DNA from: Ehretia macrophylla
Lineage: Eukaryota; Streptophyta; Magnoliopsida; Boraginales; Ehretiaceae
Reading direction: 5' to 3'
Length of the DNA: 64,000 nucleotides
NCBI GenBank assembly: GCA_037974665.1
Contig: CM075765.1
Location: forward strand, 12,078,001 to 12,142,000
Part shown: one piece after another, positions 1-64,000 of the stretch
How the letters are laid out: each line of letters opens with the position of its first letter
Numbering within the stretch: position 1 is the stretch's first letter
The notes under the pieces: generated by a model
The model's input: the letters and a program-made list of their open reading frames with translations, nothing else
Told to the model about the DNA's origin: nothing
Databases searched by the model: none
Position numbers and translations under genes: made by a program

Positions 1-890
1 TTTATTTTCGTCCCTATTGGTTCGTCATTTTTTTACAAATTTTTCGAAATTTGTCTTTCTTAGAAAAAAGATTTTAGTACTTAATAGTTACACTTTCTTT
101 CATTTTCGTCCTTATTGGTTCGAAAGTAGCACACTTAGTCCTAAATTTTGTAAAAAGTTTTAGTTTCGTCTCTATATTTTTGTAATTTGCACGTGAAACT
201 TTGGGTAGATTGAAAAACAGTTAAAACATTACGGATTATATTAAAAAAATTATAAACTTTGTAAATTAAGCGTGTTATTTTTGTAACAATAAAGATTAAA
301 TTCAAAAAAAAGTGTAAATATATATTAAGACCAAGCACATCACTTTTTAAACAATATGGATGAAAATGGAAAAAAACGTAACAACATTAAAGACAATTTG
401 TGAAATTTGCTCTTCTTTTGTTCAGTAGTCTAGTTCTGAAGGTCTAAAACTAGGAAGAAATATGGTTTGGAATCAATTTTTAAACAATATGGATGAAAAT
501 GGAAAAAAACGTAACAACATTAAAGACAATTTGTGAAATTTGCTCTTCGTTTGTTCAGTAGTCTAGTTCTAAAGGTCTAAAACTAGGAAGAAAATACGGT
601 TTGGAATTTGTGGCAGAAATTCAAGGATAAAATGTTTTAAACCCTATATTATTTTTCTAAACCCTATATTATTTTTCTTTTTTTTTTTTCCCTCCTAGGT
701 AACCCTATATTCTTTTGGTAAAAAAATGTTTTAAATATCCAACATAATTTAGTAAAATTATTCACGTTTCAGTTGCCTGAACTACAAGGAATTCGATCGC
801 CTTATATATTCATTCACAGAGCTCTTATTCTTATACTTTGAAACGCTTCTTTAAACAACACTTTAATCACTCAACAAATCTTCACGGCAG
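1..890 (+). other. Intron of P450 gene A (5' part of gene lies left of the window)
   Basis: This stretch has no coding region. It aligns by eye with the intron of gene C: base 1 matches about 37194, some 280 bp after the end of C exon 1, so exon 1 of gene A should end about 280 bp left of the window. It ends in a polypyrimidine/AT-rich tract and the acceptor CACGGCAG before the exon at 891. It contains two copies of the 133-bp intronic repeat. Confidence 0.8.
341..606 (+). repeat. 133-bp intronic minisatellite, 2 copies
   Basis: Two direct copies, with the core AACGTAACAACATTAAAGAC at about 375 and 508, spaced 133 bp. The same unit occurs seven times in the gene C intron and once each in the introns of D, E and F. 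Confidence 0.85.
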
Positions 891-1505
891 GACATCTTTG
901 GAGCTGCATTGGACACCTCGGCAGCAACAATTGAGTGGACTCTCTCAGAACTCCTAAAACACTCGCGGGTCATGAAGAAAGTTCAAGAAGAACTGAAAAA
1001 AATTGTAGGAGTGAATAGGATGGTAGAAGAGTCGGACTTGGATAGCCTGGAGTACTTGAATATGGTGGTGAAAGAATCCTTCAGGCTCCACCCCGTGGCG
1101 CCATTGCTTCTTCCTCATGAGGCCATGGAAGATTGCACGGTTGATGGATTTGATATAGCAAAGAAATCACGAATTATCATAAATGTATGGGCAATTGGAC
1201 GAGATCCCAATGTATGGAATGATCCAGAGAAGTTCATCCCTGAAAGATTTATTGGCAACAATATTGATGTTCGGGGACGTGATTTTGAGCTAATTCCATT
1301 TGGTTCAGGGAGGAGAAGTTGTCCCGGCATGCAGCTTGGCCTCACCGTTGTTCGGCTAGTAATAGCTCAATTAGTGCATTGCTTTGATTGGGAGCTTCCA
1401 TATGATATGATGCCCACAGCTTTGGACATGACTGAACATTTTGGCCTTGTAGTGTCAAGGGCCAAACATCTAACAGCTGTACCAAATTATAGATTACAAA
1501 TATGA
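891..1505 (+). CDS. Cytochrome P450 (CYP736A-like), gene A, exon 2 only
   Basis: C-terminal 204 codons of a CYP71-clan P450, a haem-thiolate monooxygenase normally anchored in the ER. The exon starts right after the AG acceptor at 889-890, so it opens with [10 protein letters not shown], the oxygen-activation part of the I-helix. It then shows the K-helix E-x-x-R (E-S-F-R), PERF, and the haem loop [10 protein letters not shown] with its cysteine. It ends NYRLQI and TGA at 1503-1505. The frame is intact, with the same 615-bp length as exon 2 in C, D, E, F and G. Exon 1 is outside the window, so whether the whole gene works cannot be judged. The family resemblance to CYP736A is from memory of family sequences; the substrate is unknown. 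Intron and exon resemble gene C while the 3' flank resembles D and F (see findings). Confidence 0.9.
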
Positions 1506-2362
1506 TTTAATGAAAGGAAATTCATAGAATATAAATCCAAATTTAATAATAATTAATTCCATTGAATTCTTATGCCTTGCTACTTCATCACTATTTCATA
1601 CTCGTTTACTGTATTGGTTTCCAGTACTTTTAAATATCTGATAATGGTTGTCCTTGCAGTGAGCCTTACTTTTATTTTGCTTGTTTGGTTGTTTTTCTTT
1701 TCGGATGCTTAGTGGTCCTAGAAGGGCTTGGTCACATTGTGGCAAAAGATTGAAAATAGCACTCTTTAATGAATTGCAAAGCTGAGTTATTAGTTAATAG
1801 AGTTATTAGTTCAGTTTGGCATCTAACTGATAGACTTATGTAAATGAAAACTTTTGTACTCATGTTTTTGTGGTTGGGATTAAAGGATTTCTTGCTTGTT
1901 TAGCCAAAAAAAAAAAAAAGCTGACCATGCCCTTTGTTAAATTTAGTTAATACCCCTCTTGTAATTAGTAGTTTTTATTTTATCAACTTTTGTAATTTAG
2001 TGTTTTAATTTGTTAGTAATTACGGGATTGATTTGCTTATTTTGATCAACTCTTTCTATATAAATTGACATCAACGTTCAATGAAAAGGTGTGAAAAATT
2101 TCTCTCACTATTGCCTTGTGAAATCTAACGTGGTATAAAATTAGAATCATATGGATTCGACTTCTTTTGCTAAATAGGGTTGGATTTATATAATTTAGAT
2201 TTTGATATTTGAAAAGCTTTCAAACCATGGTTGAAAAGTTAGCTTAATAAGATTAGTATAGTCCATATATCATACATGAACAATGGGCAGAGAAAGCTAT
2301 ATATAAAGCATCAGAGCAGCTTCAGCAGGATCATTTTTTACTTGACAATGACTTACGATAAA
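1506..2362 (+). other. Convergent intergenic region between gene A and psi1
   Basis: No gene seen. It is the shared 3' flank of A (+) and psi1 (-), and matches the spacers 47280-48139 (D/psi2) and 61043-61918 (F/G) along its length. It holds a poly(A)-tailed insertion at 1786-1916. Confidence 0.75.
1786..1916 (+). mobile_element. Short poly(A)-tailed retroposed insertion
   Basis: About 130 bp ending in a run of 14 A. It is flanked by the direct repeat AAAGCTGA (1778-1785 and 1917-1924). The flanks of genes C and E have the empty site: CAAAGCTGACC at about 39617 in C, and a close variant in E. Copies with the same insertion lie behind D and F. The target duplication plus A-tail indicates LINE-mediated insertion, either a SINE or a retroposed RNA. 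I see no clear tRNA-type promoter boxes, so the class is open. Confidence 0.65.
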
Positions 2363-3934
2363 TCATATATGCAACCGATAGGTAGGAACAACTGTTAGAT
2401 GGTTGGCTCTAGTTACTACAAGACCAAATTCTTCAGTCATGTCCAATTCTGTTGGTAACATCCCATATGGAAGCTCCCAATCAAAACAATGCACTAACTG
2501 TGCCACCACTATCCGAACCGTTGTTATACCGAGATGCATTCCAGGGCAACCTCTCCTGCCTGAGCCAAATGGAATAAGTTGGAAATCACGACCTCGAACA
2601 TCTATGTTACTTCCAACAAATCTTTCTGGAATGAACTTCTCTGGATCACTCCACGCATTGGTATCTCTCCCAATTGTCCATACATTCAATGGTGCAGTCT
2701 TCCATGGCCTCATGTGGGAGTAGTAAGGGTGCCACAGGATGAAGCCTCAAGATTTCTTTAACTACCATATCCAAATAGTTTAGGCTATCCAAATCTAACT
2801 CTTCTACCATCCTGTCCATTCCTATTATGTTTTCCAGCTCTGTTTGGACTTTCTTCATTACTTGTGGGTGCCTCAACAGTTCTGAGAGTGTCCACTCAAT
2901 AACTGTTGCGGAAGTGTCCATTGATCCTGCAAGTATGTCCTGCCACATATAAGTTTTCAATAAGTAATTATTACGTGTTGAATATAATAAATAATATAAT
3001 AAATACATTTTTAACAACTTAGGTTTTTAGATGATATGGTAACTTAACATGGTATCAGAGCTTAAAAACTAACTCAACTTACACTTGCGGGAGCGTGTTG
3101 AAGATAATAAATAATATAATGAAACTTTTTCTAATAGTTTAAACTTTTAGATGAGATGGTCACTTAACATCATGCTCTGTAAACTTAATGACAATATACG
3201 ATTCGCTACGCGTTAAGTACAAGTATTACCAGCAAAACGGCTTTGACATGGCGCTTGTCGAATTCAAACTCAGCTTCTCCAGATTTCATGATGGCCATCA
3301 TCGTGTCAACGAAGTCCTTGGTTTTCTCGTGGTTTTCTGACGATTGTTCATGTTCGTCAATAATCTTCTCCAAGAATGCATCAAAAACCTTGGCAACCGC
3401 CTTCATTCGTCTTGTCAATCCCTGAATATCAAGAATTCCTAGATAAGGAAAGTAATCACCAAGATTAAGTGTTGCTGCTAATTGCATACCCTCACTAATT
3501 ACAGCTTTGAACCCTTTTTCGTCGATGTCTTCATCTGCATACTTCTTACCAAATATCATCCTGCAACTCATATCTGCATTTAAGGATGAAATCTTGGCAC
3601 TAAGATCAACAACAGAACGATACTGAGCAGCCTGTTTGAGTGATTCCATGAAAATACCAAGCTCTTCTTTCCTCATAGGTTGGAATGAATTGATTTTAAG
3701 GTTGCTTAGCAACTCTAACGTGCACAATTTTCGCATGTACATGATGGGGCCATGCTTTTTGCTTAGCTTACGCAAATCCCGGTGAGGATTCTTTCCTAAC
3801 AAATGGAGATGTCCCAAAATAGGAAGCCCTTTTGGACCTGGAGGTAATCTCTTATTCTTGCTGCTTCTCATGACAAGCCGACCAAGGAGAACAGCCATTG
3901 CAAATACTACGAGAGTTGTCCAAATCCATTCCAT
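2363..3934 (-). pseudogene. P450 pseudogene psi1 (CYP736A-like, minus clade)
   Basis: Exon 1 is 3230-3934 (minus), starting M-E-W-I-W-T-T-L. Exon 2 is 2363-2939. The intron is 290 bp with donor GTAATA and acceptor GGCAG. Compared with intact gene G, exon 1 lacks 174 bp (58 codons), an in-frame loss running from just after G-P-I-M-Y-M to just before R-K-L-C. That removes the B-C region and the C-helix W-x-x-x-R. Exon 2 lacks 38 bp between M-E-D-C-T-I and N-V-W-T-I-G, which shifts the frame ahead of PERF and the haem loop. The haem loop [10 protein letters not shown] itself survives in the shifted frame. Both losses make a working enzyme very unlikely. It lies tail-to-tail with gene A, as psi2 does with D and G with F. 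The 5' flank still carries the CATATAAAG (TATA) sequence found before G. Confidence 0.92.
2976..3169 (+). mobile_element. TRIM (miniature LTR element) in the psi1 intron
   Basis: Two 74-bp direct repeats (2976-3049 and 3096-3169), both starting TGTTGAA and ending CTTAACA. The left one is followed at once by TGGTATCAGAGC (3050-3061), the standard tRNA-iMet primer-binding sequence. A purine stretch precedes the right repeat. Flanks read TTACG and TCATG; in gene G they read TCACG and TCATG, which supports a 5-bp target duplication. There is no coding capacity, as usual for TRIMs. It makes up most of the intron. Confidence 0.75.
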
Positions 3935-4650
3935 ACCTACAATGGGTTTGCTTATTATGTTGGTAATATTTATTATGATGGAGCTGAAATGGTTGTAGTG
4001 GACATATAAAGAGGTGAAGATACAATTAATATTAATTGTAGATAATGGTGAAGGAACTAGAGGGACAACAGGAAAAACAAGTGAATTAAACTTTGTTAAG
4101 AGCGATGAACATGACTTGCTATGTTATTAATAGCTAATTAAGTGTTAATTTATTGCTATGTTATTAATAGCTAATTACGTGTTAATTTATCTCAACAATA
4201 GTTCCACATCTAACCTTAGGTGACTCAAACTCGAGACCATTTAAATCATAAGTAAGGGAAGATGCGTTTTCTCTCTTCTTCTTTTTGCTCGGTAAAAATT
4301 CTACGTCTGCATTTTTGCACAAAATGTCAAAGTCGCTCATTGTTGGTTTTTGTTTGTTGTATATGCGAGAATATCTTCTTGATAGGAGTGTGGAGTACAT
4401 ATATGATTCGTGATGATATTTTGGTTAGAGCAGTTCTCCATGTTATAGAAGGATTTTTCTAACTTTTAATTTTGGATATCATAGCTATCTATGAATGCAC
4501 TTGATTCGTAAATGAGAATTGGACTTCTACAGCTCTCTTGTGATGTTGAGCTCTATGCCTCATAGTTTTATGGAGCAGTGCTCTTTAGTTGTGGAGCTTT
4601 GACTCAAATTACAAATGTTTGATACATTTTATATTTATAATTGAAATTCA
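3935..4650 (+). other. 5' flank of psi1 and non-coding spacer
   Basis: 3935-4116 matches the 5' flank of gene G (63681-63870) closely, including the TATA-like CATATAAAG on its minus strand. From about 4258 the sequence AAGATGCGTTTTCTCTC matches 63985-64000 and 51584 onward, the distal spacer of the cluster. No gene seen. Confidence 0.6.
4117..4190 (+). repeat. 37-bp tandem duplication
   Basis: Two copies of a unit starting TGCTATGTTATTAATAGC, at 4117 and 4154, differing at one or two bases. Confidence 0.8.
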
Positions 4651-6060
4651 TTCTTAGAATTATCTAGCTTGATAATTTGAACTCTATCTGACTTTGATTT
4701 GGAATTAACTAACTTGAGTTGTTGATTCAAACTTATCTGCTTAACTTTGATTTTCTCAGATCTTCTAAGGACGTTGTATAATAGGAACATTTCTCAGATA
4801 TTTGAATTTTATTCAGATTTGGAATTGTTTTTCATGTTATATCTTGAACTTCTCTTGTTAAATGCAATTTTAACTCACAATGCTTTTTTGAAATTCCCCA
4901 CAAATGCAAGTAGGACCCTAAGAAGGCAAAAAGCAATTGATGAAAGTGATCATATGGGCCCTGCCAAATTTGTTTGTTTACGTTTGCTTTACTTTTGCCT
5001 TTGAAAGAATTGCAGAAGACAACATGTGTTCTTTTTCTTCCGTAGACCTTTCAATCTTCTACCAACATCACATGCTACCAACGGAAGTGTAAAGAAATCT
5101 GTTGTTCTTGTCCTCATGTGAATAACTTCAGATCTTTGACACCACATGTTGTGATGTTCTCCAACAAGTATCTTCCGCATGATTTTGCTGAGACTTCTTT
5201 TTTTGGTGAGATTTGTATTTTTTTTTTCTGGTTCAATAAGAAAATTTCATTCCACTATTAAAAACTATACAAAAGAAAAATTACATGTAATTAGAACAAA
5301 AAGAATGTCTCCTAAAACAAACAACAAACTAGCTAACATGATTCCTGAATGAGAGTTGGAACTCTATTAGGGATGACAGTGGATAATATTTAAATCTGAA
5401 TTTGGTGGGTATTCGATCTCATAACAATTCAATAACAAAACTGATAGGATATTCGTGAATGTTGTAACTGATGAATAATCCAATAGGTTTTGATTGTTAT
5501 AAGATTAACCGATGAATAATTCGAAATCTGATTATTAATTTATTATTTAAAAATATAATATATACATAAATACATATAACTTTTATTGAAAAATGATCTT
5601 CTATTTTATCATCATGATGTTACTACATGTGTTATTATAAGCCATCTACCACATGTATGTCACTCACTCTCTCTCTATCTTTCTTTTTTCTTTTACATTT
5701 TCTTCCTTTTCATCTTTTCTTTCTCTTTTACTCGAGGAAAATATTATTCACCTTTCTTCACCATGTTTCTCTCACTTGCTAGCTGCTACACATGTTTGAT
5801 GCTTCACTTTCATGTGAGCTTTAGGTTTGAGTATGTCATAGCAGTGTCAAAATAGGTTGGCTTGTTGTGCACTCCCACGCAATAGGTTTCACTAGGTCTC
5901 AACATATATATCTAACGAGCAAGCATCACAATTGTTGGAGAATATAAATCAAATCTAAGATAACTCTTTTGGTTCTTGGAGTTATTGAAAAATGAATATC
6001 AAAGGTTCAAAGTATTAATAAAAGATACATTTGAATGTTATTAAGTGATGTATCTGATAG
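4651..6060 (+). other. Non-coding segment duplicated at 49761-51130
   Basis: Matches 49761-51130 along most of its length, with indels; the 49.8 kb copy has about 90 bp extra after 49950. It includes stretches such as GCCATCTACCACATGTATG and TCTCACTTGCTAGCTGC. Short open frames occur but are not conserved between the copies, so I do not call a gene. It is the distal flank of the minus-clade P450 in both blocks and may contain old LTR-type sequence. Confidence 0.55.
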
Positions 6061-7587
6061 AACTGAACCAACTTTGCGTAATCCACAAAGATACAGCACA
6101 GAAACTTAGTTTGTTAAAGTCTGTTCTGCTACGATGTTTATTTAATTTCGGACGGACCATTTCGGTCCATTGTCTTTTGATGTTTATATGCATACGTTTG
6201 CATGAACAATTCATGAGATCCTTTGATCTAGTTGTAAGCTTTCATTTTCCTTTTAGCGATCATATTATTTATGGAATTTTCTTTGAATATTCTATCAACA
6301 AGTGTGAAAGGATGGCCCGGCATTTAAGATACAATATGTGATAATTACAGGATCATAGTTTCTTTGAGAAATAGAATGGACTATGGCTTGCAATTGCATG
6401 TTAATTAATTTGATTTGCCTTCTTTCTGAGCACCCCAACACTGATCCCTGAGTTCAACCACCCAACCTCGAATCCTCAACAGAATTTTACTTGCCTAAAT
6501 ACTATGTAAATATTTAATTTTACCATATGTTTATATTTCGATATGATAGATAAATACATATGTCGAATTATGCACTTGAGATTGCAGAAGTATAATGCAA
6601 ACGGCGATCCTCATGGAGATGCGGACCACTTTAGGCCCAAAAGCATCCCACGGGGATGTAGCCCATTCTAGGCCCGAAAGCATTCCACGGGGATGAGGCC
6701 CACTTCAAGCCCGAAAGCACCCCACGGGGATGCGGCCCACTCTAGGCTCAAATACATACCATGAGGGGTGAGACCTAATGTTACTTAACCCGAATTGGCC
6801 CAAATGAAATATTCTACGATTCCACAAGGAGTTGAAGCCCCAATTAGACTTGAAATAACCATAAATCTTCACCAAGCCTATGGGCTACCCCACGTTAACC
6901 ACAAAATTCTAGTGAGTCTTCGCCTATTTGATCAGGTCATTAAAAGATCTATATAAATCCCGGACTGGGGTCAATATCCTTCAGCAAGTCCATAATTAGC
7001 TTCCAAATATAAGACTTTTCTAATCTCTAACCCGAAAACTCTTTGATTTAGAGAGTGGGGGACTAACTGTAATGCCTAAAATCTAGGCAACGACTTGGCT
7101 TAATTCTGAATTGAGTTAGGGTTAAATTAAAGCCCATATGGCCAAAGACCCAACTTACACCACAAGGGATTATGGAAGTGAAAACCACATTATCTAAGTC
7201 ATAGATTTACAAAGGTGAAAACCGCAACACAACGAGTAACATTACAACTAATTTTCTCACTTATTTTCTCGTAATGCTTTAGCGAACTAAAGTATATTGC
7301 TAGTGTCCACCAACGTGTATATGTATGTACTCTCACTTATTTTCTCGTAATGCTTTAGAACTAAAGTATATTGCTAAGCATGAATTTTGTTTCTGAATAG
7401 ATTTTACTCGGCTTCTCATGTCGGAACACAAAATAAATGTGTATGCTATCAGAAAACTTATTAGTTATTATTTAGAGGGTAGAAATCAAAAGACTTGGAA
7501 TGGGGTTCTAAACAGTGATAAATTTCTTAGTATTAAAAAATTTACACATTTCAATCTATATAAAAACACAGAAATCATTAAAACTTC
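6061..7587 (+). other. Non-coding repeat-derived spacer upstream of nothing recognised
   Basis: No gene recognised. It holds a GC-richer minisatellite (6606-6755), then a block to about 7080 with a TATA-like TATATAAATCCC (6951-6962) and GAGTGGGGGACTAAC, which recalls LTR sequence but has no paired repeat in the window. At 7256-7300 and 7331-7375 there is a short direct duplication beginning CTTATTTTCTCGTAATGC. Confidence 0.4.
6606..6755 (+). repeat. 37-bp GC-rich minisatellite, about 4 units
   Basis: Units contain CCACGGGGATG followed by a GCCCACT-type stretch and AGGCCCGAAA. Unit starts at about 6606, 6643, 6680 and 6717 give a 37-bp period. Base composition contrasts sharply with the AT-rich surroundings. 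Confidence 0.8.
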
Positions 7588-10237
7588 TTACTTAGAGGTC
7601 AGCGGATATGGCAGCCTATGATGAATGTTCTTGTTGTGCTCAGATTCTGCAATGAAAGCGATAGATTTCAATCTCTCTGGAACCATCATCAAATTTGGGC
7701 AGTTGATGATGCTCAAGTTCCTCACCACAGGCATGGCTGTTTCTGCCAAACTCCAATTCTCCAAATTAGTTAAATGACAGAGATGAAGATACTCAAGATG
7801 ATAAAATCCATTGTCACTGCAGGTAATCCTTTTCCCATCATAAGCATATCTAACTCGAGACTCGTCAGGTTTAACATTTTCTCTAATATAGGCTTGGGAT
7901 CTTCTAAGAGTTGTGATTCCGTTAACTTCAACATTGTGAGGGAATGTGGCAACTCATTAAATGACGAAAGCTTCTCTATTTTTCCTTCTAGCCATAGCCC
8001 GAGGGGATGTGGGCAAGAACAAAGAGGCTCTAGTGGCGGGATAGTTCTATCACTTTGCAAAGTAAGAGTTCTAAGTTGTTTTAAGTTGCTAATTGAATTT
8101 AGAGAGTAAGTATTGCCTTCGAGCGGCTCAATAGTTACAAGAACCAGCTCCTAAAGATAAACTAGATTGACGACATCAATACTCATCCATTGATCATATC
8201 TGACACCTTTAAGAGTTCTCAGATTCGTTAGGGTGTCGACTTTCAAAAGCCCTTCAGAGCGGTGAACATATAAATGCCTCAGATTGATGAGCTTAGATAT
8301 GTCCATAGGCAATCGGCAAGGAACATCATCAATCACTGATATTTCAATGACTTGTAGCTTTTTTAGATTGCCTATAGTCCAAGGGAGCCTCATGTATTTG
8401 GTGTGCATTAGACCTAAGAACTTTAGGTGAACCAGCCTTCCAATAGAATCAGGCAGCGGCTCATAGAGTGAAAAACCAAAACGAGCATTTTCCAGGTCCA
8501 GGTCTAAGACACAAAGGTATTTGAATGTCTGACATATATTCAATAAATTTCTATCGTGAACTACTTCAGAATCTCGATTGAAGAACACTAGTGAACGTAG
8601 TCTCGTTGTAGAAAGGCTAACTGAAAAGTATTTTCCAATTTGAATATGAATGGCATGTCCCGACCTGAAGTATACCCTTGTATACACGAGGATCGTATAT
8701 ATCAAAAAAGTTCATCTCCTTGGCCTTTTCAATTGTGAGATCTCGGAGAAGACCATGTATCCTACATGCTACAACTCTTCCCCAAAATCATTCAGCCACT
8801 TGTATCAGACTACGATTAATAATCTCATACAAGTAATTCTCAACGATGTCTTCAATTATGTTCCCTTGTGGTATGAATTCCTCTGCCATCCACGACCACA
8901 TCAACTTCTCCGCATTGATTACATAATCTTCAGGAAAGATGCCAATATAGAGAAAACATGGTTTTAACTCATTAGACAAGTCGTTGTAGCTCAATGACAA
9001 CAAGTGAGAGATCTCAATGGAATCATTCTTCATATGCCGCCAAAGTTGCTCCTTCACTTTCTGTCATTCTTTTGTTTCCTTTTTATTAGATAGTAGACCA
9101 CCAAGTACAGTGATAGCAAGTGGTAGACCACCGCATTTTTCTACCATTTCCTTTCCCATCTCCTGCATCATAGGAGAAAACCAATGGTTATGACCACTTC
9201 CGTGAGAAATCTTCTTATAGAAAAGATTCCAGCTCTCTTCTTGCGTCAAGAAGTGGAGTTGATGAACAAAATTTATGTCATCCACACGTTCTGCGACATC
9301 TTTTTTGCGCGTTGTTATAATGACTCTGCTTCCTTTTGTGACTATCCGGTAAGGCCCTTTTCAAGCTTTCCTAAGCTTCTCTGTGCCACATGTCATCAAC
9401 AACTACTATATATCTTTTCTCCTTCAAGAAATCACGAAGGTAGCGCTCCAATTCTTCCTGATTCATTTTCTCTAGCATCTCTGATTCTTCTTTAGTATAA
9501 CTCCTTTTAAAAGATTTTATAATAGTCCAAAGAAGATCTTGAATACTATACTCTTGAGAGACACAAACCCAAGCACGGCAACCAAAACTGTTTTGGACTT
9601 GTATAGAATTGTAAAGCTTCCTAGCAAGGGTAGTTTTACCTAGTCCGCCCATGCCATAAATCGAAATGACACTACGGCGATCCTCGTTTTTGAGAAGTTG
9701 TGTCAACAACAAATTTGTAACATCCTCAAAGCCGACAAAGTGTTCTTCCTCCGCATAGGAAGTAGTTCTTCTCAATACTCTCACGGTTGATCTGTTACTA
9801 GGCCTTTCTCCTGCATCGTTGGTGCCTGTGATATCATATGTCGCTCGCTTGCGAGATAGATCAAGTACCCTTTCCCTGAGTGACTCGATCTCGTTGCTAA
9901 TATCGTATAGATTAGCTTCTTTCTTACAGAAACAAACATACTTTTTAAGACGATCAACAACTCCATGCTCTGAAGCTTCACCACTGCCGACATTGATGAT
10001 GAATCTCTCTAGGATATCCACAGTATCAAATGCAAGATCTGTGATTTCAGATATCAACTGCTGCACTCGATGATCCTTAAATTGTTTTTCTTCCGCATCT
10101 TTAAGAAAAGATTGCATGTATTGGAACTCTCTTTTCAGCCACTCCACATCGTCTTTGAAACTTAGTCGGCGTGCTGCTGTTTCGATGAGAAAGTCGCCAA
10201 GTCTTTGCACTGCAAATGATACTATGGAGTCAACCAT
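7588..10237 (-). pseudogene. CC-NB-ARC-LRR disease-resistance gene (RPP8/RPP13-like), decayed
   Basis: Minus-strand reading from M-V-D-S-I-V-S (10237). A coiled-coil Rx-N domain covers about residues 1-130 (with D-T-V-D-I-L-E, the EDVID-like site, near 71-77), then NB-ARC with P-loop GMGGLGKTT (195-203), kinase-2 V-V-V-D-D-M-W and, in a second frame, RNBS-B G-S-R-V-I-I-T-T-R (plus strand near 9330). C-G-G-L-P-L-A lies near 9140. The MHD position (near 8745) reads I-H-G. LRRs follow (L-P-D-S-I-G-R-L-V-H-L-K-F-L type) to P-L-T-S-K and TAA at 7588. About 2.65 kb is close to full length for the class (roughly 880-950 codons). The reading is cut by several in-frame stops (for example after M-W-H-R-E-A, S-N-K-K-E-T-K-E and S-L-I-Q-V-A-E) and by several frameshifts, at least seven breaks in all. 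NLRs are cytosolic immune receptors; this copy cannot make one. Confidence 0.93.
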
Positions 10238-11756
10238 CCTTGTCTCCCCTTCCTTGAATAGCCCACCTTCCCTTCAATTATGTGTGCGAAAAATTGTGAG
10301 CTCGAGTCTCGCTAATTACGTTATAATCTTTAAGCTCTTAAATCAAGAAAGAAAATAGCCCACCTTCCCCTCAAAAACACTGTAGCAAATTTACTGGCGA
10401 AAATTGGCCGATAGGGGAATGGACTTCAGTTTAGAAGGATGACATTCCACCTTCTGAGTGTTACTTGTTTTTGTTTTCCTGAAGATTTAGCATATATTTC
10501 CTTCTTTTGTTCTGGGTTATCTGATATGAGTTCATGAATATATGCCCCCGATATATATGGAAAGAAGAAAGAGAGAAATTCTGGTCAGACACGGTGAGGT
10601 TGGAGAAATAATATAAGCAGAGTGAATACTTTTTTGGGTACAATGGGATCGAAATTGTTGTTCAGACTCAATTGTTTTTTTTTTTTTTTTGTCACTTGTA
10701 TTTCTTTAAAAAAAGTAATTTATTATTAAATTATTTTTGAATCTCAATTCAAACTAAAAAAAATTTTATTATAATAAATTATTACTCTACTATTTTAGTT
10801 TCCTTCCATTTCATTTGGACGAAATATCGAAGAAACTAAAATTCCTTAACCAAGGTGGAACAATATAAACATTTTCTTTTCTCTCATTCCATAAAATTTG
10901 AACCATAGTAGACCATCAAGGAAAGTAACCCAATAAAAATTTAGGGAACAATACGAACGTTAATCATAGTTTTATGGACTTACTGTCAGAACTGAAGAAT
11001 CCGAAAGAAATCACCAAATGAATGGATGGATTTTTGAGTGTTTTGGCTCAGACACGATGATTAGGTGAGAAGACAATTAAATTATAGTTTGTTGAGCAGT
11101 CTCTGTCATTTGGCTGATAGGAACCATCGAAGAAACTACACCAAGCTTGCCGTGCCAAGCATTGCTTGACGCTTGGAATCACCTCGATAGATAACACGCA
11201 CCCAAGTCTAAATTATGAAATACTTTACAAACATCTTCTACAAACTATGCGCGTACTTGGGTATTGCCGGCCTGCACCTACCGCCGCGTCGGTATGTAAG
11301 ACTTTTTCTAGTAGTAGTTTGCATTATTATATGTGTGTTTGACATCTTTATGACGAATTAAAAAATTCTATGCAATTATGAGAAATGAAAAAATCCTCAT
11401 AAGTACTTATTGATCAATTAATGGAATATTGGCCGCCTATTTGAATGTTTCAATATAGTTGACTGGACATCTAGGGGTAAAGTACTGTTTCGGTGCGTAC
11501 ATCCATGACCTTCACTTAATTGGGACGATAGGCGGAAAGAATTAGTTATGCGGTAATTATATGTTATAGGATTCAATTCCACTTCATCATTAATTGGATA
11601 ATCATGATATACTTTTAAGTGTTACTCATGACTTGCAGAAATTAATTAGAAGAGTTCTAATTAAATATTAATTATATTAATATTATTTCACCACCAATTA
11701 ATTATGAACCCGAGAGGTTACATAGAAAAGAGATCCGAAAATTAAGCTCTGTTTGG
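10238..11756 (+). other. AT-rich spacer, no gene seen
   Basis: Holds the 5' flank of the NLR pseudogene and AT-rich sequence, with a T-run at about 10675-10690. No supported open frame, RNA gene or repeat family was recognised. Confidence 0.5.
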
Positions 11757-12350
11757 GCTAGCTTCTAAACACTCAAAAGGAAGCAGATCCGAACTCATTA
11801 GTATGGGCGGCAGCGATTTAGGATTGAGAAGAAATTTGTTAAGGTTGATTGAAGATGTTGTCTTGTCTCGTAGGGAGTTTTCCATCCGATTCATATTGAT
11901 GGGTTTCTATGCTTACGGAGTACGTCTATTTCTAAAAACCTTTGAAAATGCAAAATCAAAAGATGTTGTTAAGAAGCCTAGAGTTCCATCCTAAAATCAA
12001 TTAGTGCCAAGTAGAGTAACCTAAGATCAAATTAAGCTATGTTTGACATAGCTTCCAGACACTCAAAAGGAAGCAGATCCGAACTCGTTAGTATGGGCGA
12101 CAATGATTTAGGATTGAGAAGAAATTTGTTCAGATTGATTGAAGATGTTGTATTGTCTTGCGGGGAGTTTTCCATCTGACTCATATTGATGGGTTTCTAT
12201 GCTTACGGAGTATGGGTGACAACGATTTAGGATTGAGAATAAATTTGTTAAGATTGATTGAAGATGTTGTCTTGTCTTGCGGGGAGTTTTCCATCTGACT
12301 TATATTGATAGGTTTCTATGGTTACGAAATATGTCTGAAAATGCAAAATC
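11757..12350 (+). repeat. Three tandem degenerate copies of a short coding-like segment
   Basis: Copies of the sequence beginning AGTATGGGCGGCAGCGATTT occur at about 11801, 12092 and 12208 (spacings 291 and 116 bp). The first can be read as a 63-codon frame, M-G-G-S-D-L-G-L-R-R to K-K-P-R-V-P-S; the others are interrupted. I do not recognise the protein. It lies on the same strand just before the Urb2-like fragments, so it could be an earlier part of that gene. Between copies 1 and 2 sits a partial copy (about 11964-12040) of the TRIM LTR described next. Confidence 0.55.
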
Positions 12351-12355
12351 AAATG

Positions 12356-12891
12356 GTGTTGTTAAGAAGCCTAGGGTTCCATCCTAAAACCAATTGGTGC
12401 TAAGTGGAGTAGCCCAGAATCTTATAATGTGGTCTTAGAGTTTCTAATTTTTCAATGTAGGACAAGTGTATATATTCTAAGAATCCCCTCACGTGTGACC
12501 TGATTTGAGAGCGGTCACACGTGATATATAAACACACATGGAAGGTTGAAAGCACTTGGGATACACTTGGAAGAAGATTGAATACAAGTATAACGTAATT
12601 TTGAGATGGGTTACACATGAACACATGTGGAAAATAACACATGCATAAGAGGATTGAACACACGTGTGACATAATTTGAGAAGGGTCACATATGGAAGAA
12701 GATTAAATAAGTGTGGGACACACGCGGATGATGAATAAGACTAGATCATGAGCTTAGCCCTGATATCATGTTAAGAAAACTGAGGTCCCATCCTACAATC
12801 AATTGGTGCCAAGTAGAATAGCACAAGATTTTATAAGATGATTTTAAAGTTTCTAATTTTTCAATGTGGGACAAGTGTATATATTCTAACA
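12356..12891 (-). mobile_element. TRIM-like miniature LTR element
   Basis: Two direct repeats of about 125 bp (12356-12482 and 12769-12891) share CTAATTTTTCAATGT-GGACAAG and TCCATCCTA-AATCAATTGG-type stretches. Read on the minus strand, each starts TGTTAGAATATATAC or a variant and ends TTCTTAACA. Next to the inner edge of the 12.8 kb repeat is TGATATCAGGGC, close to the tRNA-iMet primer site, and a G-rich polypurine stretch borders the other. The interior is about 285 bp, without coding capacity. Old and degenerate. Confidence 0.6.
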
Positions 12892-13184
12892 GAAGTATTG
12901 GTGGTCCTTAAAAGCTATCACAAGCACCTGTTTGATAAGTTGGACAAGATCATATATGAGAAGAATGTGTTAGCATTAGGTGGTATAGGAGAGCTGCTTC
13001 GCTTGTTTTTTAATTGCATTACAAGGCAAAAGGGAGTTATAGTGAATAGAGACGAATTTGGGCTCTCTCAAATATTCGTGGTTCAACTACTAATACTGCC
13101 GAAAGCTCTTCTAGACGCAGTAATTTTGTTTCACAAAATAGTCATTCCTCAAGTGGCTTAAACGTAGAAACATGACTGATGAGG

Positions 13185-13629
13185 AGGGAAAATATGCGTC
13201 TGCCTGAGTTTAGTACTTTTGACCTTAATGGCCCGACCTGCAAAACAAGAGAAGGAATCACGGGAGTTGCAGCCCGTGTTTTTCCTCGGGTGTGAGAGTG
13301 ATTAGTATGTCCGAGCTGAATAAAGAGTAGTTGAGAGTAATAAATATGCACGAGTTACCTCATAATTGAAGGGAATGTCTCTATTTATATTAATCCTAGG
13401 TCCGGTCAACAATTAATGCTTAATGCTACCCGGCACGCAACCAGCTGCCCGAGCTGTGTACCCAGTGGACAAAGCTATTATCCTTTGGTCCTAGCCGAGG
13501 GTCTAACTTTATGTCTTGTCTGATGTGATGGCCAGACTGGAGGAAAATCATCCCGGTCAAATAGGGATCGGGTCATACAACTCAGGTTGGGAAAACCCGT
13601 TATGCTCCTCCCGGCTCGGGATACCCCCT
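13185..13629 (+). mobile_element. Non-autonomous TIR-type insertion in the Urb2-like pseudogene
   Basis: About 445 bp separating two consecutive parts of the Urb2-like reading (N-V-E-T before, M-F-D-F-F after). Ends are weakly inverted (AGGGAAAATAT against AGGGGGTATCC). It carries CCTGCAAAACAAG, CTATTTATAT and several CCGAG-type words, also seen in the insertions at 14189, 45906 and 59679. No clear target duplication. Mutator-like origin is a guess from shared style. Confidence 0.45.
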
Positions 13630-14188
13630 AATCAACAACAATCAATGTTTGATTTCTTTGTACAAATTATGGACCTTCTTTGTTTCTAAAATTGATATCT
13701 ATCTTCAAGCGGAACTAAGAGGTGGACCTATTTTGGTAGATATTCACAGTTTATTCAGATCTATTATTATTGTTTACTAGCCAGCTTCAAACATGAAAAG
13801 GTATACACAAGAGTGGTTGATATATCTAAAAGAGCTTCAAACAATTTTTTGAAGCGATTTATGATAAATTAATATAATTTTCTGCCAAAATTAATAAATT
13901 TTGGTTATTGCCTTTTGGTTCAGATGACTGAAAATTGTGGGATGTCTTGTTACTAATAGCCAAAGAACTAACTATTGTTGAACATTATTTATTGGATACT
14001 GGGTACGAGATTGTTGGGGATGATTTAGAAAGCTTATGGGTTGTATTGCTCTCGTACACAACCTGCAGCCACTTTTTGATGGATTTGCCAACTCAGTCCC
14101 TGTTGACTTCTGAGATACTTAAGCTTGGATGCAAGGTTATTAATCTCTATAGCGAACTTTGACAGGTTAGTGGAAATCATTATTGTTA

Positions 14189-14626
14189 AGGTAAAAAATT
14201 CGGAGAGTTAAATTGGATTTAATCCTGCAAAAAGGAACGTTGTGGGTTGAGTCCATATTAACACTCCGACAATCAAGTTAGACTTTTTCTTGATGAAGAA
14301 GAAAGATATATATGAAAAAGTGTATAAAATATATGGATTACCTTTTATCTGAGAGTGTGAGTGCTATTTATACTTTTGTCAGAGATTCTATTTTCTCTCT
14401 CTTCCCTGATTCGCTGAGATTGTATCAGAGTTAGTTATAACAACTTCTTCCCGAGGTTTTTCAAATGCGTCTTTAGCCCGAGCCTTCCAAGCTATCAATA
14501 ATCACAATATTTATGACCTCGGACCTCGGGAAAGATGGACCTTGGGCCGAGGTCACCTGCAATCTTTACTGTATGCTTCCTCACAGGGATAGTTTGATAA
14601 TTGTGTTCAGGCTCGAGATTTTACCT
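14189..14626 (+). mobile_element. Second non-autonomous TIR-type insertion
   Basis: About 438 bp with inverted ends AGGTAAAA and TTTTACCT. It has CCTGCAAAAAGG near the left side, ACTCCGACAATCAAG, and CTATTTATAC in the middle, like the insertion at 13185. It sits between N-L-Y-S-E-L and the next Urb2-like piece. No target duplication was found by eye. Confidence 0.5.
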
Positions 14627-15020
14627 CATATCAATTATCATCAATTTACTTTCAACTCTTAAACTTTGTAAAGGATGAGATCTCTATAGTCGTTGCGTTA
14701 TAAGTTGAGCATATGGGTTGCTTGCAGTGGCAGTAATTAAGTGTGGTTGTTATTTCTATAAAAGATTTGATGGAAGTTGTATGACCTCATTTGAGTATCC
14801 TGGTTTCACAACAGCCGAAGAGTATTTACCACTTCCTCTCTACAGTACAAAGAAGATGTTCACTAATGAGTCCAAATATAGAAACACATACTGGATTCTA
14901 GTGTTTTTCTTTCGTTTATATTTGTACTCCACAAGTTTATATCGGCAAGTAATCAGCCTTATGCCTCCAAATTCATCAAGAAAAATGTCAAGTGTTATGG
15001 GTGATCCACTTACAGTTTGA

Positions 15021-18000
15021 TTGGTGAAGGATGTCGAATTTTTTCTAGGATCCATATATGAATTTAGAACACCAAATTCAAAAATTGAAAAGCGAGCATG
15101 TTTGTGCCATAGAATCTGTTGAATCATTGTGCAATACAACGTATTAGATCTTTCTCCCTATACCCTTGCTTTCTGGTAGCTTTCAATGGGGCTAGCTTAG
15201 GATAACATTACATACGTGTAAGATCCTTTTATAGTGCAAGGGTTAGAGAGGGGATCTAGTACAAATAGGAGTTTTATTGGCCCCTCCCATCACGGGCTTC
15301 AGTAAAACAAACAATATATACTTAACTACCCAACTAGACTTTTTTATAACCAAGATACTGAGCCCAATAACCGTATAATCACATTTGGACTTAGCACTCA
15401 AGGATTATCCATCAACCCGTTTTATGAAAACTAAAATAATTAATTAATTAATATAAGCCCACACTTTATAAAATTTTCCAACATTCTCCCACTTGGGCTA
15501 CATTAATTAATTAATTGAATTGAAATAAAATAATTTTATTTATTTTAAAACGACTCTCAGGTTGATAACAACAAAAATAGGTGATGTGGCCACATATTCA
15601 AAAACAATAGTCCTAAGAAAGCATCTTGAATCAATCCAGTCCAACTTAATCTTAAATATTGGACTATGGCGATCGATATACCCTTTATCATTGACACACG
15701 ACCTATCCACAATCACAAATATTATCAATCAACTTGACATGGATCATAGTCTAGTAGTGTAGTAAGGAGTAGCCAACCATGTGATCGGAACAACGACTAT
15801 CTCCTTAACGGTCCTTCACAATCTCGCTCAAACTGCTAAACTTAAAACTCATAGCTAAGCAAGCGAAATTGTTTGACTACATTGAGGCAACATGCCTCCA
15901 ATTTTCACTTCATTCGTATGCTTAATAAATAAGCAATGAAATTGTATGGCTCTTTATAATCTTGATTTCACTTTCCTTTACGCCTAGCGTGTGAAATTAT
16001 ATGACTCTAACGAACTCATGTTTTTTCATTTCACATAACTTTTATGCCTAGCAAGTGAAATTCCATTTACTACAACCTGCCAATATATCTCCAATTACAA
16101 TATCTCGAGATTTCAAACAATAAATAACAATGGAGATATTTCAAAATAACAAGTAATAATGATGATCATCAAAATTTATCAAAATAGTTCAATTTTCTCA
16201 TCAGCTGACATAGAATAACAAAACAAAGTCACAATTCAAATTTCATATTATAATAGACTCCCACTAATCCAATGAATCAAATGACTCTATGATACTCATA
16301 TCTCAATATGTTGTTTAACATTATGGGTCTTAAACCTTTAGTTAGAGGATCATGAATTACTGAGTCTATCTTATATTCTTAATAACAACATCTCCCTTTT
16401 GGCTAAGTCTCTGATTGTTTATATTGATTAAACACACAACTAGATTAAAACATGGGTAATCACCATAGCTCATAATAAAATAAGCTGGCCTTGAGACCCA
16501 AATGTATCATTGTAACCTCCCCTTTGGGCAGAGGACACAACATATTATAGGTATCCCAATCATGAAGGTGAATAAGAGAAATAGACGACGTTTAACAAGT
16601 TTATCACCTTTGGGCAGAAAAACCCCTCTAAGTAATACATTCTCTCAAACCTATAGAGTATGTACAATCTCAAAAATAAATCTCATTGACTATATATCTC
16701 CACTACCACTCTTTATAATCTCAAATTAACACACACAATAACCCTATTTGGGAAGGTGATTGTATATATTAATTTGCTAAATTATGCACAAACCCCCTAA
16801 ACTAACACACACACACAATAACCCCCTTTGGGCAGGCAATTGTATGTATTATTTTGGAGAACCCATTTTTCTATCGTTAAAGAAAACTTCACAACAAAAC
16901 AGTCATTTTGAATTATTTTGGTAACCACTTTGGTGATAAACAACCCTAATAATTCTCAACCAAATTTCTTAAACTAAGAAAAATAAAATTAACCAATAAT
17001 CCACTAATCAAAGTCGTGACACAAATAATCAATTTTACTTTCAATAGCCAATACAAAGAATGTACTACTGGATCTTATATCCTTTCATGAATTATGGGAG
17101 ATCCATTTAAACTGTAAAACTCATAAGCTTGATCTATAACTTTAATAGCCTTTACACTAGGATACCTTAACATATATGCTTCCAAAATATAATCATATTA
17201 TATATTTTGGATAGAAGCCTTAAAAGAAACATTGCACAAATAGGAAATACACCTATACTTAATCTTATACATCAAGGTTCACTAAACAATATTAAGATAA
17301 AATGCTAGAATATGATTATCACCATAATATTATCTTACATACATGTATGAAGAGCAAAAATGCAACCAAAGACAGTCGTGATTATGTCTAATCAACTTCC
17401 ATGACTACCTTATTTGCAAGTCAGATGTGCAATAATGGTTCTCATTATATGTTACGTCATACTTTAACCATTGAACACAATATATTGCACATAATGTGAA
17501 CTTGCTACTCAACTATTCCAGTTAAAACTTATCATTTTCTAAGACTCTAATGTAGTACAAAAACACCTTCAAATAAGGTATTAAAAAAATATTAGAGTCT
17601 CCCGTAAGTGTGTAGCAAGAAAAATTTCAAAAAGCCTAAAACATTAGGCGCAAAATGTCTCTTATGACAAAACTACTTTATTACCCTACTATTCACTCCT
17701 TACTCCTCAAAAGTTAATGCTCACATTTAGAACTTTTGGGTATGTGACTGTGAACTAGAACTCTAAGAAATGACCTATCCTAGAATCTATCTTCAAAATA
17801 TCATAAATCATAATTAATGGATAACGCGTTTTGGCCAAGTCACCTAATTTGATCCAGAGAATTATCGAACTAGGATAAAATAAGATATTCTAGGATCTTT
17901 ATATTGTTAAACAATTTTCAACATATATGTTCAATGCTGCTTAAAGAAAGCCTCCAATTAAACTAAAGTAGCATCGTACATATAATTAAATTCTACTTGT

Positions 18001-18956
18001 AAAAAGGTTATTTTAAATATGCCAATCCTGAAATGCCATCATATACATCCAACAAACCTCATACAAGAGATAATTAAATGAGACATTATGGAATAAAAAT
18101 AACCTTAAAATTATCATGACATGGGTAAAGCTAACTTTTAAAGGTGTATAAAAATAAAGTTAGCCAAATAAGCAACTTTAATATGAGTGATCACTCAAAT
18201 ACCTTAAAGAAAACTTTATAATCAGAAAGCTATAAAGCCCAAAGGACCTTAAGTTTGCTTGATCACAAATTTAAATTTAAGGGATGGGACTTTATAGTAC
18301 AAGTATGATTAAGAAAAACCCATGTCATGCAATCAATAAAAGATAATTTACGAGTCAAAATCTCAATTAAACAAATTAATTAAAAAATGTGATATACTGC
18401 AACAACAATAACCTCATGAGAGTTCAAAGTACACAACATACGACATGAACCTCCCATTCATGTAAAACAGGGATAAAACCCTTTCAAGTCAAATAAAACA
18501 ACTCGCATTGTCCCTGTCACTTTTGGTTCTTCTAAATCAATACACACAATTACCCCCTTTGGACAGGTAACTGCACATACTAATTCAGAGAAGCAACCAT
18601 CTAATTTGCATATATACAAACATATAGGCCCACTTTGGTACAACCATTTACATCAATCACAAGATTATTTGACTGGGACGACAACGTTGTACTGTAGTAT
18701 AAATAAACACATTTTTATATAATGTGAACTATATTTCAAGAGTCATCCACTTTATTAAGTAAATAATACAATAACCATTTATGATGACATCTCTCAAGTT
18801 ATACAATTAACATGATATTGTAAGATACCAAACTGCAAAATTTATATATAATTCATAAAAGTCTTGTAAACGATGTTACAAGGAATTAAAGTTCACAAGA
18901 AATACCATCTTTCTGCATTACACTTAGTAATACATACTTGCAACTTTATCATGCAA
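15021..18956 (-). mobile_element. Degenerate LTR-retrotransposon-derived tract
   Basis: Long AT-rich stretch without supported coding regions. At about 15480-15500 the minus strand reads a purine tract (CCCAAGTGGGAGAA) followed by TGTTGGAAAA, the layout of a polypurine tract next to an LTR start, which would put an LTR to the left of 15484. The rest carries repeated words such as CCCTTTGGGCAG (near 16520, 16610 and 16820). Family not assigned (copia-like is possible); heavily broken and old. No second LTR was found. Confidence 0.4.
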
Positions 18957-19265
18957 CACTACAAAAAAAGCTATCAAAGGTAATGGTCCGTCACTTTTTT
19001 GTCGCCAAAAAAGTGACAAAAATGAGACGAAACTTTCGCTACATGAATAGTGATCATTTTGAGATGGTTTGGAGACGGTTTAGGTGTGTTGTCTCCAAAC
19101 CGTCTCCCAATGGAGACGATTTGGAGATGGAACATGAATGTTGTCTCCAATTCATCTCCGATAAGAGACGAAAAGGAGATGACATGTTTGAAGATATGTT
19201 ATCCGTCTCCATTTCGTCTCTCTTTTGGAGATAGAATGGAGACAAATCATTGACATATTTTTTTC
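18957..19265 (+). mobile_element. CACTA (En/Spm-type) transposon end
   Basis: Begins CACTACAAAAAAAGC at 18957, followed by a dense cluster of subterminal words GAGACG / CGTCTC in both orientations (for example GGAGACGGTTT, CCGTCTCC, GAGACGAAA) to about 19265. This is the classic CACTA terminal layout. The opposite end is not in the window, so the element is truncated or was cut by later insertions. Confidence 0.7.
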
Positions 19266-19373
19266 AATTTGTTTAACTTATATCGATTGCCAACATTTAA
19301 CGTTTCACAAAAATAATGGTTTTAGTATATCAATTATACAATCATGATCATGAAAATACAACAATGAATATAC

Positions 19374-19429
<56 letters not shown>

Positions 19430-19440
19430 ATATATATATA
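19374..19440 (+). repeat. (TA)n microsatellite
   Basis: About 65 bp of almost pure TA dinucleotide, with one C interruption. Confidence 0.95.
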
Positions 19441-19559
19441 AAATTTAAAGAGCTTAAAAAAAGTTCTTAAGGAAAACTATGACAATTGTGACAACATTGT
19501 GCTTTACGTTTCATTGATATCAAAAAATTTACATCATCAACATTGTCAACAAACACAAC

Positions 19560-19846
19560 AAATCCTCCTATCCAAGAATATACTACTATCCACCTCCTAA
19601 GCTCTACAAATGGATCTGTTGATAGAACTCTTTTTAAACTTCTTACATGTATAAATTTTGTTCTTAACATCAAAACTAATAAGTTGAAAGAGGTGATCCT
19701 CCGAGTTCACCTTACCATCATGAATTTTGCGATTTCTTTTAGCCTAAATGTGAACACTAAAGCTCCCAAAAACAGCTTCATAATCACTGATTTAAGGGAT
19801 AAATCTTGACAATTTTGTACAATCCAGCGAAAAGTAATCCCATTTG
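19560..19846 (-). mobile_element. LINE 3' remnant, part 1 (C-terminal end of ORF2)
   Basis: Minus-strand reading directly across the Ty3 insertion site continues the LINE at 29671-30065: it contains K-R-N-R-K-I-H and D-V-K-N-K-I, which fit the W-x-E-R-N-x-R-I-x tail of plant LINE reverse-transcriptase proteins. It has internal stops. The Ty3 element (19847-29665) split this LINE. Confidence 0.55.
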
Positions 19847-22234
19847 TGTCACGCCCCAACTCGACCCCACCTACAATTAGTAAGGACGCAACGGGATTTC
19901 GGCAGTATAACGACAGTAAATAGAATACCGAGGTTCTAAACCAGCCTCATTAATAACATCAAACATCCAATTCCATAACCATACAAACAACAACTCCTCA
20001 ACAGCATAGCAACACACAACATAACCGTAATATACAATAATCAGTCCTCGTTATCTGCCTCCGTTCCAACATAACATACAATACCTCAACCTTATCATAC
20101 ATTTCAAAAATAAGTTGAGACCTATCTAACAACTTAACCATAGACAAAAGAAGCTGCTAGAATAGTAACAACTAATTCATATTCTTTTCAGCATCCTATA
20201 CAACAAGAACTATAAAGCATAGAAAAGGCTACTCAACTAATATACATGATAAATAACAGTACAGAATCACGGATAAGACTCTGGGACATATGACTCGTCC
20301 ACGTAAGGCACATTTTCCTCCTCAGGAGGCACGTACCCGTAATCCGGTTCTGCAACACCTGTAAGCATGCAATAATAGAGAGTGAGCTTATATAAATAAG
20401 CCCAATGAGGATCCGATAGATCTCGAGTAAGGTCTACTAAACTCCTTGGAATAATCCTTTGAGTCAGTAAACACACAATAACATAAATAATACTATCATC
20501 ACATAACTATATAACCATTCAATAAAGGATACTCTATTTGGTGTAGCTCCAAACGCCATCACGATCTCAACCGTTCTTCTTATAACTCCCCATTACTCAC
20601 GCACCCGAGGTACCTCACTAGCCCCTCCCTCCAAGACACCTCCGTCATGCGAGCTGGGAGTAGCCTCTGGCAGTCATGCCGTTATCAACCCGATAGTCCA
20701 ACGCTGCCCGATAGGTGGAACACACATACCAAGACTCCATAATCATCATCAATCATCAATCAATCATCATTTATTCATAATTGATAGCATCAATTATCAT
20801 TTAAACAACAATAACTTAGTTAGATGACAAAGTAGGCCATCTAACCGGACATGCATTATATACACAATTAAACCCTAAATTACTCATCAACAACTCACCA
20901 TTCAACACTCAAACACCACCCAATCATCTAAAGGCATCGTTCAAGAAATTAAAGAATGACAACCTAAACTTCAAAAATTCACAACTTACATCCTACTAAC
21001 CCAAACATTGCCAAATCAGTTTCTATCACTTACCCATTCAACCTACTACATTAGCCCTCTCGGAAATCCACCATAATACCTCCAAATCATGCCCGATAAC
21101 CCTAAAACCCTAGGATGTCTTGGCTGAATTTTCCGGACTTTTCCACGAGCAATGTAATCGAAAATTCGGCATTACAACAGCGCTAACATGTAATTATCAA
21201 GTATTTAGAAATCGACGGCAATCGATTTTGATCATCACAACTCAATTAATTCAACAATAAACGATTTAATTAAAATTTAATACCCGAAAAATAAAAATTA
21301 TGCTACATCCGACAGAAACTCATAGTATTAGCACTAAACGATCCCTAGCATGCAAGGAGCAATAATCTAACATCAGATTACAATTCTAACGGTTCAATCT
21401 TCATTTATACGCAAAAATGCAAAAGACAAGTTTTGAGATCTAGAATTTTTCTCTCACCTTTGATGCGATAAAAGCCTAGGGATGCGTGAAGTGTGTGCCC
21501 AACAAGCAGAATCCAAATCGGTGCAAAGTTTTACGGACAAAAACCAAGTTTTTCTTTTAAAATTTGATTGAAAAACCTTGAAATTCTCTTTGGCTTTTTC
21601 TCCCTCAACCTCTCGGCCCTTTGTGTGTGTGTGGAGTGTGTTTTGTGTTGTGTTGAGTGTGTGTTGATGACTATATGCAATTAAAAGCTTGGTCAAATAA
21701 ATAAAATGCAAAGTCAAAGTAGTATTTTAGTCCTTTAATTCATTTTCTTGTCTTTTAAATGCATTTTAGCTATCTCCTTACTCAAAACAAAAATGCAACT
21801 CCTAAGATAGCTCAAGTAGATTATTTTTAGCTGACAAGAAGTTTTACAATCAAACAATTCTACCCGAGTCAGCTTAAAACTCGATTTTTGCAAAAGTCGG
21901 TGTAAAAATCCTAATAAATTCTTAAGCCAATTTTAAAACCGTTTTCATCAAACACAGGTCTATTAAAGTCCGTGGACTAGGTCTAGAAGGGTTAAAAAGA
22001 CCAGTTTCAAAATTTTAGCCGACGTGTTTTGAAAACACTATTCACTAAAAATCGACGATAAAATTTCTGATTCCGTTTTTGATGAAAATTTAATGAATGC
22101 ACATTTAGCACGTATTAGGAGTATTGACATCAAAATTATAACTTTCTAGGTCCTATAGCACATAAACAGGTCATATACACGCAAAACGAGGTATAGCACG
22201 TAAAACGAGATAAGCAGAAAAGTGGGGTTTCACA
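19847..22234 (-). repeat. 3' LTR of the Ty3 element
   Basis: 2388 bp copy of the LTR, starting on the plus strand TGTCACGCCCC and ending GGGTTTCACA, with the target duplication ATTTG just before it. Confidence 0.93.
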
Positions 22235-22250
22235 TTCTCCCCCCCTTATA
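22235..22250 (-). other. Polypurine tract of the Ty3 element
   Basis: Minus strand TATAAGGGGGGGAGAA directly beside the 3' LTR; it primes plus-strand DNA synthesis in this family. Confidence 0.88.
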
Positions 22251-25200
22251 GAAATTTCGTCCTCGAAATTCTTACTTGATGTACGGAAAAGATCTGGGTA
22301 TTGCTGCTGTATCTGATCTCGTCTATCCCACGTAGCTTCCTCAATGCCGTAATGCTTCCACAACACCTTAACCATCAGAATCCTCTTCGACCTCAACTCT
22401 CGGTCCATCTGATCTAGAATACGAATTGGACGCTCGTCATAAGTCAAATTCTCTCGAAGCTCTAACGGTTCTGGCTCAAGAATATGAGAAGGATCCGGAT
22501 TGTATTTCCGTAAATTAGACACGTGAAATACATCGTGGACATTAGAGAAATTCTCCGGTAAAGCCAACCGATATGCCAACTTACCAACCCTACTAGTAAT
22601 CTCAAACGGCCCAACAAATCTCGGACTCAGCTTACCACCTTTACCATAGCGAGCAAACCCCTTTCGAGGAGACAATCTCAAGAAAACCCGATCTCCGACT
22701 ACAAACTCTAAGTCTCGACGACGCTTATCAGCATAACTCTTGAACCTACTCTACGCCGTAAGCATTCTCTGCCTGATCAACTAAACATTTTCAATATTCT
22801 CAAGAAGTTCTGGCATAATAGTCGGATCAACAGTCTTCATCTCTCCTACCTCGTCCCAATATAAAGGTGAACGGCACTTATGACTGTAAAGAGCTGCAAA
22901 AGGTGCCATTCCAATAGTAGCTTGATAACTAATGTTATAGGCAAACTCGGCAAGCGGTAGATGTTTCTCCCAGTTCTTTCCGAAGTCCAGAACACAAGCT
23001 CTAAGCATATCTTCCAGAATTTGAATAGTCCGTTCAGACTGACCGTCGGTCTGTGGATGATACGCGGTACTAAAGTTCAACTGAGTACCCAAAGTCTTCT
23101 GAAGTTTCTCCCACAAACGAGAAGTAAATCGAAGATCTCGATCAGAGACAATACTAGACGGAATCCCGTGAAGTCTAACAATCTGATCCAGATAGAGACC
23201 CGTCAACTTTGTAACCTCATCTCCCATCCTCATTGCAATAAAATAGGCTGTCTTCGTCAAACGATCCACGACAACCCAGACTGCATCATTACCCCTTGGT
23301 GTTATAGGAAAACCAGAGACAAAGTCCATCGTAATATGCTCCCATTTCCACTGTGGTATAGCCAACGACTGAACCAAACCTGCTGGTCGTTGATGCTCGG
23401 CTTTCACCCTCTGACAAGTCAAACATCTAGACACAAACTGAGCAACCTCCCTCTTCATGTTGTTCCACCAGTAATGTTGCTTCAAATCCCGATACATCTT
23501 GATTCCACCGGGATGAATAGTATATTTAGAATTATGAGCTTCCTCTAGAATACCTCGCCTCAAACTCGGCTTATCGGGAACACATACCCTATTCCGAAAC
23601 CGAAGAATACCGTCCTCATGTACTTTGAAGTCAGACTGATCATCAGTGATCTGATCCTTGATTTTCTGAAGTTTAACATCAAGTTGCTGAGCTTCCCTGA
23701 TCTGAGACAATAATAAAGGCTGAATACGGAGATGTGAACACATCACCCCAACCTGAGTCAACTCTGGTCTCCAATAACTAAACTCCTCAAGAACCTCCCA
23801 CTTCTTGACAGCCAAACAAGAAATACTAGCCTTCCGGCTGAGAGCATCTGCTACAACATTTGCCTTTCCAGGCAGATAATTGATAGAACAATTATAATAT
23901 CCAAGAAGCTCCATCCATCTCCTCTGGCGCATATTTAACTCCTTCTGTGAGAATAAGTACTTAAGACTCTTATGATCGGTGAAAATCTCAAACTTACTAC
24001 CCCACAGATAATGACGCCACTTCTTGAGTGCAAAGACAACTGCTGCTAACTCAAGATCATGAGTCGGATAGTTTTCTTCATAAGGCTTCAACTTTTGAGA
24101 AGCATAGGCAATAACTCGGCCATTCTGCATAAGAACACATCCCAAGCCCTCCTTGGATGCATCACTGTAAATAACTATATTATCGGTCCCCTCTGGTAGA
24201 GCAAGTAGTGGAACGGTAGTTAACCTCTTTTTCAACTCCTGAAACCCACTCTCACATTTCTCATCCCAATTAAAGATAGTCCGTTTCTGAGTCAACTTAG
24301 ATAGTGGCCCCGCAATCTTCGAGAAGTCCTTGACAAACCTACAGTAATAACCCGCCAAGCCAAGAAAGCTACGGACATCAGAAACACTCTCTGGCCGTTT
24401 CCAAGACATCACCGATTCAATCTTAGTGGGATCTACAGAAATACCCCTCTGTGTAATAACATGGCCAAGAAAAGATATGCGTTGCAGCCAAAATTCACAT
24501 TTGCTGAACTTGGCAAACAACTGATGCTCCTGCAGCTTCTGTAAGACAAGTCGTAGATGTTGCTCGTGCTCCGATTCAAATTTAGAATAGACCAAGATAT
24601 CATCAATAAAAATTACCACGAACTGGTCCAAGTACGGCTGAAAGACTCGATGCATCAAATCCATGAATGTTGCCAGTGCATTAGTCAATCCAAAGGGCAT
24701 AACAACAAACTCATAATGCCCGTACCGAGTCCTGAAGGCAGACTTCAGAACATCCTCCGTACGAATCCGAAGCTGATAATACCCCTGCCTCAAATCAAAT
24801 TTAGAATAGACTTTGGCTCCTTGAAGTTGATCAAACAACTTGTCAATTAGTGGCAAATGATATTTATTCTTGATAGTCACCTGATTCAACCCACGATAAT
24901 CTATACATAACCTCAAGGTACCATCCTTCTTTTTCACGAATAAAACAGGAGCTCCCCAAGGTGAAGAACTCTGCTGAATGAATCCTTTCTTCAATAACTC
25001 TTGTAACTGAGCTTTCAACTCCTTCAACTCAGCTGGTGCCATCCGGTACGCTGATTTAGAAATAGGTTGAGTACCGGAAACAAGATTAATCACAAATTCT
25101 ATATCCCTCTCAGGCGGCAACCCTGGCAACTCCTCGGGAAATATATTAGGATATTCCCGAATAATAGGGACTTCCTCTAGCTGTAGCTTATCAGATGGCT

Positions 25201-25640
25201 TGTTGATTAAATAAGCCAGATAACCCGAACACCCCTTACTCACCAACTTAACGGCTTTAGTTGCTGAGATAACAAAACTCGTCTTAGCACCCCGGTTACC
25301 CGCTACCTCTACTACTGGCTGATCCGGCAATCGAAACTGTACTACCTTGGTTCTACAGTTTAACTGGGCATCATACTTAGAAAGCCAATCCATACCCAGA
25401 ATAACATCATACCCCCGGATAGGAAATAAAATAAGGTCCGAAGGAAAATTATGCCCCTTAACATGTATTATACAATCCTTACATACTAAGCCAGTAACAT
25501 ACTTATCAGTCAAAGAGGTACTAATCTCAACTACATAAGGCAATCTTTCAGGTTACCGACTTGAGACCGGATTTCTACCAGAGGGAGGCTCCTATCTACA
25601 AATTAACACATTGCACACAAGCAGGAGTAATGAAAGAATG
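22250..25640 (-). CDS. pol region of the Ty3 element (fossil): RT, RNase H, integrase, chromodomain
   Basis: Order on the minus strand: reverse transcriptase with [18 protein letters not shown] and the F-I-D-D catalytic box (near 24600); RNase H with Y-S-D-A-S (near 24160) and T-D-H-K-S-L; integrase with an HHCC zinc finger (about 23400-23550), its core with D-F-V-S-G-F-P and [11 protein letters not shown] (near 23050); and a chromodomain with [11 protein letters not shown] (near 22350). The chromodomain and RT style place it with Tekay/Del chromoviruses. Confidence 0.9.
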
Positions 25641-27004
25641 CGTAGCACCAGAATCAATCAACACTTTAACAAGTTGATCAAGTATAAAGAAGTTACCTTC
25701 CACCACTGCAGTCTCCTCAGGCATCTCCTCCATATCAACTGCATAAGCCCGAGCCTGAACCCGCTGCTGCTGTGGTACACTGCCCGTAGGCCTACCCTGG
25801 TAACCATGAGTCGCTGCCTGACCCTCAGTCCTCGCATATCTAGGGCAATCCTTCGCCCTATGCTCGCTGCTACCACAACCCAAACATGTCCCTGCCTTTA
25901 CCCTGCAGTCGGACTCCACATGCCCTGGGCGCTTGCAGTAATTACACTGCGATGATGTGGCACTAACACTGCCCCTAGAAGAACCAGAAGCTGATGAAGC
26001 AGCTGATACAGCCTGCTGCTGAGGTCTCACCACACTAGGCCTGTACTGACCCTGAGACTGGGCTGGCCTATACTGAGTCTGAACCTGATATGGCCCCTGT
26101 TGAAACTGAGGCCGATAGTAACTCTGCTGACCCTGTGGCCTATAAGAACCCTGCTGGGCTGGTGGCCTGTAGACAACCTGCTGTACTGGAGGCCTATATA
26201 TAACCTGCTGGCCCTGTGGCTGATACGGCCTCTTACTAGGCTGACTGGAGACAATCTGATCCCCTTTTCTCTTCTCTAACCTAGAAGCTGCATCAAAAGC
26301 CTCAGTGAAGATATCATAACGATTCAGAGCCATTGCATCTTGAATCTCGGGCCTCAATCCCAACATAAATCTACGGGTCTTCCTCTCCTCCACATCTACA
26401 AACTCCGGTGCATACCGGGACAACCTAGTGAATGTAGCCTCATACTGAGCCACAGAAGAATCCCCATGTACCAAAGACAAGAACTCAGCCTCTCTCCTCT
26501 CCTGTGCAACCCTCGAGACATACTTATCCCTAAAAGCAGTCAGAAAGGCATCCCAAACATACGGAACACCCTGGGTCTCCCAACTGGCTCTCAGAGTGCG
26601 CCACCACTCCTCTACCTCATCATCAAGCAAATAGACAGCAGAAGTCACCTTCCTCTCATCAGTGTACCCGAGAGGATAAAAAATTTTCTCTAACTTACTA
26701 ATCCACGACTCGGCCTTCCTATCATCAAGCTCTCCCTGAAATCTAGGAGGATAGTACCCCAGAAACTCCTTCATAGTACCTCAATTGTGATTGCCACACT
26801 GTACATTCTGTATCTGGGCCTGTAATGCCTGAGTCTGAGCAGCTTGACCCGCTATCAACTGGGCCTGTCCAGCCATCAAATCTGCAATCCGATCCATTGC
26901 TGCCCCTAACCTGTCATCACCCCTATCACGGCCCTGTGCCACATTACCAGGAACCTCATCTACTATCTCGGGCCTACCACGAGTCCTCGGTCTACCGTCC
27001 ATCG
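25590..27004 (-). CDS. gag region of the Ty3 element (fossil)
   Basis: Capsid-type sequence (G-Y-Y-P-P-R-F-Q-G near its start, E-E-W-W-R-T-L), a Q/Y/R/P-rich linker with a repeated Y-R-P-x-x-Q-Q motif, and two CCHC zinc knuckles (C-N-Y-C-K-R-P-G-H and C-L-G-C-G-S-S-E-H). An aspartic-protease site D-S-G-A-T-H follows at the gag-pol border. Read as an old element copy. Confidence 0.88.
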
Positions 27005-27261
27005 TACTAATCAAAGAGTTAGCACAGGTTATAGCACGTAAACAGGTTATACACAACTTTTAACACATAAACAACAAACTCATATAAAGCACATAGGTCA
27101 CATAAGTTTCAATCACATAATCACATAAGCACTTAAATCACATAATCACTTAATCATTTAGTCATATCAATACATAATTCACTTTTCTTTCTTTTAATAC
27201 ATATTTCATGCTAAGACCATTACCCACATTCCGAGAATACCCCGGCTAACAACTAACATGC

Positions 27262-27273
27262 GCTCTGATACCA
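27262..27273 (-). other. Primer-binding site (tRNA-iMet) of the Ty3 element
   Basis: Minus strand TGGTATCAGAGC, complementary to the 3' end of initiator tRNA-Met, six bases inside the 5' LTR. Confidence 0.9.
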
Positions 27274-27279
27274 CTTAAA

Positions 27280-29665
27280 TGTCACGCCCCAACTCGACCT
27301 ACCTACAATCAGTGAGGACGCAACGGGATTTCGGCAGTATAACGACAATAAATAGAATACCGAGGTTCTAAACCAGCCTCATTAATAACATCAAACATCC
27401 AATTCCATAACCATACAAACAACAACTCCTCAACAGCATAGCAACACACAATATAACCGTAATATACAATAATCAGTCCTCGTTATCTGCCTCCATTCCA
27501 ACATAACATACAATACCTCAACCTTATCATACATTTCAAAAATAAGTTGAGACCTATCTAACAACTTAACCATAGACAAAAGAAGCTACTAGAATAGTAA
27601 CAACTAATTCATATTCTTTTCAGCATCCTATACAACAAGAACTATAAAGCATAGAAAAGGCTACTAAACTAATATACATGATAAATAACAGCACAGAATC
27701 ACGGATAAGACTCTGGGACATATGACTCGTCCACGTAAGGCACATTTTCCTCCTCAGGAGGCACGTACCCGTAATCCGGCTCTGCAACACCTGTAACCAT
27801 GCAATAATAGAGAGTGAGCTTATATAAATAAGCCCAATGAGGATCCGATAGATCTCGAGTAAGGTCTACTAAACTCCTTGGAATAATCCTTTGAGTCAGT
27901 AAACACACAATAACATAAATAATACTATCATCACATAACTATATAACCATTCAATAAAGGATACTCTATTTGGTGTAGCTCCAAACGCCATCACGATCTC
28001 AACCGTTCTTCTTATAACTCCCCATTACTCACGCACCCGAGGTACCTCACTAGCCCTTCCCTCCATGACACCTCCGTCATGCGAGCTGGGGGTAGCCTCT
28101 GGCAGTCATGCCGTTATCAACCCGACAGCCCAACGCTGCCCGAGAGGTGGCACACACATACCAAGACTCTATAATCATCATCAATCATCAATCAATCATC
28201 ATTTATTCATCATTGATAGCATCAATTATCATTTAAACAACAATAACTTAGTTAGATGACAAAGTAGGCCATCTAACCGGACATGCATTATATACACAAT
28301 TAAACCCTAAATTACTCATCAACAACTCACCATTCAACACTCAAACACCACCCAATCATCTAAAGGCATCGTTCAAGAAATTAAAGAATGACAACCTAAA
28401 CTTCAAAAATTCACAACTTACATTCTACTAACCCAAACATTGCCAAATCAGTTTCTATCACTCACACATTCAACCTACTACATTAGCCCTCTCGGAAATC
28501 CACCATAATACCTCCAAATCATGCCCGATAACCCTAAAACCCTAGGATGTCTTGGCTGAATTTTCTGGACTTTCCCACGAGCAATGTAATCGAAAATCGG
28601 CATTACAACAGCGCTAACACGTAATTATCAAGTATTTAGAAATCAACGGCAATTGATTTCGATAATCACAACTCAATTAATTCAACAATAAACGATTTAA
28701 TCAAAATTTAATACCCGAAAAATAAAAATTATGCTACATCCGACAGAAACTCGTAGTATTACCACTAAACGATCCCTAGCATGCAAGGACCAATAATCTA
28801 ACATTAGATTACAATTCTAACGGTTCAATCTTTATTTATACGCAAAAATGTAAAAGACAAGTTTTGAGATCTAGAATTTTTCTCTCACCTTTGATGCGAT
28901 AAAAGCCTAGGGATGCGTGAAGTGCGTGCCCAACAAGCAGAATCCAAATCGGTGCGAAGTTTTACGGACAAAAACCAAGTTTTTCTTTTAAAATTTGATT
29001 GAAAAACCTTGAAATTCTCTTTGGCTTTTTCTCCCTCAACCTCTCGGCCCTTTGTGTGTGTGTGGAGTGTGTTTTGTGTTGTGTTGAGTGTGTGTTGATG
29101 ACTATATGCAATTAAAAGCTTGGTCAAATAAATAAAATGCAAAGTCAAAGTAGTATTTTAGTCCTTTAATTCATTTTCTTGTCTTTTAAATGCATTTTAG
29201 CTATCTCCTTGCTCAAAACAAAAATGCAACTCCTAAGATAGCTCAAGTAGATTATTTTTAGGTGATAAGAAGTTTTACAATCAAACAATTCTACCCGAGT
29301 CGGCTTAAAACTCGATTTTTGCAAAAGTCAGTGTAAAAATCCTAATAAATTCTTAAGCCGATTTTAAAACCGTTTTCATCAAACACAGGTCTATTAAAGT
29401 CCGTGGACTAGGTCTAGAAGGGTTAAAAAGACCAGTTTCAAAATTTTAGCGGACGTGTTTTGAAAATACTATTCACTGAAAATTGACGATAAAATTTATG
29501 ATCCCGTTTTTTATGAAAATTTCATGAATGCACATTTAGCACGTATTAGGAGTATTGACATCAAAATTATAACTTTCTAGGTCCTATAGCACATAAACAG
29601 GTCATATGCACACAAAACGAGGTATAGCACGTAAAACAAGATAAGCAAAAAAGTGGGGTTTCACA
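27280..29665 (-). repeat. 5' LTR of the Ty3 element
   Basis: 2386 bp, TG...CA ends, borders the target duplication at 29666-29670 on the outside and the primer site on the inside. Nearly identical to 19847-22234. Confidence 0.93.
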
Positions 29666-29670
29666 ATTTG

Positions 29671-30065
29671 AACAAGCCAAAAGGGGCCTTAAAAGCACGC
29701 ATACCTCTGATCCATAATTTTCAAGTAAAAGGACATTCAAAGTAGAGATGATCCTTACTTTCCGCATATCCAGGACAGAAAACACATAAAGGGTCAGTTT
29801 GCAACCCCCATTCCAACATCCTGTACTTCGTAGGATTACGGTCCAACCAAGCAAGCCAAAGACAAAAAGCATGTTTAGGAATGGAATGCTTGACCCAAAC
29901 CAGTTGAGCCCAATGAGTGACAAGAGCTCTTTTGCGTAGGAAATTCCAGGTAGAGTGCGTTGTAAAATAACCTTTAGCTTCTCCTAGCCACAAAATAGAA
30001 TCAGGTGCATAGCAATTTGGGATGACAGAGCCAATAAATTGAGCAATGATACTAAAAATCTGCAC
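29671..30065 (-). mobile_element. LINE remnant, part 2 (zf-RVT domain)
   Basis: Minus-strand frame with the zf-RVT pattern of plant non-LTR reverse transcriptases: W-L-G-E-A-K-G-Y-F, L-V-W-V-K-H-S-I-P-K-H-A-F, and C-V-F-C...E-S-K-D-H-L-Y-F-E-C-P. Its downstream end was split by the Ty3 insertion and continues at 19846 downward. Nothing of its reverse-transcriptase core is left on this strand. Confidence 0.8.
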
Positions 30066-30118
30066 ATCAGGCTACGACCAAGCATTGTCCACAATATAAT
30101 TGGAGACATTCTCATCGA

Positions 30119-30300
30119 TTGTTCCCTCAACATCAATCTGGTTTTATCAAGGGGAAAAGTATTACAGACAATGTGTTGATCGCTCAAGAATTGTTGAGAG
30201 CTTATAGAAGGAAGAACATTGAACCAATGTGCACTATTAAGGTTGATTTAAGGAAAGCCTATGATATGATTGATTGGAACTTCATTTTGGTGGTGCCTTG
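30119..30300 (+). mobile_element. LINE fragment, reverse-transcriptase core (unit 1)
   Basis: Reads F-P-Q-H-Q-S-G-F-I-K-G-K-S-I-T-D-N-V-L-I and I-K-V-D-L-R-K-A-Y-D-M-I-D-W, RT palm sequence of plant LINEs. It ends abruptly at about 30300. The same fragment lies at 32310-32490. Confidence 0.85.
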
Positions 30301-30960
30301 CACAACTTTTCTTCTTGGTCTAGCAGGAGACGAGCGCTTTTGAGAAATCTGGCGAGGTATGCTGGTGTGGTGACATGTGTTGCACCCATCTCCTTGGGTT
30401 CGTCGAGGGTGGCGATCCTACCCACAGGGTTGTGTGGTCATGTTGGACCGCTTGTGGTTGCTTTGTCTCTATCGTACCGCAAGGTTTGGTCGTGTTGGTT
30501 CTTGGATGTTTGGGTCTACCTTGTGTTTCCGAGATTTCTACTTTGAGTTCATTGCATTGCTTCTTGGAGGTGTTGTCCGGATGCTGTTGGGCCTTTGTGT
30601 CGTGGGGACGAGGTATGCTCGATGCCAATGTTGGTGCCGTCGGCACAAGGCTTGTTGGTCGTTGTTTGTGCTTCCACGACTCTGATTTTGCCAACAAGTT
30701 TTGACTGCAATGAGGTCGTTTTTGCAGTTTGAGTGGGGGAGTGTGTCACATGCTCGCATATTTCTTACTCTTCAGGGTGCTGTGCGGGGGCCTCATCCCA
30801 CAATGGTTGCACATTTGCATGGATCTCATGGATATATCCTTTGGTTTCAGGTACTTTCAGTATCTCTAGACCTTGTTTTGCATTTCCGAAGCTCGCCAAC
30901 CTCGTGGAATGGCTTATCCCTGCCCATGACCTCTGGGGCATAGGAGTCGGGCGGGCGTGA
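30301..30960 (+). other. Unidentified GC-rich block (unit 1; copy at 32491-33165)
   Basis: About 650 bp much richer in G and C than its surroundings. Open frames of 60-125 codons exist on both strands, but none is shared intact by both copies or matches a family I know. It is bordered by LINE RT sequence on the left and LINE endonuclease sequence on the right, so it may be LINE 5' or ORF1 sequence, or captured DNA. Confidence 0.5.
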
Positions 30961-30964
30961 CTGT

Positions 30965-31350
30965 TAATTACAAAAAGGACCAAACTGGTAGAATTTGGGT
31001 TCTTTGGGATTCGAGTAAAGTGATTGTTAATAAGATTGAGGCAATAGGACAATGAATCTTGTGTTGTATCCAAAATATATATAGATAGAACTGATACTTA
31101 GTCGAAATTAAAACTGCCCTGTTTTCGATTGATAGTAGCAAATGCCCAGACCCTGATGGGTTTACATCTCATTATTACAAGGCAGCTTGGGGGATTGTGG
31201 GGTATGATGTTATCCAAGCTATTCAATCCTTCTTCTGATCTGGTAGGATGCTGACATAGATTAATTCAACAATTATTGCATTGATCCCAAAAGTGCAGAA
31301 CCCTTCCTCGATGCAAGACTTTCGCCCAATTTCGTGTTGTATAATACCAA
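30965..31350 (+). mobile_element. LINE fragments, endonuclease start and RT N-terminal part (unit 1)
   Basis: First part reads K-D-Q-T-G-R-I-W-V-L-W-D-S-S-K-V (endonuclease domain); the second reads K-C-P-D-P-D-G-F-T-S-H-Y-Y-K-A-A-W and I-A-L-I-P-K-V-Q-N, then D-F-R-P-I-S-C-C (RT N-terminal blocks). In an intact LINE these precede the RT core, but here they follow it. Stops and gaps are present. The copy in unit 2 covers about 33170-33512 and 34056-34130. Confidence 0.8.
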
Positions 31351-31949
31351 GGAACGAGTGTTCCTTACATAGCTACAAAGAGTTCTATATGATTTGTACC
31401 AACAACAACGAATCCAATAATTAGACATGTGAAAAACATAGTATTAGTGGAATGATCTGCCATACTACTTTGCAAGGCCCATTGGTTAGGGACTAAATTG
31501 AAGTTTTATAAAGATATTATAATAATTTTTTTATTTTATCCCTATTTTTTTTTTCATTTTTGTCAAATTTAACACCTTTTTTTTTTAACGTAGTAATCAA
31601 ATAAATCACTTTTTAAAAATAATAATGATTTATTTGAACCATTTGAAACAATGAGAACTAATTTGAAAAAAAATAATAATAATGGAGTCTAATGGCGGCA
31701 TAATTCCCCCTTTAATGAATGCTCTTTTCTAAACAAAAAATTACAGTATGGCAGCATGAGTATTATTCTCTTTGATGATCGTCAGTAAATTTTCTTTGTA
31801 TCTTGCAGTAGAGGGGGACAAAAAGAAAAGAAGGAGAAGATATTGGAACACTTGGTTCATATTACTGCAATAATTACCCTAGGGGGCGATTAGGATATAA
31901 GTAATGTTGTAGGGATTGGTTGAGTAATATTCATTAAATTATGTGAATG

Positions 31950-31986
<37 letters not shown>

Positions 31987-32309
31987 AGAAAAGAAAACAA
32001 AAAATAATAATGTAAAAAAACACAAGAATTATGCGATTTAGCTATGCTTATATCTACAGAGCAAAAATATAAATTATTCACTAATGCAATAAAGAAAGAG
32101 ATTACAATATTTTTACAGTGTAAGAAAAAAAACTTCTCAATACCTATGCCGTAACTTTCTCTCAAGTTACAATGCATTGGAACTACAATATTGCAAAGTT
32201 ATTGTCTCTTTCTCAAAGCTGCAAAATGAGACTATTTATAGAAGAAAAACTAGTACTACTCTGATCAAGATTAAGATAGAAACATTTTTTGTATAATTGG
32301 AGACTTTCT

Positions 32310-33512
32310 CATCGATTGTTCCCTCAGCATCAATCTGTTTTTATCAAGGGGAAAAGTATTATAGACAATGTGTTGATCGTTGAAGAATTGTTGAGAGGCT
32401 ATGGCAGGAAGAAAATTGAACCAATGTGCACTATTAAGGTTGATTTAAGGAAAGCCTATGATATGATTGATTGGAACTTCATTTTGGTGGTGCCTTGCAC
32501 GACTTTGCTTCTTGGTATGGCAGGAGACGGGCGCTTTTGGAAGATCTGGTGAGGTATGCTGGTGTGGTGACATATGTTGCACCCATCTCCTCGGGTTCGT
32601 CGGGGGTGGCGATCCTACCCACAGGGTTGCGTGGTCATGTTGGACTGCTTGTGGTTGCTTTGTCTCTATCCTACCGCAAGGTTTGGTCGTGTTGGTTTTT
32701 GGATGTTTGGGGTCTACTTTGTGCTTCCGAGATTTCTACTCTGCGTTCGTTGTCTTGCTTCTTGGAGGTGTTGTCCGGATGTTGTTGGACCTTTGTACCG
32801 TGGGGACGAGGTGTGCTCGATGCTAATGTTGGTATCGTCAGCACAATGCTTGTTGGTCGTTGTTTGTGCTTCTACGACTCTGATCTTGCCAACAAGTTTT
32901 GACCACAACGAGGTTGTTTTACGGTTTGAGTAGGGGAGTATGTCACGTGCTCGCATTTTTCTTACTCTTCAGGGTACTGTGATGGGGCCTCATCCCACAA
33001 TGGTTGCACATTTGCATGGATCTCATGGATATATCATTTGGTTTCAGGTACTTTCAGCATCTCTAGATCTTGTTTTGCATTTTCAAAGCTCGCCAACCTC
33101 GTGGAATGGCTTATCCCTGCCCATGACCTCCGGGGCATGGGAGCCGGGCGGGCGTGACTGCGCGCGTTCTATCTAAACAATTCCTTAAGTTTCGTCTTTG
33201 GAACTGGATTAACAATTACGAGAAGGACCAAACTGGTAGAATTTGGGTTCTTTGGGATTCGAGTAAAGTGATTGTTAATAAGATTGAAGCAACAGGACAA
33301 ACAATCTTGTGTCGTATCCAAAATATATATAGATGGAACTAATACTTAGTTGAAATTAAAACTGCCCTGTTTTCAATTGATAGTAGCAAATGCCTAGACC
33401 CTGATGGGTTTACATCTCATTATTACAAGGCAGCTTGGGGGATTGTGGGGTATGATGTTATCCAAGGTATTCAATCCTTCTTTCGATCTGGTAGGATTCT
33501 GAGATAGATTAA
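32310..33512 (+). mobile_element. LINE fragments and GC-rich block (unit 2)
   Basis: Duplicate of 30105-31260: RT core at 32310-32490, GC-rich block 32491-33165, endonuclease start with F-R-L-W-N-W-I-N-N-Y-E-K-D-Q-T-G at 33180-33300, and P-D-G-F-T-S-H-Y-Y at about 33400. It is then interrupted by the 33513 insertion. Confidence 0.8.
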
Positions 33513-34055
33513 GGCTCTGTTTGTTTGTCGTAAAATAATTTTACTTGTGGAAAATAAAATATTTTCCTCCGTTTGTTTATAGTAAAATAACTTACTTGTG
33601 GAAAATGTTTTCAGTTGAAAATATTTTCTTGGAAAATATTTTCAGAGGAAAATATTTTCTTGAGCTCCGTTTGTTTGCCGTAAAATAACTTGTTAGGGGA
33701 AAATATTTTCCTGCAAATTAGAATACTAGAAAATATTTTCTGGTATTTGGGTGTACAATGAAAAATATTTTCCGACATGAGATTTATAAAAAAAATATAT
33801 ATATACACATAAAATAAGGGTGATTAAGTTCCGAAAAATGTTTTCTTCTCTCAAAGAACATGAAAATATTTTTCCAAACTTTGAACTAGCCTTAATATTT
33901 GACCGAAAAATATTTTTCAGTTGACTAATTTTCCATTGTTACCAAACACCAAAAAATCTCTAAAAAGTAGCCTACCATTTTTTACTGAAAAATATTTTAT
34001 AATTGATCAATTTTTCAGTATTATCAAACACCGAAAAATCTCCAAAAAGTAGCCC
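33513..34055 (+). mobile_element. 543-bp non-autonomous DNA-transposon-like insertion
   Basis: Present in unit 2 only; unit 1 has the uninterrupted site (AGATTAATTCAACAATT at about 31258-31274). Left end GGCTCTGTTTGTTTG, right end AAAAAGTAGCCC. The left half has three copies of a CTCYGTTTGTTTG-type word (33514, 33567, 33664) and the body is rich in GAAAATATTTTC palindromes. The style recalls Tourist/Harbinger or hAT MITEs; the target duplication is unclear. Confidence 0.6.
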
Positions 34056-35017
34056 AATTCAACAATTATTGCATTGATCCCAAAAGTGCAGAACCCTTCC
34101 TCGATGCAAGACTTTTGCCCAATTTCGTGTTGTATAATACCAGGGATCGAGTGTTCCTTACATAGCTACAAAGAGTTCTATATGATTTGTACCAACAACA
34201 ACGAATCCAATAATTAGACATGTGAAAAACATAGTACTAGTGGAAAGGTCTGCCATACTACTTTGCAAGGGCCATTAGTTAGAGACTAAATTGAAGTTTT
34301 ATGAAGATATTATAATAATTTTTTTATTTTATTCCTTTTTTTTGTCAAATTTAACATCATTTTTAACGTAGTAATCAAATAAATTACTTTTTAAAAATAA
34401 TAAAGATTTATTTAAACCATTTGAAACAATGACAACTAATTTAAAAAATAATAATAATAATGGAGACTAATGGCGGCATAATTCCCCCTTTAATGAATGC
34501 TCTTTTCTAAACAAAAAATTACAGTATGGCAGCATGAGGATTATTCTCTTTGATGATCGGCAGTAAATTTTCTTTGTATCTTGCAGTAGAGGGGGACACT
34601 TGGTTCATATTATTGCAATAATTACCCTAGGGCGATTAGGATATAAGTAATGTTGTAAAGATTGGTTGAGTAATATTCATTAAATTATGTGAATGCAATA
34701 TATATAAAAGAAAAGAAAACAAAAAATAATAATGTAAAAAAACACAAGAATTATGTGATTTAGCTATGCTTATATCTACAGAGCAAAAATATAAATTATT
34801 CACTAATGCAATAAAGAAAGAGATTACAATATTTTTGCAGTGTAAGAAAAAAACCTTCTCAATACCTTTGTCGTAACTCTCTCTCAAGTTACAATGCATT
34901 GGAACGACAATATTGCAAAGTTATTGTCTCTTTCTCAAAGCTGCAAAATGAGACTATTTATAGACGAGAAACTAGTACTACTCTTATCAAGATTAAGATA
35001 GAAACATTTTTTGTATG

Positions 35018-35654
35018 AATCATAGTAGAAGTGGGATTTTCATTTTTTAGTCTTATTGAACTTTTTTTGCCAAAGTAATATGGAAAAACACGAACCATTT
35101 GTCAATAGATAAATGCCTCATAATCTTTTCCTCTATCTGAGGCAATTAGCTAGCCACATATTTGGTGAAGAATCGCAGCCATATATTGGATGAAGTTATC
35201 CAGATAAGAAGATGACATTTAACACAGCTTTGCACATATCATGGATACATGACAAAGATCTCAGTTACTTTACCTGCCGTGTGAAGTACGTCGCTTATCA
35301 AGTGGTTATAGCTACCGACAATGGTAGTCCCGCACTTCGTTAATAATCTTATCAAATATCCTATTGATTTTCTCTTGAGTAATAAATAAAAATCGTTAAC
35401 TGTTTGACATATGTTGAGTAATGTTTAATTTTTAAAAATTTTAAAAATAATGATAATTTTCAAAAATAAGAAGGGATATATTTAAAAAAAAATTAAAAAA
35501 ATAATTTTTCGCATTATGTAAAACAATTTTAAACAAATCTTGTTTTAATTCCTTGGTCACAAGCAACTATTTTAATTTGAAGCTCTCCTTTATTATGTCA
35601 ATTACAAACATTTAGCTCTCACAAAATCAGTCTCAACAACATATCTAGCAAACC
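35018..35654 (+). promoter_or_regulatory. Promoter region of P450 gene C
   Basis: The distal part (to about 35340) matches the flanks of D (44710 onward) and F (57385 onward). The proximal part differs. A TATA-like CTTTATTATG lies at 35589-35597, about 60 bp before the first ATG at 35655. Confidence 0.5.
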
Positions 35655-36031
35655 ATGCCAGGTGTGGAATTGATCTGGGCAACAATCACAGTGTTTGCAA
35701 TTACTGCTCTCCTTGATCAGTTGTTGAGGAAGATCAAGAATAAAAGGTTACCTCCAGGTCCAAAAGGACTTCCTATTTTGGGGCATCTCCATCTTTTGGG
35801 AAAGAATCCTCATCAAGATTTGCATAAGCTAGCCAAGAAACATGGCCCCATCATGTACATGCAATTTGGATTCCTCTGCTCGTAAGACATGTACTTAGAA
35901 GCCTCAAGAAGTGGCCTACCGGCGAAAACAAGGTCGTACCTCTTGAGAAACTGTTCTGCTGCTTGAGGGGATGAAACAATGATAGTGGGTAGGCCACTTC
36001 TTGAGGCTTCTAAGTACATATCTAGCAAACC
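35655..36031 (+). repeat. Duplication-inversion at the 5' end of gene C
   Basis: 35641-35870 is a direct copy of the leader and first 71 codons of gene C (same sequence at 36018-36247, offset 377 bp). 35871-35987 is an inverted copy of C exon 1 sequence from about 36255-36372. Then about 30 bp run forward again (GGTAGGCCACTTCTTGAGGC...) into the second leader. 35888-35919 and 35987-36019 are inverted repeats able to form a hairpin. The first ATG (35655) opens a 76-codon frame ending at 35885, out of frame with the main start at 36032. Confidence 0.9.
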
Positions 36032-39000
36032 ATGCCAGGTGTGGAATTGATCTGGGCAACAATCACAGTGTTTGCAATTACTGCTCTCCTTGATCAGTTG
36101 TTGAGGAAGATCAAGAATAAAAGGTTACCTCCAGGTCCAAAAGGACTTCCTATTTTGGGGCATCTCCATCTTTTGGGAAAGAATCCTCATCAAGATTTGC
36201 ATAAGCTAGCCAAGAAACATGGCCCCATCATGTACATGCAATTTGGATTCGTACCCACTATCATTGTTTCATCCCCTCAAGCAGCAGAACAGTTTCTCAA
36301 GAGGTACGACCTTGTTTTCGCCGGTAGGCCACTTAATGAGGCTTCTAAGTACATGTCTTACGAGCAGAGGAACTTCGGCATGGCTCCATATGGTCCTTAT
36401 TGGCGAAGCATGCGCAAATTTTGCACATTAGAGTTGCTTAGTAACTTCAAAATCAATTCATTCGAATCAATGAGAAGAGAAGAGCTTGGTCTTTTGGTCG
36501 AATCACTCAAACAGGCAGCACAAGATCGCGTTATTGTCGATCTTAGTGCCAAAGTTTCATCCCTGAGTGCTGATATGACTTGCAGGATGTTGTTTGGCAA
36601 GAAGTACACAGATGAGGACTTGGGTCAAAGAGGGTTCAAAGCAGTGATGCAGGAGGTAATGGAATTATTAGCTGCTCCAAACCTTGGTGATTATTTTCCT
36701 TATCTTGGTATGCTAGACATTCAGGGATTAACAAGGCAAATGAAGGCTATAAGAAAGCTTTTTGATGCATTCTTGGAGAAAATAATAGAGGAACATGAAC
36801 AAAAAAGGAACCAAGGTCAAACAAAGGACTTTGTTGACACCATGCTCGCTATTATGGAATCTGGAGAAGCTGAATTTCGACTTGATCGGAGCCTTGTTAA
36901 AGCCAATTTGCTGGTAGGTAGAAGTAATTAATAGAATCCACCTGATTATATGCCATCTGATTAATTTCTTTCTGCATCTGCTCTTTGATGTTCTTTAGTT
37001 GATAGATTTCATAAATGGTCCCCAGTCTTTACACCTTTCTTTAATTTCGTTCTCGTTATTTTAAAAGTAACACGTAGTCTTCAAAGATTGCAAAAATATT
37101 CAATTAATAATGGAGTTCGTTATTTTTTTTACGGATTTTTCGAGATTTGTCTTTCTTCGAAAAAGATTTTAGTACCTAATAGTTACACTCTCTTTCATTT
37201 TCGTCCCTATTGGTTCATCGTTTTTTTACGGATTTTTCGAGATTTGTCTTTCTTAGAAAAAGATTTTAGTACCTAATAGTTACACTTTCTTTCATTTTCG
37301 TCCTTATTGGTTCGAAAGTAGCACACTTAGTCCTAAATTTTGTAAAAAGTTTCAGTTTTGTCTCTATATTTTTGTAATTTGCACATGAAACTTTGGGTAG
37401 ATTGAAAAACAGTTAAAACATTAAGGATTATATTAAAAAAAATTATAAACTTTATAGATTAAGCGTGTCATTTTTGTAACAATAAAGATTAAATTGAAAA
37501 AAAAAGTGTAAATATATATTAAGACCAAGCACATCACTTTTTAAATAATAAGGATGAAAATGGAAAAAAAACGTAACAACATTAAAGACAATTTGTGAAA
37601 TTTGCTCTTCTTTTGTTCAATAGTCTAGTTTTGAAGGTCTAAAACTAGGAAGAAAATATGGTTCAGAATCAATTTTTAAACAATATAGATGAAAATGGAA
37701 AAAAACGTAACAACATTAAAGACAATTTGTGAAATTTTCTCTTCGTTTGTTCAGTAGTCTAGTTCTGAAGGTCTAAAACTAGGAAGAAAATATGGTTTGG
37801 GATCAATTTTTAAACAATATAGATGAAATGGAAAAAAACGTAACAACATTAAAGACAATTTGTGAAATTTGCTCTTCTTTTTTTCAATAGTCTAGTTTTG
37901 AAGGTCTAAAACTAGGAAGAAAATATGGTTCAGAATCAATTTTTAAACAATATAGATGAAAATGGAAAAAAACGTAACAACATTAAAGACAATTTGTGAA
38001 ATTTTCTCTTCGTTTGTTCAGTAGTCTAGTTCTGAAGGTCTAAAACTAGGAAGAAAATATGGTTTGGGATCAATTTTTAAACAATATAGATGAAATGGAA
38101 AAAAACGTAACAACATTAAAGACAATTTGTGAAATTTGCTCTTCGTTTGTTCAGTAGTCTAGTTCTGAAGGTCTAAAACTAGGAAGAAAATATGGTTTGG
38201 GATCAATTTTTAAAAAATATAGATGAAATGGAAAAAAACGTAACAACATTAAAGACAATTTGTGAAATTTGCTCTTCGTTTGTTCAGTAGTCTAGTTCTG
38301 AAGGTCTAAAACTAGGAAGAAAATATGGATTGGAATCAATATTTAAACAATATAGATGAAAATGGAAAAAAACGTAACAACATTAAAGACAATTTGTGAA
38401 ATTTGCTCTTCATTTGTTCAGTAGTCTAGTTCTGAAGGTCTAAAACTAGGAAGAAAATATGGTTTGGAATTTGTGGCAGAAATTCAAGGATTTAGAGTTA
38501 AGCCTGAAATTTTGTTGAGATATTATTATTTTTCTGAACCCTATATTATTTTTCTTTTTTTTTCCTCCTAGGTAACCCTATATTCTTTTGGTAAAAAAAT
38601 GTTTTAAATATCCAACATAATTTAGTAAAATTATTCACATTTCAGTTGCCTGAACTACAAGGAATTTGATCGCCTTATATATTCATTCACAGAGCTCTTA
38701 TTCTTATACTTTGAAATGCTTCTTTACAACACTTTAATCACTCAACAAATCTTCACGGCAGGACATCTTTGGAGCTGCATTGGACACCTCAGCAGCAACA
38801 ATTGAGTGGACTCTCTCAGAACTCCTAAAACACTCGCGGGTCATGAAGAAAGTTCAAGAAGAACTGAAAAAAATTGTAGGAGTGAATAGGATGGTAGAAG
38901 AGTCGGACTTGGATAGCCTGGAGTACTTGAATATGGTGGTGAAAGAATCCTTCAGGCTCCACCCCGTGGCGCCATTGCTTCTTCCTCATGAGGCCATGGA

Positions 39001-39376
39001 AGATTGCACGGTTGATGGATTCGATATAGCAAAGAAATCAAGAATTATCATAAATGTATGGGCAATTGGACGAGATCCCAATGTATGGAATGATCCAGAG
39101 AAGTTCATCCCTGAAAGATTTATTGGCAACAATATAGATGTTCGGGGACGTGATTTTGAGCTAATTCTGTTTGGTTCAGGCAGAAGAAGTTGTCCCGGCA
39201 TGCAGCTTGGCCTCACCGTTATTCGGCTAGTAATAGCACAATTAGTGCATTGCTTTGATTGGGAGCTTCCATATGATATGATGCCCACAGCTTTGGACAT
39301 GACTGAACATTTTGGTCTTGTAGTGTCAAGGGCCAAACATATAACAGCTATACCAAATTATAGATTACAAATATGA
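36032..39376 (+). CDS. Cytochrome P450 (CYP736A-like), gene C
   Basis: Exons 36032-36913 and 38762-39376; intron 1848 bp with donor CTG|GTAGGT and acceptor GGCAG|GAC, phase 0; 498 codons, normal length for a CYP71-clan enzyme. Residues 5-24 form the N-terminal membrane anchor; the hinge R-L-P-P-G-P is at 31-36. The C-helix W-R-S-M-R follows near 124-128. Exon 2 opens with the I-helix [10 protein letters not shown] (295-304), then E-S-F-R (356-359), P-E-R-F, and haem loop [10 protein letters not shown] with Cys438. The residue before the loop is Leu instead of the Pro in the other copies. Such enzymes take electrons from P450 reductase at the ER to oxidise a small molecule; the substrate is not evident. 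The start at 36032 is preceded by a duplicated leader and an out-of-frame 76-codon frame. Retention of the intron would give a stop six codons past the donor. Confidence 0.9.
37127..37310 (+). repeat. 91-bp tandem duplication in the gene C intron
   Basis: Two copies of a unit containing ATTTTTCGAGATTTGTCTTT (about 37135 and 37229). Gene A has at least the second copy in the window; E and F have one. Confidence 0.65.
37534..38468 (+). repeat. 133/134-bp intronic minisatellite, 7 copies
   Basis: Cores ACGTAACAACATTAAAGAC at about 37571, 37705, 37838, 37972, 38105, 38238 and 38372, a 133-134 bp period. Units 1 and 3 share CAATAGTCTAGTTTTGAAGG and GGTTCAGAATC; units 2 and 4 share GAAATTTTCTCTTCG. 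So the first four form an A-B-A-B array of 267-bp dimers. Confidence 0.92.
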
Positions 39377-39737
39377 TATGACCTCATCACTATTTCATTA
39401 TGATATGATGCCTTGCTACGTCATCACTATTTCATACTCATTTACTATATTGGTTTCTAGTACTTTTAAATATCTTATAATGGTTGTCCTTGCAGCGAGC
39501 CTTATTTTTATCTGTTTGATTGTTTTTCGTTTTTTTCTTTTTTTTGGATGCCTAGTAGTCCTAGAAGGACTTGGTCACATTATGGCAAAAGATTGAGAAT
39601 AGCACTCTTTAATGAATTACAAAGCTGACCATGCCCTTTGTTAAAGTTAATACCCTTCTTGTAATTAGTAGTTTTAATTTTATCAACTTTCCTAATTTAG
39701 TGTTTTAATTTGGTTGTAATTACGGAATTGATTTGTA

Positions 39738-42700
39738 ATGTATCCTAGTGGGAGATATGTTTCCAATCATTGGATGAGTATACGTCATGGTTGGCAGTTG
39801 GGCGTACACATATTTAGCTATATAACAATGGGTAAAAATTCAATCCAATCTCAATATAGACTATCTAGTTTAATTCATTAATATTATACAAGTTATTCGT
39901 TAATGCAAATGAAACTAACTTAAATATATTTTATAATTGTTAACTGATTTGTACCTACTGTTGCATCCATATGAGAGTTCAAGAACATCCTTGCTGATGG
40001 GTTCACGAGCCCGTGGGTCACATATGTAGAGGTTCGACCAGACATCAAGGAACGATGGTTTCACTCGTTTGAGGTATATATAAAAATTAATGCAATAAAT
40101 ATTTGTTATATTTTATATATATTATTTATGCATTCATATTTGTATTAACTTATGTATATGTTTTTCTTCTTTGTGATTATAGGAGCCCGGACATAAGGAG
40201 ACATTTCCGTCAAAAAGACGTAGATAGGTTGAAGGACCAATTACATAAGGTGCATAGAGAAAACAAGAGGCCTAGTTGGACTATTGACGTAAACTAGGAC
40301 TAGATGAAGATAAAATGGGAGACTGATATATGGAGTGAAATATCTAAATAGAATAAGAAAAATAGGGAGAAAAACACTTTGGTCGACTACGTGGGTATCA
40401 CCCCCTTTCATGGGATCAAAAGAAAGATGGTATGTGAAACCAATTAACTAATTAAATTCAATATATAAATTAATTAATTTATTTTATGTCCTATATATGT
40501 TCTTACTAATTATAAAATTAATAATACAGGAGGAGACAAAAGGTTGCCCAATGTCCCTGATCGAGATTTTCAAGGTAGCCTACAATAAAGGGGAGGGTGA
40601 TAATGTTCAATACTTTGACAATAAGACTGTTAAGATGATATTAAGTATTTATATTGTATAGTCGTACATTACAAATATGTTTTTAATTTAATAAGAATAC
40701 TAAGTTTTTCACATTTTTGTCTTTACAGAAGCGATATAATGAGATGCTCTAGTAGTGTGAGGCTGCGAGGCAAGCCGATCCCATGGTACCGCAAATGAAA
40801 CCCAACGAGATTTTCTTTGAGGCAGTTGGCGAGTCAAAAAATGGGCGTGTTTATGGATTCAACTGGCAAGGGGTCCACATTGGTCGGGTAGCACACGATG
40901 TGTGACGCCTGAGATCTTAGCCGTACTTTAAGTCATTATTGTATCCACTATTTGTGCATTTCTTCTGTGATTTACTTGTTACTTTATGTGGTTACTATTC
41001 ATTCCGTTCTTCAACTGCTTAACTATCTTGAATTAGCATTTTTCTTAAATCATATTAATTGTTTTAGGAATGAGAAAAATGTGCGTTTGAGCTAAATGCA
41101 TTAGGAGCCTTCGTTTAGAAAATATTTTAGCAAACTAGTGAATAGTGTTACGTAACTAAACTAGGTGTTTTAATTAGCTAACATTAATTGCACAATTAGG
41201 ACTTATTTCTAACTAGCTAAACTCCTTTTAATAGTCAATATGTGCACCTAACTTGACCCCACCCTTTATATTGCTCAACATACACATAAAAAGCTTATAA
41301 AAACAAAAAACAAAATAAGAGAGCAATGCTGAAAACACTGTAGCAGGGCCGAAAATCAGCATAGGAGGAGAATGAGAGATTTTTGCTCAACAAATCCTCA
41401 TTCCAAGCCAAGCCAAGCTAGGTGCAAGTGGTTTAGGGTGTTTACTAGCCTCCTAGGAGCTCTTACGTGCAATAGGTGAGGGATTTCATACCTATTTTTG
41501 CATTTGAAAAATATGACAATTTTCTTGAATTCTTAGATTTGCTATCAAATACTTATGCAATGCTTAAATATGCTTATGTATGTTGTATATAAGTACTAGA
41601 AAACTAATTTATCATATTGTTTCATATTTTAAACGGTTGAAATTATTTGTTGATCGTATGACATGAATAGTGACGGAAAAACTAGGGTTTTGCGTAATCG
41701 GACCTTATAGCTTGAATTAATGGTTCTAATAGATGCTTTAGGTGCTAATGAAAGTAGTGTAAAGGCCCCGTAGGGTTTAATTGCTCATAACCTATCAAAA
41801 GCTTGAAATAACCGACTTTTAGAAAAAGGTTTTGGGGTTATCGCAAATCCGGGTTGAATTGGCCATCACTTTTGGTATTCCTAGGCTAAGTAGACTCTAG
41901 TTATGCTTTGCTAGCTTCCGTTTGGGTCCCGGGTGAGGTTCGTGTAGTACAAAGTCAAAAGAGGAAAATTGAAACTTTCGGGCTAAATGCGGGTAATTAG
42001 GTGACTTTGAGGGTCCTAAGGGTGCCTAAGGGGTTAAATAGGAGCATGGAATAGACCACTCACGAATCTAGAACTGTAACATGAGTTTGGAAGAAAAACG
42101 GTTTGAGTTACAAAGGGGTTTGAGTACAATTTTGATTATCTCACACTTCTAAGACCTTGACATGACTCCTTGTGTGTTTAAATGTGATTTCAAGATGTTT
42201 TGGAGCTTTTGGTGTAGTTCTATGTGAATCTTGATTATGCCCCTTTGTAATTTGCTTAATTGTTATATGAAATTACTTTTTTTTCTAACTGTTTCGAGGA
42301 CAACCTACTTTGTTGTTTCTCCCATGTGTTATTGCTTCTATTGTTATTGTTATATTACCATTGATAAGTGCATTGCATAGTAGTTGTGCAACCATAGTGT
42401 CAGGTGTGGTTGTATTGAATATCGGCTAGGCGGCAACGGGCTTGCCAGTAGATATTCGATCTTCGTGCCCTAGTCTCTTACTTACCTGGTCCGGAGATTG
42501 CCAGGGGGTGTTGGGTCGTAGGATTATCGGGGTACATCCGGAGTACACCCACTGGAGTGATTGGGGATTTGCCGACATATTGATCGTGGTTCGTGGCTCG
42601 TGGTTCGTGATCGAAGTTAAGAGAATTCTGGAGTGTTGGGGTTAAGTGTATCGTATCCTTTGATATATGTGGTTATCTACTGTTTCAAATGTACTTTACT

Positions 42701-44278
42701 TGTCTTCTTGTTCAATTGTTATAACTGTTGCAGTGCACATCCCGGGTAGTTCTTATCCCTCACTGGGCAATAGTGGTTGCTCATACCTCGCTAACATGTT
42801 TCAGAAGACGCTGAAGTTGAACCCCAACTAGATTTGGTAGATGGTGAAGAATAGGAGGTCTAGACTGATCAACTACCGTAGTTGTAGTGTCTAGTTGGTT
42901 GAGGTGGATTTATGGTTCTTGTTGTAATGTAGGGACCTTGTTTGCTCTACTTTATGTCCTATTTTGTAGCCTAGGTACTTATGTACATGTTGTGTGGTTG
43001 TAAGCTGAATACTAGATGATTATGGTAGAAGGCATAAAACTATGGCATGTAATAACTTATGTTTCTACTTCTAGCTACTTTGCATGCTTGAGTGTGAATG
43101 TTAGGATGTAAGGTTGTTTTCAATTCATAAGAATGTTTAAAGGCTATTATAGAGTGGCATGATAAGCGGTTTTGCAAAGAAAATATATTGTGAATGCATG
43201 CTTGTGTGTATCTAAACTGTTTGTATGTCTTAAGGCTCAGATGACCTTAAAGTTGGGATCTTTATTTTGGAAATGACTTTATTGTTGATCTATAGCTTAT
43301 TGAATGCTTACAGGTTTTCAAAATGTCCACATTACAGGGAAGACTCTGTCCGCTTTTTCCTAAAATTTTGAGACCGGGTTAGAATTGGGTTGAGAATAGC
43401 ATGGTTATTAGAGCATCCGGTCTCGTGAGGGATCGGGGCGTAACATGATGTCCTTGCCATTTTTCCCAGTCTCACACAGCGAGACGTCAATGCTACTGTC
43501 ACTCAGGCGATAGAGGCCAAGAGGCCAATGCTTGAGGAGTAGCAGCGGCGTTTTGTCGAGGAGTAGCATGCCGATTAGTAGAAGCTCAAGCAACAAGGGC
43601 AAACGTGCGAAAAGTAGCAACATCTGATGTAATAATAGTGTTAGCTAGAGGCCGAGATGCAGCGTTAGATGGCTGAGCATATGGCCTTGATGTAGAAGAT
43701 ACGTGAGGAGATCAGCGACTTGCACGACAACCACCTACCTTGTGATCAAGACCAGCCGGGCAATCAGTAGATTCTAGGCTTTTGATAAATTTAAAAAATT
43801 AATTGTTGTACATTATTTTACATTTTTTGTAAATATTAATATTTGGATTTTAAATATTTTATTTTTATTGTTATTTTTATTGTTTTTTATTATTATATTT
43901 TTATTTTATAAATTTTATATTTTTTTAACAAAATAAAAAAATTAAAATGAGATGGAATTGTAACAAACAATTTGCAATGGCCTGGCGACGGAAGCCGGCG
44001 ACAGATGATAATAAAATTTTAATTTTTAGAAGGATTGACGAAGAAATTAAAAAAATAATTACGAATAATAAAAATATATTGGTGACAGATTAGTAACAGA
44101 ACTTTGCAACAAAATGGCGATTGATATCGAAAAAATAAATATTTAATGTTTTTCTAATTTGTCAACGACATGAAGGGTTAATTTGGCCACTAAATCTGAC
44201 ACGACGTCCAAATTTTCATCACCCGTATTCTTAGGCCACAGAAAGTGACCGTCGCCCTTCCCCTTTTTTCTTGTAGTG
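39738..44278 (+). mobile_element. Left-truncated CACTA transposon between C and D
   Basis: The right end is CTTGTAGTG at 44270-44278 (inverse of CACTACAAG). The left end lacks a CACTA terminus and is fused to the gene C 3' flank at about 39737. Pieces of a Transposase_24 (plant En/Spm-type) protein read in order: R-R-H-F-R-Q-K-D-V-D-R, K-K-N-R-E-K, G-C-P-M-S-L-I-E-I-F-K, then N-E-I-F-F-E-A-V-G-E...G-R-V-Y-G-F. Stops interrupt it. A solo LTR (40901-43445) sits inside. The same truncated element without the LTR lies at 54985-56951. Confidence 0.8.
40901..43445 (+). mobile_element. Solo LTR of a Ty3/gypsy element
   Basis: 2545 bp, ends TGTGACGCC and GGGGCGTAACA, flanked by CGATG (40896-40900) and TGATG (43446-43450), a 5-bp target duplication with one change. 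The paralogous site near 56150 is empty. Its length and GGGGCGTRACA end resemble the LTR of the 19847-29665 element, so a related Tekay/Del-like family is likely. No internal region remains. Confidence 0.8.
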
Positions 44279-45400
44279 AAAGAAAAGATATTGGAACACT
44301 TGGTTCATATTATTGCAATATTTACATGAGGGTGCTTAGGATATAGATCATGTTACACTGATTGGTTGAGTAAATTACTTGAATGCAGTAGAGATAGAGA
44401 AGACAAGAAAACAAGAAAAAAAAAATGCTCTACATATAAGAATTATGTGATTCACCATGCCTATATCTATAGAGCAACAAAATAAACTATTCACTATCGT
44501 AATGAAGAAAGAGATTACAATATTTTTCAATGCAAGAAAAAAGGTTTGTCAATACCTATGCTAACTCTCTCTCAAGTTACAATGAAATGGAACTACTATA
44601 TTGCAAAGTTTCTATCTCTATTTTAAAGCTGCAAAATGAGACTATTTATAGAAGAGAAATTAACACTATTCTGATCAAGATTAAGATAAGAACATTTTTA
44701 GTAATAGTCATCATAGTAGAAGTGGGATTTTCATTTTTTAGTCTTATTGAACCCTTTTTTTTCCAACGTAATATGGAAAAACACGAACCATTTGTCAATA
44801 GATAAATGCCTCATAATCTTTTCCTCTATCTGAGGCAATTAGCTAGCCACATATTTGGTGAAGAATCGTAGCCATAGGATGAAGTTATCGAGATAAGAAG
44901 AAGATATTTAACACAGATTTGCACATATCATGGATACATGACAAAGATCTCAGGTATTTTACCTGCCGTGTGACGTAAGTCACTTATCAAGTTGTTAGCT
45001 AACAACAAAGGTGGTGGCATGCGCAGTGGCTTGGTTAAGTAATCCACAAACTCTTGAATTCACTTGGTTTACAGGTGTGGACCACCTATGTTCATAATCT
45101 TAACAAAGTTCCTATCAGTTTTCTCCTATTTCACTCTAAGGCTGACTCGATTAGATCTAACAGTGAAAGTTTAGCTTTTGAACTATAATTTTTTTTTTGG
45201 TCAAAATTCTAAGACTTCAACATTAGAGTTTTAGTTCGAAGAAATGTTAAACAAAAGTTATTTGACTGTATATGTTGGACAATGTTAAATTTTTATAGCT
45301 TTCCCAACAAATCCAATTTGACCAAAAAATCTGTTTATAAGTAAGTACAAACATTTCGTTCCAAAAAAATCAGTTTTAACAACATATCAAACAAACCACG
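44279..45400 (+). promoter_or_regulatory. 5' flank of pseudogene D
   Basis: Close match to 56952-58085 before gene F. A TATA-like TTTATAAG lies at 45334-45341, about 62 bp before the former start at 45401. No other gene seen. Confidence 0.55.
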
Positions 45401-47279
45401 ACGGGTATGGATTGGATTTGGAAAACAATTGATGTGTTCGCAATTGTTGTTCTCCTTGATTAGGTGGGGAGGAAGAGAAAGAATAAGAGGTCACCTCCAG
45501 GCCCAAAAGGTATTACACTTAGTCATGAATTTGCAAAAAATTTCAGTTTCGTCCTTATATTTTGTAATTTGCACGAGAAACTTTGGGTAGATTGAAAAAT
45601 AGTTAAAACATTAAGGATTATATTAAAACTTTTTATAAACTTTATGGATTAAGCGTGTCACTTTTGTAACAATAAGGATTAAATTAAAAAAAAGTTTAAA
45701 CATTGGGACTAAACACATAACTTTTTAAACAATATGGATGAAAATGAAAAACCGTAACAACATTAAAGGCAATTTGTGAAATTTGCTTTTCTTTTGTTCA
45801 GTAATCTAGTTCTGAAGCTCTAAAACTAGGAGGAAAATATCGTTTGGAATTTGTGGCAAAAATTCAAGGATTTAAAGATAAGCCTAAAATTTTGTTCAGA
45901 TATTAATAAGGGTAGAAAATGTGTGCTTTTGTCCGAGCTCAGTAATATTCACGTCGTTCAGTCAGAGGTCAGTAATATCTAGCGTTGTTCAGGCCGAGCT
46001 TAGTAATATTCAGCGTCGTTCAGCCCGAACTCAACTCCGGAAGCGTTCAGCCTGTAAAACAAAGGTCTTCGGGGTAGCCCCAGGGACTCACTCCGACGCT
46101 CAACTTAGTTATAGAGTCCAAGAATAGCATATGAGCTAAAAGTAAGAGCTCAAGAGTAAGAGCTCAAGGGGAAGAGTTCAAGAGAGAGAGATTAGAGAGA
46201 GAATGAGCAACATAGCAAGTGTGTCCTCTTACCTTGTGTGAGCTCCTCCTATTTATAGAAACATATGTGACCTAAGGAGTACCACGTGTCACATTCTAGT
46301 CCAAGCCTTTTGTGATGTCGCTGGGTTGACATACTACGATAGTTTCGGGGTTAATTTCGTCTATTCATTTAGAGCCTAATTTCACCCATATCAGATATTA
46401 TTATTTTTCCGAACCCTATTTTTTTTGTTTTTTTTCTCCTAGGTAACCCTATATTCTTTTGGTAAAAAATGTTTTGATATCCAACCAACAATTAAAAGCA
46501 GCAGTAATCATTATGTATTAGTAAAATTATTCACGTTTCAGTTGCCTGAACTGCATGCCAGGAAATTCGATCGCCTTATATATTCATTCACAGAGCTCTT
46601 ATTGTTATACTTTGAAATGCTTCTTTACACAACACTTTAATCACTCAACAAATCTGCACGGCCTGACATCTTTGGAGCTTCATTGGACACCTCAGCAACA
46701 ACAATTGAGTGGACTTTCTCAAAACTCCTAAAACACCCGCGGGTCATGAAGAAAGTTCAAGAAGAACTGAAAAAAATTGTAGGAGTGAACAAGATGGTAG
46801 AAGAGTTGGACTTGGATAGCCTGGAGTACTTGAATATGGTGGTGAAAGAATCCTTTAGGCTCCACCCCGTGGCGCCATTGCTTCTTCCTCATGAGGCCAT
46901 GGAAGATTACACAATTGATGGATTCGATATAGCAAAGAAATCACGAATTATCATAAATGTATGGGCAATTGGACAAGATCCCAATGTATGGAATGATCCA
47001 GAGAAGTTCATCCCTAAAAGATTTATAAGCAACAATATAGATGTTCGGGGACGTGATTTTGAACTAATTCCATTTGGTTCAGGCATGAGAAGTTGTCCTG
47101 GCATACAGCTTGGCCTCACTATTGTTCGGCTAGTAATAGCACAATTAGTGCATTGCTTTGATTGGGAGCTTCTATATGATATAATGCCCACAGCTTTGAA
47201 CATGACTGAACATTTTGGTCTTGTAATGTCAAGGGCCAAACATCTAACAGTTGTACCAAATTATAGATTACAAATATGA
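45401..47279 (+). pseudogene. P450 pseudogene D (type 2, CYP736A-like)
   Basis: The start of exon 1 is recognisable at 45401, but the first ATG is changed to ACG and codon 21 reads TAG (45461-45463, CAG in F). The exon stops at about 45510 (P-P-G-P-K) where it is fused to intron sequence (ACTTAGTC); about 1.1 kb present in F is missing. Exon 2 (46665-47279) keeps its full 615-bp frame, but the acceptor reads GGCCTG instead of GGCAGG, the haem loop is [10 protein letters not shown] (second Arg position after Gly-x kept, the first changed to Met) and PERF is PKRF. The intron has the 486-bp insertion shared with F. No working protein is possible. Confidence 0.93.
45906..46391 (+). mobile_element. 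Mutator-like non-autonomous insertion in the D intron
   Basis: 486 bp flanked by the perfect 9-bp repeat CAGATATTA (45897-45905 and 46392-46400). Introns of A, C and E lack it; E has the empty site. Weak inverted ends (ATAAGGGTAGAAA against ATATGGGTGAAAT). Internal tandem words GCTCAGTAATATTCA and a TATTTATAGAAA. A 9-bp duplication is typical of MULEs. Confidence 0.7.
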
Positions 47280-48139
47280 TTGAATGAAAGGAAATTCATA
47301 GAATATAACTCCAAATTTAATAATAATTAATTCCATTGAATTCTTATGCCTTGCTACTTCATCACTATTTCATACACGTTTACTGTATTGGTTTCTAGTA
47401 CTTTTAAATATCTGATAATGGTTGTCCTTGCAGCAATCCTTACATTTATTTTACTTGTTTGAATGTTTTTCTTTTTTGATGCCTAGTGGTCCTAGAAGGG
47501 CTTGGTCACATTGTGGCAAAAGATTGAAAATAGCACTCTTTAATGAATTGCAAAGCTGAGTTATTAGTTAATAGAGTTATTAGCTCAGTTTGGCATCTAA
47601 CTGACAGACTTATGTAAATGAAAACTTTTGTACTCGTGTTTTTGTGGTTGGAATGAAAGGATTACTTGCTTGTTTAGCCAAAAAAAAAAAAAAAACCGAC
47701 CATGCCCTTTGTTAAATTTAGTTAATACCCCCTCTTGTAATTAGTAGTTTTAATTTTATCAACTTTCCTAATTTGTTAGTAATTACGGGTTTGATTTGCT
47801 TATTTTGATCAACTCTTTCTATATAGATTGACATCAACGTTCAATGAAAAGGTGTGAAAAATTTCTCTCATTGTTGCCTTGTGAAATCTAATGTGGTATA
47901 AAATTAGAATCACGTGGCTTCGACTTCTTTTGCTAAATAGGGTTAGATTTATATGATTAGAAGATTTGATGTAATTTAGATTTTGATATTTGAAAAGCTT
48001 TCAAACCATAGTTGAAAAGTTAGCTTAACAAGATTAGTGTAGTCCATATATCATATATGAACAATAGGCAGAGAAAGCTATAAAGCATCAGAGCAGCTTC
48101 AGCATGATCATTTTTTACTTGACAATGACTTATAGTAAA
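47280..48139 (+). other. Convergent spacer between D and psi2
   Basis: Matches 1506-2362 and 61043-61918. It includes the poly(A)-tailed insertion (about 47560-47695). No gene seen. Confidence 0.7.
47560..47695 (+). mobile_element. Poly(A)-tailed retroposed insertion behind D
   Basis: Same insertion as at 1786-1916, with a run of about 16 A; the left target repeat AAAGCTGA is at 47552-47559 and the right one is degraded. Confidence 0.6.
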
Positions 48140-48950
48140 TCATATATGCAACCGATAGGTAGGAACAGCTGTTCGATGGTTGGCTCTAGTTACTACAAGA
48201 CCAAATTCTTTAGCCATGTCCAATTATGTTGGTAACATCCCATATGGAAGCTCCCAATCAAAACAATACACTAACTGTGCCACTACTAGCCGAACCGTTG
48301 TTATCCCGAGATGCATTCTAGGGCAAACTCTCCTGCCTGAGCCAAATAGAATAAGTTGGAAATCACGACCTCGAACGTCTATGTTACTTCCAACAAACCT
48401 TTATGGAATGAACTTTTCTGGATCACTCCACTCATTGGTATCTCGCCCAATTGTCCATACATTTACGATAATCCGTGATTTCTTTGGTATATGATAACCA
48501 TCAATGGTGCAGTCTTCCATGGCCTCGTGTGGGAGTAGTAATGGTGCCACAGGATGAAGCCTCAAGGTTTCTTTAACTACCATATCCAAATAGTTTAGGT
48601 TATCCAAATATGACTCTTTTACCATCCTATCCATTCCTATTATGTTTTCCAGCTCTGTCTGGACTTTCTTCATTACTTGCGGGTGCCTCAACAGTTCTGA
48701 GAGGGTCCACTCAATAACTGTTGCGGAAATGTCCATTGATCCTACAAGTATATCCTGCCACATATATTTTTTCAATAAGTAATTATCACTTGTTGAATAT
48801 AATAAATAATATAATAATTCTCTCTCTAACAACTTCAGTTTTTAGATGAGGTGATAACTTAACATGGTATTAAAGTTTAAAAATTAACTCTGGTTGCACT
48901 TACGGGGGCGTGTTGAAAATAATAAATAATATAATGAATTCTGATAGTTT
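48140..48950 (-). pseudogene. P450 pseudogene psi2 (minus clade), exon 2 only
   Basis: Exon 2 at 48140-48754 has the full 615-bp length. It reads [14 protein letters not shown], then K-F-I-P followed by a TAA where G has GAA (E of PERF). After it the haem loop reads [10 protein letters not shown], with the final Gly changed to Arg, and there is a further stop near L-P-T. Exon 1 is absent: sequence similarity to psi1 and G ends at about 48950, inside the right LTR of the intronic TRIM. Unrelated sequence follows. It is dead, and probably was cut after or while losing function. Confidence 0.92.
48791..48950 (+). mobile_element. Truncated TRIM in the psi2 intron
   Basis: Left 74-bp LTR at 48791-48864, degenerate primer site TGGTATTAAAG, and about 40 bp of the right LTR from 48911, where the paralogy ends. 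Confidence 0.7.
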
Positions 48951-49760
48951 CTGGCCTCTTAATTAATTAGATAATTAATCAAATCAATTAGGTACATTTG
49001 CAGAAAAATAAATTTGTTGCAACAAAAGTAAGGAACACCAAAATTTTAACGTGGTTCAACCAACTTAGTCTATGTCCACGCAGCCACTCCCTGGCCAACA
49101 AACCAATCCACTAAGTTTCAAGAGATTATAGACACCAATGGAAACTTATGCAATTGAAGACTCCCTCTTAACCCTTGCCGCCTAGGTGTAAGACTCCCTT
49201 AGTAGATTCTCTAGTTTGGTGAGTTCCCCTCGACTTACAAAGTTCTCTTTCGAGAACACACATTCTTCTCCCGAAGAATGTATACTAAAAACATAATAAA
49301 AAGAGTCTTGAAACTCTAGATGAATTGGTCAATACATATGACTTAAAATAGGCTGTGTTGAAACACTAACTAGAACATTCAGTATACTCTGTTACACAAT
49401 ATGTTGCAACACGACCTGATACAGATAGCCTATAGCTAACTCACGAATCTGCTCCTTTTTCTGCTCACTGCTCGTTGTTCTCAACTGGGAAATGATACGC
49501 CTATATAAAGGATTTGCTGCACACGTTGAGTATAGGTAGGAGTGTCTTCAAGTTTATCTCTTTAGCATAAGAGTTCTTGATAGCTTGAACTTTATCACCT
49601 TATCACCTTATCCTCAAAGATGTAGGAATTATTCATAGCAAAAACTCTATTTGAACTTGGACACTTCAAGGCATGAAGTCTTCTTTCATTCGGACTCCTC
49701 ATAATCTGAATCTTCATTTGAACTTGGAGTATTGATAATCGATTACCTGCAATAGTCAAA
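48951..49760 (+). other. Unpaired repeat-like segment replacing psi2 exon 1
   Basis: About 800 bp with no counterpart at psi1 or G. The phrase TTTTAACGTGGTTCAACC followed by CTATGTCCACG is common in plant copia-type LTR sequence, so this is probably an LTR-derived piece, but no pair of ends was found. No gene. Confidence 0.4.
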
Positions 49761-51130
49761 TATTTGAATTATCTAATTTGATAATCTGAACTCTATCTGC
49801 CTTTGATTTGGAATTAGCTGGCTTGAGTTGTTGATTCAATCTTATCTGCTTAACTTTAATTTTCTCAGATCTTCTAGGGTTGTGTAACCGGGACATTTCT
49901 CAAATATATGAATTTTATTCAGATTTGAAATTGTTTGTCATGTTGAACTTTTCCCAATTTCAAAATTTCTTTGATTTTCTAGCTTGATTTCCAACACTGT
50001 CTCTTATCAAGTGACAAAAATCTTATACTCCACGCTTTTCATGTTATATCTTAAACTTCTTGTGTTAAATGCAATTTTAACTCACAATGCTTTATTGAAA
50101 TTCCCCACAAATGCAAGTAGGACCCTAAGAAGGCAAAAAGCAATTGATGAAAGTGATCATATGGGCCTTGCCAAATTTGTTTGTTTGCGTTTGCTTTATT
50201 TATTTATTTATTTATTTTTTAGCTGGGTTAACAAGAAAGTTTCATTCCATTATAAAAAATTGTACAAAAGAGAATTACATATAATTAGAACAAAAGACAA
50301 TTCCTCCTGGAACAAACAACAAACTAGCTAACATGATTCATGATTGAGAGTTGGAACTCTATAGTTCTCTTGTGATGTTGGAGTTCTACTAAGGATGACA
50401 GTAGATAATATTTAAATCTAAATTTGATAGGTATACGATCTCATAACAATTCAATAACAAAACTGATAGGATATTCGTGAGGGTTTGATTTTTGTAAGGA
50501 ATAACTGATGAATAATCCGATAAATTTTGGTTGTAAGATTAACTAATGAATAATTCGAAATCCGATTATTAATTTATTATTTAAAAATATAATATATACT
50601 TAAATACATATAACTTTTATTGAAAAATAATCTTCTATTTTATCATCATTATGTTAGTATATGTATTATTATAAGCCACCTACCACATGTATGCCACTCA
50701 CTCACTTTCTCTCTCTTTCTTTTTTCTTTTACATTTTCTTCCTTTTTCACCCTTGGTCTTCTCGTGCCTTGTCTTTTTTTTTCCTCTCTTACTCGTGGCA
50801 AATATTATTTACCTTTCTTCACCATGTTTCTCTCACTTGTTAGCTGCTACACATGTTTGATGCTTCACTTTCATGTGAGCTTTAGGTTTGAGTATGTCAT
50901 AGCAGTGTCAAAATAGGTTGGCTTGTTGTGCACTCCCAGCAATAGGTTTCACTAGGTCTCAACATATCTAACGAGAAAGCATCACGTTGAAGAATACAAA
51001 TCAAATCTAAGATAACTCTTTGGTTCTTGGAGTTATTGGAAAATGAATATCGAAGGTTCAAAGTATTTAGGCGAATTAATAAAAGATACATTTGAATGTT
51101 AATTAATAATAGATACATTTGAATGTTATT
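49761..51130 (+). other. Non-coding segment duplicated at 4651-6060
   Basis: Paralog of 4651-6060. Includes a TTTA microsatellite (about 50196-50220). No gene supported. Confidence 0.55.
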
Positions 51131-52193
51131 AAGTGATGTATTTACACAGTGTCGTTTAGTATTCCTAGATTCATATTAAATAAGCTCTCTTAGTGTTTTT
51201 TAGTATTCCTATCTACTAGTATAAATAGATGTAGTTTCACGTTGTTTTGACAAGTGAAGAAAAAGTGAAAACAATTGAATGTAGAAAATTATTGAGAGTG
51301 CTAAGAAAGCTTTGTGAAGGCAGCAGCTTAGCTATTAAGTTTATGAGTTTATTATTTGAGCCATACAATCGTACTTTGTAAAATATATCTCCTTGTGCTC
51401 TCTTTGTAAGGATTTGTAAATCCAATATCACTTCCAGCAAAAATAAGCTTATTTCACTTTGTAATTTGAAATATCATCGTTTTCAAATGCTTTTTATACA
51501 TTGAAGCAAAGCAAACTCAGTAGATAGCGAGAACTGTTGTTGTCTTTGTCTGGTGTTCATGGTACGGTGCTAACCAAAAGAAGATGCCTTTTCTCTCTTC
51601 CCCTTCTTTCTGCCCCGGAAAAATTCATCCTACATCTGTGTTGAAGTTGATGATGGTCGGCAAGATAAGTCAAAGTTTGCAACTCAAGTTGATTGATCAG
51701 CAACTAATGACGACCTCAAATTTTTGTCTTCATATTTTCAGTTTGAACACTACAAATGCATGCTGTATTGAAGAAATAGTGTCCAAATTGAATTTGTTGT
51801 CTTAGCTTTTTACAACTAAGATTAATAGCTACAATAGCTAGCAACTCATCTATAAAAGGAGGAGTTGAGAGTGAGGCAGAGCATATTGGTATACCCTCTG
51901 TTAAATTCTTTCTATGTTAGTGTTAGAGCGCCAACCTTGTACAATCTCCTCTGTTAAATACTGATATTACTGCCTCGTGTACGTAGGGAAGTTGCCGAAC
52001 CACGTAAAATTCGTGTGTCTATATTTTTTGATTACTTTCTCCTTCACTATTTTGTGTGTGCCTATTCTAAACAGATTCTATTTTAAAATCAATTGATCCT
52101 GTGAAGGGTTGCTCAAAATCTCTCTTTATCAGTCAAGTACAAACATTTCCTTCCAAAAAAAATCAGTCTTAACAAAATATCAAGCAAACCACG
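51131..52193 (+). promoter_or_regulatory. 5' flank of gene E
   Basis: From about 51520 it matches 63924-64000, the far flank of gene G. Only the last 80 bp match the proximal promoter of F. The TATA position reads CTCTTTATCAG (52122-52132) where F reads CTCTTTATAAG. 51145-51470 looks repeat-derived, perhaps LTR, without a pair. Confidence 0.5.
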
Positions 52194-54626
52194 ATGGGTA
52201 TGGATTGGATTTGGAAAACAATCGCTGTGTTCGCAATTGTTGCTCTCCTTGATCAGGTGGTGAGGAAGAGAAAGAACAAGAGGTCACCTCCAGGCCCAAA
52301 AGGACTTCCTATTTTGGGACATCTACATCTTTTGGGAAAGAATCCTCACCATGATTTGCATGAGCTAGCCAAGAAACATGGCCCCATCATGTACATGCGA
52401 TTTGGATTAACACCCACTATCATTGTTTCATCCCCTCAAGCAGCAGAACAGTTTCTCAAGAGGTACGACCATGTTTTCGCCGGTAGGCCACTTATTGAGG
52501 CTTCTAAGTACATGTCTTACGGGCAGAGGAACTTCGCCACCGCTCCATATGGTCCTTATTGGCGAAGCATGCGCAAATTTTGCACATTAGAGTTGCTTAG
52601 TAACTTCAAAATCAATTCATTCGAATCAATGAGAAGAGAAGAGCTAGGTCTTTTGGTCGAATCACTCAAACAGGCAGCACAAGATTGCGTTATTGTCGAT
52701 CTTAGTGCCAAGGTTTCATCCCTGAGTGCTGATATGACTTGCAGGATGTTGTTTGGCAAGAAGTACACAGATGAGGACTTGGGTCAAAGAGGGTTCAAAG
52801 CTGTGATGCAGGAGGCAATGCAATTAATCGCTGCTCCAAACCTTGGTGATTATTTTCCTTATCTTGGTATGCTAGACATTCAGGGATTAACAAGGCAAAT
52901 GAAGGCTATAAGCAAGCTTTTTGATGCATTCTTGGAGAAAATAATAGAGGAACATGAACAAAAAAGGAACCAAAGTCAAACAAAGGACTTTGTTGACACC
53001 ATGCTCGCTATTATGGAATCTGGAGATGCTGAATTTCGACTTGATCGGAGCCATGTTAAAGCCATTTTGCTGGTAGGTAAAAGTAATTAATGGAATCCAC
53101 TGTTTACACACCTTATCCGATTAATTTCTTTCTGCATCTGCTCTTTGATGTTCTTTTGTGGATAGATTTCATAAATGGTTCTCAGTCTTTATACCTTTCT
53201 TTAATTTTGTTTTCATTATTTTAAAAGTAACACGTATCTAAAAATTACAAAAAATATTCAATTAATAATGAAATTCGTCATTTATTTACGGATTTTTTTG
53301 GATTTATCTTTCTTAGAAAAATATTTTAGTAGCCAATAGTTACACTTTCTTTCATTTTCGTCCCCATTGGTTTGAAAGTAATATACTTAGTCCTAAATTT
53401 TGAAAAAAAAAATCAGTTTTGTCCTTATATTTTGTAAATTGCACGTGAAACTTTGCGTAGATTGAAAAACAGTTAAAACATTAAAGATTATATTAAAACT
53501 TTTTATAAACTTTATGGATTAAGCGTGATATTTTTGTAATAATAAAAATTAAATTGAAAAAAAGTGTAAACATTGGGATCAAGCACATTACTTTTTAAAC
53601 AATATGAATGAAAATGGAAAAAACATAACAACATTAAAGACAATTTGTGAAATTTGCTTTTGTTTTGTTCGGTAGTCTAGTTCTGAAGCTCTGAAACTAG
53701 GAGGAAAATATCGTTTTGAATTTTTGGCAGAAATTCAAGGATTTGGAGATAAGCCTGAAATTTTGTTCAGATATTATTATTTTTCTGAACCCTATATTCC
53801 TTTTTTTTTTTCTCCTAGGTAACCCTGTATTCTTTTGGTAAAAAATGTTTTAAATATCCAACCAATAATTTAGTAAAATTATTCACATTTCAGTTGCATG
53901 AACTACTAGGAATTTGATCGCCTTATATATTCATTCTAAGAGCTCTTATTCTTATACTTTGAAACGCTTCTTTAAACAACACTTTAATCACTCAACAAAT
54001 CTTCATGGCAGGACATCTTTTTAGCTTCATTGGACACCACGGCAGCAACAATTGAGTGGACTCTCTCAGAACTCCTGAAACGCCCGCGGGTCATGAAGAA
54101 AGTTCAAGAAGAATTGAAAAAAACTATAGGAGTGAACAGGATGGTAGAAGAGTCGGACTTGGATAGCCTGGAGTACTTGAATATGGTGGTGAAAGAATCC
54201 TTCAGGCTCCACCCTGTGGCGCCATTGCTTCTTCCTCATAAGGCCATGGCAGATTGCACGGTTGATGGATTCAATATAGCAAAGAAATCACGAATTATCA
54301 TAAATGTATGGGCAATTGGACGAGATCCCAATGTGTGGAATGATCCAGAGAAGTTCATCCCTGAAAGATTTATTGACAACAATATAGATGTTCGGGGACG
54401 TGATTTTGAGCTAATTCCATTTAGTTCAGGCAGAAGAAGTTGTCCCGGCATGCAGCTTGGGCTCACCGTTGTTCGGCTAGTAATAGCACAATTAGTGCAT
54501 TGCTTTGATTGGGAGCTTCCATATGATATGATGCCCACAACTTTGGACATGACGGAACATTTTGGTCTTGTAGTGTCAAGGGCCAAACATCTAACAGCTA
54601 TACCAAATTATAGATTACAAATATGA
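52194..54626 (+). CDS. Cytochrome P450 (CYP736A-like), gene E
   Basis: Exons 52194-53072 and 54012-54626; intron 939 bp, donor GTAGGT, acceptor GGCAG, phase 0; 497 codons. Start M-G-M-D-W-I-W-K with an N-terminal anchor over residues 4-23, hinge S-P-P-G-P at 31-35, W-R-S-M-R at 123-127, I-helix [10 protein letters not shown] (294-303), E-S-F-R at 355-358, PERF, haem loop [10 protein letters not shown] with Cys437. The loop differs from its sisters by Ser for Gly at the second place, still within F-x-x-G-x-R-x-C-x-G. An ER monooxygenase of unknown substrate. Type-1 gene: 3' flank and intron match C. Its upstream region is unlike that of D and F, and the TATA position is altered, so expression may differ. 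No break seen in the frame. Confidence 0.92.
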
Positions 54627-54984
54627 TATGACCTCATCACTATTTCATTATGATAGGATGCCTTGCTACGTCATCACTATTTCATACTCGTTTACTGTAT
54701 TGGTTTATAGTACTTTTAAATATCTGATAATGGTTGTCCTCGCAGCGAGCCTTACTTTTATTTGTTTGATTGTTTTTCATTTTTTTTTCTTTTTTTGGAT
54801 GCCTAGTGGTCCTAGAAGGGCTTGCTCACATTGTGGCAAAAGATTGAGAATAGCACTCTTTAATGAATTGCAAAGCTAACCATGCCCTTTGTTAAAGTTA
54901 ATACCCCTCTTGTAATTAGTAGTTTTAATTTTATCAACTTTCCTAATTTAGTGTTTTAATTTGGTTGTAATTACGGAATTGATT
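54627..54984 (+). other. 3' flank of gene E
   Basis: Matches 39377-39737 behind C and has the empty site for the poly(A)-tailed insertion (near 54875). No gene. Confidence 0.7.
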
Positions 54985-56951
54985 TGCAATGTATCCTAGT
55001 AGGAGATAGGTTTCTAATCATTGGATGAGTATATGTTATGGTTGGCAGATGGGCGTACACACATTTAGCTATATAACAATGGGAAAAAATTCAATCCAAT
55101 CTCAATATAGACTATCTAGTTTAATTCATTAATATTATACAAGTTATTCGTTAATGCAAATGAAACTAACTTAAATACATTTTATAATTGTTAATTGATT
55201 TGTACCTACTGTTGCATCCATATGAGAGTTCAAGAACATCCTTGTTGACGGGTTCACGGGCCCGTGGGTCACATAGGTAGAGGTTCGACCAGACATCAAG
55301 GAACAATGGTTTTACTCGTTTGAGGTATATATAAAAATTAATGCAACAAATATTTGTTATATTTTATATATATTATTTATACATTCATATTTGTATTAAC
55401 TTATGTATGTGTTTTTCTTCTTTGTGATTATAGGAGCCCGGACATAAGGAGACATTTCTGTCAAAAAGACGTAGATTGGTTGAAGGACCAATTACATAAG
55501 GTGCATAGAGAAAACAAGAGGCCTAGTTGGACTATTGACGAAAAGTAGGACCAGATGAAGATAAAATGGGAGACTGATACGTGGAGTGAAGTATCTAAAT
55601 AGAATAAGAAAAATAGGGAGAAAAACACTTCGGTCCACTACGTGGGTATCACCCCCTTTCATGGGATCAAGAGAAGAATGGTATGTGAAACCAATTATCT
55701 AATTAAATTTAATATGTAAATTAATTAGTTTATTTTATGTCTTATATATGCACTTACTAATTATAAAATTAATAATACAGGAGGAGACAAAAGGTTGCCC
55801 AATGTCCCTGGTCGAGATTTTCAAGGTGGCCCACAATAAAAGGGAGGGTGATAATGCACAATACTTTGACAATAAGACTGTAAAGATGACAATAAGTATT
55901 TATATAGTATAGTCGTACATTACAAATATGTTTTTAATTTAATAAGAATACTAAGTTTTTCACATTTTTGTCTTTACAGGAGCGATATAATGAGATGCTC
56001 CAGTAGTGTGAGGCTGCGAGGCAAGCCAATCCCATGGTACTGCCAATGAAACCCAACGAGATTTTCTTCAATGCAGTTGGCGAGTCGAAAAAGGGCGTGT
56101 TTATGTACTCAACTCGCAAGGGGTCCAAATTGGTCAGGTAGCATAGATGGCCCTGCCATTTTTCCCAGTCTCACACAGCAAGACGTCAATGCTGCTGTCA
56201 CTCACGGGATAGAGGCCAAAAGGCCAGTGCTTGAGGAGTAGCAGCAGCGTTTTGTCGAGGAGTAGCGTGCCGATTAGTAGAAGCTCAAAACATCTTATGT
56301 AATAATAGTGTTAGCTGGAGGCCGAGATGCAGCATTAGATGGCTGAGCATATGGCCTTGATGTAGAAGATACGTGAGGAGATCAGCTACTTGCACGACAA
56401 TCGCCTACCTCGTGATCAAGGCCAGTCAGGCAATCAGTAGATTCTAGGCTTTTGATAAATTTAAAAAATTAATTGTTGTACATTATTTTACATTTTTTGT
56501 AAATATTAATATTTGGATTTTAAATATTTTATTTTTTAATGTTAATTTTATTGTTTTTAATATTATATTTTTATTTTATATATTTTATATATTTTTTAAC
56601 AAAATAAAAAAAAATAAAATGAGAGGGAATTGTAACAAACAATTTGCAACGGCCCGGCAACAGAAGCCGGCGACAGATGATAATAAAAATTTAATTTTTA
56701 GAAGGATTGATGATGAAATTAAAAAAATAATTAAGAATAATAAAAATATATTGGTGACAGATTAGTAACAGAACTTTGCAACATAATAGTGACAGATACC
56801 GAAAAAAATAAATATTTAATGCTTTTCTAATTTGGCAACGACATGAAGGCATAATTTGGCCGCTAAATTTGATACGACGTCCAAATTTCCATCACCCATA
56901 TTCTTAGGGCACATAAAGTGATAGTCGCCCTTCCCCTTCTTTCTTGTAGTG
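54985..56951 (+). mobile_element. Left-truncated CACTA transposon between E and F
   Basis: Paralog of the element at 39738-44278, without the solo LTR. Right end CTTGTAGTG at 56943-56951. Same Transposase_24 pieces (R-R-H-F-C-Q-K-D-V-D, N-E-I-F-F-N-A-V-G) with stops. Same fusion point with the P450 3' flank at its left. Confidence 0.8.
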
Positions 56952-58085
56952 AAGGAGAAGATATAGGAACACTTAGTTCATGTTATTGCAATATTTTCCC
57001 GAGGGTGCTTTGGATATAGATCATGTTATACTGATTGGTTGAGTAAATTACTTGAATGCAATAGAGATAGAGAAGGCAAGAAAACAAGAAAAAAAAAATT
57101 GCTCTACATATAAGAATTATGTGATTCACCATGCCTATATCTATAGAGCAACAAAATAAACTATTCACTATCGTAATGAAGAAAGAGATTACAATATTTT
57201 TCAATGCAAGAAAAAAAGTTTGTCAATACCTATGCTAACACTCTCTCAAGTTACAATGAAATGGAACTACTATATTGCAAAGTTTCTATCTCTATTTTAA
57301 AGCTGCAAAATGAGACTATTTATAGAAGAGAAATTAACACTATTCTGATCAAGATTAAGATAAGAACATTTTATAAGTATAAGTCATCATAGTAGAAGTG
57401 GGATTTTCATTTTTTAGTCTTATTGAACCCTTTTTTTTTTCCAACGTAATATGGAAAAACACGAACCATTTGTCAATAGATAAATGCCTCATAATCTTTT
57501 CCTCTATCTGAGGCAATTAGGTAGCCACATATTTGGTGAAGAATCGCAGCCATAGGATGAAGTTATCCAGATAAGAAGAAGATATTTAACACAGATTTGC
57601 ACATATCATGGATACATGACAAAGAACTCAGCTATTTTACCTGCCGTGTGACGTAAGTCGCTTATCAAGTTGTTAGCTAACAACAAAGGTGGTGGCATGC
57701 GCAGTGGCTTGGTTAAGTAATCCACCAACTCTTGAATTCACTTGGATTACAGGTGTGGACCACCTATGTTCATAATCTTAACAAAGTTCCTATCAGTTTT
57801 CTCCTATTTCACTCTAAGGCTGACTCGATTAGATCTAACAGTGAAAGTTTAGCTTTTGAACTATAAAATTTTTATTTTTTTTGGTCAAAATTCTAAGACT
57901 TTCAACATTAGAGTTTTAGTTCGAAGAGATGTTAAACAAAAGTTATTTGACTGTATATGTTGGACAATGTTAAATTTTTATAGCTTTCCCAACAAATCCA
58001 ATTTGACCAAAAAATCTCTTTATAAGTAAGTACAGACATTTCATTCCAAAAAAATCAGTTTTAACAACATATCAAACAAACCACG
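56952..58085 (+). promoter_or_regulatory. Promoter region of gene F
   Basis: About 1.1 kb between the CACTA end and the start codon, closely matched at D. TATA box TTTATAAG with TATAAG at 58021-58026, 60 bp before the ATG, so the leader would be about 30 bases. No gene within. Confidence 0.6.
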
Positions 58086-61042
58086 ATGGGTATGGATTGG
58101 ATTTGGAAAACAATCGCCGTGTTCGCAATTGTTGCTCTCCTTGATCAGGTGGTGAGGAAGAGAAAGAATAAGAGGTCACCTCCAGGCCCAAAAGGACTTC
58201 CTATTTTGGGACATCTCCATCTTTTGGGAAAGAATCCTCACCATGATTTGCATGAGCTAGCCAAGAAACATGGCCCCATCATGTACATGCGATTTGGATT
58301 AACACCCACTATCATTGTTTCATCCCCTCAAGCAGCAGAACAGTTTCTCAAGAGGTACGACCATGTTTTCGCCGGTAGGCCACTTGTTGAGGCTTCTAAG
58401 TACATGTCTTACGAGCAGAGGAACTTCGCCATGGCTCCATATGGTCCTTATTGGCGAAGCATGCGCAAATTTTGCACATTAGAGTTGCTTAGTAACTTCA
58501 AAATCAATTCATTCGAATCAATGAGAAGAGAAGAGCTTGGCCTTTTGGTCGAATCACTCAAACAGGCAGCACAAGATCGCGGTATTGTCGATCTTAGTGC
58601 CAAGGTTTCATCCCTGAGTGCTGATATGACTTGCAGGATGTTGTTTGGCAAGAAGTACACAGATGAGGACTTGGGTCAAAGAGGGTTCAAAGCTGTGATG
58701 CAGGAGGCTATGGAATTAGCAGGTGCTCCAAACCTTGGTGATTATTTTCCTTATCTTGGTATGCTAGACATTCAGGGATTAACAAGGAAAATGAAGGCTA
58801 TAAGCAAGCTTTTTGATGCATTCTTGGAGAAAATAATAGAGGAACATGAACAAAACAGGAACCAAGGTCAAACAAAGGATTTTGTTGACACCATGCTTGC
58901 TATTATGGAATCTGGAGAAGCTGAATTTCGACTTGATCGGAGCCATGTTAAAGCCATTTTGCTGGTAGGTAGAAGTAATTAATAGAATCCACTGTTTACA
59001 CACCTTATATGCCATCTCATTAATTTCTTTTTGCATCTGCTCTTTGATAGTTCTTTTGTGGATAGAATTCATAAATGGTCTCCAGTCTATACACTTTTTT
59101 TAATTTCGTCCTCATTATTTTTAAATTAACGCTTATAATCTCTAAAAATTGCAAAAAATATTCAATTAATAATGGAGTTCGTCATTTATTTACTGATTTT
59201 TCTGGATTTATCTTTCTTAGAAAAATATTTTAGTACCCAATAGTTACACTTTCTTTCATTTTCGTCCCTATTGGTTCGAAAGTAGCACACTTAGTCCTGA
59301 ATTTTACAAAAAAATTCAGTTTCGTCCTTATATTTTGTAATTTGCACGAGAAACTTTGGGTAGATTGAAAAACAGTTAAAACATTAAAGATTATATTAAA
59401 ACTTTTTATAAACTTTATGGATTAAGCATGTCACTTTTGTAACAATAATGATTAAATTAAAAAAAAGTGTAAACATTGGGACTAAACAAATCACTTTTTA
59501 AACAATATGGATGAAAATGAAAAACCATAAGAACATTAAAGGCAATTTGTGAAATTTGCTTTTCTTTTGTTCAGTAGGCTAGTTCTGAAGCTCTAAAACT
59601 AGGAGGAAAATATCGTTTGGAATTTGTGGCAAAAATTCAAGGATTTAGAGATAAGCCTAAAATTTTGTTCATATATTGATGAGGGTAGAAAATGTGTGCT
59701 TTTGTCCGAGCTCAGTAATATTCACGTCGTTCAGTCCGAGGTCAGTAATATTTAGCGTCGTTCAGCCCGAGCTCAGTAATATTCAGCGTCGTATAACCTG
59801 AACTCAACTCCAAAAGCGTTCAGCCTGTAAAACAAAGGTCTTCGGGGTAGCCCCATAGACTTACTCAGACGCTGAACTCTGTTATGGAGTCCAAGAATAG
59901 CATATGAGCTAAAAGTAAGAGCTCAAGGGAGAGAGTTCAAGAGAGAGAGATTAGAGAGAGAATGAGAAAGATAGCATGTGTGTTCTCTAACCTTGTGTGA
60001 GCTCCTCCTATTTATAGAAACGTATGTGACCTAAGGAGTATCACGTGTCACATTCTAGTCCAAGCATTTTGTGATGTCGCCGGGTTGGCATACTACGATA
60101 GTTTTGGAGTTAATTTTGTCTATTCACATAGAATCTAATTTCACCCATATAATATATTATTATTTTTCTGAACCCTATTTTTTTTTTGTTTTTTTTTCTT
60201 CCTAGGTAACCCTATATTCTTTTGGTAAAAAATGTTTTGGTACCCAACCAACAATTAAAAGCGGCAGTAATCATTATGTATTAGTAAAATTATTCACGTT
60301 TCAGTAGCCAGAACTGCATGGTAGGAAATTCGATCGCCTTATATATTTATTCTAAGAGCTCTTATTCTTATACTTTGAAATGCTTCTTTACACAACACTT
60401 TAATCACTCAACAAGTCTTCACGACAGGACATCTTTGGAGCTTCATTGGACACCTCAGCAGCAACAATTGAGTGGACTCTCTCAGAACTCCTAAAACACC
60501 CGCAGGTCATGAAGAAAGTTAAAGAAGAACTGAAAAAAATTGTAGGAGTGAACAAGATGGTAGAAGAGTCGGACTTGGATAGCCTGGAGTACTTGAATAT
60601 AGTGGTGAAAGAATCTTTCAGGCTCCACCCAGTGGCGCCATTGCTTCTTCCTCATGAGGCCATGGAAGATTGCATGGTTGATGGATTCGACATTGCAAAG
60701 AAATCACGAATTATCATAAATGTATGGGCAATTGGACAAGATCCCAATATATGGAATGATCCAGAGAAGTACATCCCTGAAAGATTTATAAGCAACAATA
60801 TAGATGTTCGGGGACGTGATTTTGAACTAATTCCATTTGGTTCAGGCAGGAGAAGTTGTCCTGGCATGCAACTTGGCCTCACTGTTGTTCGGCTAGTAAT
60901 AGCACAATTAGTGCATTGCTTTGATTGGGAGCTTCCATATGATATGATGCCCACAGCTTTGAACATGACTGAACATTTTGGTCTTGTAGTGTCAAGGGCC
61001 AAACATCTAACAGCTGTACCAAATTATAGATTACAAATATGA
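58086..61042 (+). CDS. Cytochrome P450 (CYP736A-like), gene F
   Basis: Exons 58086-58964 and 60428-61042; intron 1463 bp, donor GTAGGT, acceptor GACAG, phase 0; 497 codons. N-terminal anchor (residues 4-23), P-P-G-P at 32-35, C-helix W123-R-S-M-R127, I-helix [10 protein letters not shown] (294-303), K-helix E355-S-F-R358, PERF 410-413 and haem loop [10 protein letters not shown] 430-439 with Cys437. All key residues are present. It is a type-2 gene with the 472-bp Mutator-like insertion in its intron, the intact sister of pseudogene D. The promoter has a clean TATA box. It is convergent with gene G; their stop codons are 876 bp apart. The reaction is inferred as oxidation of a small hydrophobic metabolite; the family includes terpene and biphenyl hydroxylases, so the substrate cannot be guessed here. 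Confidence 0.94.
59679..60150 (+). mobile_element. Mutator-like non-autonomous insertion in the F intron
   Basis: Ortholog of the D intron insertion (45906-46391), with target repeats now CATATATTG and AATATATTA. Same internal words (GCTCAGTAATATTCA, TATTTATAGAAA). Confidence 0.7.
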
Positions 61043-61918
61043 TTGAATGAAAGGAAATTCATAGAATATAAATCCAAATTTAATAATAATTAATTCCATT
61101 GAATTCTTATGCCTTGCTACTTCATCACTATTTCATACACGTTTATTGTATTGGTTTCTAGTACTTTTAAATATCTAATAATGGTTGTCCTTGCAGCGAG
61201 CCGTATTTTTATTTTACTTGTTTGATTGTTTTTCTTTTTGGATGCCTAGTGGTCCTAGAAGGGCTTGGTCATATTGTGGAAAAAGATTGAAAATAGCACT
61301 CTTTAATGAATTGCAAAGCTGAGTTATTAGTTAATAGAGTTATTAGCTCAATTTGGCATCTAACTGATAGACTTATGTAAATGAAAACTTTTGTACTTGT
61401 GTTTTTGTGGTTGGAATGAAAGGAATACTTGCTTGTTTAGCCAAAAAAAAAAAAAAATCCTGACCATGCCCTTTGTTAAATTTAGTTAATACCCCCTCTT
61501 GTAATTAGTAGTTTTAATTTTATCAACTTTCCTAATTTAGTGTTTTAATTTGTTAGTAATTACGGGATTGATTTGCTTATTTTGATCAACTCTTTCTATA
61601 TAGATTGACATCAACGTTCAATGAAAATGTGTGAAAAATTTCTCTCTCACCGTTGCCTTGTGAAATCTAACGTGGTATAAAATTAGAATCATGTGGCTTC
61701 GACTTCTTTTGCTAAATAGGGTTAGATTTATATGATTAGAAGATTTGATGTAATTTAGATTTTGATATTTGAAAAGCTTTCAAACCATGGTTGAAAAGTT
61801 AGCTTAGCAAGATTAGTGTAGTCCATATATTATATATGAACAATGGGCAGAGAAAGCTATAAAGCATCAGAGCAGCTTCAGCAGGATCATTTTTTACTTG
61901 ACAATGACTTACGGTAAA
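61043..61918 (+). other. Convergent spacer between F and G
   Basis: Matches the D/psi2 and A/psi1 spacers. Holds the poly(A)-tailed insertion at about 61323-61456. No gene. Confidence 0.7.
61323..61456 (+). mobile_element. Poly(A)-tailed retroposed insertion behind F
   Basis: Third copy of the insertion at 1786-1916, with about 14 A; the left target repeat AAAGCTGA survives at 61315-61322. Confidence 0.6.
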
Positions 61919-63680
61919 TCATATATGCAACCGATAGGTAGGAACAGCTGTTAGATGGTTGGCTCTAGTTACTACAAGACCAAATTCTTCAGTCATGTCC
62001 AATTCTGTTGGTAACATCCCATATGGAAGCTCCCAATCAAAACAATGCACTAACTGTGCCACTACTAGCCGAACCGTTGTTATCCCGAGATGCATTCCAG
62101 GGCAACCTCTCCTGCCTGAACCAAATGGGATAAGTTGGAAATCACGACCCCGAACGTCTATGTTACTTCCAACAAATCTTTCTGGAATGAACTTCTCTGG
62201 ATCACTCCATGCATTGGGCTCTCGCCCAATTGTCCATACATTTACGATAACCCGTGATTTCTTTGGTATATGATAACCATCAATGGTGCAGTCTTCCATG
62301 GCCTCGTGTGGGAGTAGTAATGGTGCCACAGGATGAAGCCTCAAGGTTTCTTTAACTACCATATCCAAATAGTTTAGGTTATCCAAATCTGACTCTTCCA
62401 CCATCCTGTCCATTCCTATTATGTTTTCCAGCTCTGTCTGGACTTTCTTCATTACATGCGGGTGCCTCAACAGTTCTGAGAGTGTCCACTCAATAACTGT
62501 TGCGGAAGTGTCCATTGATCCTGCAAGTATGTCCTGCCACATATATGTTTTTAATAAGTAATTATCACGTATTGAATATAATAAATAATATAAACTTGTT
62601 TTTAGATGAAATGATAATTTAAAATGGTATCAGAATTTGAAAACTAACTCTGCTTTCACTTGCGAGGACGTATTGAAAATAATAAATAATATAATAAATC
62701 TCTCTCTAACAATTTAAATTTTTAGATTATATGGTCACTTAATATCATGCTTTTTAAACATAATGATAATATACTATTCGCTACACGTTAAGTACAAGTA
62801 TAACCAGCAAAACGGCTTTGACATGGCGCCTGTCGAATTCAAACTCAGCTTCTCCAGATTTCATGATGGCCATCATCGTGTCAACGAAGTCCTTGGTTTT
62901 CTCGTGGTTTTCTGACGATTGTTCATGTTCGTCAATAATCTTCTCGAAAAATGCATCAAAAACCTTGGCAACCGCCTTCATTCGTCTCGTCAATCCCTGA
63001 ATATCAAGCATTCCTAGATAAGGAAAGTAATCACCAAGATTAGGTGTTGCTGCTAATTGCATACCCTCACTGATTACAGCTTTGAACCCTTTTTCGTCGA
63101 TGTCTTCATCTGCATACTTCTTACCAAATATCATCCTGCAACTCATATCTGCATTTAAGGATGAAATCTTGGCACTAAGATCAACAACAGAACGATTCTG
63201 AGCAGCCTGTTTGAGTGATTCCACGAAAATACCAAGCTCTTCTTTCCTCATAGGTTGGAATGAATTGATTTTGAGGTTGCTTAGCAACTCTAACGTGCAC
63301 AATTTTCGCATGTTTCGCCAGTAAGGACCGTACGAACCGAAAGATAAGCTACGTTGCTCATAAGATATGTACTTTGAAGCTTCATGGGGAGGCCTACTAG
63401 CAAATACGAGGTCATAGGTCTTGAGGAATTGCTCAGCTGCTTGAGGGGACGAAACTATGATGTTACGTGTAAATCCGAATTCCATGTACATGATGGGGCC
63501 ATGCTCTTTGCTTAGCTTATGCAAATCCTGGTGAGGATTCTTTCCTAACAAATGGAGATGTCCCAAAATAGGAAGCCCTTTTGGACCTGGAGGTAATCTC
63601 TTATTCTTGCTGCTTCTCACAAGCCGACCAAGGAGAACAGCCATTGCAAATACTACGAGAGTTGTCCAAATCCGTTCCAT
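61919..63680 (-). CDS. Cytochrome P450 (CYP736A-like, minus clade), gene G
   Basis: Exon 1 is 62805-63680 and exon 2 is 61919-62533, read on the minus strand; intron 271 bp with donor CTG|GTTATA and acceptor GGCAG|GAC, phase 0; 496 codons. Start M-E-R-I-W-T-T-L chosen over the upstream in-frame ATG because homology with psi1 begins here and the TATA-like sequence lies only about 70 bp upstream. N-terminal anchor, R-L-P-P-G-P hinge, W-R-N-M-R C-helix, I-helix [18 protein letters not shown] and haem loop [10 protein letters not shown] with Cys436 are all present. The I-helix and many other residues differ from the + strand clade, so the two clades probably differ in substrate. Its paralogs psi1 and psi2 are dead, which makes G the only intact minus-clade copy here. 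The intron is mostly a TRIM. Confidence 0.95.
62570..62744 (+). mobile_element. TRIM in the gene G intron
   Basis: Degenerate ortholog of the psi1 TRIM: two LTR-like repeats starting TATTGAA, primer-like TGGTATCAGAAT between them, target duplication TCACG (62565-62569) and TCATG (62745-62749). Confidence 0.7.
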
Positions 63681-64000
63681 ACCTAAAATGGTTTTGCTTA
63701 TTATGTTGGTAAGATTTATTATGATGGAGCTGAAATGGTTGTAGTGGACATATAAAGAGGTGAAGATACAATTAAAATTAATTGTAGATAATGGTGAAGG
63801 AACTAGAGGGACAACAGGAAAAACAAGTGAAACTTTGTTAAGATCGATGAACATGACTTGCTATGTTATTAATATATAGCTAAAGTGTTTATTTATTGTT
63901 TGATGAAGTTGCCTCCGATGCATACTTTAGCAAGAACTGTTGTTGTCTTTGTCTGGTGTTCATGATACGGTGCTAATCAAAAGAAGATGCGTTCTCTCTC
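63681..64000 (-). promoter_or_regulatory. Promoter and 5' flank of gene G
   Basis: TATA-like CTTTATATG on the minus strand (63749-63757), about 70 bp before the ATG. 63681-63870 matches the psi1 flank. 63924-64000 matches the region about 660 bp before gene E, so another + strand type-1 P450 is expected just right of the window. Confidence 0.6.

Follow-up and report, generated by a model that had tools for sequence, protein, structure and literature searches.

A scar of 377 bases precedes gene C, one member of a plant-like tandem cluster of cytochrome P450 genes present within the window (that is, the whole stretch of 64,000 nt of DNA that was analysed). In this scar the start of the gene is present twice, with a backward piece in between. 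The arrangement was probably produced by a single episode of error-prone repair in gene C, which would have left the coding sequence intact and the level of protein C much lowered. As such, the scar documents how a direct duplication, an inverted copy and a hairpin could all arise within 400 bases from one repair event, and both ends of the presumed break are still readable to 2 nt. It also suggests how a copy in a tandem cluster could be turned down, or made into a small-RNA source, without harm to the coding sequence. A gene finder using coding sequence alone would label gene C as intact.

Anatomy of the scar and the P450 cluster

The native proximal promoter and leader side of gene C is located at positions 35588-35638 (forward strand, as are the features below unless otherwise indicated) and can be aligned to two other members of the cluster, genes D and E. 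This alignment reaches back to about 35588, and region 35588-35872 showed an 85% match to 58018-58300 in the gene E region. It is followed by copy 1 of the gene start (35639-35873), comprising the first 73 codons and the 16 nt of leader before them, which is identical at 235 out of 235 nt to copy 2 (36016-36250), the one that leads on to the remainder of exon 1. Only copy 1 is now preceded by the native promoter, and copy 2 retains just 16 nt upstream of its own ATG. The preliminary description of this DNA had proposed a direct copy of the leader and first codons, correctly except that it counted 71 codons instead of 73. It had also proposed an inverted piece of exon 1 and a forward piece leading to the second leader, and both were found: an inverted copy of 36252-36372 at 35871-35991 (minus strand, 119 of 121 nt identical) and a forward copy of 36323-36354 at 35988-36019 (30 of 32 nt). 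Both inserted pieces carry the same 2 mismatches with respect to exon 1. Relative to a gene with a single start, the region has two copies of 36016-36250, three of 36323-36354 (one of them inverted) and two of the remainder of 36252-36372 (one of them inverted). The forward piece pairs perfectly with 35889-35920, giving hairpin arms of 32 bp (35889-35920 with 35988-36019) inside 36-nt arms with one mismatch, and the inverted piece can form a 121-bp fold-back, with 2 mismatches, with its template at 36252-36372. The length of these repeats excludes a chance origin.

Gene C (36032-39376) consists of exon 1 (36032-36913), which is the main open reading frame, and exon 2 (38762-39376). Joined together, they encode 498 amino acids with no internal stop. 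The Pfam p450 profile matched exon 1 and most of exon 2 (38780-39376), so that gene C has, as a plant cytochrome P450, the profile on both exons and an open frame. When exon 2 was compared with solved sequences, the best four of 311 were ferruginol, sugiol and isoflavone synthases and cinnamic acid 4-hydroxylase, all of them plant enzymes. The rest of the cluster is formed by gene A, of which exon 2 lies at 909-1505 and exon 1 is expected to the left of the window, and genes B (about 2361-3934, minus strand), G (about 45343-47279), H (about 48136-48832, minus strand), D (52194-54626), E (58086-61042) and F (61915-63680, minus strand). We take the cluster proteins to resemble CYP736A. The genes are organised in repeated blocks, with C-G-H (36018-48939) resembling D-E-F (52114-63313) at about 92-94% in long matches and A-B resembling E-F at 91%.

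Private codons of exon 2 were counted among five copies. Gene C has 4, of which 3 change the amino acid (one of them P to L), gene A has 5 with no effect on the protein, and the protein-altering fraction is 7/11 in D, 4/7 in E and 13/14 in the broken gene G. A relaxation of selection on gene C might be read from these sequence counts, which are too small to prove it. The exon 2 loop that is presumably the haem loop is changed in C (38780-39376), G (46683-47279) and D (54030-54626), each compared with A and E. Other members of the cluster are damaged as well. Gene G is broken at 45480-45560, where exon 1 stops after a CCCAAAAGG stretch and passes directly into intron-like sequence. In gene B, a part of exon 1 is missing (3690-3760) and, in comparison with gene F, the loss junction falls between two sites containing ACATG, near the position of the gene C break. 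In addition, a 133-bp tandem repeat is present in 7 copies in the gene C intron (37533-38470) and in 2 copies beside gene A (339-607). Elsewhere in the window we noted a probable LTR retrotransposon on the minus strand (19847-29665), with terminal repeats of about 2.4 kb that are 97.5% alike and polyprotein-like ORFs between them, and, by eye, ORFs resembling parts of a CC-NB-LRR type resistance gene (8151-10237).

Junctions, templates and repair history

The four segments of the scar meet at three junctions. At the first one, between copy 1 and the inverted piece, TTC is shared (35871-35873), since direct identity ends at 35873 and inverted identity begins at 35871. Junction 2, from the inverted to the forward piece, shares GGTA (35988-35991), and junction 3, from the forward piece to the second leader, shares ACAT (36016-36019). 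The preliminary description had placed junctions at about 35870 and 35987, both of which are present, but had missed the third. Microhomology at junctions 1, 2 and 3 therefore amounts to 3, 4 and 4 nt. In 200,000 random draws of local junction triples, at least 3 nt at every junction occurred in 0.03%, the mean total overlap was 2.2 nt and a total of at least 11 nt was reached in 0.065%. We then reconstructed the path by dynamic programming over both strands of the flanks, leaving out the insert and using two switch penalties. Results showed the same four segments and a minimum of three switches at both penalties; at the higher one, the cost of the three-switch path was 28 versus 92 for forward-only copying. 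Template switching during DNA repair is the best fit to these data, in view of the nested local copies, the 3-4 nt microhomology and the three-switch minimal path. The preliminary description had assigned the switching to replication repair. Switching at a replication fork would yield the same product as break repair and belongs to a group of two or three pathways with an equally good fit. The fit is at least as good for end joining with templated filler when this is combined with synthesis on a homologous template.

The end of the inverted template (36252) lies 2 nt from 36250, the equivalent of the end of copy 1. When inverted templates were placed at random within 36020-36600, one end or the other was as near as this in 1.7% of 100,000 draws; the test was devised post hoc. 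We prefer a single break at 36250/36251 because run-off of synthesis at a broken end predicts precisely this proximity. The repair, in the order of steps that we infer, could have proceeded as follows. A double-strand break would have occurred at about 36250/36251. The left 3′ end (...TTC) would have annealed through 3 nt to positions 36370-36372 of the right fragment, and this fragment would have been copied backwards until synthesis ran off its end at 36252. The new end (...GGTA) would then have re-paired through 4 nt at 36323, allowing 32 nt of forward synthesis. Finally, the resulting ...ACAT end would have paired through 4 nt with the leader of a homologous, unbroken template, from which the leader and exon 1 would have been copied beyond the break before rejoining to the right side. 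A point against a single event is that the 121-nt tract is a long one for a short template switch, for which a median tract of 12 and a maximum of 128 are given in the part of the great-ape report available to us (PMC7954356).

One codon of exon 1 bears on the source of the template. At 36335-36337 the exon reads AAT, whereas both inserted pieces read CTT; the corresponding codon is ATT in D, GTT in E and CAT in F. That both pieces share CTT implies either one common template or that one piece was copied from the other. The CTT/AAT difference needs a second allele or a paralogue, a later double change, or a repair error. Any one of the following would suffice: a second allele acting as the final template, a later change of the exon, or a copying error made in the inverted piece and carried over to the forward one. 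Given CTT in the inserted pieces and AAT in the finished exon, the unbroken template may be another allele.

The same codon is accounted for differently if the scar arose in two events, a history that we consider unlikely but the strongest of the alternatives. A four-point template switch on a CTT allele would have run from 36250 to 36372, backwards to 36252 and back to 36323, leaving a hairpin in exon 1. Later, a tandem duplication would have joined ACAT at 36354 to ACAT at 36016, placing an intact AAT allele behind. Such a history needs no later mutation to explain why both inserted pieces have CTT and the exon has AAT, the computed three-switch path divides cleanly into its two steps, and, from what the available text of both reports describes, each type of step has already been published (PMC7954356; PMC7464560). 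However, it requires two rare events in one exon and, as copies 1 and 2 differ at 0 of 235 nt, both would have to be recent or allelic.

For the single repair event that we favour, the paralogues were also considered as donors. The 121-nt inverted piece has 2 mismatches to C, 3 to E and 4 to D, so that C is the closest among the copies compared. The 32-nt forward piece has 1 mismatch each to D and E versus 2 to C, and it is nearer to D and E because of the AAT/CTT codon. A template from D or E was tried and not adopted: when both were offered, the path still drew the inverted piece from C; the forward piece shifted to D with a gain of one mismatch (cost 27 versus 28), which decides nothing. 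Of the two bases that side the inverted piece with C rather than with D/E, one falls inside the junction 2 overlap. Because of this, and because the forward piece is nearer to D/E, a paralogue, including one not seen here, may have been the template of the inserted pieces.

We also observed that the first 73 codons of gene C (36032-36252) are far more unlike D and E than the remaining exon 1. Sites at which C differs from both D and E numbered 29 out of 218 to the left of 36252 and 10 out of 660 to the right. Within exon 1 the change point was located at 36252 (support 36121-36267; 0 of 2000 permutations), a step in divergence that, judged from the alignments, might reflect gene conversion. 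The idea of a seam between two paralogues at the break was rejected when the flanks were added (from 35588, with the insert omitted), since the change point then moved, its support being 36067-36140 against E and 36081-36143 against D. As the change point shifts with the flanks, we do not claim that seam and break coincide. The region upstream of gene C shows patchy divergence, with a 1% difference at 35093-35192, and the scan of gene C against gene G revealed no clear change point in divergence. As for the age of the scar, the absence of differences in 235 nt bounds the divergence at roughly 1.3%. With a substitution rate of 7e-9 per site per year, the scar is therefore younger than about a million years, barring gene conversion between the copies.

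Upstream reading frames, RNA folding and possible silencing

Transcripts from the native promoter would reach the real start of gene C only after meeting a series of upstream open reading frames. Counted by stop codon, these are five in total. The first and longest, of 76 codons (35655-35885), begins with the start of copy 1 and receives its last 3 codons and stop from the inverted piece; as anticipated in the preliminary description, its frame differs from that of the start at 36032. Its truncated peptide gave a weak match to the Pfam p450 profile (26.3 bits, cut-off 22.8). The four smaller ones comprise 18 codons in another frame, overlapping the 76-codon ORF (35842-35898), 25 codons within the inverted piece (35889-35966), 3 codons (35971-35982) and 23 codons spanning the main start codon at 36032 (35979-36050). 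None of the seven upstream ATGs shares the frame of the main ORF. The first of them (35655) is found in the same context as the true start (AACCATGC).

Folding of the RNA was predicted for the 800 nt between 35621 and 36420, resulting in -385.6 kcal/mol, a value that none of 20 shuffles equalled (z -22.3). In the minimum-energy structure, 35871-35991 pairs with 36252-36372 in a stem of 121 bp, and the true start is located in the 260-nt loop that this stem encloses. As a control, the equivalent part of gene E (432 nt) was folded and gave z -0.43 (28 of 100 shuffles as good); because the lengths differ, it is the z values and not the energies that can be compared. The 32-bp hairpin reported in the preliminary description has its arms in place and folds when taken alone (35871-36023, predicted -82.4 kcal/mol, z -11.5), but in the fold of the whole region it gives way to the 121-bp fold-back with exon 1.

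Stable hairpins impede scanning. Upstream ORFs reduce translation of the main ORF and may trigger decay, according to the available portion of a published account (PMC7503886). From the native promoter, the 76-codon ORF would be met first, followed by the four smaller ORFs and by the fold-back around the real start. On the basis of this anatomy and of such general rules, production of protein C from the native promoter should be strongly reduced. A transcription start inside the insert would bypass the block, the reading frame of gene C being still open. A rescue by splicing was examined by eye and rejected, in that joining a donor-like GTAAGA created at junction 1 (35882) to the AG at 36024-36025 would leave the 76-codon ORF out of frame with the main ORF. 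A scan for bacterial-type promoters found no promoter-like site, although this type of scan is not meaningful for a plant.

The fold-back could act in a further way, namely by being diced to small RNAs against C, D and E, which would make the scar a newborn regulatory locus. This reading concerns the effect of the scar and is compatible with a history of one or of two events; we regard it as quite unlikely. It draws on the 121-bp stem of the predicted fold and on the 21-mers of the inverted arm, which match perfectly in exon 1 of C (79 of 101), D (48 of 101) and E (58 of 101). As a prediction, and assuming a single transcript, the region has the long near-perfect stem matching its target that characterises plant hairpin-derived small RNA loci. 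In the sections of the literature that we could draw on, perfect long dsRNA is described as a substrate of DCL4 and DCL2 (PMC4238362), and inverted chalcone synthase repeats of soybean silence their relatives (PMC3804491). On the other hand, none of the 101 21-mers matches exon 1 of F or B, the latter being without this part, and RNA that is translated or scanned may not fold; in this regard, the available text also indicates that ribosome association may block the folding of hairpins (PMC4238362). Rfam searches at gathering scores gave no match within the window. Overall, small RNAs against C, D and E from the fold-back are no more than possible. The fuller version, in which one repair accident created a self-silencing gene with a 121-bp trigger against C and, through shared 21-mers, against D and E, its arms still undiverged, seems to us slightly more improbable.

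Least likely among the readings is an assembly or library artefact, either a chimeric molecule or two haplotypes placed head to tail: two haplotypes would account for CTT versus AAT, and some amplified libraries also yield short inverted chimeras with microhomology, but the window contains no N, the inserted pieces, with 2 differing bases, are no plain copies of the nearby exon, the CTT/AAT codon argues mildly against a plain assembly repeat, and we know of no assembler that joins at 4-nt overlaps.

Comparison with known systems

A literature search, not aimed at the species, retrieved nothing that we recognised as dealing with this locus. Work on plant tandem duplications has reportedly been carried out by Schiml and by Vaughn, both of whom are cited in PMC7464560. 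Among the mutational processes compared, tracts of 121 and 32 nt seem long for fillers made by polymerase theta. In other respects, as far as the accessible description goes, such end joining resembles the scar, with inserts templated from the flanks in both orientations, short microhomologies and iterative priming, and breaks in Arabidopsis are reported to contain templated fillers of either orientation with microhomology (PMC10923293). The scar has the microhomology (3, 4 and 4 nt) and the insert derived from the break flanks (2 mismatches per piece) of a theta-type filler, but its last step requires a homologous unbroken template.

Short template switches that produce hairpins are described, in the available parts of the respective reports, in apes (PMC7954356) and at RNA genes (PMC8794818). 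The scar shares with these four-point switches a local reverse-complement copy that generates a near-perfect hairpin, and its corresponding four switch points lie within 123 nt of each other. The inverted piece is near the top of the ape size range given there. Unlike them, the scar includes an extra jump to the leader and a 235-nt direct duplication, and two switches do not explain the whole change, three being needed. A two-switch event would cover just part of its history.

The human DUP-TRP/INV-DUP rearrangements, as outlined in the available text (PMC4352052), likewise combine duplicated, inverted and triplicated segments through template switches at microhomology. They differ in scale, affecting large genomic intervals instead of hundreds of bases, and the scar has no longer inverted repeat common to its junctions: no pre-existing inverted repeat was found at them, and junctions 1 and 2 share only 3-4 nt. 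What could count as a triplicated segment is here just 32 nt (36323-36354, one copy inverted), the rest of the inverted piece being present twice. Closer in size is the 408-bp duplication of the grape VvmybA1 promoter, also of a few hundred bases at the 5′ side of a gene, with a 3-nt microhomology and a phenotypic effect, for which the text at hand mentions no inverted piece (PMC7464560). Finally, the inverted-duplication model for the birth of plant microRNAs, as summarised in the available part of its source (PMC3237417), also has an inverted segment beside its source and a target-like fold-back, whereas the fold-back of gene C, a predicted one, sits in the transcript of the target itself. 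Taken together, the scar is a known kind of mutation, of which it provides a clean and well-preserved further example.
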